A stretch of 41,156 nucleotides of DNA from a virus. The notes beneath the pieces were generated by a model. That model ran no database searches, was not told the DNA's origin, and saw nothing but the letters and a program-made list of their open reading frames with translations. The DNA is taken from positions 1 to 41,156 of IMG/VR virus record IMGVR_UViG_3300025648_000045; one strand, 5' to 3'. The translations under genes and the position numbers were made by a program. Shown here in pieces: positions 1-41,156 of this stretch. Positions within the stretch are counted from its first letter, which is position 1; every line of letters starts with the position of its first letter.

Positions 1-3000
1 TATGTACTTACGCCAACCTCGGTAACAATTCACACCAATCCTGCTGATGCTGTTTCAGGTGTAAACCCAATCACGCTTACTACCGCAGGTTCTGGAACGA
101 ATTCGCTCGTAAAACTCATACCTGCTACAGCAAACATTGGTCAGACCAGTAACATCACAGCATCAGGTCTTTCCGTAAACTCACCATCAGGAAGCGGCGC
201 GGCGGCATCGGCAGTCGTTGTAGGTTCTGTTACTGGAATTACAATTACATCAGGTGGAACTGGATATACTACGCCTCCTCTTGTTCAATTTAGTCCACCA
301 CCAAACCCTCCTGTTAACACAAACCAGCAATTTAGAACAGCGACTGGGTATGCAACAATTGTTTCTGGTGCTGTAACAGCAATTACAATTACTGATGGTG
401 GATTGGGTTATTCAGGCGCACCAACAATCTCATTTATTGGAGCAAATACAACTGGTGCAACGGCTAATGCATCTATAACTCTATCATTTGTATCTTCATT
501 TAATATTGTTTCTGGAGGATCTGGATATACAACTCCACCAGCAGTAAAAATTACTGGCGCAGGGTCAGGAGCAACGGCTATTGCAAGCATTTCAAATGGT
601 CAGGTCACAAGCATAAATGTTGTTACGCAAGGTTCTGGATATGCAACCGCTCCTGTTGTTTCTATCACGCCATCGACTGGCGTATTTATCCAATTCTCAA
701 GCACAGGAACACTTCCATCTCCTTTAGTGGCAGGCACAACATACATTGCACAGCCACCTCTGAATGCCGCTAGTGGAACATTCAGTGTTGTTGATCAATT
801 CTTTAACCCTGTCAACATTACTAGTAACGGAACTGGAACTTTTTATGTTCAACTTAGCAGGGCGTTTTCTATTGGATTTAATAATCAGTGGGAAGGGACA
901 TTTTCAGGACTAACAAATGGTCAGCTTGTTCAGTTTGGATCTGATTATTTGTTCCCAACACTAAGCCCAGCTTCTTCCAGTGGTTATATTGCTTTAATTT
1001 CTAACACGCTTGCAAAGTTCTATTCAACGCAAGCCGAAGCGACAGCAAATTTTCCAATTACAAACATAAAAGTAACTAGTGGAGGGGTTAATTATTCACT
1101 TGTTCCATCAGTTGCAATAACAGGAGGCAGTGGAACATTTACTACTGCACCAACTGCAACTATTGAGCGAACTATTACTTCCACAAATATAATTTCTGGA
1201 GGTTATGGTTATATTACTCCTCCATCAGTAACTATTACTGGAAGCGGAGCAACGGCAAAAGCTACAGCATCTGTTGGACTTATATCTACATTATCTTCTG
1301 GATACATTTCAGGAACCACTCTCCATGTAACTGCATACCCAACTCAAACAAATATTTTGTCAGTTGGTATGTCAATTATTGCGACAAACACATCTACAGG
1401 AATACCTAGTGGCACTTATATTACTGCTTTGGGAACTGGAACAGGAGGAGTTGGAACTTATACGATTAACAATTCTGTAACTTTTGCTAGTTCTGGTAGT
1501 CCTCAAGGAATAACTGGTCTTGCAAATGGAATAACTGCGGTAAATTTAGTAATTGGAAGTCAATCTGGCCCATTTGCAACTGCTCCTGTTGTAACAATTG
1601 ATGCAAGTCCGAATGGAGTCACCGCAACGGCAACTTCCACAATAAATGGAAGTGGAATAATTACAGGATTTACGATTACTGGTCAGGGATCTGGATACAC
1701 ATCCATTCCATCTGTAACATTTATTGGAGGAGGATACACCAGCCAAGCAACTGCTGGAGCAAGTGTTCTAAATGGATCGATCAGTTCAATAGGAATGATT
1801 TTAGCTGGAGCAGGGTATACCGCCGCCCCAAGCGTGCAGATCGGTACTCCTTGGTCTGTTAATACGCAGTATTCTATTGGACAGCAGGTGTATTTTGGTT
1901 CCTATCTTTATACCTGCACAGCGGCTGGGTCTACATTGGGTTCAGGAAATGGAACTCCAACACCAGCAAATCCAAACAATGGAACAGATAGCGATCTATT
2001 CTTTTCATATGCTGGAACAATTGCAACAGCAGTTGCAAATACCTGCTATGTAAGCTCAATTTCAGTTCCAAGCGGTACTTTGGGGTATTCTACTCTACCG
2101 ACAATTACTATCACGCCTGCATCTGGCGACACAACAGGAACTGGAGCCACTGCAATTGTTGTAGATAACGCGATCACAACGCTTACACTTGGCGTTGGTC
2201 AGGCTTATTACGCAGTCCAACAGCCAGCGTATGCAAAGGCGTACATCCCTGCTGGAAACCTTACGAACGGAGCCAGCTTGCTTGCGCCTTCAACTAATCA
2301 GCTACTGAATGATGGTACGCTAGTCACATTCCAGTCTAGTTCTTATGTTTCAGGGGCAACTGACTCAGGATTACCTTATCCGCTTACGCATGGAACTCAG
2401 TACCAGATCAAAAACTACGGAGCAGACATCTATCTGTACGATTCCACAGGAACAACACCGATTGTTTTTGTAAATGGAAGCATTCCAACGCTTGCCAACG
2501 GAACGCTGACGATGAATCACGCCGTCAGCTTCACGCCAGTTCCTTCTTCAACGCTTTCTGTTCCTAATTCTACCTATGACACAGGCGTTCAGGTAATGGT
2601 TCGCGCAAATACCAATGACACGCTTCCGAGCGCGCTTATTGGCGAGGCAACATCGTCCACAAATACAATCAAGGACGCATTTGTGATCAACAATATCGCT
2701 GATCTGACCAGCGCGCAGGCTTATTACACGACGCCATCAACTACATCTTGGATCAATTCCAGTGTGGTCACATTGAACAATGGCACTGCCTACTATGCTA
2801 GGTTTGTGGATGAAAACACCATTTCGTTGTATGACACACTTGCTCACGCAAATGCAGGTGGAACAACTGGACTTGTTTACTACTCAAGCACTGGATCAAC
2901 GGCTACCAGCACATTCTTTATTGATTCTGTTCTCGCTCCAACGCTTGTTAAAGCGATCCTGCACATTGAGAAGCCTGCAAGTGCTGGGTACATCAGCCTG

Positions 3001-3393
3001 TATGCATTTGATCGTGGACGCACCAACAGCCTTGCTCTGATCGGTCAGTATCACCCATCCGAGACGAATCCAAAGTACCGCCGAATCAGGATTGGCAAAA
3101 CTGCGGCATGGGCGCGCATCATCTATCGCACCAAGGCTCCTGAAATCACCAGTGTTTACGATTATATCCCTCTTGAGAATTCTCGCGCCATTCTCGCCGC
3201 TCTTCACGCCTGCGATCTTGAAGATAAGGACTTCATTGAGCAGTCTCAAAAATATTGGCAGGTTGCGATTGCCTATCTCCATAACCAGAACGAGAGCATG
3301 GAAGGACACGCAATGATGCCTCCTCAAATCAATGGTCTGACCTACGGCGACCAAACCGACCCTGTTATCGACTCAGACTTCTACGGCTACTAA
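1..3393 (+). CDS. Repeat-rich phage virion protein (5' truncated)
   Basis: The frame is open from the first base of the window, so the true start lies upstream and 1,130 residues are visible. The first two thirds are Thr/Ser/Gly/Ala-rich and carry about ten degenerate repeats of the type G-x-G-Y-x-x-x-P-x-V-x-I followed by Gly/Ala runs, typical of beta-structured phage tail-fibre, spike or other surface proteins. The last 150 residues or so differ: they are charged and mixed helical, with IRIGKTAAWARI near residue 1030, and may anchor the protein to the tail. The stop codon overlaps the next start (TAATG), so the two are translationally coupled. No enzymatic motif was seen. A fibre or appendage protein is the best guess; the exact role is not established. 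Confidence 0.8.
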   Translation, partial: YVLTPTSVTIHTNPADAVSGVNPITLTTAGSGTNSLVKLIPATANIGQTSNITASGLSVNSPSGSGAAASAVVVGSVTGITITSGGTGYTTPPLVQFSPPPNPPVNTNQQFRTATGYATIVSGAVTAITITDGGLGYSGAPTISFIGANTTGATANASITLSFVSSFNIVSGGSGYTTPPAVKITGAGSGATAIASISNGQVTSINVVTQGSGYATAPVVSITPSTGVFIQFSSTGTLPSPLVAGTTYIAQPPLNAASGTFSVVDQFFNPVNITSNGTGTFYVQLSRAFSIGFNNQWEGTFSGLTNGQLVQFGSDYLFPTLSPASSSGYIALISNTLAKFYSTQAEATANFPITNIKVTSGGVNYSLVPSVAITGGSGTFTTAPTATIERTITSTNIISGGYGYITPPSVTITGSGATAKATASVGLISTLSSGYISGTTLHVTAYPTQTNILSVGMSIIATNTSTGIPSGTYITALGTGTGGVGTYTINNSVTFASSGSPQGITGLANGITAVNLVIGSQSGPFATAPVVTIDASPNGVTATATSTINGSGIITGFTITGQGSGYTSIPSVTFIGGGYTSQATAGASVLNGSISSIGMILAGAGYTAAPSVQIGTPWSVNTQYSIGQQVYFGSYLYTCTAAGSTLGSGNGTPTPANPNNGTDSDLFFSYAGTIATAVANTCYVSSISVPSGTLGYSTLPTITITPASGDTTGTGATAIVVDNAITTLTLGVGQAYYAVQQPAYAKAYIPAGNLTNGASLLAPSTNQLLNDGTLVTFQSSSYVSGATDSGLPYPLTHGTQYQIKNYGADIYLYDSTGTTPIVFVNGSIPTLANGTLTMNHAVSFTPVPSSTLSVPNSTYDTGVQVMVRANTNDTLPSALIGEATSSTNTIKDAFVINNIADLTSAQAYYTTPSTTSWINSSVVTLNNGTAYYARFVDENTISLYDTLAHANAGGTTGLVYYSSTGSTATSTFFIDSVLAPTLVKAILHIEKPASAGYISLYAFDRGRTNSLALIGQYHPSETNPKYRRIRIGKTAAWARIIYRTKAPEITSVYDYIPLENSRAILAALHACDLEDKDFIEQSQKYWQVAIAYLHNQNESMEGHAMMPPQINGLTYGDQTDPVIDSDFYGY
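235..2115 (+). repeat. Degenerate Gly-Tyr-Pro coding repeats
   Basis: About ten copies of a short coding repeat, roughly SGGSGYTTPPxVxITGxGxGA, lie in this part of the first gene, for example near positions 250, 393, 513, 631, 1198, 1687, 1808 and 2074. The copies are conserved as protein and poorly as DNA, which fits an old structural repeat rather than a recent tandem duplication. Confidence 0.7.
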
Positions 3394-5522
3394 TGAAATC
3401 GCCCAATATAACGGCAGGAAGGAGGAATAAGGTAGGTAGCGGATGGGTGGGCGGCGCAAATAGCGTTGTAAACCCTTGGACACTTCCTCCACACCAATAC
3501 AAGTGGGGCGTTAATGTGAATTGCAGGGGCGGCGTTGTTCAAACACGCAACGGATTCAAGATGCGCCTATCATTGCCTGCTGGGAACTTTCAAGGCGGCA
3601 TCGTTTTCAACTCCAATAAGATTTTCCAACAACAATCGACAATCACCAACCTCTCAGGTGTCGTCATCAACACGCCAGAACAGGTATATACGCCACAAGG
3701 TACTGGAAGCACTTCAGTATACCTTTCGTATGTGATGTTCTGCGTCGATGGAAATGTTTATTACGCCCCATTCCCACTGACACAGCCTGCTGACTGGAAT
3801 GAATACAAACTGACCAGCATCAAGCTAGATCCAAATGTTAAAATGGTTAACTTTGTGATCGCAACTCAGGCGGCGCAGACTGATAGCTCAAACAATGTCA
3901 CGATCACTCCTTCGCACAACATCGTAATCATCCAAGACGGCATCTCACAGCCTGCTTACTGGGATGGTAGCAACACGACAGGAGCGCAGTCATCCATAAT
4001 GCCAATCGGATACTGGATGGCATACTCAGGGAACCGCCTGTGGGTAGCCAATGGCAACATTGTTTCGGCATCCGATCTTAGCAATCCACTTGGGTGGACT
4101 GAGCGCACGCAGGGCGGAGGAAGAGGTGACTTTGACATCGGCGGAATTGTCACAGGAATGGCTGACTACATCGGTCAGAATGCCGCGACCTGCTTGTATG
4201 TATTTACCGACTATTCGACGATCACGCTGAAAAGCGGAATCCTCGACAGAGCGACTTGGGGCATCACTCCAAACTTTCAATCAACCCTGTACCCATCTCT
4301 AGGATGCGTTTCAGGCAATAGCATTGCATTTCAAGCTGGACTCATGTGGTGGTACTCTCAGGGTGGCCTTGTAGCCGCTGATGTTGCCAAGACCAGTAAC
4401 CTTTCAAGCCAAGTCCTGTACAAGGATGTCGAAATGGCAAAGGTAAAGCGGCTCTTGTCGGCTGATCTAAGCGGAGTGTGCGCGGCGTCTTTTGAAAACT
4501 ATCTTCTGTACTCAGTTCCATACCTAGAGCCAGTGAACAGCGAGACAATGGTGCTGGATTACTCCGTAGCATCCGAGCTTTCTGATGGAAAGCCGCCAGC
4601 ATGGTGTGGAGTCTGGAATGGCATTAGGCCGCTGGTATGGTCTGCCGATATTATCGAAAATGAGAACCGCCTATTTGCATTCTCCATCGATTACGCGCCA
4701 ACCAACGATGGTTCATTCAATCACCTGTGGGAGGCATTCATGCCAGAGCGTTATGACACCTACCTGCAAATCAATCAGGATGGAACGACGACTGACTTCG
4801 TAAACAGGATCTATTGCCAGATGGAGACCGCGCTCATGGGCGACGAAATGGATTACAAACAGATGGCATTCGGTGAAATCGACTGCTCGCAGATTGCTGG
4901 CACAACAGACGTCAGGGTTTCTTATCGCGGAACCAGAGGATACTACCAGACCATTCTTTCCACGCGCCTGCTCGCTGTAAATGATCCATACCAGTACAGC
5001 ACAAGCCCAAATGCCGCTGAGATTGAAAGCCTTGGATTCCTCCAAACTCAGTATCGACGACTTACAACGGAAAATGTGCAACGAAGCACACAGGTAGCTT
5101 CATGCGAATCGAAATACACGATGGATGTGGACAAGGCGTTCAGCTTCCTAATCGAATGGTGTGGTCAGCTTGGAGTTGACGCCCTCCGTATGTACATGGA
5201 TGAATGGCCTGACAAGTCTGTAGGACTTCCTAGTAGCGACGAGACTCAATGGTGCGTTGTTGGAGAGAACGGATCATCAATCGCGGTAACGCTAGCCGCG
5301 CCTCCTGAAGAAAGCGCAGGCAATGTTGTAAACACATGGTCTAGCACACAAACCGCTACAATTACATTGCCAGCAACTGGCACAAGCCCATCGGTATCCG
5401 CGACTGCTACGGCCTCCTACACTTCGTACATTTCTCCAGCCGACGCTCAGTCCAATGCGTTCACGCTAGCCCAGCAGGAGGCTACAAACGCCGCCAATCA
5501 GTATCGGAAGGCCAACCCATAA
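3393..5522 (+). CDS. Phage virion protein, possible tail nozzle/hub
   Basis: A 709-residue protein beginning one base inside the previous stop codon (TAATG). The N-terminal part resembles, in general style, tail tubular/nozzle or DNA-stabilisation proteins of podovirus-like phages: a short N-terminal tail, then a statement-like segment (WGVNVNCRGGVVQTRNGF, residues about 38-55), followed by long beta-rich sequence with regularly spaced aromatic and Gly residues that could form a propeller. The C-terminal 60 residues are Thr/Ser/Ala-rich low complexity. No catalytic motif was seen. Position beside the repeat-rich fibre-like gene supports a tail-associated virion role. The nozzle assignment is inference from style and context. 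Confidence 0.55.
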   Translation: MKSPNITAGRRNKVGSGWVGGANSVVNPWTLPPHQYKWGVNVNCRGGVVQTRNGFKMRLSLPAGNFQGGIVFNSNKIFQQQSTITNLSGVVINTPEQVYTPQGTGSTSVYLSYVMFCVDGNVYYAPFPLTQPADWNEYKLTSIKLDPNVKMVNFVIATQAAQTDSSNNVTITPSHNIVIIQDGISQPAYWDGSNTTGAQSSIMPIGYWMAYSGNRLWVANGNIVSASDLSNPLGWTERTQGGGRGDFDIGGIVTGMADYIGQNAATCLYVFTDYSTITLKSGILDRATWGITPNFQSTLYPSLGCVSGNSIAFQAGLMWWYSQGGLVAADVAKTSNLSSQVLYKDVEMAKVKRLLSADLSGVCAASFENYLLYSVPYLEPVNSETMVLDYSVASELSDGKPPAWCGVWNGIRPLVWSADIIENENRLFAFSIDYAPTNDGSFNHLWEAFMPERYDTYLQINQDGTTTDFVNRIYCQMETALMGDEMDYKQMAFGEIDCSQIAGTTDVRVSYRGTRGYYQTILSTRLLAVNDPYQYSTSPNAAEIESLGFLQTQYRRLTTENVQRSTQVASCESKYTMDVDKAFSFLIEWCGQLGVDALRMYMDEWPDKSVGLPSSDETQWCVVGENGSSIAVTLAAPPEESAGNVVNTWSSTQTATITLPATGTSPSVSATATASYTSYISPADAQSNAFTLAQQEATNAANQYRKANP

Positions 5523-5526
5523 GAAT

Positions 5527-5772
5527 ATGCCAACGATCACTCAAGCCAGCGTCCCAATTACCTCATACGCAAAGCTGTTCATCAGCCCATACGGAAATGA
5601 TGGAATTGTTCCGCTGTATTCTAGCATTCCACTGAACAATCAAACAACTGGAGATTGCTTACCTTGTGTATTGTGTGGTAATTCAAATGTCAGGCAGTCT
5701 GTGATCCAAACAGAGGCCGCCAACCCTCAATATCCATCAGCCAATACAATATCCTTGAACACAGGCGCATAA
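5527..5772 (+). CDS. Small protein with Cys cluster
   Basis: An 81-residue protein of unknown function starting 4 bases after the preceding stop. Its most distinctive part is the cluster DCLPCVLCG (residues about 43-51), three cysteines within seven residues, in an otherwise Ser/Thr/Asn-rich protein. The spacing C-x2-C-x2-C is unlike a classic zinc ribbon because no second pair follows. It sits 1.2 kb upstream of the YcaO gene in the same operon. Because YcaO enzymes act on peptide backbones, often at Cys or Gly in small proteins, this is one conceivable substrate, but no leader-peptide feature supports that directly. A small virion protein is equally possible. Confidence 0.65.
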   Translation: MPTITQASVPITSYAKLFISPYGNDGIVPLYSSIPLNNQTTGDCLPCVLCGNSNVRQSVIQTEAANPQYPSANTISLNTGA

Positions 5773-5773
5773 A

Positions 5774-6160
5774 ATGAGACACCAAATAAATTATAAATAT
5801 GTTGCACCAAATACACGCGAATTTGAACAGATGCAGACATTTGCATCTAGTTTTGACCACAGCATTATACCTGATGCTAACACCAATCTTCATGCTTTCT
5901 ACAGGGGAGAAACTTGTTTTGGGTATGCAGACTCCGTTTTTGTACCTGTGGTGTACCCAGCATTTCACCCTGCTTTAACGCGACCTCAAGATGTTATTCA
6001 GGTAATGAACGACTGGCGTGCATCTACTCAGTGGGCTGGAAAACGAGGTTATATTGGAGTTCCATTTAATAATAACAACGGAAAAGGAAACTTCCCTGAA
6101 GAAACAATGAATAAGTTAGGTCTTGTCAGATTAAATAGAGAGATATACTCTCCTTTCTAA
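5774..6160 (+). CDS. Hypothetical phage protein (128 aa)
   Basis: A 128-residue protein, start ATG one base after the previous stop codon. It is globular in composition, with many aromatic residues and a compact C-terminal part (WAGKRGYIGVPFNNNNGKGN, residues about 91-110). Operon position among virion genes suggests a structural or assembly role. I do not recognise the family. An acyltransferase-like fold, as in some phage proteins at this position, cannot be excluded but no signature was seen. Confidence 0.7.
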   Translation: MRHQINYKYVAPNTREFEQMQTFASSFDHSIIPDANTNLHAFYRGETCFGYADSVFVPVVYPAFHPALTRPQDVIQVMNDWRASTQWAGKRGYIGVPFNNNNGKGNFPEETMNKLGLVRLNREIYSPF

Positions 6161-6162
6161 TT

Positions 6163-6981
6163 ATGGGCGGACAAACCTCAAGTTACACACCTCCAATGCC
6201 ATCGAATTATGTGACGATGGCAGAGCTTGGAAATCAAGGAGCCGCAACTACTGGTGCGCTACAGGACTATAATATGCTTCTTACAACAGGAGCAAAAATT
6301 CCTTTACAGCCATTCACACCTGACATTTTTGGAGGTGGGGGAGCGGCTACTCAGGCAGGAATGATATCTGCCGTCGATGCTTTTAAGAATAAACAACTTG
6401 AACAGCAACAAAATGCGCCAGCCGCCGCCGCGCGTGAGAACCTCATGCAGGCCGCGCAAGATTACACTTCTCCTGATTACTGGAACAAGCAGATGGCGCA
6501 GTACGCCAAAACAACTGGCCTTCAAAGCCAACTTGCTTCTGGACTGGGCGACAGCACAATCGGAAAATCTGCTTTATTTGATCAAGCTACCGCCCAAGGA
6601 CAGGCATTTAAGAATGCAAATCTTGGAGCCGCTCAAGGCATCATTGGAGCCGCCCCTACAGGCGGTTATATTGACCCTGCTTCAGCAATTTCTGCACAAC
6701 AGGCCGCTCAAGCGCGAAATGCCCAATCCAGAGGAAAATTTGTTGGTAGCGTTCTTCAAGGGGCGCAGGCAAACCAACAATCTACCACAGATGCAATTAA
6801 TCAATTGATGGGATCTACCTCTCAAGGAATTAATTCATGGCAACAAAATTGGCAAAACAACGATCAAATGAATATGAATAAATCTGCACAAAACGCCGCT
6901 GGAGCAAATGCATCAACTGGTGGTCTGGTTCAAGGTGGTTCAACAATTGCCGCCGCCGCCGCCGTAGTTGCCGCTCTATAA
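6163..6981 (+). CDS. Gly/Ala/Gln-rich putative internal virion protein
   Basis: A 272-residue protein rich in Ala, Gln and Gly. It begins MGGQTSS, like the two small proteins after TfuA (MGGS, MGGG), and ends in a hydrophobic Ala-rich tail (IAAAAAVVAAL). Composition and location before further Gln/Ala-rich proteins and a giant polyvalent protein resemble the internal or ejection proteins of podovirus-like phages, which are packaged in the capsid and injected. The stop overlaps the YcaO start (TAATG), so YcaO translation is probably coupled to this gene. The role is inferred from composition and context only. Confidence 0.65.
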   Translation: MGGQTSSYTPPMPSNYVTMAELGNQGAATTGALQDYNMLLTTGAKIPLQPFTPDIFGGGGAATQAGMISAVDAFKNKQLEQQQNAPAAAARENLMQAAQDYTSPDYWNKQMAQYAKTTGLQSQLASGLGDSTIGKSALFDQATAQGQAFKNANLGAAQGIIGAAPTGGYIDPASAISAQQAAQARNAQSRGKFVGSVLQGAQANQQSTTDAINQLMGSTSQGINSWQQNWQNNDQMNMNKSAQNAAGANASTGGLVQGGSTIAAAAAVVAAL

Positions 6982-8129
6982 TGAAGTTTAAGTTGGAGGG
7001 AGCGCAACGCGCTTGCTCTCCTGAAGATACAATAAGTAGGATGAAGCCATTTTTTGAGATGGCTGGCATCACTAGGGTAGGTGACATTACTGGATTAGAC
7101 AGGATTGGTATACCAGTTGCCCAATGCATAAGACCTGATGCAGTATCATTGGTAGTAGATTCAGGGAAGGGTTATACCAAAATTCAGGCAAGATGCAGTG
7201 CTATTATGGAGGGATTTGAAAGACATATAGCCGAAACTGCAAACATAGAATCCATAGATACATCAGAGTCTAATTTGTTAAATTCCGAAACCAGATTTCC
7301 AATGTTTAATGGTGCGCCATACATAAAAGATGTGTCTATTAAATGGACTACTGCAAAGACCATTTATTCACAAAAAGAAACCTTCGTCCCATTGAATTGT
7401 GTAAAAATGATACCAAGGAATTCTTTGCAAAGTATGTTGTCGGCAAATTTTTCATCTAATAGCAATGGACTTTCTAGTGGAAACACACTTGAGGAGGCCA
7501 TCTGCGGTGGGCTTTATGAAGTGATAGAAAGGGATCAGGTAACTAGGGTTTTCTGTAATCCTAAATTAGGATCAGTAGTCGATATTGATTTAATACAGGA
7601 TGAACATCTAAACACATTGATAGAAAAAATAAAATCAAAGGATGTAAATGTAATATTATTTGATTGTACTGGTGACATTGGACTTCCAACATATATGTGT
7701 TACTTATGGGACAATGAGAGAGGTAACGCGCTGTGCAGGGGATACGCCGCGCATCTTAACCCTGTAGTAGCCCAAAGCAGGGCAATATGTGAGGCAATAC
7801 AAGGAAGGGTAGTTTGGATCGCAGGTAGCCGCGATGATATTACGCACGAAAAATTTGTAGCATCTAAGAATGATGACACTATTGAAATGGTTGATTCATT
7901 GAAAAATTGGAAACCCAAAAAACATATAGAAAGATATGATATGAGCGGAAATCTATTTTCAGATGACATTGCAAAGATACTTTCATTACTGGAAAAAGCA
8001 GGCATTCCTGAACCATTGATATGCGAATTCCAGCACCAGTATCCTTGTAGCGCGGTAAGGATTATGATCCCAACACTTGAAGGGTATTACAATAACTTCA
8101 TCCAGCGCGGAGCGCGTTCTGTGGCATGA
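6981..8129 (+). CDS. ycaO: YcaO-domain ATP-dependent peptide backbone-modifying enzyme
   Basis: A 382-residue YcaO protein. The three family ATP/Mg-binding blocks are present: ARCSAIMEGFERH (residues 70-82), NGLSSGNTLEEAICGG then LYEVIERDQ (162-186), and AQSRAICEAIQGR followed by GSRDD (264-286). YcaO enzymes phosphorylate a backbone amide with ATP so that a Cys/Ser/Thr side chain or sulfide can attack it, giving azolines or thioamides. The next gene is TfuA, the partner typical of thioamide-forming YcaOs. The start overlaps the upstream stop (TAATG) and the stop overlaps the TfuA start (ATGA), so it is a true operon member. The C-terminus lacks the PxPxP ending of azoline-forming YcaOs. Codons look more AT-rich (AGG, AGA, ATA) than neighbours, hinting at acquisition. 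No leader-binding (RRE-like) domain or sulfur donor was seen nearby. Family assignment is firm; substrate is unknown. Confidence 0.95.
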   Translation: MKFKLEGAQRACSPEDTISRMKPFFEMAGITRVGDITGLDRIGIPVAQCIRPDAVSLVVDSGKGYTKIQARCSAIMEGFERHIAETANIESIDTSESNLLNSETRFPMFNGAPYIKDVSIKWTTAKTIYSQKETFVPLNCVKMIPRNSLQSMLSANFSSNSNGLSSGNTLEEAICGGLYEVIERDQVTRVFCNPKLGSVVDIDLIQDEHLNTLIEKIKSKDVNVILFDCTGDIGLPTYMCYLWDNERGNALCRGYAAHLNPVVAQSRAICEAIQGRVVWIAGSRDDITHEKFVASKNDDTIEMVDSLKNWKPKKHIERYDMSGNLFSDDIAKILSLLEKAGIPEPLICEFQHQYPCSAVRIMIPTLEGYYNNFIQRGARSVA

Positions 8130-9118
8130 AAATATTTATTGGGCCAACAGGAATCGGAATAGAAAAAGAGTTGTCTGAATTTGATGTGATGCCGCCAGCC
8201 CAGCAGGGTGACATTGCCTCTGTAGCTTTGGAAGGGGCAACAACTATAATTCTAATTGATGGATACTTTTCTCAACATCTGTCGCCTTGGCATAAAGAAG
8301 TTATATTTGCGATTGAAAAAGGTTGTAGGGTAATAGGTGCTGGGTCATTGGGGGCATTGCGAGCAGTAGAATGTGAGAGGTATGGAATGGAATTGGCTGG
8401 TGATATTGCACAATGGTACAAGGATGGAATTTGCATCGATGACTCTGATGTCGCGTTAGCTCATGCGTGCAAAGAAGATGGATACATGAATCTTTCTGTT
8501 CCTCTTGTAAATATTCTTTCTACCTGCATTTCATTAAACATTGAATATAATCAAATAATAGAAAAATGCAGGTCGATCTTTTATATGGAAAGGAGTTGGA
8601 AGCGACTTGAAATTGAACTTGGAGATGATTATTTCAAAATAAAGAAAAATTACATTAACCAGAAGCAACTTGATACATTAGAGGCCATAAAATTAGCTAA
8701 AACGCCCAAGATAGTAGATCGTGAATCACCAAAAAATCTAATGGGTAGGCATTTTATGGCAATGCTACTAAACGATGTGCCAAAAAACGGAATCAGGCCA
8801 TATGAGACAGCAAAGTTAAGAAAAGAAGCCGCCGACTTCTTTTTACTTACAGAATTTGCTCTTGCATTAGGAGTTACTGCTACTAAAAACGAAATAATTG
8901 CGGCGTCTAAAGAAATGTGGATTAAGTCAGGAGTAACTTCACAAGATGAATCAATTAAATGGTTATCTGCTAATAATGTCACTGAAGAGCAGTGGAATAT
9001 GTTTGCACTCAGGACAGCAATCAGGAACGCCGCCGCAAATTGGCTTGACTCTGCAAGCGGAGGTTGCGACCTTATACCTTTAACAAACCAATATCAAACT
9101 CTAACTTTTAAGAATTAA
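8126..9118 (+). CDS. tfuA: TfuA-like protein (thioamidation partner of YcaO)
   Basis: A 330-residue protein with a clear N-terminal TfuA domain (about 1-130): KIFIGPTG at the start, PPAQQGDI (23-30), IILIDGYFSQ (41-50), WHKEVIFAIEKGCRVIGAGS (55-74), GALRAVECERYGM (76-88) and DDSDVALAH (105-113). TfuA proteins accompany YcaO enzymes in trifolitoxin and thioamitide clusters and in methanogens, where the pair makes thioglycine; TfuA is thought to help deliver sulfur or assist the YcaO. About 200 further residues form a helical C-terminal extension of unknown role. The start overlaps the ycaO stop by ATGA and the next gene begins one base after the stop, indicating a single transcript and coupled translation. 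The assignment is strong; the thioamide chemistry is inferred from the pair. Confidence 0.93.
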   Translation: MKIFIGPTGIGIEKELSEFDVMPPAQQGDIASVALEGATTIILIDGYFSQHLSPWHKEVIFAIEKGCRVIGAGSLGALRAVECERYGMELAGDIAQWYKDGICIDDSDVALAHACKEDGYMNLSVPLVNILSTCISLNIEYNQIIEKCRSIFYMERSWKRLEIELGDDYFKIKKNYINQKQLDTLEAIKLAKTPKIVDRESPKNLMGRHFMAMLLNDVPKNGIRPYETAKLRKEAADFFLLTEFALALGVTATKNEIIAASKEMWIKSGVTSQDESIKWLSANNVTEEQWNMFALRTAIRNAAANWLDSASGGCDLIPLTNQYQTLTFKN

Positions 9119-9119
9119 T

Positions 9120-9503
9120 ATGGGTGGTTCTCCAACAGACTACAATTCAAATAATTCTACACCTTTGCGTTTTAGCGGAGGTGGCCCTTCCCCAGTGCAA
9201 TCTCAACCAACCCAACCTTGGCAGGTTCAAAGCACGCACCCAGAGGCAATTGCTCAAGGAGCCGCAACTGGTATAAGTAACGGAATTTCTCTTGGCATGG
9301 GTTTAGGTGGATCAAAAGGCGGCTCACAACAGCCAAACTCTACTGGAGGGTATGACACTCAACAGCAAGCCCAAGCCGCCGCTCCGAATGCGGCTGGATA
9401 CACTAATGTTCAAGGAGTAGGATGGGTTCCACAAGCACAGGGCGTAAATTATCAGCCAGATCAAATGCAAAGAATGTATGGCTATAATTATGGCAATATG
9501 TAA
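9120..9503 (+). CDS. Gly/Gln-rich small virion-like protein
   Basis: A 127-residue low-complexity protein rich in Gly, Gln, Ser and Asn, beginning one base after the TfuA stop. Residues about 36-60 (STHPEAIAQGAATGISNGIS) resemble a segment of the 709-residue protein encoded downstream (SSHPEYVSQGISAGLSAIGQ), which suggests shared ancestry or a shared interaction module. The C-terminus is Tyr/Gln/Asn-rich (MYGYNYGNM). It is probably a minor or internal virion protein. Its exposed glycines and immediate position after TfuA make it a candidate substrate for the YcaO-TfuA pair, although nothing in the sequence proves that. Confidence 0.7.
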   Translation: MGGSPTDYNSNNSTPLRFSGGGPSPVQSQPTQPWQVQSTHPEAIAQGAATGISNGISLGMGLGGSKGGSQQPNSTGGYDTQQQAQAAAPNAAGYTNVQGVGWVPQAQGVNYQPDQMQRMYGYNYGNM

Positions 9504-9528
9504 TCACAACCAATAACTGAATAATATT

Positions 9529-10038
9529 ATGGGAGGAGGCTCAACAGGATCAAACCAAGCGCAATCTGACTCAGCCAATCAAATGGCTCAAGAGCAGATG
9601 TGGATAGGATATTTGCAACAACAGCAACAACAACAAGCGGCGATGCAAGCCGCCGCCATGAAAACACAACAGCAGGCGATTAAAGACGCGCAGATCAACG
9701 CTTCCCAAAGTTCACAATTGGAAGGCGCACAACGCGCACAGCAACAGCTTGGTCTTCAAAATTCATTTCAGCAGGCACAGGATGCAACTGCTATGAATAA
9801 TCTAAAGACTGCTACGGCAAACGCACCTACAGGAGGTGCTTTTAACTTAAACCTTGGTCAGCAAACACAACTTTCTAACCTTGGAGCCGCTGGAGGACTT
9901 CCTCCAACCGCCGCAAATCAAGCTGGTAGCATGATGCCAACGATCAATCCTGCGGCTACTAATGCCGCAAATCTTGGCACTGGAATGAGGAACCAAATCC
10001 AAAGCCCAGCCGTAGGCAAAACTCTAGGAGGGTACTAA
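9529..10038 (+). CDS. Gln/Ala-rich putative internal virion protein
   Basis: A 169-residue protein with very high Gln and Ala content, including a Q-run (residues about 30-37) and repeated QQ pairs, beginning MGGGSTGSNQAQ. The first half is likely helical or coiled, the second Asn/Gly/Ala-rich. Gln-rich helical proteins at this position are typical of phage internal or ejection proteins. The phage also encodes tRNA-Gln, possibly to support such genes. No catalytic motif was seen. Confidence 0.65.
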   Translation: MGGGSTGSNQAQSDSANQMAQEQMWIGYLQQQQQQQAAMQAAAMKTQQQAIKDAQINASQSSQLEGAQRAQQQLGLQNSFQQAQDATAMNNLKTATANAPTGGAFNLNLGQQTQLSNLGAAGGLPPTAANQAGSMMPTINPAATNAANLGTGMRNQIQSPAVGKTLGGY

Positions 10039-10044
10039 AATCTC

Positions 10045-12174
10045 ATGGCTATGTCCTTAGACACAGGTGGAATAGCTTTTACGCCTGCTGTTCCAAATGA
10101 TGACTCCCAAGCCGTTGCTTTAGCAGGACTTAAACCTATCTCTTTTCAACCTGTAGCATCGCCGCTTCAATTACAACCACTTGCAGGTTGGTCGATGCCA
10201 TCCTCTCACCCTGAATATGTTTCTCAAGGGATTAGCGCAGGACTAAGTGCAATTGGTCAGGGAATTACCGCCGCTTTTACAGCCAAAAAATCAAAAGATA
10301 GAGAAGATAAATTGCTTAAAGATAAGTACGCACATGAAATTGAGGTTGCCAAAATTCGCAAAGGTGTAGGAGGAGCAGGTGGTAGTTCATATATTGACGA
10401 CCAAGGAAACGCATCTATTCCTGCTGGTGCTACACAGCAAAACGAGAACGGAGAGTTCACTGACGACCAAGGCAATGTGATCACACCTGAACAGGCTGGT
10501 CAGATGTCAGATCCAAACGGAATTACTTCCGATCAGGTAAGTGAAGTTCGCGACAGGATGAAGGCATCAATGCCAGATTCGGAATTCCAAAAGATAAAAA
10601 ACAAGTTTCAGCCCAATTTTCTTCAGGATGAAACATTCAAATACAAACCAGAATTTGGTGCTAAAAAATCCAACATCCAAGTATCTCCAAAAGCACTTGG
10701 TTCAACTGCTCCAATAAGTGAAGATAATTATGTCAGTTCAGTACGCAATCCTATTCCTGATATAAAGGCTGGGTTGGATTATGTTTCCGACAAGGCAACG
10801 CGCTTCGGAAACTTAGAAAATGCCAGCAGGATGCAATATGTTGCTGACACGCAGGCTGGAAGGACTCCGCAGAATGCAGGTGTTTTTTCCAACATCAAAG
10901 CAGTATTCTCTAAACCTGCTCCATCGTATGCTGACAGGATTACACTTGATCAATCACCTGCTCCTGTAAACCAACAATACACGACGGCAAGTAATTATGC
11001 CTCGCCACAGCCAGAGCCAACACCAAACCCATTCTATAGTGGGCCATTTGATTTCGCTCCTGCACCACAGCAAGGTCAGACATTTGGAAATGAGATTCCT
11101 GTCACAGCAAATCCACCAGAGGAAGGCAAACCACAAACCTACAACCTTGGTCACGCTGGAACACCTGAAGGAGTTCATGAAATACAAGCACAAGGCATTA
11201 TGCAGGACAGGCCAAAGACTGGCCCATATAGGACGCTTGAGGCCGCTCAAAGAGAAGCCGAAAAACACTATGCAGGTTTTGAGCCTAATGGTGAGGTAAC
11301 TTGGAGCAGGCTTGATCATGGCTATATTGTAAAGAGACCTCCGATCAAGCAATACCGCTTGGCTCAGATACAAAAGGCAGACATGGCTGGATTGGCTTAC
11401 CAGAACGAGCAATACAACAAAGATCAGGATGTGACCAAGATCAGGTCACAGCATCGCCTCCTAAATGGATTCCTTTCCGCATATCAGTCAGGTGATCAGA
11501 ACCCAGCGACTCGCAACATTTCCGACCTTGACTTGATTGACAACTATATCGCTTTCGCTCGCGGATCAGGTTCAGTTACTGGCGGCGGAGTTGCCGTAAC
11601 TGAGAACCAGTACAACGAGATAAAGAAAAGCAAATCGGTTCCTCTTTCGTTGCAGGCTGGTATTGAGCGTGTATTTAACGGCGAGATGCTTACCAAGCCA
11701 GAGCGTGATACTATGCTCAAGACCATGCTTGAGGCGTACAACAATCAGGCTCGCATCGTGAACCAAGGCACAAAGCAGATGCGCGAGAGCCTGAAGTATA
11801 CCAACAGGAACTTGCCAGAAGCCTTGATGCCTCACGAATTCCCATTACTCCGTAGCCAGACAGAGATTGAGCATGATAAGAACAAGAGTGCGAAGCTGGC
11901 TGATAAACTAGAGGCAGAGATTGAAAAACTTCCTGAAGGATCTCAATTAAGGCTTGAAAAAATGAGTGAATACCAGAATCTCATTCAGAACCTAAAACAA
12001 TTAGGTAGGGAGCATTCTATGGTTACAAAAAACGGCGGCATTCCATTAAATCTTAGTGATCTTGAAGAGCAATCTCTTGAAAAATCTGCTGGATGGCGTC
12101 AAGGGTTATTCCCAAAGGGTGCAATCATTGGCGGTGGAGATGCCGACGAGTCTGGCTCAACTGGTGGGCAATAA
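10045..12174 (+). CDS. Putative internal virion protein (709 aa)
   Basis: A 709-residue hydrophilic protein. Residues about 48-75 (GWSMPSSHPEYVSQGISAGL) share a motif with the small protein directly after TfuA. Residues 80-115 are highly charged and helical, the middle is Pro/Gln/Asn-rich linker, and a compact domain near 390-430 contains the run TGPYRTLEAAQREAEKHYAG. The C-terminal 250 residues are helical and charged. The start ATG is 6 bases after the preceding stop. With the giant protein downstream, it fits a set of capsid-internal proteins injected with DNA, but no motif proves it. Confidence 0.6.
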   Translation: MAMSLDTGGIAFTPAVPNDDSQAVALAGLKPISFQPVASPLQLQPLAGWSMPSSHPEYVSQGISAGLSAIGQGITAAFTAKKSKDREDKLLKDKYAHEIEVAKIRKGVGGAGGSSYIDDQGNASIPAGATQQNENGEFTDDQGNVITPEQAGQMSDPNGITSDQVSEVRDRMKASMPDSEFQKIKNKFQPNFLQDETFKYKPEFGAKKSNIQVSPKALGSTAPISEDNYVSSVRNPIPDIKAGLDYVSDKATRFGNLENASRMQYVADTQAGRTPQNAGVFSNIKAVFSKPAPSYADRITLDQSPAPVNQQYTTASNYASPQPEPTPNPFYSGPFDFAPAPQQGQTFGNEIPVTANPPEEGKPQTYNLGHAGTPEGVHEIQAQGIMQDRPKTGPYRTLEAAQREAEKHYAGFEPNGEVTWSRLDHGYIVKRPPIKQYRLAQIQKADMAGLAYQNEQYNKDQDVTKIRSQHRLLNGFLSAYQSGDQNPATRNISDLDLIDNYIAFARGSGSVTGGGVAVTENQYNEIKKSKSVPLSLQAGIERVFNGEMLTKPERDTMLKTMLEAYNNQARIVNQGTKQMRESLKYTNRNLPEALMPHEFPLLRSQTEIEHDKNKSAKLADKLEAEIEKLPEGSQLRLEKMSEYQNLIQNLKQLGREHSMVTKNGGIPLNLSDLEEQSLEKSAGWRQGLFPKGAIIGGGDADESGSTGGQ

Positions 12175-12180
12175 TTAGTC

Positions 12181-15100
12181 ATGTCATCAGCCGCTGAAGC
12201 CGCTTTTGCAGAGGGTCAGGCAAATGCATTGCCTGCGTTTGCTCCTGATCAGTCCGCGCCTAAACCAGAAGGTGCAGAGAAGCCCAGCAAGAAGCTATCA
12301 GCCGCCGAAGCCGCATTCGCTGAAGGTCAGGGAATAGCTCCTGAACAAGAAGAGATTCCTTTTGCTGAGAAGCTCAAGACGACGCCTTATGAAAAGCTGT
12401 CTAAACTCCAGCAAGATCGACTGACTACATTCACTACTCCTGAAGAGATAGCGCAGATCCCAAAGCACATTCCCAAGACTGACGAACAACTTCGCACGCA
12501 GTTTGAGCATGAGCGTAGCCTCCCTTGGAATGAGGGAATGAGGACGCCAGAAGACTGGTACAACATTGGAAAAGAAGTTATCGGAACTGGCGTCAAGTTT
12601 GCAAAAGGAGCGAAAAAATACGCAGAAGAAAGCCTGTTCTCAGAAGCCGATAAAGATCCATCAGGATATGGTCATCCTAGCATCCAGCCGACAAAAGACC
12701 TTGTTTCCAGCGCGGTTCAGCTTCCTGAAGATGTCGCGTACTTCGGCACAAAGCTAGCTGAAGGAGGAACTGACTGGACTGATCGACTGAGCGAGAAATT
12801 CGGACTTCACGACAAGGAAAAGAGCTTTGAGAACTATAAGGCACGCTACATGGTGGACATGGCGCACGCTCAGACACTGCAAGAGACGCCTTCGGTATAT
12901 GGTCGAGTATTGAAGAACGAAATGGCTAACAAAGCCTTGTCGTCAGTCATCCTGAACAGCCTCCCTGACACCAAGACCATCATGGAGCAGGATGGAATCA
13001 CCGAAGAGCAGGCGAAGGCAAAACGCCAAGCGATGGCGGATCAGATCGCCCAGCAGACCACATCTCAAGCCGCCGCAGAGGAGAAAGCCGCTGACGAGGA
13101 CATCGCGCTCACTGGATCATTCATAATGCCAGCAGGACTTGGTCTTGGCGAGATGGGAGCAGTTGGACTAGCCGCAGAAACGGCGATGGGACTAACTCCT
13201 AAGATCGCACAGGGTCTGAAGTACCTTGGAAAGACTGACGCCGAAATCAAGGCGATGAACGACGCCGCGCAAGCGTTGCAGAAACAGAAATTTGCGGAAA
13301 AATTAGAAAAGAGGCAACAGCCATCAATGGTTGGTCGCACCGCAGGCGCAATTGCCGAGGGTGTTGATAAGCTAAAGGCACTTGGAGAAGCCGCGCCAGA
13401 GGGACTCAAGAAAGTCCTTCCTGTTGGAGTTGGTGCTATCGCTGGGTATGAGACCGACAAGGAACACCCATTATTTGGGGCGTTGGTAGGCGGTGCTGTA
13501 GGTCATGGAGCCGCTCCATTGCTAAAACTTGGTGCGTATGCCGCCAAAGCTCCTGCATTGATCAGGGACATCGACGAGGCTCGCGCGCTAGCGGCTGGTG
13601 GTGGCAAGGGTACATTTGAAACGCTTGGATCACTACCTGATGTCAGCGAATCAACCGCTAAAATCCTGCGATTCGGCGGAAAGAATTTAGACAGCATCAT
13701 CAATAATTCCGTTGAGTACGCGAAGGCTGGCATTCACCCAACATTGGTAGCACTTGCTACTGGCGCACTTGATTCAGCGTCACCAGAAGAAAGGAACCAG
13801 ATGCTATCGACTGGATTGCTGTACGGAATCGGCGGTAGGGCGTTGCACCATGCCCTTGGTAAAATCACAGGCGTTGACCCTGTGGTAGAACAGCGTGAAC
13901 GCCAACAGCAGGCGGTAGACGATTACAAGACATACAAGAGCCTTGATCCTGAGACCCAGAAGACCATGAACGGCCTGACTAGCTGGGACAATGTGATCAA
14001 GCGTCATGAAGGGAGGGTTTCTGAAGCGTATGCGGCTTACAACGATGCTGTCCGTTCAGGCAGTAAGGATGCAGAAAAGCTGGGTAAAGCTCTCAACGAA
14101 GAGAAGAAGACGCTGTCCGCCGTAACGCGAGCCAATGTCCAAACACGCAACGAATTTAGTCGTCAGTTCCTGACTCAGCTTACCAAGCTGAACGAACTTA
14201 CCAACGGAACGCTACGCGCAGGACAGAACAATGTCGGCGTCCACATCCTAACACCTGACCAGATTTTTGCTAAGTTCAGGCAAGACCCTGCCAACAATGG
14301 CATGACCGACGCCGAGGTAATGGAAACCGCTAACCAGCAGGGATTCTATAGCACGCCAGAGGGAGCCGTAGAGTATCAGGCAGGGATGCCAATGGGTGGC
14401 GAAAAGAAGTCACTGATCTTTGATCGCACGAAGCCATCAATCGTCATCAATGCCAATCACCTGAAGGCTCGCCAGCAGATATTTGGAGAAACACCGATTG
14501 AGGCACTCACTCACGAATTCGGTCACCACATCCGTAATATCCCTGAGTTCAGGGAGGCTAATAGGGACGCCGAAGACCTGCTATTCAGCCAAGAGATCAA
14601 GGATCTAAACGGAAATGTAACGGCTACCACATCTGGTAAGTACAGCACCAAGGACTTGGTGGATATGTACCAGAACAACTACATGAGAAACAAAAGCCCA
14701 GATCAGATCGAACAGCTTTCTAAGCTGGCTGGACTTTGGGATGAAACGCGCGGTGCGCTGAATGAGCAGGCAGTAGCCGACTACATGAAGGACGAGATCG
14801 TAGCGCAACTCAACGCTGGAACGCTTTCAAACCACCTTGGTAAGGATCTGGACTCAGCAACGCTCCATTTAGTGGATCTGGCTACCATCAAGACCAAGAA
14901 AAACCTGCTCGACAGGGCGGTTCAGAAGTTCTTTGGACTGGGCGGAAAAGGCAGTCCTGTAGACCCTCTCACAGGCGCGGAGTTCTCACCAGAGGTACTA
15001 GCCGCCAATAGGCAGGCCATACGCGCTCTACAAGCCTTGCAGGGCGAGGTTTCGCCTGCGGTAAAGGCTCCAGACGCACCGAAGATCAGCAGGGCGTTGA

Positions 15101-18100
15101 TGATCAAGAACCGCGCCATCATGGAGAAGTACGGAAAGTACAGCGGACTCTTCAAGACCAAGATGCAGGGACAGATTTACGATGCCGCAGGAAACCCTGT
15201 AGGCGCGCCTGTTGACATTACAAACCCTGCCGCCGCAGAAGGCGCATGGGCGACTGACAGACAGCTTTCTGGCTACGGACAAAAACCTGATGAGGTTCAG
15301 GGAATGACAATACCTGATGGAGGAAGGCTAGTCGTCAGCAAGGCATTCGTTACCGAGGCCGACGGCGTCACGCCTGCGATGTATACGCCTGCGGAGGCCA
15401 AGAAGCTACAAAAGGCTCGCAAGGACACCATCATGCAGGCACTGAACACGCCTGATGAGGGAACTCCTAACAGATTTCAGCCTGTAGCAGACAACTCAGA
15501 AACATGGCGCGGAACATTCACGCCGCTACAGATTCAGGCTATCAAAGACCTGCCAGAGGGCATCATTCCCAAGTCGATCAAGGATCATATTCTCAAGATC
15601 AACGACGCAATTGTCAGGGGCGATGGATCTCGTATGCTTGTGGACTACGCCGCCGTCATGAACGACGCAGGTAAGTACACGGCTTACTCACCAAAGGTTT
15701 ACGATGTGGTTCCCATCGGAATGCACCTCTCCAAGGACGGCAACTTCCTTGTGACTACAATTTCTGTCGGAAGGATGTTTGAGAAGCTCAACGCATGGAG
15801 CCAGCGGATGCCTGCGCGACTATCACCTTGGGGCGGTGACAAGAACGCATTCTTCAAGGAGTTCACCGAGAAGTACCTCCAGAACTGGCAGAATGGACTC
15901 GCAGGAGAGACTGGACTGGCTGGTACGCCTGCCGAGGCACTAGCAAAGAAGAACATCTTTAACGACTTCCTCAACCTGACGACCAACGACTTCAGGGGAT
16001 TGAACGAAGATCGCACTAGGACACCTCGCAGGCGCGGTGATGTGCGCGGAAAAGACATTGATCGCACGATCATGTCAATGCGCTTGGATCACATGGCAGA
16101 GTTGATGGACAACGAACACGCGCCGAAGGTTCCTGTGGACTACGGAAAGGCGATAAGGAATTTCATGCCTGATGTTGCTGTTGTTCCAGAAAAATGGACA
16201 GGCACAGGAAAAGAGCCTGTTACTTCAAATGACGAGTGGGCGAAAACAAAGATGATACCTCAAGGAGGTCGTAGAGGTAACTATATCACTCCGCCAGAAT
16301 TCATAACAAAAAAACATGACATCTCCGAGTTTGTTAAAGGCGGAAAGATGTTTGATGCAAACACAGGTGAAGACATCACAGGCCGCATATACTCTGGAGG
16401 CTCAATTGACGCCAGTGGTAAAAGGCCATCATTTGCAACATCGGATGATCAGCCTGAAAGTTTAGGAACAGGTAACATTTACAGAACAAACCTGTTTAAG
16501 AAGACCGCTGGGCCTTGGGAATGGATAACTCCTAATCCTCCTGCCCATGCCGCTATTGGCGGAAAGAATGGAGATAACCCAGTGCTGATTTCTGTTGAAG
16601 GTTCATTCCCAGACGGCGGAGAAAAACATCGTTATGCGTTAAAGACTGATTTTCAAGGCCCAGTTCAGCTATCTAGGTATTCAGAAAAGTCTAGTGAGCC
16701 TCGCCTTCGTCCAACAGGAAGGGGTAATGTCACCTTTGGAAACAAAGTTGGTGAGATTCGCATAAAAAATAAAATCCACCCTGTCTACAACACGATCACG
16801 ATTGGCAACAAGCCTGCCGAGAGCATCACAACCGCTACCTATACCAACCCTCGCACAGGCGAAGTCACCGAGGGAGCCACGCATCGCGAGGCGAACCCTG
16901 AAGCACCTGTTGAGGCGACTGATAGGGAAAGCCCAGCCTATGGATTCAAAACGAGTTCTGGGGACATTGTAGACCGCGCAAAGGCATACCAGATCGCGAA
17001 GGACGCTGGTCAGTTGAAAGCTCCCACAACGGAGGAGGAGCAGTTCCATGCTGATCGCGGAATCCTGCACAGCGGAATGTATGAGCCGAAGGGTGGCATC
17101 CAGTTCATGCCTGCGGATGCTGATCACGCCGAATTAGAGAGACGCTATAAAGAAGGCGATGAGAAGGCGAAGGAGGAGGCGCAGAAGTTGACTGACGAGC
17201 AAGCCAAAGCCAAGGGAATTGCAATTGTTCAGCCGCTATGGAGAGGATTCCGCAAAAACCCAAATCCTGAAGAATTAAAAACTACGGCAGGCAGGGCAAC
17301 AACATCGTTCACTCCTGTAAAAGAAGTTGCAAATCTTTACTCGCATGATCCAAGTTCCTTAAAACAAGGAAAAGGCTCATCTGTCAGAAAATTCTATCTT
17401 GACCTAAAAAATCCATTAGATTTAAGAGACGAAGGAACAAAAGTTAGCCTTGGTGAAATTTTTGATAAACTTCCTTGGGATTTGACTGGAACTGACTCCG
17501 CAAAAGGAAAATTGGATGCGTATAATATTATAGATATTCTTGATGAACTTTCTGAAAATCACGCTAAAACAGGTTTTGAATATGACATTGACCATTCAGA
17601 TGATGGATGGTTCAAAATGAAAGATTTTGATGACTTAAAAGAATATATTGAAACAAGGGTGGAAAAAATTGATGAAGCGGCAAAGAATGGAGAAGAAGAT
17701 GAAAATGCCGCAATGGAGATTTTCTTTGCGTTAAATGATACTAACCTAGATGCATTTGCAATTGCTGATTCTAGTGAGCTTGTTTATTGGCTAAAAAAAG
17801 CTGGATACGACGGCGTTATTCATAAGGATACAATTGAAGGAGGAAAAGATTACTTTGAGAAAGAATCTGTAGCAGGCAAGCCCATTGAAGAAGTTGAAGG
17901 GATTGATACTGAAGATGATTATTCGCACGATACATATCGTCCATTTGAACAAAACCAAATCAAATCTGCCGAACCATTCACATATGATCAAGACGGCAAC
18001 CTGATCCCTCTCTCCCAGAGGTTTGATGTGACGAAGAGCAACATTAACTTCATGCCTGACCGATCTCCAGAAGATGAAAAGGAATCACTTCGTCTTCGTA

Positions 18101-20349
18101 TGAGCAAAGAGGCTTTGACTGATGCCGCGCTAAATCAATCAAATTGGAAAAACTGGTACAAAGAGCATCAGGACACAATTGAAGATTTCTTTGGAGACCA
18201 TGCAAAACTATTCCAAGACATCCTTGGCGTCACATCTCAAGCCGCTAGCGTAAAAGCCAATGTCGGACTAGCACTAAAAGCATTTGGTCAACTTATGCGC
18301 GGAGAAGAATTCACTGGATATCTTCCTGCTGTAATTAAAAACCTAAATGCGCTTCGTAATAGCACAGATGTATCTGGAAGAAAGATAAGCAACTACAAAG
18401 CCGCTAATGAAGGCGAATCAGCTAGGGTTGTTGTTGACAGGCACATCGCAAGGTTGCTATTCGGCGTCGATACGCCAAGCAAGGCGCAATACGATAAGGC
18501 CGAACAAATCTTGACCGAAATAGCAAATGAAATAGGATGGGAGCCATCACAAGTACAAGCCGCCTTATGGGCGCATTCAATCGTCCAATCAGGAAAAACA
18601 CCACAATCATATGGAGACTACCTCAAACAACTTGAATCCAATGGAGGAATCATCAAACGAATTGGAGAGTTTGCTGGCGGAAGCGCAGGATCTCCTGAAG
18701 CTGGCGGAGCAAGGGGGAGATATTCTCCAGCTAGCGAAGCTCAAAATGGAGGAGCAGTAGACTGGGAGTCGTTCAAGACTAAGACGCAGGAGACTGCCAA
18801 GCCACTGGCAGGCTTGAGCTTCATGCCAACGCAGAAAGCAAAACCTGCGGTAACAACGCAAAAAGGATACGATGATACATATCTCAAACAGGCATTGAAA
18901 GCAGGCAAAAATGGTAAAGTTGCTCTTACTCGACCAGTTCGTCCTGATGAGGCTTTGCCACTTCTTTCCCAACGCATTCCAATCACAGGTGACAATGAAT
19001 GGTCATCATTCGCGTTTGATAAGGCTGGCAATGTTACTCTTTACAACCATGATGGAAATTCTGTGACATTCAAATACGATCCAGCTTTGTTAGCAAAACC
19101 TGTATTCAAGGACGCCGCCATAGAACACGCTGGAAAGGCTGTGCAATTGGCTATGGCTGATCGACACACCGCAACTGGTGGAGATATGGGAGGAATTCTG
19201 CACCCTTGGTTGCTGTCAAATATTAATTCCACAATCACTGGAAGCGATGGAAAAGAATATCGCGTTGTATGGGCAAACAATGAATGGAAGCCTGTTCTTT
19301 CAATGAAGAACAAAGCCAAGAAATGGGGTGCGTATGACCTCATGACTTATCTTATGGGAAAAGACTCCCATGCGTCTAATTCTCGCTCTGTACGAACTAT
19401 TTCAAACGAGATTGAGAATGCTCCGATAACTAGGCAACAAAAGGATCTTTTCCTTGTTCTAGCGAACATTGGAATAATGAAGCAAAAAGCGGCTGATCAG
19501 GTAAAAAACATTGCAAAAGCAAACAAGAAAATTGCCAAGCATGAAGAGATCCTGAAAACAGAAACAGATGAAAAGAAAATTAACGCTTCCACAAATGCAA
19601 TTGCCGCCGCTAACCGCCAATTAGAAACAGCACAATCGAAGTTATCAAATCACATATTAAATGATGATCAAATGGCATTGGGTGCTTTGCTAACAAAATA
19701 CAAAACAGCATACACTGCATACAAAAATGGAAGCAGAAGTGAAGAAAGTTTCTTAAAAAATAAACAAGAATTAGCAGATTACAAAAAATCACAAGAATTT
19801 AAGAATCTTGTAAAAGATGTTCATGGCAAGCAACTAGTAAACCTTGATAAAACTTTCAAAGGAAGAAAGTCAGCCATAAAAGAAATGATGAATGTCAATC
19901 TAGATGGGTTTGATGTGAATCACATCTTGCATGAGACATCTGATTTTGAAAATGGAAGAATCAATCATTTTGTGGGTAGCGTAGAGCTTTCAAGAAATCC
20001 TGACCTTATGGCGGTATATCTTGGAAACGATCCAAAACAAGCAAAACGCATGACCGCGCAGGAAGCGGCGGCGGCGGCAAAATTAAAAGCTGATCCAAAC
20101 TTTGTTCCTCACGAAGCATACACATGGGCAATGCTTGGGCCAGTTGATGGAAATCACTTCCTAAATACTGAACCAGCAACCCATCTTGAATACTTCCCTG
20201 AATTCAGAAAACAATATGCGGCACTAAAAAAAGATGCTAAAAAGAGAAAAGCAATCTTGAATGGTAGTGAAACCACAATGATGGGCGCGATGCGTGATAC
20301 GCTTGATATGCCGCTTGTAATGAAGAGCCTTTCTGATATAAAGAAATAA
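12181..20349 (+). CDS. Giant multidomain polyvalent phage protein (2722 aa)
   Basis: A 2,722-residue protein, by far the largest gene. Visible parts in order: a duplicated N-terminal motif SAAEAAFAEGQ (residues 3-13 and 40-50); Gly/Ala-rich hydrophobic stretches around 309-338 and 413-450 that could be membrane-active; an HExxH zinc metallopeptidase-like site, LTHEFGHHIR (HEFGH at 778-782); a large central region without recognised motif; a linker with repeated (D/E)-x-A-rich helices (1645-1680) followed by an ADP-ribosyltransferase-like domain of the ART-PolyVal type (LWRGF near 1686 to GYDGVIH at 1875-1881); a helical domain resembling one found in other polyvalent proteins (about 1978-2150); and a coiled-coil, charged C-terminus. 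The tetrapeptide NFMP/QFMP/SFMP recurs at 1327, 1641, 1956 and 2213, near domain boundaries. Polyvalent proteins are thought to enter the host with phage DNA and act early. Domain calls are by motif reading. Confidence 0.85.
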   Translation: MSSAAEAAFAEGQANALPAFAPDQSAPKPEGAEKPSKKLSAAEAAFAEGQGIAPEQEEIPFAEKLKTTPYEKLSKLQQDRLTTFTTPEEIAQIPKHIPKTDEQLRTQFEHERSLPWNEGMRTPEDWYNIGKEVIGTGVKFAKGAKKYAEESLFSEADKDPSGYGHPSIQPTKDLVSSAVQLPEDVAYFGTKLAEGGTDWTDRLSEKFGLHDKEKSFENYKARYMVDMAHAQTLQETPSVYGRVLKNEMANKALSSVILNSLPDTKTIMEQDGITEEQAKAKRQAMADQIAQQTTSQAAAEEKAADEDIALTGSFIMPAGLGLGEMGAVGLAAETAMGLTPKIAQGLKYLGKTDAEIKAMNDAAQALQKQKFAEKLEKRQQPSMVGRTAGAIAEGVDKLKALGEAAPEGLKKVLPVGVGAIAGYETDKEHPLFGALVGGAVGHGAAPLLKLGAYAAKAPALIRDIDEARALAAGGGKGTFETLGSLPDVSESTAKILRFGGKNLDSIINNSVEYAKAGIHPTLVALATGALDSASPEERNQMLSTGLLYGIGGRALHHALGKITGVDPVVEQRERQQQAVDDYKTYKSLDPETQKTMNGLTSWDNVIKRHEGRVSEAYAAYNDAVRSGSKDAEKLGKALNEEKKTLSAVTRANVQTRNEFSRQFLTQLTKLNELTNGTLRAGQNNVGVHILTPDQIFAKFRQDPANNGMTDAEVMETANQQGFYSTPEGAVEYQAGMPMGGEKKSLIFDRTKPSIVINANHLKARQQIFGETPIEALTHEFGHHIRNIPEFREANRDAEDLLFSQEIKDLNGNVTATTSGKYSTKDLVDMYQNNYMRNKSPDQIEQLSKLAGLWDETRGALNEQAVADYMKDEIVAQLNAGTLSNHLGKDLDSATLHLVDLATIKTKKNLLDRAVQKFFGLGGKGSPVDPLTGAEFSPEVLAANRQAIRALQALQGEVSPAVKAPDAPKISRALMIKNRAIMEKYGKYSGLFKTKMQGQIYDAAGNPVGAPVDITNPAAAEGAWATDRQLSGYGQKPDEVQGMTIPDGGRLVVSKAFVTEADGVTPAMYTPAEAKKLQKARKDTIMQALNTPDEGTPNRFQPVADNSETWRGTFTPLQIQAIKDLPEGIIPKSIKDHILKINDAIVRGDGSRMLVDYAAVMNDAGKYTAYSPKVYDVVPIGMHLSKDGNFLVTTISVGRMFEKLNAWSQRMPARLSPWGGDKNAFFKEFTEKYLQNWQNGLAGETGLAGTPAEALAKKNIFNDFLNLTTNDFRGLNEDRTRTPRRRGDVRGKDIDRTIMSMRLDHMAELMDNEHAPKVPVDYGKAIRNFMPDVAVVPEKWTGTGKEPVTSNDEWAKTKMIPQGGRRGNYITPPEFITKKHDISEFVKGGKMFDANTGEDITGRIYSGGSIDASGKRPSFATSDDQPESLGTGNIYRTNLFKKTAGPWEWITPNPPAHAAIGGKNGDNPVLISVEGSFPDGGEKHRYALKTDFQGPVQLSRYSEKSSEPRLRPTGRGNVTFGNKVGEIRIKNKIHPVYNTITIGNKPAESITTATYTNPRTGEVTEGATHREANPEAPVEATDRESPAYGFKTSSGDIVDRAKAYQIAKDAGQLKAPTTEEEQFHADRGILHSGMYEPKGGIQFMPADADHAELERRYKEGDEKAKEEAQKLTDEQAKAKGIAIVQPLWRGFRKNPNPEELKTTAGRATTSFTPVKEVANLYSHDPSSLKQGKGSSVRKFYLDLKNPLDLRDEGTKVSLGEIFDKLPWDLTGTDSAKGKLDAYNIIDILDELSENHAKTGFEYDIDHSDDGWFKMKDFDDLKEYIETRVEKIDEAAKNGEEDENAAMEIFFALNDTNLDAFAIADSSELVYWLKKAGYDGVIHKDTIEGGKDYFEKESVAGKPIEEVEGIDTEDDYSHDTYRPFEQNQIKSAEPFTYDQDGNLIPLSQRFDVTKSNINFMPDRSPEDEKESLRLRMSKEALTDAALNQSNWKNWYKEHQDTIEDFFGDHAKLFQDILGVTSQAASVKANVGLALKAFGQLMRGEEFTGYLPAVIKNLNALRNSTDVSGRKISNYKAANEGESARVVVDRHIARLLFGVDTPSKAQYDKAEQILTEIANEIGWEPSQVQAALWAHSIVQSGKTPQSYGDYLKQLESNGGIIKRIGEFAGGSAGSPEAGGARGRYSPASEAQNGGAVDWESFKTKTQETAKPLAGLSFMPTQKAKPAVTTQKGYDDTYLKQALKAGKNGKVALTRPVRPDEALPLLSQRIPITGDNEWSSFAFDKAGNVTLYNHDGNSVTFKYDPALLAKPVFKDAAIEHAGKAVQLAMADRHTATGGDMGGILHPWLLSNINSTITGSDGKEYRVVWANNEWKPVLSMKNKAKKWGAYDLMTYLMGKDSHASNSRSVRTISNEIENAPITRQQKDLFLVLANIGIMKQKAADQVKNIAKANKKIAKHEEILKTETDEKKINASTNAIAAANRQLETAQSKLSNHILNDDQMALGALLTKYKTAYTAYKNGSRSEESFLKNKQELADYKKSQEFKNLVKDVHGKQLVNLDKTFKGRKSAIKEMMNVNLDGFDVNHILHETSDFENGRINHFVGSVELSRNPDLMAVYLGNDPKQAKRMTAQEAAAAAKLKADPNFVPHEAYTWAMLGPVDGNHFLNTEPATHLEYFPEFRKQYAALKKDAKKRKAILNGSETTMMGAMRDTLDMPLVMKSLSDIKK

Positions 20350-20356
20350 CACCAGA

Positions 20357-20560
20357 ATGAAGACAACTGATTATATTCAATACATAGAAGAGGCCGATCT
20401 CCCTGCCAGCGAAATGGAGAAATTGGGATGCACAATCTATCCCTGCAATGATGGATCTTATTATTGTGTCGATGCAGATGCACCAGATGAGGCACATCAA
20501 TTAGCAAATGGAGCTAGTCAGAATGACGATGCTTCAATTGAAGAATTTAACCAAACCTAA
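20357..20560 (+). CDS. Hypothetical small acidic protein (67 aa)
   Basis: A 67-residue acidic protein starting 7 bases after the giant gene. It contains three cysteines (GCTIYPC, then YYC) and many Asp/Glu, with no recognised motif. It continues the late operon. The role is unknown. Confidence 0.65.
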   Translation: MKTTDYIQYIEEADLPASEMEKLGCTIYPCNDGSYYCVDADAPDEAHQLANGASQNDDASIEEFNQT

Positions 20561-20562
20561 CC

Positions 20563-20700
20563 ATGCCACTACGCCTTTGCTCCTCCCAGAATTGTTTTAG
20601 CCGAAATGTCTCCGCCGAGGTGAAGGCTGGCAAGCCTGTCAAACAGGCCGTAGCCATCGCTTACTCACAACAACGCAAGGCTAAGTCAAAGGGCAAATAA
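20563..20700 (+). CDS. Small conserved phage basic protein (45 aa)
   Basis: A 45-residue basic protein, ATG two bases after the previous stop, ending KAKSKGK. The segment GKPVKQAVAIAYSQQRKA is a signature I associate with a small family seen in many phages close to structural or polyvalent genes (typical form KPxKQAxAIAYSxxRxA). The function is unknown. Its conservation style and fit in the operon make it a real gene despite its length. Confidence 0.75.
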   Translation: MPLRLCSSQNCFSRNVSAEVKAGKPVKQAVAIAYSQQRKAKSKGK

Positions 20701-20703
20701 TTT

Positions 20704-22020
20704 ATGGCAACAGATATACCTCGCAAGGAAGACCTAAAAGACATCAGTGATGCTGTCTGTATGTTCGTAGATCATGGTCTTTTCATCTCTCAGGCACTTC
20801 GTCTAGCTCAAGACTTCAAGAAGGTATATGTCTATACGCCTTGGGAAACGGCGTTTCCTAAAATGACATCACAAGTTGGACTTGGATACGATGAATTAGA
20901 GGTCGTAGATAGCATTTTTGGGCCTTGGTTTTCTGAAATAGATGTATTTGTATTTCCTGACATCAATTCTGGACATTTACAGCAGTACCTAGCAGACCAA
21001 GGAAAAGCCGTTTGGGGGTGCAAACTAGGTGAATGTCTTGAACTTGAGCGTGAAGGCTGTAAGGAAATACTAAAGGCTTTAGACCTTCCTGTGGGTAAAT
21101 ACACCCATGTAAAAGGAATGGATAATCTTCGTTTGTTTTTGCAAGAAAATGATGGGAAAACGCATTTTTGCAAATTGAATAAGTGGAGAGGCACATTTGA
21201 GACATTCGGATGTACTCATTACAAAGATGTTGAGCCTAAACTTGATGAGATTGAGCATAAAATTGGGCCTCTAAAACACATCATGGAATTCACCATTGAG
21301 GAGGATCTACCTGATCGTGTCGAAGTAGGTACAGATGGCTTTGTAATCGACGGCAAACAGCCTTCTCAGCTTATGGCTGGAATTGAGGTAAAGGATCTGT
21401 GCTATGTAGGAAAGTTCCTTAAATATTCCGACCTTCCAGAACCTGTTCGTCGCTTCAATGACCGCATGGAGCCTGTTTTCAAAGCGTATGGATACCGAGG
21501 TTGGATGTCATCCGAGGTGAGAATTGGAGCGGATATGGAGCCTTACATGATCGATGGATGTATGAGATCGCCATCGCCTCCAAATGAACTTTGGCAACTG
21601 GTCTATTCCAATTTCTCCGAGATAATTTATTACGGCGCGCATGGAATCATGGTTGATCCAGAGCCTACAGCTACATACGGAGCCGAGATTCTTATTCATA
21701 GTTCATGGGCATCTGGAAACTGGCAACCTGTAAACATTGAACCAGAGGTTCGCGAGTTTGTGAAGTTACGCAATTCAATGAAAATTAAAGGAAGGGAATA
21801 CATTTCTCCAATGGGTGATGGACTTCCAGAAATTGGTGCTGTTGTTGGATTGTCTAATAAATCAATCGAAGATGCCATTGACCAAGCATTCAAGAATGCC
21901 GAGGGAGTAAGTGGTTACTATATCGACATTCCAAAGGCTTCTACTGAAACCGCTCTTGAGCAAATTGAAAAGCTGGAAGAGTTGGGGTTGAATTATTTCA
22001 AGGATGAAAAATCCGAATAA
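20704..22020 (+). CDS. ATP-grasp domain protein
   Basis: A 438-residue protein resembling ATP-grasp ligases of the PurD-like type found in several phages. Support comes from the Lys-rich nucleotide-binding middle (FCKLNKWRGTFETFGC, about residues 158-173), a later acidic segment VEVGTDGFVIDG (about 212-223) and the acidic metal-binding-like stretch SSEVRIGADMEPYMIDG (about 272-288). The N-terminal 110 residues look like a Rossmann-type preATP-grasp domain. ATP-grasp enzymes join a carboxylate to an amine or thiol through an acyl-phosphate. The substrate is unknown. It lies in the same late operon as YcaO-TfuA, but 11 kb away, so a shared pathway is only a possibility. Confidence 0.7.
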   Translation: MATDIPRKEDLKDISDAVCMFVDHGLFISQALRLAQDFKKVYVYTPWETAFPKMTSQVGLGYDELEVVDSIFGPWFSEIDVFVFPDINSGHLQQYLADQGKAVWGCKLGECLELEREGCKEILKALDLPVGKYTHVKGMDNLRLFLQENDGKTHFCKLNKWRGTFETFGCTHYKDVEPKLDEIEHKIGPLKHIMEFTIEEDLPDRVEVGTDGFVIDGKQPSQLMAGIEVKDLCYVGKFLKYSDLPEPVRRFNDRMEPVFKAYGYRGWMSSEVRIGADMEPYMIDGCMRSPSPPNELWQLVYSNFSEIIYYGAHGIMVDPEPTATYGAEILIHSSWASGNWQPVNIEPEVREFVKLRNSMKIKGREYISPMGDGLPEIGAVVGLSNKSIEDAIDQAFKNAEGVSGYYIDIPKASTETALEQIEKLEELGLNYFKDEKSE

Positions 22021-22078
22021 TCCTCCAGAAAATCCGCCATCTCCGCGCCGCGAAGAGGACATCCCTCCGTACAAATGA
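22004..22078 (+). CDS. Tiny Pro-rich ORF coupling two genes (24 aa)
   Basis: A 24-codon frame rich in Pro and Asn (MKNPNNPPENPPSP, then charged residues). It starts inside the end of the ATP-grasp gene and its stop overlaps the next start (ATGA). It fills a gap between two well-supported genes and gives the continuous overlaps common in this genome. It may be a real micro-protein or only a translational relay. Length is too short for a firm call. Confidence 0.4.
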   Translation: MKNPNNPPENPPSPRREEDIPPYK

Positions 22079-22770
22079 GAATTGACATCAAAGCCGTAGA
22101 GCCTGCTGTGATCCGTTACAGCACCTGCGGCGACTGGTGGTGGAATGGCGATGGCTCCCTGCAAATCTCAGTACCTGAGTACGGAAGCCGCAATAGCAGT
22201 TTCCTAGTCGCCCTGCATGAGATGGTGGAGGCATGGCTATGCCGCGCCGCGCACATCACCGAGGCAGAAGTTCTCAAGTGGGATCTTGATCACCCAGACA
22301 GCGATGAGCCAGCGGAGGAGAAAGGATCGCCGTACATTCACCAACACAACACCGCGCTGAAAGTTGAGAAAATTGTGGCGAAGGCACTTGGCATCGATTT
22401 CGGCAAGCATGACCACTGGGTGGTCAACGCCGCCGCAGAGGTCGATAGGCATCTCGACAGCGGAGTTCCTGTGGCTCGCATTACGAAAGAAGGTTCGCGG
22501 TACTGGGCTGAGTTGCACTTGTTCGCGTTGCGCGTCAGCGGTGAAAATCATTGCCATGATTATTGGCTCACCGAGTGGATGCGCTCACTGCCATTTGAGG
22601 GATGTCCATGCGAGCAACACCTGAAAGATTTTGTGCGATTGAATCCTCCTGACTGGAGTGACTTTTTCAAGTGGAGTGTGGATCTTCACAACGCCGTAAA
22701 CGCGCGAATTGGGCGTCTCACGATTGATGTCGAGATGGCGAAAAAGATGTGGCTGGATCGTCAATTCTGA
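22075..22770 (+). CDS. Fusion: HExxE phage domain and Erv/ALR-like thiol oxidase
   Basis: A 231-residue protein with two parts. Residues 1-80 resemble a phage domain with GDWWW near 19 and an HExxE site, LHEMVEAWLC (H48, E49, E52), possibly metal-binding. Residues about 140-225 resemble Erv1/ALR FAD-linked sulfhydryl oxidases: WAELHLFAL (144-152), the Cys pair GCPC (C177, C179), and the FAD-binding-type HNAVN (205-209) in WSVDLHNAVNARIG. Erv enzymes make disulfides and pass electrons to oxygen. The Cys pair is CxC instead of the usual CxxC, so activity is uncertain. It is the last gene before a hairpin terminator. The Erv assignment rests on motif spacing and is fairly good. Confidence 0.7.
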   Translation: MRIDIKAVEPAVIRYSTCGDWWWNGDGSLQISVPEYGSRNSSFLVALHEMVEAWLCRAAHITEAEVLKWDLDHPDSDEPAEEKGSPYIHQHNTALKVEKIVAKALGIDFGKHDHWVVNAAAEVDRHLDSGVPVARITKEGSRYWAELHLFALRVSGENHCHDYWLTEWMRSLPFEGCPCEQHLKDFVRLNPPDWSDFFKWSVDLHNAVNARIGRLTIDVEMAKKMWLDRQF

Positions 22771-22777
22771 CGGCGTG

Positions 22778-22800
22778 ACTGGCTGTAGAGCCAGTGTTTA
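22778..22800 (+). terminator. Hairpin terminator after late operon
   Basis: The inverted repeat ACTGGCT / AGCCAGT (22778-22784 and 22789-22795) has a 4-base loop (GTAG) and is followed by GTTTA. The T-tract is weak. It lies 8 bases after the stop of the last late gene and just before a promoter, as expected for a transcription boundary. Confidence 0.55.
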
Positions 22801-22818
22801 TGCGGCTCAAAATAATTG

Positions 22819-22847
22819 TTGACGAATCATCGGTTGGGTTATAGGAT
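22819..22847 (+). promoter_or_regulatory. Early-region promoter P1 (TTGACG-17-TAGGAT)
   Basis: TTGACG at 22819-22824 and TAGGAT at 22842-22847 are separated by 17 bases. The spacer contains CGGTTGGGTT, which on the opposite strand reads AACCCAACCG, one mismatch from the AACCCAAGCG block found in the other early promoters. It lies upstream of the first CA-repeat-led gene at 22896. Confidence 0.7.
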
Positions 22848-22860
22848 AGCTCCAGATAGT

Positions 22861-22895
22861 CAAACCACACACACACACCAAACACACACACACAT
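22861..22895 (+). promoter_or_regulatory. CA-repeat translation leader
   Basis: Nearly pure CA/CAA dinucleotide repeats run straight into the ATG at 22896, with no Shine-Dalgarno sequence. Similar leaders precede other early genes, which suggests a shared mode of ribosome loading. Confidence 0.6.
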
Positions 22896-23141
22896 ATGAA
22901 CGCAAAACTAAAACTGCCACACGCATCTGAATTGAGTATCTCCGTTGATAGAATTGGAGACTTGTTCCGTTGCGAATACGAAATCGGATCTGGCTGGAAC
23001 GGAGAAACAATCACTCACTACGAGGACACTCCATATGAATTGGAAAAATGGATGGCTTTGCGTTTTGGAAAGCGCATAGCAAGAAGCCATTTTGTAAAAC
23101 AAAATGCTGAATTTTGGAGTCCAACCTGCGTTTCTAAATAA
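22896..23141 (+). CDS. Hypothetical early protein (81 aa)
   Basis: An 81-residue protein, the first gene of the early region, directly downstream of promoter P1 and a CA-repeat leader. It has mixed alpha/beta composition and the segment YELEKWMALRFGKRIARSHF (about 50-69). I do not recognise the family. As the first early transcript product it is a candidate for host takeover or defence evasion, but that is only positional inference. Confidence 0.7.
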   Translation: MNAKLKLPHASELSISVDRIGDLFRCEYEIGSGWNGETITHYEDTPYELEKWMALRFGKRIARSHFVKQNAEFWSPTCVSK

Positions 23142-23163
23142 CCACACACCACACCACACACAC
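23142..23163 (+). promoter_or_regulatory. CA-rich translation leader
   Basis: The gap between two early genes consists only of A and C apart from one T, mostly CACACA, ending at the ATG at 23164. No Shine-Dalgarno motif is present. Confidence 0.55.
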
Positions 23164-23406
23164 ATGAGCTACCCATCAACACCCTACGAAATCGAACTCC
23201 ACGACAAAGACGGCTATGTGGATTTCATGGAATCTTTCCCAACCGAATGGCTGGCGTTAGACGCGATTCCGCCCATGCTAGCTAAAGCTAGAGCAGAGGC
23301 TGTCGAGCATCCTGACTGGTATGAGGGATGCTACTTCAAATTGGTTAAGCATGAGGTGGACGGCATGAGCGACTGGCGTGAACCCATTGAAAGTTTTCAA
23401 ATTTGA
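23164..23406 (+). CDS. Hypothetical acidic early protein (80 aa)
   Basis: An 80-residue acidic protein whose start is the ATG right after the CA leader. The N-terminal part (YEIELHDKDGYVDFMESF) suggests a small alpha/beta fold, and Trp residues near the C-terminus could pack a compact domain. The family is not recognised. Confidence 0.65.
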   Translation: MSYPSTPYEIELHDKDGYVDFMESFPTEWLALDAIPPMLAKARAEAVEHPDWYEGCYFKLVKHEVDGMSDWREPIESFQI

Positions 23407-23414
23407 TTACCGCC

Positions 23415-23831
23415 ATGTACACTTTTTTATCATCTAAAAAAGAACGCGATAGGTTCAGGGAACGGAATATGAAAAAGCGGCAAGCAAGGATTGAAAAAGC
23501 CGAAGCAATGAAAACTGGATACCGCGAGAGAATCTTTGCAAAGCTGGGAGAGATTCCTCCTGCAAAACCAAAAGCTAGCAAGCTGTCGATCAAGATCACC
23601 GCATATGCAGACGCGCTGTTGCAGAAGCATTATCCACAACCAGTGCAGGCCAAGCGTCAGCAGGACTACAGCGACCACAAATTCCCACCGACCTATATCG
23701 GCCACCTGTGGGAGCCAGCAGGCGAGCGCGGCTTTGAAGACTTCCAGCGAGCCTATCACGGCGTACAGCGCAGGCAGGAGACAGGCAACCTGACTCACGA
23801 CCTGACGACCTTGATCAAGTCCAAGCGGTAG
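23415..23831 (+). CDS. Basic hypothetical protein (138 aa)
   Basis: A 138-residue, strongly basic protein; the ATG at 23415 is preferred over an upstream TTG. The first 60 residues are helical and rich in Lys/Arg/Glu, then a Gln/Tyr/Pro-rich stretch leads to FPPTYIGHLWEPAGERGFED (about 91-110). It could bind nucleic acid. No family was recognised. Confidence 0.6.
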   Translation: MYTFLSSKKERDRFRERNMKKRQARIEKAEAMKTGYRERIFAKLGEIPPAKPKASKLSIKITAYADALLQKHYPQPVQAKRQQDYSDHKFPPTYIGHLWEPAGERGFEDFQRAYHGVQRRQETGNLTHDLTTLIKSKR

Positions 23832-23845
23832 GCTATCCTGACTCC

Positions 23846-24067
23846 ATGCTAATCCTCCTAGACCGCGACAGCGAGCCTCCGCCAAGCGTCCCACCCATTG
23901 AGACGATGGCGCAGTTCTATGAGTTTGTGGTCAAGGACATCTCGCGCCTGCAATTTTACAAGGTATCTTCCGCTCGCTACATGGAGGGGCGATTCTACGC
24001 CGAGTTGTACGCTACCGAGGCTGGCTGGGTGTGGAACCTAGCCGAGATTGAGGAGGCCGCGCCATGA
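23846..24067 (+). CDS. Hypothetical protein (73 aa)
   Basis: A 73-residue protein with a small mixed fold and several aromatic residues (ISRLQFYKVSSARYMEGRFY, about 32-51). Its stop overlaps the start of the HExxH gene (ATGA), so the two are probably expressed together. The function is unknown. Confidence 0.65.
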   Translation: MLILLDRDSEPPPSVPPIETMAQFYEFVVKDISRLQFYKVSSARYMEGRFYAELYATEAGWVWNLAEIEEAAP

Positions 24068-24354
24068 GCTTCAGGAGGGTCTGTAGCGCGCTTTTCAACG
24101 GAAAGCGATGGCAGATAGGGTTTGGGATGACTGGCATGACAGAAGGCAGGGTCAACGATGGAATCTGTCGTTACCATTCCAAGCGCATCGTGATCCACCG
24201 CGCAGTCAAGGGTCGCGTAGTCTCGCTGGAGGAGGCTACTATCCATGAATGCGCGCACGCCGCATTTCCCATGATCATGGAAGAAGACATCGACGCTTTC
24301 GCGGCTACCACTGCCAAGGTGCTGGCTAAAATGCAGGCCGCAGAGGGGTCATAA
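24064..24354 (+). CDS. Small HExxH metallopeptidase-like protein
   Basis: A 96-residue protein with EATIHECAHAAFP around residues 58-69, giving an HExxH zinc site (H61, E62, H65) and acidic residues about eight positions on (MEEDIDAFA) that could supply a third ligand. This resembles very small phage metallopeptidase-like proteins. The surrounding basic N-terminus has no signal peptide. Catalytic activity is unproven; the motif could be purely structural. It is translationally coupled to the upstream gene. Confidence 0.65.
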   Translation: MSFRRVCSALFNGKRWQIGFGMTGMTEGRVNDGICRYHSKRIVIHRAVKGRVVSLEEATIHECAHAAFPMIMEEDIDAFAATTAKVLAKMQAAEGS

Positions 24355-24383
24355 AATTATTTTCACTTTTTTTTATTTTGTTG

Positions 24384-24412
24384 TTGCAAAACCCAAGCGA
24401 TAGTCCATAATG
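24384..24412 (+). promoter_or_regulatory. Early promoter P2 with CCCAAGCG spacer box
   Basis: TTGCAA (24384-24389), a 17-base spacer containing AACCCAAGCG, and ATAATG (24407-24412; CATAAT with a 16-base spacer). Start of transcription would fall at or next to the ATG at 24418, so the message may be leaderless. The T-rich stretch just upstream may act as an UP element. Confidence 0.7.
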
Positions 24413-24417
24413 ATCCT

Positions 24418-24660
24418 ATGAATCGAATCCAAATATACCCAGCAGGCGGAAACATAACCGAACATCCTCTTTACTACAAGCGAATCGTCGCTGGTGAGGA
24501 TATTTCTTTCCTTACCCATGCGGTAATCGACGGCAAGTACGCTTGCAAAATCTCTGGAAACTACCTGTGCCATGACACATCTCTGGAAGATCAGAACGGC
24601 CTTCCTACCTGCTCCACCTGCGCCAAAAAAGTCATCAAAGCTAGGGCAAAAAATAATTAA
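24418..24660 (+). CDS. Small zinc-finger-like protein (80 aa), possibly leaderless
   Basis: An 80-residue protein ending in a Lys-rich tail. Cysteines in NYLCHDTS and LPTCSTCAKK (C-x2-C near residues 66-69) could bind zinc together with a His. The preceding promoter's -10 element ends only about 6 bases before the ATG, so translation may start from a leaderless transcript. The family is not recognised. Confidence 0.65.
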   Translation: MNRIQIYPAGGNITEHPLYYKRIVAGEDISFLTHAVIDGKYACKISGNYLCHDTSLEDQNGLPTCSTCAKKVIKARAKNN

Positions 24661-24669
24661 AAATATTTA

Positions 24670-24698
24670 TTGCAAAACCCAAGCGTAGGCACTACTTT
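24670..24698 (+). promoter_or_regulatory. Early promoter P3 with CCCAAGCG spacer box
   Basis: TTGCAA (24670-24675), a 17-base spacer with AACCCAAGCG, and TACTTT (24693-24698). The arrangement and the TTGCAAAACCCAAGCG block are identical to promoter P2, 286 bases upstream. A CA-repeat leader follows. Confidence 0.7.
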
Positions 24699-24710
24699 CT
24701 TAATTGTCAG

Positions 24711-24740
24711 CCACACACAACACACACACAACACACACAC
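24711..24740 (+). promoter_or_regulatory. CA-repeat translation leader
   Basis: Thirty bases of CA repeats, broken only by single extra C or A bases, lead straight into the ATG at 24741, downstream of promoter P3. No Shine-Dalgarno sequence is present. Confidence 0.6.
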
Positions 24741-24935
24741 ATGAAAGAGACCACATACACAAACCGCATCAACAACGACAAAATCATCGTGATCCATAAC
24801 GGATCATTAGTTGAAGAAGTCTGGGTAGAAACCGAGTCGGATCGCCGCCGCAATCAAGCAGGCTCCAGAATCAACTTCCAGTCATTCATCAACCTCCTCA
24901 ACTATTGGACAGACTTCAATCTGCTAGCCAAATAA
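24741..24935 (+). CDS. Hypothetical early protein (64 aa)
   Basis: A 64-residue protein with a beta-rich first half (KIIVIHNGSLVEEVWVE) and a basic middle (SDRRRNQAGSR). It is the first gene after promoter P3 and its CA leader, which implies high early expression. I do not recognise it. Confidence 0.65.
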   Translation: MKETTYTNRINNDKIIVIHNGSLVEEVWVETESDRRRNQAGSRINFQSFINLLNYWTDFNLLAK

Positions 24936-24959
24936 CCACCACCAAACCCACACACACAT

Positions 24960-25130
24960 ATGACCTACACAACCTACATCACCTGCGCCGTTGCCTTAAT
25001 TTTCTCTATCAGGAAACACTGGAAAAAACGCAATGACTCCTGTCTTAAACATCGCATCTGGGTGCGTAAGGAGCTTCGCAATACCATCAGTTCTCTGCGC
25101 GAGATTCGCCAGATTGGAGTCACCTACTAA
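24960..25130 (+). CDS. Small membrane-anchored basic protein (56 aa)
   Basis: A 56-residue protein, starting after a CA-rich leader. The N-terminus (YITCAVALIFSI, residues 6-17) is hydrophobic enough for a short membrane anchor, followed by a strongly basic helical tail (RKHWKKRND and onward). It probably sits in the inner membrane with the tail in the cytoplasm. It is short, but codon usage and spacing match its neighbours. Confidence 0.55.
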   Translation: MTYTTYITCAVALIFSIRKHWKKRNDSCLKHRIWVRKELRNTISSLREIRQIGVTY

Positions 25131-25139
25131 CCCACACCC

Positions 25140-25325
25140 ATGACATACACCGAACACCAACAAGTCGCGATCATCGAACAGACCTGCGACGAAGTCCGCA
25201 AAGAGAACGAGCAGTTAAAAACAGACATCCTGTTTTTGATTCACGATATGGAAACCATCCTGCGCCTCAATAGCCTTGGAAAAACCAAGGAGATTGCTGA
25301 CCTGATCAAACTAACCCTCAAATGA
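25140..25325 (+). CDS. Coiled-coil small protein (61 aa)
   Basis: A 61-residue, almost wholly helical protein with heptad-like hydrophobics (VRKENEQLKTDILFLIHDME). The stop overlaps the next start (ATGA). It may form a dimer or scaffold. The function is unknown. Confidence 0.6.
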   Translation: MTYTEHQQVAIIEQTCDEVRKENEQLKTDILFLIHDMETILRLNSLGKTKEIADLIKLTLK

Positions 25326-25438
25326 CACCTGAAATGATCGGACAAGACATCCTTTGGTTTTTCCAAGGCATGATCAATATCCTAATCCCATTCTCGCTAG
25401 CATTCATCGCACTCCACATCTACTACACAAACAAATGA
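25322..25438 (+). CDS. Single-pass membrane micro-protein (38 aa)
   Basis: A 38-residue protein with one transmembrane-like segment (INILIPFSLAFIALHIYY, about 18-35). Start and stop both overlap neighbouring genes by ATGA, so it belongs to a coupled set of three genes. A holin-like or inhibitor role is possible, but its early location argues against lysis. Confidence 0.6.
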   Translation: MTPEMIGQDILWFFQGMINILIPFSLAFIALHIYYTNK

Positions 25439-25647
25439 ACACACACGAACTATCCTCACTTGAAGGACTACTAGCCTGTCAGATCAAACTGGCAGAGCGT
25501 CACGGCCTCGACGAGATCCGCATTAGCGTTCCACGCGCACGCGAGATCCTGCATCAGGCAATCATTGGTCAGAAGCGTTCAGAAATTGCGCCTAAAAAGG
25601 AGCCGTTGTTCTTTAGCCGACTCGACGCAATTCACTTCACATCATAA
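25435..25647 (+). CDS. Hypothetical protein (70 aa)
   Basis: A 70-residue protein starting within the previous stop (ATGA). The helical, charged N-terminus (SLEGLLACQIKLAERHGLDE, about 7-26) is followed by a beta-like strand and a Lys-rich segment. The ATG at 25435 is chosen over an upstream GTG because it couples to the previous gene. No family was recognised. Confidence 0.6.
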   Translation: MNTHELSSLEGLLACQIKLAERHGLDEIRISVPRAREILHQAIIGQKRSEIAPKKEPLFFSRLDAIHFTS

Positions 25648-25651
25648 ATAT

Positions 25652-25894
25652 ATGCTTGACACTGATACCGAAGCGTCTAAACCCAACCAAATGGATACAC
25701 ACCCATACAAAGCAGGCAAAGACGATATGCGTGAGCAATTGCTCGCGTTCATCTACGAACGCTACTGCTACTACCGAACCTTCTTTGGGAAGGAATCGCA
25801 AACAGCATTAGAACTGAAGCGCATCATCCTCGACATCCGCGAGGATCAGGCGAAAGAAATCGAAAACATAAAATCAACCGCCACTGATGAATGA
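25652..25894 (+). CDS. Hypothetical helical protein (80 aa)
   Basis: An 80-residue, largely helical protein with an aromatic cluster (YERYCYYRTFFG, about 36-47). It starts 4 bases after the previous stop; a second ATG 13 codons in is an alternative start. Its end overlaps the next gene by 8 bases. The function is unknown. Confidence 0.6.
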   Translation: MLDTDTEASKPNQMDTHPYKAGKDDMREQLLAFIYERYCYYRTFFGKESQTALELKRIILDIREDQAKEIENIKSTATDE

Positions 25895-26102
25895 TCTCTG
25901 GCGACCTGCGAGTATCCCTGCTGGATGGAGTGCGGCATATAAAAGCCTATCTGCTCGCTGGGAACTCGTATGTCGTCATGGATTTCATCACCCTCACCCT
26001 GATGATCCTAACTTGAAAGCGGACGGCATCCATGCCTGCGATGGGTGCTGTTCCGAGTTCAAAGAGTTTTCCATAAATAAATCCCATGAAATTACATCAT
26101 AA
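25887..26102 (+). CDS. His/Cys-rich small protein (71 aa)
   Basis: A 71-residue protein with a possible metal site made of CRHGFHHPHPDD (about 29-40) and ACDGCC (50-55). Spacing does not match a named zinc finger. It overlaps the preceding gene by 8 bases. The 111-base gap after it holds no convincing gene. Confidence 0.55.
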   Translation: MNDLWRPASIPAGWSAAYKSLSARWELVCRHGFHHPHPDDPNLKADGIHACDGCCSEFKEFSINKSHEITS

Positions 26103-26213
26103 TCCCTGCATCCCATACATTTGGATAATGCTTGATAATCTTGACAAAAGAGGCTTGTTAGTCCGTAAATTGCGTCCTGCGGTAATTATGCCGCTGAAAA
26201 ATCAAACCAATTT

Positions 26214-26450
26214 ATGTCAAAAGAGCCTGTCAACCACCCTGCCTTCCCTGTGTCAGCCTACGCTGGAGACAACACTAACCCTCCAGTGCGCCCCAACAGC
26301 GGCATGAGCATTAGAGACTACTTCGCATCCGCCGCTTTAGTTGGACTCACTACGCCAGCATCAGCAGGCGATCCAGAGGCAACAGCGGAGAATGCTTATG
26401 CGATTGCTGATGCAATGCTCCAAGAAAGGCTGTATACTACGCGCAAATAA
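26214..26450 (+). CDS. Conserved phage protein with GMSIRDYFAS motif
   Basis: A 78-residue protein with a signature common in phage and prophage small proteins: NHPAFP near the N-terminus, GMSIRDYFASAAL (about 30-42) and AYAIADAMLQER near the C-terminus. The family is widespread but has no established function. The match of all three blocks makes this a confident gene call. Confidence 0.8.
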   Translation: MSKEPVNHPAFPVSAYAGDNTNPPVRPNSGMSIRDYFASAALVGLTTPASAGDPEATAENAYAIADAMLQERLYTTRK

Positions 26451-26451
26451 T

Positions 26452-26727
26452 ATGTGGCATCACAATCCTAAAAACCCTCTTCAGGTAAATAAGCCCAAAG
26501 CACCTGCCAAGCCTGCGGCTCTCAACGCCAGCGCGGAGGAGCCTAAGTCATCATCGCTGTCATCGCTGAAGTTTGCTACTCCTGAGATTCGCGTCGGCCT
26601 GAACAGCGCGAAGTCGTCCATGCCTGATAGCGTCAAAGTTCCCAAGGTATCTACCAAGATGCCTAAAGATAAGAATGTCATCATTCCCAAAGTCAAAAAA
26701 ATGCCCAAGCGCAAGCTGACGGCCTAA
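26452..26727 (+). CDS. Lys/Pro/Ser-rich hypothetical protein (91 aa)
   Basis: A 91-residue, very basic and probably disordered protein with repeated KVPKVSTK / IIPKVKKMPK-like segments at the C-terminus. The ATG at 26452 lies one base after the previous stop and is preferred to an upstream start inside that gene. It may be a nucleic-acid or scaffold-binding protein. Confidence 0.55.
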   Translation: MWHHNPKNPLQVNKPKAPAKPAALNASAEEPKSSSLSSLKFATPEIRVGLNSAKSSMPDSVKVPKVSTKMPKDKNVIIPKVKKMPKRKLTA

Positions 26728-26746
26728 CCAAACAAACACCAACACC

Positions 26747-27133
26747 ATGGAAGATACAACATCCGAAACATCCAGCGTAGCACCTGAAGTAGTAGCCGCC
26801 GCTGGCGCAACAGGAACCGCTCCAGAGGCTCCCACAAACATTGTGCCTATGCCTGCGCCTGAAAGCACAGAAAACGCGCCTACAGAGGCTCCTGCGAAGC
26901 CAGAACCTAAGAACCTTCAGGAGCTTATTGCTAGCATCGACATTGAGAATGTCACCGAGCATGAGATCATCATTGACTTAGTATCTGGCATCCAGCAGGT
27001 GGCGGTTCGCGCTTCCATCGCTCTGGGATTACTTGAGCGCAAGGCCAAGGCCGAGGCCGCTAAAGCTACTGCCGAGGCCGCTAAAGCTACTGCCGAGGCC
27101 GCTAAGACTACTGAGACTCCAGCCGCCGAGTAA
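26747..27133 (+). CDS. Ala/Pro/Glu-rich protein with C-terminal repeats (128 aa)
   Basis: A 128-residue protein. The first 60 residues are disordered and rich in Ala, Pro, Thr and Glu. A helical core follows (IIDLVSGIQQVAVRASIALG, about 75-94). The end is a tandem helical repeat built from AEAAKAT units, encoded by 21-bp DNA repeats. The stop overlaps the next start by one base (TAATG). The function is unknown; a structural spacer is plausible. Confidence 0.65.
   Translation: MEDTTSETSSVAPEVVAAAGATGTAPEAPTNIVPMPAPESTENAPTEAPAKPEPKNLQELIASIDIENVTEHEIIIDLVSGIQQVAVRASIALGLLERKAKAEAAKATAEAAKATAEAAKTTETPAAE
27050..27112 (+). repeat. Three in-frame 21-bp tandem repeats
   Basis: Units at 27050-27070 and 27071-27091 are identical and the third (27092-27112) differs slightly near its end. 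Each encodes seven residues (A-E-A-A-K-A/T-T). The near identity of the copies points to recent slippage or duplication. Confidence 0.85.
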
Positions 27134-27324
27134 TGAAATCAGGCAAAGCCAACAACACCGCTCGCGCTTCCAAGGCATCGGACGCCGCGAGCAGATTGAC
27201 GGCTCCACGCGCCCACGCCGCTCCGAAGGCTCCTATGGGAGCTAACGGAGAGACTGGCGATGTCCAGCGCGCCGCTAGAAAGGTATTCATCCTGCGACGC
27301 AACAATCTATCGACAGCCAATTGA
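27133..27324 (+). CDS. Basic Ala-rich hypothetical protein (63 aa)
   Basis: A 63-residue, Arg/Lys/Ala-rich, probably disordered protein, started by an ATG that overlaps the preceding stop. No motif was recognised. The coupled start supports translation. Confidence 0.5.
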   Translation: MKSGKANNTARASKASDAASRLTAPRAHAAPKAPMGANGETGDVQRAARKVFILRRNNLSTAN

Positions 27325-27343
27325 CACATTCATTCATTCACAC

Positions 27344-27565
27344 ATGGACGACATCGTAAACCATCCGAGACACTATACCGCTCATCCCAGCGGCATTGAG
27401 GCCATACAGGTCACCGAGCATATGAACTTTTGCCTTGGAAACGCAATGAAGTACCTCTGGCGTTCAGGCAAGAAAGACGCCGCTACAGAAATTACTGACC
27501 TGCGTAAAGCGATCTGGTATATAGAGCGCGAAATCCTACGCCTACAAACTCCCAATGAAAAATAA
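27344..27565 (+). CDS. DUF3310-type phage protein
   Basis: A 73-residue protein matching DUF3310: VNHPRHYT (5-12), GIEAIQVTEHMNFCLGNAMK (17-36), YLWRSGKK and DLRKAIWYIEREI. The family is common in phages and has been linked to nucleotide metabolism, but no firm function is known. The ATG at 27344 is preferred because the family starts with this motif and a CA-like leader (CATTCATTCATTCACAC) precedes it. Confidence 0.88.
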   Translation: MDDIVNHPRHYTAHPSGIEAIQVTEHMNFCLGNAMKYLWRSGKKDAATEITDLRKAIWYIEREILRLQTPNEK

Positions 27566-27725
27566 AAACCCTCACCTCCAGCGTCTCATCAATAAGACTG
27601 AGACCTATCACGAACTCATGAACAGCCGTATCTCTCCTAAGACGCGCAAGAGCCTCAACAGCAAGTTGGGCGGTCTCGCGAAGGGCATGAAGATCAAACC
27701 AATGGACATGGAGGGAAACAAATGA
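27555..27725 (+). CDS. Basic micro-protein (56 aa)
   Basis: A 56-residue, Lys/Arg-rich protein that starts inside the end of the DUF3310 gene and whose stop overlaps the next start (ATGA). The segment MNSRISPKTRKSLNSKLGGL is helical and basic. It is probably a real member of the chain of coupled small genes. No function was recognised. Confidence 0.55.
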   Translation: MKNKNPHLQRLINKTETYHELMNSRISPKTRKSLNSKLGGLAKGMKIKPMDMEGNK

Positions 27726-27868
27726 AAAAAGGTCTCTGGTACAACATCCACATGAAGCAGAAGCGCATTGAGGCTGGATCTGGCGAGAAGATGCGTAAGC
27801 CAAACAGCGCAGGCGCACCTACGGACGCCGCCATTAAAAAGTCACAAAAAACATCCAAGAAAAAATGA
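27722..27868 (+). CDS. Conserved small phage basic protein (48 aa)
   Basis: A 48-residue protein beginning MKKGLWYNIHMKQKRI and continuing AGSGEKMRKPNSAGAPT. I have seen this N-terminal pattern repeatedly in small proteins of aquatic phages, next to the protein encoded just downstream. ATGA overlaps join it to both neighbours. The function is unknown. Confidence 0.7.
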   Translation: MKKGLWYNIHMKQKRIEAGSGEKMRKPNSAGAPTDAAIKKSQKTSKKK

Positions 27869-28101
27869 GCGAGAAGAAATTTAAGAAGGTTGTTACCAAT
27901 CCTGACACAGGAAAGAAGAATACCATTCGTTACGGCGCGAAAGGATATTCAATCGCTCCTCACACGAAGAAAGGCGACTCCTACTGCGCTCGTTCAGCAG
28001 GACAAATGAAAGACCATCCAGCGGCGGCGCATGATCCAAACTCCCCACTGCGCCTCAGTCGCAAGAAGTGGGCGTGCATTGGCAAGCGTTCTGCGCGATG
28101 A
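27865..28101 (+). CDS. Small conserved phage protein (DUF6321-like)
   Basis: A 78-residue basic protein with KKVVTNPDTGKKNTIRYGAK, KGDSYCARSAGQ and LRLSRKKWACIGKRS. The pattern of a GDSYCARS core and a final SRKKW-x-C-x-G motif matches a small family found in many aquatic phages, which I think is DUF6321. Two conserved cysteines could bind metal. The function is unknown. It is coupled to both neighbours by ATGA. Confidence 0.7.
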   Translation: MSEKKFKKVVTNPDTGKKNTIRYGAKGYSIAPHTKKGDSYCARSAGQMKDHPAAAHDPNSPLRLSRKKWACIGKRSAR

Positions 28102-28271
28102 GCGAGGCTATTCCTAAAAATCAATTCGGATGGGGAGGCGGCAAAGGCGACTACGAACGCCCAGTCAACCGCCGTGTGTTCCGCGAGAACATCGACAAGA
28201 TTAAGAAGGGAGCGATGCGCGGTACACCTGTTGCAAAGAAGGGTGGAAAAACTACATACAAATATTTATGA
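28098..28271 (+). CDS. Gly/Lys-rich micro-protein (57 aa)
   Basis: A 57-residue basic protein (FGWGGGKGDYERPVNRRVFR near the start), coupled by ATGA to the genes on both sides. The coupled ATG at 28098 is preferred to an upstream GTG. No family was recognised. Confidence 0.6.
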   Translation: MSEAIPKNQFGWGGGKGDYERPVNRRVFRENIDKIKKGAMRGTPVAKKGGKTTYKYL

Positions 28272-28417
28272 AAGTCACAAAGAAACTCGTAAAGCATCTT
28301 ACCAAAATTGGCAAAATCGGAGGCAAGGCAACCACCGAAAAAAAGGCAAAAGCGGCAATCGAAAATGGCAAAAAGGGCGGCAGGCCGAGGAAACATCCTG
28401 TCCGCCAAGCCGCATAA
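28268..28417 (+). CDS. AT-hook-like basic micro-protein (49 aa)
   Basis: A 49-residue, highly basic protein ending KKGGRPRKHPVRQAA. GGRPRK is the core of an AT-hook, which inserts in the minor groove of AT-rich DNA. The upstream part is a basic helix rich in Lys, Gly and Thr. It is coupled to the previous gene by ATGA and is the last gene before promoter P4. A DNA-binding or silencing-related role is plausible. Confidence 0.6.
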   Translation: MKVTKKLVKHLTKIGKIGGKATTEKKAKAAIENGKKGGRPRKHPVRQAA

Positions 28418-28460
28418 ACAAAGGCTCTAGAAACTATTTTCATTTTCTGAAAGATTTTCC

Positions 28461-28489
28461 TTGGAAACCCAAGCGATCTAGGCAATATT
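28461..28489 (+). promoter_or_regulatory. Early promoter P4 with CCCAAGCG spacer box
   Basis: TTGGAA (28461-28466), a 17-base spacer beginning ACCCAAGCG, and AATATT (28484-28489), ahead of a CA leader and the gene at 28527. It shares the GAAACCCAAGCGAT-type core with P2. Confidence 0.65.
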
Positions 28490-28505
28490 GGTCGTGTAGT
28501 CAATA

Positions 28506-28526
28506 AACACACACCAACACACACAC
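28506..28526 (+). promoter_or_regulatory. CA-repeat translation leader
   Basis: An A/C-only leader of about 20 bases leading into the ATG at 28527, downstream of P4. No Shine-Dalgarno motif is present. Confidence 0.55.
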
Positions 28527-29372
28527 ATGAAAAACAATGGTTACTTCATCAGCACAGGCGACAAGAGCGGCTTCTATACACTTCGCAGGATGGACATCGA
28601 ACCCACCTACGAGATGAACGACAACGGCGATTACGCCTGCACAGGTGAAACGCACAAGGAGACTTTCCTCCAGAACCTGTCCACAGATCGCTCCGAAGCC
28701 ATCATTAAGGCCAAGGCTCTCACAGGTCACGACCTTGAGATCGGATTTGACCTGACCGAGATCGAACGCCTGAAGGCCGAAGAGTATGCGCTCCGCCGCG
28801 AGCAGAAGCAGGCAACAATCCTTGCCTTCATCGCCTCCAATACCAAGTTCAGCGAGATGTACAACTTCGCCGCCCAAAATACTGGCAACACCTTCGCATC
28901 AGTTCGCGGAGAGTACGAGATCAGCACCATCCGTGACATCATCCAGAAACTGGAGCAGTACGGATCGGTTTCCGAGTCACAGGTTAACTTCGCGGTAAGC
29001 CTATTCAATAGCCTGATGGAAAAGATCGAACAGACTAAGGTTATTGAGGCCGCCAAAGCCGCGCTCATCGCCAGCGGTGCAAAGGCTCCTGAAGGCAAAC
29101 AAAGTGTCTCTGGGACGATCTTAGGCTTCAAGGAGGTGGTATCCTACATCAATGGTCGTAGCCGCTTCACCACCAAGGCAATCATCCAGCTTGATAACGG
29201 AACCAAGTGCTACGGCACGCTGGCTTCTTGCTCTCAAGCCATGAAGGGGGCGAAGGTCTCATTCACCGCTGACTTTCAGATCAGCAACACTGATCCACTA
29301 TTCAGTTTCTACAAGCGTCCAACCAAGTGGGTTGAGACGATGGCGGAGGAAACAATTGCCGCATTAAAATAA
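28527..29372 (+). CDS. Hypothetical protein with OB-like C-terminal domain (281 aa)
   Basis: A 281-residue protein. The N-terminal 60 residues look beta-rich, the centre is helical and charged (LKAEEYALRREQKQ), and the last 100 residues look like a small beta-barrel (SGTILGFKEVVSYINGRSRF, then LDNGTKCYGTLAS and KGAKVSFTADFQ). It heads the DNA-metabolism block from its own promoter. A nucleic-acid-binding role is plausible, but the family is not recognised. Confidence 0.65.
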   Translation: MKNNGYFISTGDKSGFYTLRRMDIEPTYEMNDNGDYACTGETHKETFLQNLSTDRSEAIIKAKALTGHDLEIGFDLTEIERLKAEEYALRREQKQATILAFIASNTKFSEMYNFAAQNTGNTFASVRGEYEISTIRDIIQKLEQYGSVSESQVNFAVSLFNSLMEKIEQTKVIEAAKAALIASGAKAPEGKQSVSGTILGFKEVVSYINGRSRFTTKAIIQLDNGTKCYGTLASCSQAMKGAKVSFTADFQISNTDPLFSFYKRPTKWVETMAEETIAALK

Positions 29373-29376
29373 TTCT

Positions 29377-29405
29377 TTACACGCAATCCCAAGCGCATAT
29401 ATAAA
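29377..29405 (+). promoter_or_regulatory. Promoter P5 with CCCAAGCG box
   Basis: TTACAC (29377-29382), a 17-base spacer with CCCAAGCG at 29388-29395, and TATAAA (29400-29405). The box is closer to the -10 element than in P2-P4, so it may act as an operator rather than as a fixed part of the promoter. It drives the gene at 29441 and the ERF operon. Confidence 0.6.
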
Positions 29406-29420
29406 CCTTCCCTGTGGTCA

Positions 29421-29440
29421 CAAAACACACACACACATCC
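29421..29440 (+). promoter_or_regulatory. CA-repeat translation leader
   Basis: AC-repeat leader ending in ATCC just before the ATG at 29441, downstream of P5. Confidence 0.5.
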
Positions 29441-29671
29441 ATGATTTCCATTATGCCCACCAATCTGACAAAAAATCAGATTTCTACTTTAAGAAATTGT
29501 GCCAAAAAGCATGGCGCAGTCTTGCGGCTTGATTCTTACGGATTCACTTTGGATTGCGGTTCCAAAATTTGGAAAACCTCGCAAGACCCAACAATGTATT
29601 TTCAAAGGGATTCTAAAAACTTTTCTTGTGCAATTTCCATGATGGATTTTGGTACGGAAAATCCTAGATAA
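29441..29671 (+). CDS. Hypothetical protein (76 aa)
   Basis: A 76-residue protein; the ATG after the CA leader is preferred to an upstream GTG inside the promoter-proximal region. Composition is mixed alpha/beta (QISTLRNCAKKHGAVLRLDS). It lies 28 bases ahead of the ERF gene, whose product binds single-stranded DNA. No family was recognised. Confidence 0.6.
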   Translation: MISIMPTNLTKNQISTLRNCAKKHGAVLRLDSYGFTLDCGSKIWKTSQDPTMYFQRDSKNFSCAISMMDFGTENPR

Positions 29672-29699
29672 TCACCAACCAACCCAAACAAACACACAT

Positions 29700-30347
29700 A
29701 TGGCTAACACCACATCAACCCTAAACTCCGCCCTAGTAGCCGCCCTTGGCGAGCTTCGCAATGTCCCAAAGGACAAAGTCAATCCGCACTTTAAGTCGCG
29801 GTTCACATCACTCGACGCAATCCTCGACGCCACGCGCCCTGTGCTTTCCAAGCATGGGCTGGCAATGTCGCAGGAGCCAGTCTATGAGGACGGCATGGCA
29901 GGCGTAGTTACACGCATCATCCACGCTGGCGGTGAAAGCCGCGAGAGCAAGCTCCTCTTGCCTCTACGCGACCAGTCCGCCCAAGGCGTTGGCTCTTGTT
30001 TGAGCTACGCTCGCCGTTACTCCGCCGCCGCTGTTTTAGGAATTGCTAGCGATGAGGATGACGATGGTCAGGTCGCCAGCACACCTATCAAATCGGTGAT
30101 CGCAAAGCCAGCCTTCAAGAAGCCAGAGCCTGCGCTTTCGCCAGAGCCTACCACACCAGCCGCCAAGGACGAGTGGGAGATCATGTTCAAGACAATGGAG
30201 GCGTACAAGGTTTCCGAGGAGCAGGTTCGCTCATTCCTTCTAGCCAAGGGCGTCGAGGTTCCAGAGTTCCTGATCGACCTGCCGCTCGCTGTTGCCAAGC
30301 GCGTCAACGAGAAGTTCGCGGACATCGTAACCTCCACCAAGAAATAG
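29700..30347 (+). CDS. erf: ERF-family single-strand annealing recombinase
   Basis: A 215-residue member of the ERF superfamily. Signature parts are the N-terminal helix (LNSALVAALGELRNVPKDK), NPHFKSRFTSLDAILDATRP, GLAMSQEPV and the core GVGSCLSYARRYSAAAVLGI followed by an acidic DEDDDG tail. ERF proteins anneal complementary single strands during phage recombination and genome circularisation. The ATG at 29700 follows a CA-rich leader and sets the family's normal start. The next gene is a PD-(D/E)XK exonuclease, the expected partner. Confidence 0.9.
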   Translation: MANTTSTLNSALVAALGELRNVPKDKVNPHFKSRFTSLDAILDATRPVLSKHGLAMSQEPVYEDGMAGVVTRIIHAGGESRESKLLLPLRDQSAQGVGSCLSYARRYSAAAVLGIASDEDDDGQVASTPIKSVIAKPAFKKPEPALSPEPTTPAAKDEWEIMFKTMEAYKVSEEQVRSFLLAKGVEVPEFLIDLPLAVAKRVNEKFADIVTSTKK

Positions 30348-30348
30348 T

Positions 30349-31410
30349 ATGACCGACGAACGCAAAGACAAGATGTCAGGCAGTGCGATGGCTAGCTACG
30401 CCGCCTGCGCTGGCAAGTATCAGCTAGAGATCACCTGTCCCCCCAGCGAGTCTGGGGCGGCGGCGATCATGGGCAACCGCATCCACCAGTATATGCAAGA
30501 TCCCATGTCGATCATCCTGACCGACGAGGAGCAGGAGATCGCAGATCGTTGCCAAGTTGAGTACGAGGAGATCCGAGAGGCTATCGCGCTTGGAGACCCT
30601 GACAGCACGACGCTTGAGAAACGCCTCTGGTACGGCGACATCTGGTCAGGCCAGATTGACCGCATCGATCACTTCGGTGAGGAAACCGCGCTGGTAGTCG
30701 ATTGGAAGACTGGTCGCGTCGGTACAGGCAACACGGCGGCGGAGAACCTTCAGCTTCGTTCTTACGCAGTTTTAGTAAAAAAGAACCTGCCGAAGCTCAA
30801 GCGCATCTTGGTAGCCATCGTCCAGCCTATGGCGGCGAAGTTCACCATCGCGGAGTACAACGAGAACGACCTGATCCAAGCCGACGAGCAGATCCAGTCC
30901 ATCGTCAACGCCGCGCTAGCACCTAACGCTCCGCGCTCGCCATCACCTGACGCCTGTAAATATTGCCGCGCCAAGTCTATCTGTCCTGAGGCCGCAGGTG
31001 TTGTATCTCAGATGGACAATGTAAAAGCTGAGATCGTTCCAAAGCTGACCGACGAACAGCTAGGCGATTACTTGGAAAAGATTGACATCCTTGAGCCGTT
31101 GTTTGAGGCATTCCGTGAAGAGGCAAAGCGCAGGCTTTTAGATGGTCACCAGATCGTCGGACGCAAGCTGACCTCTGGACGCACCAGCCGCAGTGTTGAG
31201 TCGGTACACGACCTCGTACCGCTCTTAGCGGATCACCTGAATACCGACGACATTCTCGCCTGCTGTAAGGTATCACTTCCACAACTTGAGAAGACTTTTG
31301 CCGCAAAGACCGAAATGGCTAGCAAAGACGCGAAGATCGCGTTGGAGAAGGCCATTGCCGAAGTCCTTGTGAGCAAGACGAGCGCACCAATCATGGTTCG
31401 CGCGAAGTAA
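30349..31410 (+). CDS. Cas4/RecB-like PD-(D/E)XK exonuclease with four-Cys cluster site
   Basis: A 353-residue DUF2800-type nuclease. Motifs: GNRIH (42-46), SGQIDRI with D104, VVDWKTGR with D118 and K120, and QLRSYA (135-140). An iron-sulfur cluster site of the Cas4/AddB type is suggested by C20 in an N-terminal helix and C203-x2-C206-x5-C212 at the C-terminal side. It probably resects DNA ends to give 3' tails for the ERF protein encoded just before it. About 140 residues after the cluster form a helical extension. It starts one base after the ERF stop. Confidence 0.87.
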   Translation: MTDERKDKMSGSAMASYAACAGKYQLEITCPPSESGAAAIMGNRIHQYMQDPMSIILTDEEQEIADRCQVEYEEIREAIALGDPDSTTLEKRLWYGDIWSGQIDRIDHFGEETALVVDWKTGRVGTGNTAAENLQLRSYAVLVKKNLPKLKRILVAIVQPMAAKFTIAEYNENDLIQADEQIQSIVNAALAPNAPRSPSPDACKYCRAKSICPEAAGVVSQMDNVKAEIVPKLTDEQLGDYLEKIDILEPLFEAFREEAKRRLLDGHQIVGRKLTSGRTSRSVESVHDLVPLLADHLNTDDILACCKVSLPQLEKTFAAKTEMASKDAKIALEKAIAEVLVSKTSAPIMVRAK

Positions 31411-31429
31411 ACACAAACAACAAAAACCC

Positions 31430-31693
31430 ATGCCAAACAAACCGACAGATAAACAAATAGATATATCAATGGCTCTTGCTTATAGAGCGGTTGAATGTTT
31501 AGAAGATCCAGTGAATAACCAAATTGAAGTTATGAAAGATTATCTTCAACTTTTGGCAGATTCTAATCTCATTGATCCAGAAGACGGCGAGAAATATATC
31601 AAAACGGCTATTCATGCCGCAGTCGATTCTATCCTCGACGCAGATAGCGAAGAGGCAGAAGAAACCAAGCAGGAATCCTGCTGTAACAAGTAA
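31430..31693 (+). CDS. Hypothetical acidic protein (87 aa)
   Basis: An 87-residue, acidic, helical protein ending in SCCNK. It lies between the exonuclease and the SSB-tail protein, with an A/C-rich leader before the ATG. The family is not recognised. Context suggests a helper in recombination or replication. Confidence 0.6.
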   Translation: MPNKPTDKQIDISMALAYRAVECLEDPVNNQIEVMKDYLQLLADSNLIDPEDGEKYIKTAIHAAVDSILDADSEEAEETKQESCCNK

Positions 31694-31698
31694 ACAAG

Positions 31699-31977
31699 AT
31701 GGCATACGAACATAAAGAAGGTAAGGGAACGATTTTCCCTAACGACTACAAGCAAGATGACAAGCATCCTGACTATCGCGGCAAAGCGATGTGGAAGGGC
31801 GAGATCATTGAGATCAGCTTGTGGGAGGGCGAGACACAGGGCGGCGTCAAGAAGTTTGGCGTTGCAATCAGCGAGCCTCGCGCACCGAAGGACAAGCCTC
31901 AAGGCTTCATCAAACAGAACGCGCAGGCGTACAAGAAGCCTGAACGCGAAGACGACGGCGACAGAATCCCATTCTAA
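31699..31977 (+). CDS. Small phage DNA-metabolism protein with SSB-like acidic tail
   Basis: A 92-residue protein starting MAYEHKEGKGTIFPNDYK, a start typical of a small phage family found near recombination genes. The core looks beta-rich (KGEIIEISLWEGETQGGVKK). The end, EDDGDRIPF, closely resembles the acidic C-terminal tail of bacterial SSB (consensus D-D-x-I-P-F), which docks host repair and replication proteins. It could therefore be a compact single-strand binder or a decoy that recruits SSB partners. Confidence 0.7.
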   Translation: MAYEHKEGKGTIFPNDYKQDDKHPDYRGKAMWKGEIIEISLWEGETQGGVKKFGVAISEPRAPKDKPQGFIKQNAQAYKKPEREDDGDRIPF

Positions 31978-31979
31978 GA

Positions 31980-32174
31980 ATGAGCGCAGTGGTTGCAAAG
32001 AAGGGCGTCAAGGACGACGACACATTCATCTGCGATGACTGCGGAGATCCCATCATGGGTAACCGCATCATCAATGGAGAGATGGTCTATTATGTGAAAC
32101 AGGATCTATCCAACCCACATAACAACCGCTATCGTTGTGCCGATTGCCAAGACGACCTTTGGAATAATTACTAA
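31980..32174 (+). CDS. Zinc-ribbon protein (64 aa)
   Basis: A 64-residue protein with two Cys pairs, CDDCGDPI (about 19-26) and YRCADCQDD (about 51-59), which form a typical zinc ribbon. The segment between them (MGNRIINGEMVYYVKQDL) is a compact beta hairpin. Such proteins often bind nucleic acid or other proteins in phage replication modules. Confidence 0.72.
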   Translation: MSAVVAKKGVKDDDTFICDDCGDPIMGNRIINGEMVYYVKQDLSNPHNNRYRCADCQDDLWNNY

Positions 32175-32176
32175 TC

Positions 32177-32629
32177 ATGGAACCTATCTCCTTCATCATC
32201 CCTGTGACGCCAGTGTCCCTTCAGAATTCTGGCAGAAAGGTGATGGTGATGGGAGGTAGGCCAGTCTTTTACAAAGACAAAAAAGCGAAGGACTGGATCA
32301 AGGTTGTTGGCTACTACGCCAAGAATTACACGCCAGACCAGCCATACGAGGGAGCCATCAAGCTAACGCTGACATTCGTCATGAAGCGGCCTGTTGCGTT
32401 GAACGCTAAGAAGTTCAGCCAAGGGCGCATACCTGCCGACAAGCGGCCTGATACCGACAACCTATGCAAGTGCCTCACCGATGCGCTGATTGGGTTTTGG
32501 GTTGACGACGCACAGATAACTACACTACAAGCATCAAAGTGGTTCGCGGCTCGCACAGAGATGCCACGAATCGAAGTGCATATCGAACCAATAAATTTAC
32601 AAACACATGGACAGCCAGAAAGCATTTGA
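32177..32629 (+). CDS. rusA: RusA-family Holliday junction resolvase
   Basis: A 150-residue protein with the RusA signature KRPDTDNLCKCLTDALIG (89-106) followed by WVDDAQI (108-114). Acidic residues D92, D94, D102, D110 and D111 correspond to the catalytic metal-binding set. RusA cleaves Holliday junctions and branched phage DNA before packaging. The C-terminal 8 codons overlap the next gene by 23 bases. Confidence 0.92.
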   Translation: MEPISFIIPVTPVSLQNSGRKVMVMGGRPVFYKDKKAKDWIKVVGYYAKNYTPDQPYEGAIKLTLTFVMKRPVALNAKKFSQGRIPADKRPDTDNLCKCLTDALIGFWVDDAQITTLQASKWFAARTEMPRIEVHIEPINLQTHGQPESI

Positions 32630-32789
32630 GAAGTGGTACGCTACTGAAGGAATCAGGACGCCAGTACCGAAGGGCGAACACGATCACGAATTCTATCAGC
32701 GGATTGCATACCTAGCAGGCGCAGAATCCGCGATGAACTACTGCATCGATGTAATCGATCAAGTCGAGACAAAGCTGAAAAATAAATGA
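32607..32789 (+). CDS. Hypothetical protein (60 aa)
   Basis: A 60-residue protein that overlaps the end of rusA by 23 bases and the next start by ATGA. It has the segment QKAFEKWYATEGI and a helical C-terminus with two hydrophobic faces. The N-terminal pattern is common in small phage proteins of unknown role. Confidence 0.65.
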   Translation: MDSQKAFEKWYATEGIRTPVPKGEHDHEFYQRIAYLAGAESAMNYCIDVIDQVETKLKNK

Positions 32790-33418
32790 ACTACTACAGC
32801 TTCCATGTGGGTGACTTCGCCGCCCACACATCACACCTGTATCCAATGGAGGAGCTAGCGTACCGCCGTATGCTCGACCAGTATTACCTAAGTGAATCAC
32901 CACTGCCGCTGGACGCAGAGCGCGTTGCACGCCTGATCGGAATGCGCGACCAGTCTGCTATGGTAGCGGAACTCCTGTCTGAATACTTTCTGAAATCAGA
33001 AGATGGCTGGCATAACAAGCGCGCTGATTCCGAAATCGCCATCTATCAGGCCAAGGCTAACCGCGCGAAAGCCGCAAATGCTTCGCGCTGGTCAGAGAAG
33101 AAGTCTGATGTGGATCTGAAATCAGAACGAAATCAGCTCCCAACCAATAACCAAGAACCATTAACCAAGAAGTCTTATATAAATAAGAAGAAGGTATCCA
33201 ATCTTCCTGACGAAGAATGGATCGCCGCGCTCAAGGTTCAATACGACTGGATTGATTTTGAAACCGAGTTCAGGAAGATCGACTCATGGCTGGCAGTCAA
33301 CCCACAACGCCACAAGACTCGCAAGTTTCTTATCAACTGGCTCAACCGAGTCGAGAGGCCAGTAAAGACTTCAGTAGCAGGCACACAAACAACCAACCCA
33401 TACTCTGGTATATTTTAA
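32786..33418 (+). CDS. DUF1376 (YdaU-like) replication protein
   Basis: A 210-residue protein with the DUF1376 N-terminus: YYSFHVGDFAAHTSHL (3-18), MEELAYRRMLDQYY (21-34), PLPLDAERVARLIG (39-52) and DGWHNKRADSEI. The middle is a basic Asn/Lys linker and the C-terminal 50 residues form a second small domain (DFETEFRKIDSWL). The family sits beside DnaC-like loaders and is thought to act as a phage replication initiator, which fits here because a DnaC-type ATPase follows two bases later. Confidence 0.85.
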   Translation: MNYYSFHVGDFAAHTSHLYPMEELAYRRMLDQYYLSESPLPLDAERVARLIGMRDQSAMVAELLSEYFLKSEDGWHNKRADSEIAIYQAKANRAKAANASRWSEKKSDVDLKSERNQLPTNNQEPLTKKSYINKKKVSNLPDEEWIAALKVQYDWIDFETEFRKIDSWLAVNPQRHKTRKFLINWLNRVERPVKTSVAGTQTTNPYSGIF

Positions 33419-33420
33419 TC

Positions 33421-34110
33421 ATGGAAACGATTTCAACGAATTGCATAGATTGTCAAAGCACTTTCGATGCCGAAAACATTACCTTCAACGGACGCACCCT
33501 GTTCAGTAACTCCATCTGTCCCACCTGCCTCGATAAGCGAATCGAAGAGTCAGATAGCAACCGCGAGCGCGAACTCCTAGAAGGGCGTAGGAATGCGTTT
33601 TGGAGTGAAGTGCCAAGATTGTACGCAGAAACGGATAAAGTGCGCCTACACGCCAACCTAGCGAGCGCAATCGATAGCTGGGAGTATTCACCCAAGGGTC
33701 TTGGCATGATCGGAGCTTCAGGAGCAGGAAAGACCAGAGCCGCAGTAGAGATTTTATTCAGGGAACACGAACTGGGTAGGAGCATCTGCTTCCTGAAGGC
33801 AACCAAGCTAACCCAGCACGCTCAGGATAGGTTCAACAACGACGACCAGATCAAGCACACCGCCGAGATGCGACTCCGCAAAGCCTATACCTGCAAGTTA
33901 CTTTTGATCGACGACCTTGGTAAGGGACGCCTGCCAGCCAGCGCGGAAGAACTTCTTTACGACCTGATCGACGAGCGTTCAGAGCGCGGATTACCTATCA
34001 TCTGGACATCCAACGCATCTGCTGACGATCTCTATGAAATGCTATCTAAAGACAGGGGGAAGGCAATCCTGCGCCGCCTGATCGACTTCTCATCCATCGT
34101 AACCATATGA
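33421..34110 (+). CDS. DnaC-like helicase loader AAA+ ATPase
   Basis: A 229-residue protein starting with an ATG two bases after the previous stop; an earlier in-frame ATG lies inside the upstream gene and is unlikely. Zinc-like Cys pairs C8/C11 and C33/C36 form an N-terminal finger. The AAA+ core has Walker A GASGAGKT (98-105) and Walker B LLLIDDLGKG (D164, D165), then sensor-1 IIWTSNAS. It should load the replicative helicase on phage DNA with the DUF1376 protein. No replicative helicase was found in this window, so it may use the host's. Confidence 0.9.
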   Translation: METISTNCIDCQSTFDAENITFNGRTLFSNSICPTCLDKRIEESDSNRERELLEGRRNAFWSEVPRLYAETDKVRLHANLASAIDSWEYSPKGLGMIGASGAGKTRAAVEILFREHELGRSICFLKATKLTQHAQDRFNNDDQIKHTAEMRLRKAYTCKLLLIDDLGKGRLPASAEELLYDLIDERSERGLPIIWTSNASADDLYEMLSKDRGKAILRRLIDFSSIVTI

Positions 34111-34499
34111 ACGAAATCCTTTATCTAATCGAAGAGGTAAAGGATCACGATCACCGCCAATGGATAAAGAAATCACTTTATAGGTCACTTAGCGATTGTA
34201 GAAAGCGAGCCAAAATAAAAAACATTAATTATAACATTGACCAAAATGACATTGACCACCTCTTATTCATCAACTCAGACCGCTGTTCAGTTTCAGGAAT
34301 CAAATTCAAACGCCGTGATGAAAGCCACTACCGAAACCCATACGCCCCAAGCATCGATAGGATCGATTCCTCCAAAGGCTACATCAAGGGAAACATTCGC
34401 CTCGTCGCTTACTGCATCAACAATGCCATGAACGAATGGGGCGAGGACATCATCAAGGAAATCGCAACCTCGTACTACGAGTGGAACACACACATATGA
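34107..34499 (+). CDS. HNH-like nuclease (130 aa)
   Basis: A 130-residue protein with CSVSGIKFKRRDE followed by the signature PSIDRIDSSKGYIKGNIRLV and NNAMNEWG. This pattern (SxDRID, GY, GN-xR) belongs to a family of small HNH/His-Me-finger-like phage nucleases, including homing-type enzymes. Residues of a full HNH triad are not obvious, so catalytic competence is uncertain. It overlaps the helicase loader by ATGA, so it is a stable member of the operon rather than an inserted intron. Confidence 0.7.
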   Translation: MNEILYLIEEVKDHDHRQWIKKSLYRSLSDCRKRAKIKNINYNIDQNDIDHLLFINSDRCSVSGIKFKRRDESHYRNPYAPSIDRIDSSKGYIKGNIRLVAYCINNAMNEWGEDIIKEIATSYYEWNTHI

Positions 34500-34612
34500 A
34501 CCTATTCAAACGCATCGCCTGCTACCTATCAGGTCACTTCATCGTAGTCACACACACCCAACCGCGCCACCTCCAGTGCCTGCGCTGTAACAACATCTGG
34601 AAGAATCTATGA
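34496..34612 (+). CDS. Small Cys-pair micro-protein (38 aa)
   Basis: A 38-residue protein ending in LQCLRCNNIWKNL, a C-x2-C pair with a flanking aromatic residue; histidines occur upstream (SGHFIVVTHTQPRH). It could form a minimal zinc knuckle. Both ends overlap neighbours by ATGA. Confidence 0.55.
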   Translation: MNLFKRIACYLSGHFIVVTHTQPRHLQCLRCNNIWKNL

Positions 34613-34773
34613 AGACAAACACACAAACAAAACCAGCACCCAAGCTCAAGCGCGGAGACTGGAACAAGAAAAAGACAATGCAGTTCTGGGCTATGCACCC
34701 TTCAGGCCGCGAGATGTGGGTCACGCCAGAGCGCATGGAGAAGGCCGTCCTAACCATGAAAATGAAATGGTAA
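34609..34773 (+). CDS. Basic micro-protein (54 aa)
   Basis: A 54-residue basic protein (KLKRGDWNKKKTMQFWAM, about 12-29), coupled by ATGA to the upstream gene. No function was recognised. A 12-codon frame bridges it to the next gene, as noted under rejected items. Confidence 0.55.
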   Translation: MKTNTQTKPAPKLKRGDWNKKKTMQFWAMHPSGREMWVTPERMEKAVLTMKMKW

Positions 34774-34801
34774 TCCACCCTGAACCAGACCCTGACGATA
34801 T

Positions 34802-35200
34802 ATGAGACCCAAAATCATCCTCACAACTGAAAACAATCAACCTGAAAAACCAAGGTGCGTACTTTGCAATCATCCAACAGACATCTACAGCGACACGCGC
34901 CTCTGCGAAGTCTGCGATTCATCACAAAAGATGAAAGGCATCCCTTTCCCTGAAATCACCGATCACGACGAACAAATTTGTGAAGTATTAGCTTCAGATG
35001 TTGTCTTTTACAAAGAAATGATCAGGTCGCTTCGTAAATGCCTCGCTCAAGAGAAAAAAGCGCGCCGCAAGGAAGTCAGGTCACTCCATAAATCAAACCT
35101 ACAAAACAAGAAAGAACGCGATGAAGCAAAGCTCGCATTCAAGATACTGGGAGACAAGTACGACCAACTCATCAACGACATCAAAGCCAAGTCGCAATGA
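34802..35200 (+). CDS. Zinc-ribbon coiled-coil protein (132 aa)
   Basis: A 132-residue protein with a zinc ribbon (CVLCNHPTD and LCEVCDSSQ, about 19-42) followed by a long, highly charged coiled coil (about 70-132, rich in Lys, Arg and Glu). This pattern fits a DNA- or protein-binding adaptor. The stop overlaps the next start (ATGA). Confidence 0.65.
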   Translation: MRPKIILTTENNQPEKPRCVLCNHPTDIYSDTRLCEVCDSSQKMKGIPFPEITDHDEQICEVLASDVVFYKEMIRSLRKCLAQEKKARRKEVRSLHKSNLQNKKERDEAKLAFKILGDKYDQLINDIKAKSQ

Positions 35201-35688
35201 TCAGAATCGATATCACATCTGATATCAGATCAGAAGCAGAACGCCGCGACAAAAATGCATACTATCGTTATGGAACAATCGCGACCAAACTCACAAACTC
35301 ACGCCGCCACGGCTTCATCGCAGAGGTAGTCTGCCAGCACACGCTCGCAGGCATGGAGTACACCAACGAGAACGAGATTGACCTACGCAACTGGATGGGC
35401 GAATCGTTCGATGTCAAGTGCCACACGACGAAACAAGAGCCGACGCTTTACGACGCTTGCACAATTCCACAGACCTCAAAGATCCACACCGACCACCTCA
35501 TCTACTGCTACGCCAACGACAATAGCGTATGGATAGCAGGACACATACCAACCAAAACATTCTACGCCATCAGCGAACTCATGCCAGTAGGCCACCAAGG
35601 AAAATACTTCACTTACGACTATGCGAGGTATGAGATAATTGCTGGAGATTTAGATCCAGTAACCAGTCTAATGCCAATAAAAAGATAA
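35197..35688 (+). CDS. PD-(D/E)XK nuclease-like protein (163 aa)
   Basis: A 163-residue protein. The order E (GFIAEVVCQHTLAG), D (NEIDLRNWMG) and D-x-K (SFDVKCHTT) matches a restriction-endonuclease-like core. The remaining sequence is compact and beta-rich (LIYCYANDNSVWIAGHI). It may cut DNA during recombination, host DNA breakdown or headful processing. It is the last gene of the replication block, followed by an AT-rich terminator region. The fold call is by motif only. Confidence 0.6.
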   Translation: MIRIDITSDIRSEAERRDKNAYYRYGTIATKLTNSRRHGFIAEVVCQHTLAGMEYTNENEIDLRNWMGESFDVKCHTTKQEPTLYDACTIPQTSKIHTDHLIYCYANDNSVWIAGHIPTKTFYAISELMPVGHQGKYFTYDYARYEIIAGDLDPVTSLMPIKR

Positions 35689-35737
35689 TGCGCTGGCTCA
35701 AAAATAACCATTTAGTTATGTTAGAAGTCAAGCATAT

Positions 35738-35770
35738 AATCTATTTACTCTGATAGATTTTATTATTTAC
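35738..35770 (+). terminator. AT-rich hairpin with T-rich tail
   Basis: The inverted repeat AATCTAT (35738-35744) and ATAGATT (35753-35759) encloses an 8-base loop and is followed by TTATTATTT. It is a weak-stem candidate terminator after the replication operon. A second inverted repeat, ATTATT-GCGT-AATAAT (35772-35787), follows at once and could be an operator. Confidence 0.4.
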
Positions 35771-35819
35771 TATTATTGCGTAATAATTACTTATAAGAGA
35801 AAACCAACCGACCTTTTCT

Positions 35820-36422
35820 ATGCCGATCCTCAAGAACCCTGAACATGAACGCTTTGTGCGCCTGCTATCCCAAGGATTGTCTCAGGCCGACGCCCTGATG
35901 AAGTGTCGCCCCAATATCAAACGAGAATCCGCTGGCGTGCTGGCATCGCAAATCGCCAACAGGCTGGAGGTGAAGTCTCGCTTCGCGGAGATCAAGGAGT
36001 TAATCGACAGCCAGTTTGCTATGGCACTAGGTGAGAAGCGCGACCTGTTACGGCGGATGGCTCTGGGCGAAGTTCCTACCAAGATTACCAAGAAGTCTAA
36101 TGGTCAGGTTGAAGCGACTTTCGACAAGTTGGCGGCATTGCAGGCGGATGCGAAGCTGGGAGGCGAATACGCGCCTGAACAACACATCGTGACCAGTGGG
36201 CCAACCCTGAAGCTGGAGTTCCACGGCGTAGGGCGCAACACCAACATGACGCCTGCGCTGGAGGAGGAATGGAAACGCCTGAACGCGCCGCCTGAAGTCA
36301 GGACATACAGCGAGCCTGTCACCATAGAAGCAGAGTTTGAACGCTATCAGGACATGGACATCGACGAAGATCCGCCATCCATGAAGGAAGTTACAGAGAT
36401 AATCGATGAGGCGAACACCTAA
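35820..36422 (+). CDS. terS: Terminase small subunit
   Basis: A 200-residue protein with an N-terminal helix-turn-helix-like region (RLLSQGLSQADALMKC, about 13-28; SAGVLASQIANRLEV) and a helical segment EIKELIDSQFAMALGEKRDL as in phage small terminases. After this come KITKKSNGQVEATFDKLAAL and KLGGEYAPEQ, a pattern found where the family assembles into rings. The small subunit recognises packaging sites and regulates TerL. It lies 1.1 kb upstream of terL, which supports the call. Confidence 0.78.
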   Translation: MPILKNPEHERFVRLLSQGLSQADALMKCRPNIKRESAGVLASQIANRLEVKSRFAEIKELIDSQFAMALGEKRDLLRRMALGEVPTKITKKSNGQVEATFDKLAALQADAKLGGEYAPEQHIVTSGPTLKLEFHGVGRNTNMTPALEEEWKRLNAPPEVRTYSEPVTIEAEFERYQDMDIDEDPPSMKEVTEIIDEANT

Positions 36423-36472
36423 GTCCACTATTTATGAGTGGTATTATCTGTAGTTATGGATAACCTACTCTG

Positions 36473-36628
36473 ATGACGGCCTCAGATATGCCAATTATCT
36501 CCCATGTTACATCCGTTCTATTCCTGATCGGATTTGCTGTATTTTGCTGGATTATCTATAAAAAGACGCGCAAGGTAGTTAAGCGAGGTAATAAAGCCGC
36601 TAGGCGCAGGAAAATCGCAGGCTTTTAA
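36473..36628 (+). CDS. Small membrane protein with basic tail (51 aa)
   Basis: A 51-residue protein with one strong transmembrane segment (VTSVLFLIGFAVFCWIIY, about 12-29) and a very basic cytoplasmic tail (KKTRKVVKRGNKAARRRK). It lies alone between the terminase genes, with non-coding DNA on both sides. Size and topology would suit a pinholin-like or regulator protein, but no lysis context is present. It is a real candidate missed by length cut-offs. Confidence 0.55.
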   Translation: MTASDMPIISHVTSVLFLIGFAVFCWIIYKKTRKVVKRGNKAARRRKIAGF

Positions 36629-36636
36629 TTATCCAA

Positions 36637-36665
36637 TTGACATAAGGTATGTCGGCGGCTAATAG
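36637..36665 (+). promoter_or_regulatory. Promoter candidate ahead of structural-like genes
   Basis: TTGACA (36637-36642), a 17-base spacer and TAATAG (36660-36665). The -35 box is perfect and the -10 box weak. It lies 7 bases before the gene at 36672, in a 43-base gap, so it may drive a nearly leaderless message. Confidence 0.45.
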
Positions 36666-36671
36666 TCATGA

Positions 36672-36971
36672 ATGGCTACAACTTTCACCGCTGGTAACAT
36701 CTACCCTACTAGGAACGCCGCCCTTCATGGCATCAACCCTGCAACGCAGGTGACCAGCACGGCCGTAGTGCCTCTTACCGAGAACTTCGTCTGCCACGCC
36801 ATTACCGAGGCAAACGGCGTCTTCCTTGACCACACGAACAACACGAAACGCTACGAGCTTTATTTCGACGCCAATGGTCAGTTCATCTATCCATATGGCA
36901 GGTTTCCCAACGCTCCGATCTGCCACTCCAGCTACACGACTGGCGTAGACAATACCAGCGGCGCAAACTAA
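36672..36971 (+). CDS. Hypothetical small protein (99 aa)
   Basis: A 99-residue Thr/Asn-rich beta-type protein (AGNIYPTRNAALHGINPATQ near the start). It resembles small virion decoration proteins in composition, but this is not a family match. It is followed by a similar-sized gene 6 bases later. Confidence 0.6.
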   Translation: MATTFTAGNIYPTRNAALHGINPATQVTSTAVVPLTENFVCHAITEANGVFLDHTNNTKRYELYFDANGQFIYPYGRFPNAPICHSSYTTGVDNTSGAN

Positions 36972-36977
36972 TCCCTT

Positions 36978-37262
36978 ATGGCAGTAGCCATACCGCCAAC
37001 AGGGTGGAACTATCAGTACCCCAACGCTGATGGCTCCTACACGCGCATCACGGCGGCTACGCTGGATGACCTCTATGTCAGGGTAGCTGAGTATCAGCTT
37101 GGGCCAGCCAACTGCACGACGCTCGCCTGCCTGATAGCCTACAACGCGCAGATCAACGCTCTCCTACCTACGATCATCCCTGCTGTCAACGCCTACCTAT
37201 CAACCGAGAAGGCGGCTGTTGAAGCCTGCGCCGCGCGTAATAGAGGCTGTTGTTCCTACTAA
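36978..37262 (+). CDS. Hypothetical small protein with CC tail (94 aa)
   Basis: A 94-residue protein whose N-terminus carries a Tyr/Pro-rich beta-like segment (TGWNYQYPNADGSY) and whose second half is helical. It ends in EACAARNRGCCSY with three cysteines close to the C-terminus. The stop overlaps the end of the minus-strand gene by four bases. The function is unknown. Confidence 0.6.
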   Translation: MAVAIPPTGWNYQYPNADGSYTRITAATLDDLYVRVAEYQLGPANCTTLACLIAYNAQINALLPTIIPAVNAYLSTEKAAVEACAARNRGCCSY

Positions 37263-37483
37263 CGATTCTTCTTTGACGGCTTTGCCTGCGGCTTTGAGAC
37301 CGCCCTGCCGTAGATGGTCTTCTCGCGGATGGCGTCAGGCAGGTCTCGCACGAATATCTTCAGGCGCATGGCGTAGTCAGGACTCATGAGTGTGATCAGG
37401 TGACTGAACTCCTCACCTTGCGACGCCAGCTTGGTGGCTTCGGTGAATGTGTGTGATTGAAGCTGGTCGTATTGGTTATACAT
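37259..37483 (-). CDS. Only minus-strand gene: hypothetical protein (74 aa)
   Basis: A 74-residue protein read on the minus strand, starting at the ATG at 37483; a GTG at 37501 is an alternative. No plus-strand gene covers this stretch, and codon choice (CGC, AAG, GAC) matches neighbouring genes, so it looks genuine. The protein is charged and helical (DYAMRLKIFVRDLPDAIREK in the middle, basic tail KPSKKNR). It converges with the upstream gene and diverges from terL, whose start is only 31 bases away. It could be a regulator or a moron with its own promoter overlapping terL's. Confidence 0.65.
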   Translation of the reverse strand: MYNQYDQLQSHTFTEATKLASQGEEFSHLITLMSPDYAMRLKIFVRDLPDAIREKTIYGRAVSKPQAKPSKKNR

Positions 37484-37514
37484 TGACGCGAAGGCTACCA
37501 CAATATAGGCAACT

Positions 37515-39419
37515 ATGGCAATGAATCAACAAACAGAGGACACAGGATATAGGCTAACGCCGCCACATTCCATCAAGGTTTTTCACGCTCATGCCGTAAA
37601 TATTCGCAAGGAGGCGGATAGGGACGAGGAGCTTGGTCTGTTGTATGCGGCTCAGTACATCATCACCGAGACGGCTAAGAACGCTGTTGGTTTGACTGAG
37701 ATCGACCTGCCGACGGCTGAGATGGTGGTGCGCCAGTATGTGATGCACCTACTGAATCACGACCAATTTGAGGCGGCGGCTACAATCCTTTGGGGAGCGG
37801 CGGTCTATGACTGGAGACCGAAGAGTTCGCGTGACACATGGCGGTGTCTGTTCGCTGGTGATCGCGTGCTGGTACAGGGCGCAGGTGCTATGGGCAAGAG
37901 CTTTGGGGCGGCGGCATGGTTCTACTTGGACTGGTATCGCGACCCTGAGTACACCTGTATCAAGGTGATCTCGCTGACGAAGGAACACGCCGAGCGGAAC
38001 ATCTTTGCGAACATCAAGACCTTTCATCGGACTGCGCTGGTGAAGCCGATCACCGATCAGGAGGACAAGTCTACCAGCATTCAAGTTACCAACGACAGCA
38101 AGCAGGGCATCCATCTGGTAGCCATTCCGAAGGGCGAGAGCGGTCATGGAACCCTGCGCGGATTCCATCCCATACCGAGAGCAGGCAAGGAGCATCCGAA
38201 GTGGGGAAGATTGTCGCGCACCCATGTGGTGTTGGACGAGGCCGAGGAAGTCCCTGTCGGCGTCTGGGAGGGTATCAACAACATCTTGTCCACAGCGGAT
38301 ACGGAGAGTCACAAGGGTCACATCAAGATTTTTGGCGCGTCAAATCCGAGGGATAGGACTAGCAACTTCGCCCAGCGGTGTGAGCCGAAAGACGGCTGGG
38401 CATCAGTGGACTGCGAGGACGACTTTGAGTGGGACAGCAAGGAGGGATACCATGTGTTGCGACTGGACGCCGCTCGCTGTGAGAATGTGATTGAGAAGCG
38501 GATTGTCTACGCTGGTCTCCAGACCTATCAGGGTTACATGGGATACATCTCGCGCGGTAGGACTGCCGAGGCGATGACGATGGCTCGCGGCTGGTTCCCT
38601 GAAGAGGGCATGGCGATGGGGATCATCACGCCTGCCATGATGGACAACGCGCTTGGTATAGTGCGCTTCATTGGGCCTGTAGTTCCTCTGGCGGCGTTTG
38701 ACTTGGCTCTGGAGGGTAACGATCAGGTGATGTGTTCCTACGGACGATTTGGGCTGTCTGACGGCTGGACTCCTCAGTCTGGTCATTTCATTCCATTCAA
38801 GACGGCGAGGGTGGTGATGCAGTTGGACTCGCAGATACCATTCCCTAAGAAGGCGACGCTGGAGCAGACACAGGCGATCATCAAGTTTGCGAGGACGATG
38901 AAGATTGCACCCAACTGGCTGTGTGTGGACAGGACTGGCAACGGCGCAGGCATTCACGACTCCCTGTGCAGTCTGTTTGGTAGCGAGGTGATGGGAGTCA
39001 ATTACTCATGGGCGGCTAGCGACACGCACATTCTGGGCGACGATAGTCAGAAAGCATCGGAGTTATACAACGGCGTCGTGACCGAGTTGATTTTTGGATT
39101 GGCGAAGTATTTGGAGTTTGAGTACCTGAAGATCAGTCCCAGCTTCAGGAATGAGGATCTGATCCGACAGGCTACGGCTCGCAGGTACAAGCAGAAGGGC
39201 AAGGGTCTAGTGCGCGTCGAGAGCAAGGGCGACTACTGCAAGCGGACGAGGAGCAAGTCTCCTGACGCATTGGATTCGCTGTCGATGCTGGTCTACCTGA
39301 TGCGCCAGCGCGGTGGGGCGGTAGCTACAATGACCGAGACGAAGCCAGAGGGCAACTCGCGCCAGCGTGAATTGCAGAGCCTTGTTGACAAGATGGAGTT
39401 TGTTGATATGTCTGATTAG
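37515..39419 (+). CDS. terL: Terminase large subunit (ATPase-nuclease)
   Basis: A 634-residue large terminase. ATPase motifs: Walker A QGAGAMGKS (121-129) and Walker B VVLDEAEE (238-245), then a motif near FGASNPRDR (about 275-283). The RNase-H-like nuclease has its acidic residues in AAFDLALEGND (D396), CVDRTGNGAG (D472) and KSPDALDSL (D584, D587). It cuts concatemeric DNA and powers packaging through the portal. Length and domain order are normal for a headful- or cos-type enzyme. No portal gene was found downstream within the window. Confidence 0.96.
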   Translation: MAMNQQTEDTGYRLTPPHSIKVFHAHAVNIRKEADRDEELGLLYAAQYIITETAKNAVGLTEIDLPTAEMVVRQYVMHLLNHDQFEAAATILWGAAVYDWRPKSSRDTWRCLFAGDRVLVQGAGAMGKSFGAAAWFYLDWYRDPEYTCIKVISLTKEHAERNIFANIKTFHRTALVKPITDQEDKSTSIQVTNDSKQGIHLVAIPKGESGHGTLRGFHPIPRAGKEHPKWGRLSRTHVVLDEAEEVPVGVWEGINNILSTADTESHKGHIKIFGASNPRDRTSNFAQRCEPKDGWASVDCEDDFEWDSKEGYHVLRLDAARCENVIEKRIVYAGLQTYQGYMGYISRGRTAEAMTMARGWFPEEGMAMGIITPAMMDNALGIVRFIGPVVPLAAFDLALEGNDQVMCSYGRFGLSDGWTPQSGHFIPFKTARVVMQLDSQIPFPKKATLEQTQAIIKFARTMKIAPNWLCVDRTGNGAGIHDSLCSLFGSEVMGVNYSWAASDTHILGDDSQKASELYNGVVTELIFGLAKYLEFEYLKISPSFRNEDLIRQATARRYKQKGKGLVRVESKGDYCKRTRSKSPDALDSLSMLVYLMRQRGGAVATMTETKPEGNSRQRELQSLVDKMEFVDMSD

Positions 39420-39421
39420 CT

Positions 39422-39643
39422 ATGAATACAGACAACCCATTACCAAAGTTTCCGTACACAGGACGGCGGTTTACTAGCACCGAGGCGTTCTTGGATGACA
39501 AGCCGATCCTTCCGTACCATGAGGTGACCATTGAGGATAATGTCGCATGGAAGGTAAACCCTGACTGGGTGAGCGCGCCATACTATGAGGTGTTGGATCA
39601 CCAGCCTGAAAGTGGCTACTTCAGGAGGCTGAAGGAGATATGA
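39422..39643 (+). CDS. Hypothetical protein (73 aa)
   Basis: A 73-residue protein starting two bases after terL, with beta-type segments (EVTIEDNVAWKVNPDW). The end overlaps the next gene by ATGA. The function is unknown. Position suggests packaging or head assembly. Confidence 0.6.
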   Translation: MNTDNPLPKFPYTGRRFTSTEAFLDDKPILPYHEVTIEDNVAWKVNPDWVSAPYYEVLDHQPESGYFRRLKEI

Positions 39644-39756
39644 ATCCGAAACATAAATGCCCAGCCTGCGGTACGGAATGCAAGCCACACCAGTGCAAGG
39701 CGTGTCAGGAAAAAGCGGCTATAGTCTACAAACGCATGGGTAAAAATAGGCCATAA
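39640..39756 (+). CDS. Zinc-ribbon micro-protein (38 aa)
   Basis: A 38-residue protein with two Cys pairs, KCPACGTEC and QCKACQEK, typical of a tiny zinc ribbon, followed by a basic helix. It is coupled to the previous gene by ATGA. It is the last protein gene before the tRNA region. Confidence 0.6.
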   Translation: MNPKHKCPACGTECKPHQCKACQEKAAIVYKRMGKNRP

Positions 39757-39790
39757 CCTCATTATAGAATCGCATTTACTCTGTAAAATG

Positions 39791-39799
39791 TGCTATAAT
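39791..39799 (+). promoter_or_regulatory. Extended -10 promoter for the tRNA
   Basis: TGCTATAAT contains a perfect TATAAT with an upstream TGn, an extended -10 element. A -35 box is not convincing. Transcription would begin near 39806, just before the tRNA. Confidence 0.5.
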
Positions 39800-39818
39800 C
39801 GGTAAAAAAATTTCATAT

Positions 39819-39892
39819 TACCCTTTGGTGTAATGGGAACACATCTCCCTTTGGAGGAGAGATTCATGGTTCAAGTCCATGAGGGGTAGCCA
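39819..39892 (+). tRNA. trnQ: tRNA-Gln (anticodon UUG)
   Basis: A complete 74-base cloverleaf. The 7-bp acceptor stem pairs 39819-39825 with 39881-39887 (one G-U). The D stem is GTG/CAC, the anticodon stem TCTCC/GGAGA with loop CTTTGGA gives anticodon UUG, and the T arm CATGG/CCATG has loop TTCAAGT. The discriminator is G and CCA is encoded. The U1-A72 pair and G73 match bacterial tRNA-Gln identity. It reads CAA and CAG and may aid the very Gln-rich virion proteins of this phage. Confidence 0.95.
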
Positions 39893-39899
39893 ATTTATA

Positions 39900-39926
39900 G
39901 GGAGTTTAGGGAGTTTAGGGAGTTTA
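39900..39926 (+). repeat. Three perfect 9-bp tandem repeats
   Basis: GGGAGTTTA occurs three times in a row without mismatch, 8 bases after the tRNA and 7 bases before a promoter -35 box. The position suggests a binding site for a regulator of the downstream RNA. Confidence 0.85.
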
Positions 39927-39933
39927 CAAACGC

Positions 39934-39961
39934 TTGACAGATATTCATAAGTGCATAGGAT
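39934..39961 (+). promoter_or_regulatory. Strong promoter for a putative RNA (TTGACA-16-TAGGAT)
   Basis: A perfect TTGACA at 39934-39939, a 16-base spacer and TAGGAT at 39956-39961. The same -10 hexamer occurs in early promoter P1. No gene start lies close downstream; instead a structured non-coding stretch follows. Confidence 0.7.
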
Positions 39962-39967
39962 TTGTAA

Positions 39968-40142
39968 TCTCGTGGGAATCTTCGGTGAACCACTGCTCTG
40001 ATTGATCTGAAAAGACTCGGTTGGATGCTTATAATCGGAGGAGGCTTGAGGGGGTGAGTCGAGAGGCTAACGCTAGTTTACTAGGGGGGCGGCATCGAAC
40101 ATTAGCGACCTGAACCTCCTCCGACATTTTTTCTTTTCTTTT
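39968..40142 (+). ncRNA. Putative structured non-coding RNA (~175 nt)
   Basis: Transcript start is estimated from the promoter and the end from the T-tract. A 10-bp stem pairs 40035-40044 (TCGGAGGAGG) with 40115-40124, and the run TTTTTTCTTTTCTTTTT follows, like an intrinsic terminator with a long insert. Inside the stem, GCTAA (40066-40070) pairs with TTAGC (40102-40106) and encloses a CTAG-TTTA-CTAG hairpin (40073-40084). Upstream, GTGG/CCAC (39972-39975, 39990-39993) can pair, and GACTC (40014-40018) matches GAGTC (40056-40060), which would form a pseudoknot. There is no convincing reading frame. It does not resemble 6S, SRP, RNase P or tmRNA. It could instead be a structured leader of the gene at 40171. 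Confidence 0.6.
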
Positions 40143-40170
40143 TACCAGCTTAGGTTTTTGATTGAGCTTC

Positions 40171-40692
40171 ATGAATACATCAACCACCGATACCACACCA
40201 ACGCCGAGGACTGATGAGGCTTGCGAGGCAATGGGCTTAAAAGCCTTTGTAGTGCCAGTAGAAACCTCTCGCCAGCTAGAGCGCGAACTCGCCGAGAAAT
40301 CCAACGAGGTCGCAAGGCTTCGTGAGGAACTTGATCGCCTTAAACGAGGATGCCAAGGGTCATGCTACGCGTGTGAACCAGTTGGAGCAATGAACCTCAA
40401 ACTAGAAGCCGAGGTCGCAAGGCTCCGCGAGATAGTGGAGCGATACCGAGCCGAAACCTGTCCTTCGGAAAAGGACACATCCACCGAAACCTGTCCTTCT
40501 CAAAAGGACGACCAATGGCGAGAGCTTGGCCCAGACGAGATGATCCAAGAGGGTGATGAACGCACAGACTTTTTGCATGGGTTGGCATGGAGAAAGGTTG
40601 AAAACAGCATCGGCACACTTGCTTGGAAATGGACTACGCTGAAATTCCGCACCCTCCGTCCGTTGCCAAAAAAGAAAGCTCCAACAAAGTAA
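40171..40692 (+). CDS. Coiled-coil protein with internal hairpin repeats (173 aa)
   Basis: A 173-residue protein; the ATG at 40171 is preferred to an upstream TTG. The N-terminal part has a segment TPRTDEACEAMG typical of small phage proteins. It continues with a coiled coil that contains EVARLRE twice (residues about 49-55 and 86-92). A Cys-containing linker and two repeats of ETCPSxKD follow, and the C-terminus is Trp/Lys-rich (AWKWTTLKFRTLRPLPKKK). The function is unknown. Confidence 0.65.
   Translation: MNTSTTDTTPTPRTDEACEAMGLKAFVVPVETSRQLERELAEKSNEVARLREELDRLKRGCQGSCYACEPVGAMNLKLEAEVARLREIVERYRAETCPSEKDTSTETCPSQKDDQWRELGPDEMIQEGDERTDFLHGLAWRKVENSIGTLAWKWTTLKFRTLRPLPKKKAPTK
40451..40509 (+). 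repeat. Duplicated in-frame hairpin element
   Basis: CCGAAACCTGTCCTT occurs at 40451-40465 and 40484-40498, 33 bases apart. Each is followed by a loop and AAGGAC, so each copy can form a perfect 6-bp hairpin (GTCCTT, 5-base loop, AAGGAC). Both lie in the same reading frame. Confidence 0.8.
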
Positions 40693-41081
40693 TCTGTTAA
40701 TAAAACCGCTACATATTTTTAACAGCTATCATTCAGAAATAGTAAATGACATCTACTATTCCTGTATATTAATGCACGCTACAAAGAAGCATTGTAGTGA
40801 TCACACTACATACTTTGCACTTGTGTAACAGATCGTAGACATCTCTCAAATGTTGATGATCGTAGACACCTGATTAATCACCGCATTATACCTGATTGGG
40901 TATGATTCCTGAGTGATAAATCACAATTATCACCGCAAGGGTATATTGTCATGTCGATGAATCCGCGTTTTCTGTACATGAGAGCGTTGATATGTACACG
41001 CTATCGACATTTTCTTTATACAACGACGATTTAAGTAAAGTGCGCTTTACACAAGATTGCAGTATTCGTAATGTAATTTAT
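40693..41081. promoter_or_regulatory. AT-rich regulatory region with many inverted and direct repeats
   Basis: This 389-base stretch has no convincing gene. Inverted repeats: CTGTTAA/TTAACAG (40694-40725), GTAGTG-ATCA-CACTAC (40794-40809), GTGATAAATCAC (40913-40924), ATGTCGAT/ATCGACAT (40951-41010) and GTAAAG-TGCG-CTTTAC (41035-41050). Direct repeats: GATCGTAGACA at 40831 and 40858, ATCACCGCA at 40877 and 40929. Such density suggests an operator region, replication origin or packaging-linked site. No clear promoter consensus was identified within it. Confidence 0.55.
40928..40941 (+). promoter_or_regulatory. Lambda-OR3-like operator sequence
   Basis: TATCACCGCAAGGG equals the first 14 bases of phage lambda operator OR3, as I remember it (17-mer TATCACCGCAAGGGATA). 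The half-site ATCACCGC occurs a second time at 40877-40884. Whether a CI/Cro-type repressor exists in this phage is unknown, because no such gene is in the window. Confidence 0.5.
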
Positions 41082-41156
41082 ATGAGTAATCCACTTCCAC
41101 TTAACTTTTTAGATAACTATAACACACACGGCGCGGCTATTGACCTGCCTCACGCC
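41082..41156 (+). CDS. Start of an unidentified gene (3' truncated)
   Basis: An ATG at 41082 opens a frame that runs to the end of the window (25 residues seen, MSNPLPLNFLDNYNTHGAAI then DLPHA). It follows the repeat-rich regulatory region. Too little is visible to name it. A portal or another head gene would fit the position after the terminase, but this is only a guess. Confidence 0.5.
   Translation, partial: MSNPLPLNFLDNYNTHGAAIDLPHA

Follow-up and report, generated by a model that had tools for sequence, protein, structure and literature searches.

The abiF RNA (RF03085) is the antitoxin of the AbiF (Abi_2) toxin, which it neutralizes by direct binding, both in cis and in trans (PMC12373285), this neutralization being known from one system studied in depth (PMC12373285). 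Precedents for RNA-based inhibition by phages are the RNA anti-CRISPRs (Racr), which are solitary repeat units in phages (PMC10651486), and phage-acquired toxI, as covered in a review (PMC9391042); in the toxI escape loci, exemplified by phage PhiTE and the ToxIN system, a phage copy of the RNA antitoxin escapes the toxin-antitoxin system. The phage RNA GOLLD has a conserved 3' region and a less conserved 5' region and lies beside tRNA islands, with tRNAs sometimes located in its linker (PMC12286853).

Here, we describe a locus in a 41,156-bp IMG/VR virus record, the whole of which is referred to as the window. Between positions 39934 and 40144, downstream of tRNA-Gln, it contains a conserved promoter and a T-run, with two modules of structured RNA (B and C) in between, and we regard it as practically certain that this element is a genuine, conserved, and as yet unnamed structured RNA. 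Modules B and C are not themselves abiF RNAs, but abiF RNAs occur as cassettes in the same arrays in related phages (loci L004, L023, and L028) and, at a score below gathering, within the B frame of locus L147. By analogy, the element, a solitary phage RNA that follows a promoter and is proposed to mimic a defense RNA while the protein gene is absent, may be likened to a Racr; the present locus, in contrast, stacks several different RNA cassettes. It also differs from ToxI arrays in that tandem repeats of one motif were not found, B and C being unlike each other, as are the other cassettes.

Results

The element and its surroundings

The order of features is tRNA-Gln, GGGAGTTTA repeats, promoter block, B, C, and T-run (Table 1), and in most close relatives, too, the locus has tRNA-Gln as its upstream neighbor. 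The element lies about 0.5 kb downstream of a putative large terminase gene; neither this gene nor the ORF after the element gave a Pfam match. No notable ORF was found on the transcribed strand of the element, the sole internal frame being 30 aa long. Among 50,697 named phages, there were no credible DNA relatives and no terminase relatives, and a query with the terminase gene returned 80 viral loci. A comparison of the window with Rfam 15, at gathering and up to an E value of 10, yielded tRNA as the only credible match, and the region from 39700 to 40300 did not match abiF up to E = 10 (gathering score, 37 bits). This RNA and phage abiF decoys were both absent from the literature searched (most subscription papers fell outside it).

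Elsewhere in the window, a YcaO cyclodehydratase gene (Pfam E value, 1e-60) is followed directly by a TfuA-like gene (E value, 2e-28), a pair that in other settings serves peptide backbone thioamidation. A single ORF of 2722 aa takes up one-fifth of the genome and possibly encodes a fused internal virion protein, and a 438-aa protein that appears ATP-grasp-like by eye had no Pfam match.

Table 1. Positions of features in the window and of related features in other loci
Feature	Locus	Position	Strand	Remark
Putative large terminase gene	Window	37515-39419		Assigned by position and sequence
tRNA-Gln (anticodon TTG)	Window	39819-39892	+	Upstream of element
Three exact GGGAGTTTA repeats	Window	39900-39926	+	
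Promoter block TTTACAAA..TTGACA..TAGGAT..TTTGTAA	Window	39923-39967	+	
TTGACA	Window	39934-39939	+	Within promoter block
TAGGAT	Window	39956-39961	+	Within promoter block
Module B	Window	39968-40029	+	Structured RNA module
B covarying hairpin, CGTGG/CCAC.G	Window	39971-39995	+	UUCG-containing loop
B second hairpin	Window	39996-40029	+	Exchanged in relatives
Module C	Window	40034-40125	+	Structured RNA module
C closing stem, 10 bp	Window	40035-40044 with 40115-40124	+	
C bulge	Window	40045	+	
C covarying pair	Window	40046-40114	+	
C core UGA/UGA and GG/CC	Window	40047-40051/40109-40113	+	
Exchangeable apical hairpin of C	Window	40052-40103	+	One of about 30 insert families
C core AGCGA	Window	40104-40108	+	
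T-run, probable intrinsic terminator	Window	40127-40144	+	After C stem
Downstream ORF	Window	40171-40692		Starts about 26 nt past T-run
YcaO gene and TfuA-like gene	Window	6981-9118		
2722-aa ORF	Window	12181-20349		
438-aa protein	Window	20704-22020		
GGGAGTTTA in tandem	L139	about 4420-4500	-	Away from promoter
GGGAGTTTA in tandem	L187	3138-3185	opposite	Away from promoter
C module, first of two	L096	8869-8947	+	
C module, second of two	L096	9153-9214	-	
Stacked extra hairpin modules	L117	6011-6433	-	
Stacked extra hairpin modules	L115	about 2400-2660	-	
Stacked extra hairpin modules	L088	3990-4362	-	
Stacked extra hairpin modules	L083	264-590		
Abnormal tRNA-like cassette	L130	1861-1931		
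Abnormal tRNA-like cassette	L090	about 2030-2100		
Abnormal tRNA-like cassette	L048	8609-8680		
Abnormal tRNA-like cassette	L049	8545-8616		

Promoter, repeats, and terminator

The promoter consensus alone occurs in the window at chance level (3 sites found versus 3.0 expected), and the transcript as a whole gives only a modest folding z score (-1.7, versus a better -2.9 for the C part); hence, comparative evidence was needed to make the case. Of 91 related loci, 24 have the block CTTGACA-N16/17-TAGGATTTGTAA upstream of C, mostly with TTTACAAA in front, versus 0 of 86 control windows. Since the search expression was modeled on the window's own group, other groups of loci may use other promoters. 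The ends of the block in the window form an inverted repeat (TTTACAAA/TTTGTAA). At the 3' end of the element, TTTT is found at most 16 nt past the C stem in 77% of related elements, compared with 5% of random places; the T-run was missed by a simple terminator scan because the loop is too long. Judged from these sequence signals, the locus would be transcribed from its own promoter.

An earlier note on this DNA had proposed a structured RNA candidate with its own TTGACA promoter and terminator, adjoining tRNA-Gln, devoid of a reading frame, ending in a T-run, and belonging to no class that it could name, and these proposals were borne out by the results given above and by the covariation of B and C described below. 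The three 9-bp repeats to which it pointed are indeed exact copies of GGGAGTTTA, for which 0.13 occurrences would be expected by chance in the window, but a role for them in the promoter is not supported. Related phages also carry GGGAGTTTA away from the promoter, in tandem in L139 and L187, which marks it as a dispersed phage repeat that is not promoter specific.

Structure and covariation of modules C and B

In module C, the order is stem-GGCANUGAGGGG-[hairpin]-UAGCGACCUGAN'CC-stem, with a constant clamp, GGCANUGAGGG...AGCGACCUGAN'CC, that encloses an exchangeable hairpin. Scanned with patterns for C, IMG/VR yielded 47 and 92 stretches; a pattern for B yielded 35. A stem of 7 or more pairs is present in 92 distinct C elements, nearly all of which are located in viral contigs. 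In an alignment of 71 sequences, 94.2% of cells are paired, and the closing helix covaries strongly: double changes are seen at 10 of 16 pairs, with a covariation score of 0.292, versus 0.110 ± 0.007 for shuffled alignments and at most 0.086 with slid partners. The isolated pair by the CA bulge is likewise exchanged (U-A, 34; A-U, 27; G-C, 5; C-G, 3). The invariance of the core is in part due to selection, because the collecting pattern fixes the core; the stem and N-N' covariation is free of this effect. A covariance model of C, which scores the window at 65 bits (the window being a training sequence), finds loci missed by the pattern. Among these are L045 and L021, in which the next C pair is exchanged from U-A to A-U; the stem of L045 differs as well.

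A K-turn reading of the C core was rejected, because the covariation of columns 14-94 is that of a Watson-Crick pair. Two further matches to the core in viral contigs (L178 and L226) were improperly paired and were taken as chance. In L096, two C modules that differ in stem and insert face each other about 200 bp apart.

Grouping the hairpin inserts of C at 75% identity gives about 30 families, and most of the multimember families are combined with several different stem versions. Module B reads CGUGGGGAUCUUCGGUGAACCACUG, followed by the second hairpin. Its first hairpin is 100% paired, with double changes at two positions, one of which is occupied by U-A, G-C, or C-G and the other by G-C or C-G, and the second helix also covaries. 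The comparison of relatives that the earlier note had suggested as a check thus revealed covariation in both modules, strong in the case of C. The 10-bp closing stem that it had drawn is real and covaries; the single fold into which it had placed this stem is instead a pair of modules within a mosaic locus of cassettes. The pseudoknot that it had considered, read as apical-hairpin CGCUA with core UAGCG, is not supported, because UAGCG is part of the constant core and is kept with about 30 families of apical hairpins.

Exchange of cassettes between phages

In loci with a related terminase, the region past tRNA-Gln is a mosaic. Locus L003 is 96% identical to the window up to position 39966, continues with a tRNA-Trp, and then returns to B and C; L128 has the same arrangement, with tRNA-Trp before B-C and 98% identity up to 39966. 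L004 carries an abiF RNA (40.9 bits) at the very insertion point used by the tRNA-Trp of L003, and in L147, an abiF-like hairpin (33.0 bits, below gathering) replaces the second hairpin within the B frame. The exchange junctions coincide with module borders. Both modules are missing from L006 despite a terminase that is 97% identical, and L220, of which 11.2 kb of a 138-kb contig was examined, has only C detectably in common with the window (102 bp at 89%). The element is found 5 kb upstream of the terminase in L073, and C is close to apparent lysis genes in L166. More generally, the sequence that follows the element varies between loci, and C is found in unrelated contexts; second copies of C are only occasional (L009, L029, and L085). 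The swapped cassettes, the absence from L006, and the sharing of C alone with L220 indicate that the locus is accessory and has spread horizontally.

In several loci, C is stacked with additional recurring hairpin modules, among them GGAATCAGGCGAAGCCCGTAAAACGGACAAGCATGGTTCC and CCCTCTCCGTGATCGAAAGGTTGCGTGA..GGCAAGG, for which Rfam has no match. Some arrays also contain, or lie near, tRNA-like cassettes whose anticodon arms are abnormal, an example being an anticodon loop that, by eye, has 6 nt; ARAGORN reported those of L048 and L049 as tRNA-???. These cassettes are possibly tRNA decoys.

abiF RNAs in phages and in cellular genomes

Three of the phage cassettes score above the abiF gathering cutoff (L028, 43.8 bits; L023, 41.9 bits; and L004), and L147, L103, L090, and L105 carry abiF-like sequences that score 32 to 34 bits, below this cutoff. 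The phage cassettes retain the AAGCCU..GCUCAAA core. No Abi_2 gene was found in 22 phage records (G000 and 21 related ones), many of which are fragments and several of which span 40 to 60 kb. The layout of a type III toxin-antitoxin system, an RNA and then its toxin gene, was not encountered, the relatives having been searched for Abi_2 only.

A scan of 84,980 species for the C core gave 17 matches, of which L166 alone was properly paired and the others were taken as chance. L166, the sole C in the cellular genome set, is situated in a Spartobacteria bin, on a contig of phage-like character, a location that offers weak evidence as to the host. Because of this location, Verrucomicrobiota were chosen for the abiF scan: abiF RNA was found in 13 of 195 Verrucomicrobiota genomes, 9 of them above the cutoff, and in four loci the neighboring gene is Abi_2 (E values of 5e-51 to 2e-56). 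In a shallow first look at 388 Verrucomicrobiota genomes, the C model found only the L166 genome (G001), and the same 388 genomes contained no relative of the window's terminase. When the arrays of L117 and L088 were compared with 289 Verrucomicrobiota genomes, three short matches, none credible, were obtained outside the L166 genome; the two that were inspected both lay in coding sequence and were taken as chance.

Discussion

An RNA counter-defense locus that makes decoy RNAs is, tentatively, the best explanation of these data. Such a phage cassette locus beside tRNA-Gln would transcribe small structured RNAs from a common promoter and would end in C, whose stem, together with the T-run, would double as the terminator. 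Recombination would swap the cassettes (tRNAs, abiF RNAs, B, and other hairpin modules) between phages and, likewise, the hairpins inside the B and C frames. Each cassette would imitate an RNA that is recognized by an RNA-binding defense protein of the host, such as a toxin or an RNase, and the phage transcript would hold this protein in an inactive state, in the manner of RNA antitoxins and RNA anti-CRISPRs.

It is for the abiF cassettes only that homology backs the counter-defense reading. An antitoxin RNA that occurs without its toxin, in a phage and beside tRNAs, is most simply a decoy, and we infer that the phage abiF RNAs neutralize host AbiF. As B and C belong to the same transcription units and occupy the same site as the abiF cassettes, the simplest inference is that they serve the same purpose, and they would then be decoys or display frames. 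No counterpart of B or C beside a toxin gene was detected in the cellular genomes scanned, and C may for this reason be a scaffold or a 3' clamp and not a decoy; it could just as well serve as a constant 3' clamp and terminator, stabilizing or displaying the exchangeable hairpins. A more doubtful extension is that of a recombinational RNA cassette locus, modular, stackable, and distributed across unrelated phages, in which interchangeable hairpins, presented on the constant B and C clamps, would each serve as a decoy against a different RNA-binding host defense.

The main rival, which we consider somewhat unlikely, is a compact GOLLD/ROOL-like scaffold or particle RNA that would assemble RNA or RNP particles during lysis, with C as the conserved 3' domain and variable 5' domains and tRNAs between. 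GOLLD and ROOL are also phage RNAs that lie beside tRNAs, the conserved 3' and variable 5' layout is that of GOLLD, and C usually forms the final structured module ahead of the T-run. However, the element is far smaller (about 170 nt), it gave no match to the Rfam GOLLD and ROOL models up to E = 10, and its swappable hairpin cassettes set it apart; moreover, abiF antitoxin RNAs among the exchanged cassettes would be left unexplained. Less likely still is a regulatory role, with B and C acting as a small RNA or attenuator, in cis on the downstream ORF or in trans, via the hairpin loops, on mRNAs. An own promoter and terminator, loops that vary like small-RNA seeds, and an ORF so close to the T-run would suit such a role, but the downstream content differs between loci, C occurs in unrelated contexts, and conservation resides in the core and the helices and not in a single-stranded seed.

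A role in packaging or replication, like that of phi29 pRNA, to which the proximity of the putative terminase gene might point, is very improbable, since the element is absent from L006 and is found away from the terminase in L073 and L166, and since an accessory, exchanged element would be unexpected for packaging machinery. Equally improbable are ordinary terminator or intergenic hairpins after a tRNA, kept only by descent among close relatives: a stem with a T-run and a whole-transcript fold that only moderately beats shuffles would fit, but not the strong covariation in 71 distinct sequences, the conserved internal core and promoter, or the occurrence of C in otherwise unrelated phage sequences.

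Irrespective of function, a strongly covarying RNA family that is absent from Rfam and common to otherwise unrelated phages is a new and directly testable object. If the locus does serve counter-defense, RNA-based inhibition would extend from single mimics, such as Racr and toxI, to a reshuffling library, and the unmatched cassettes would be baits for RNA-dependent defense proteins. Should the hairpins displayed by B and C indeed be interchangeable decoys, the inserts without a match would point to RNA-dependent defense systems that are not yet known.
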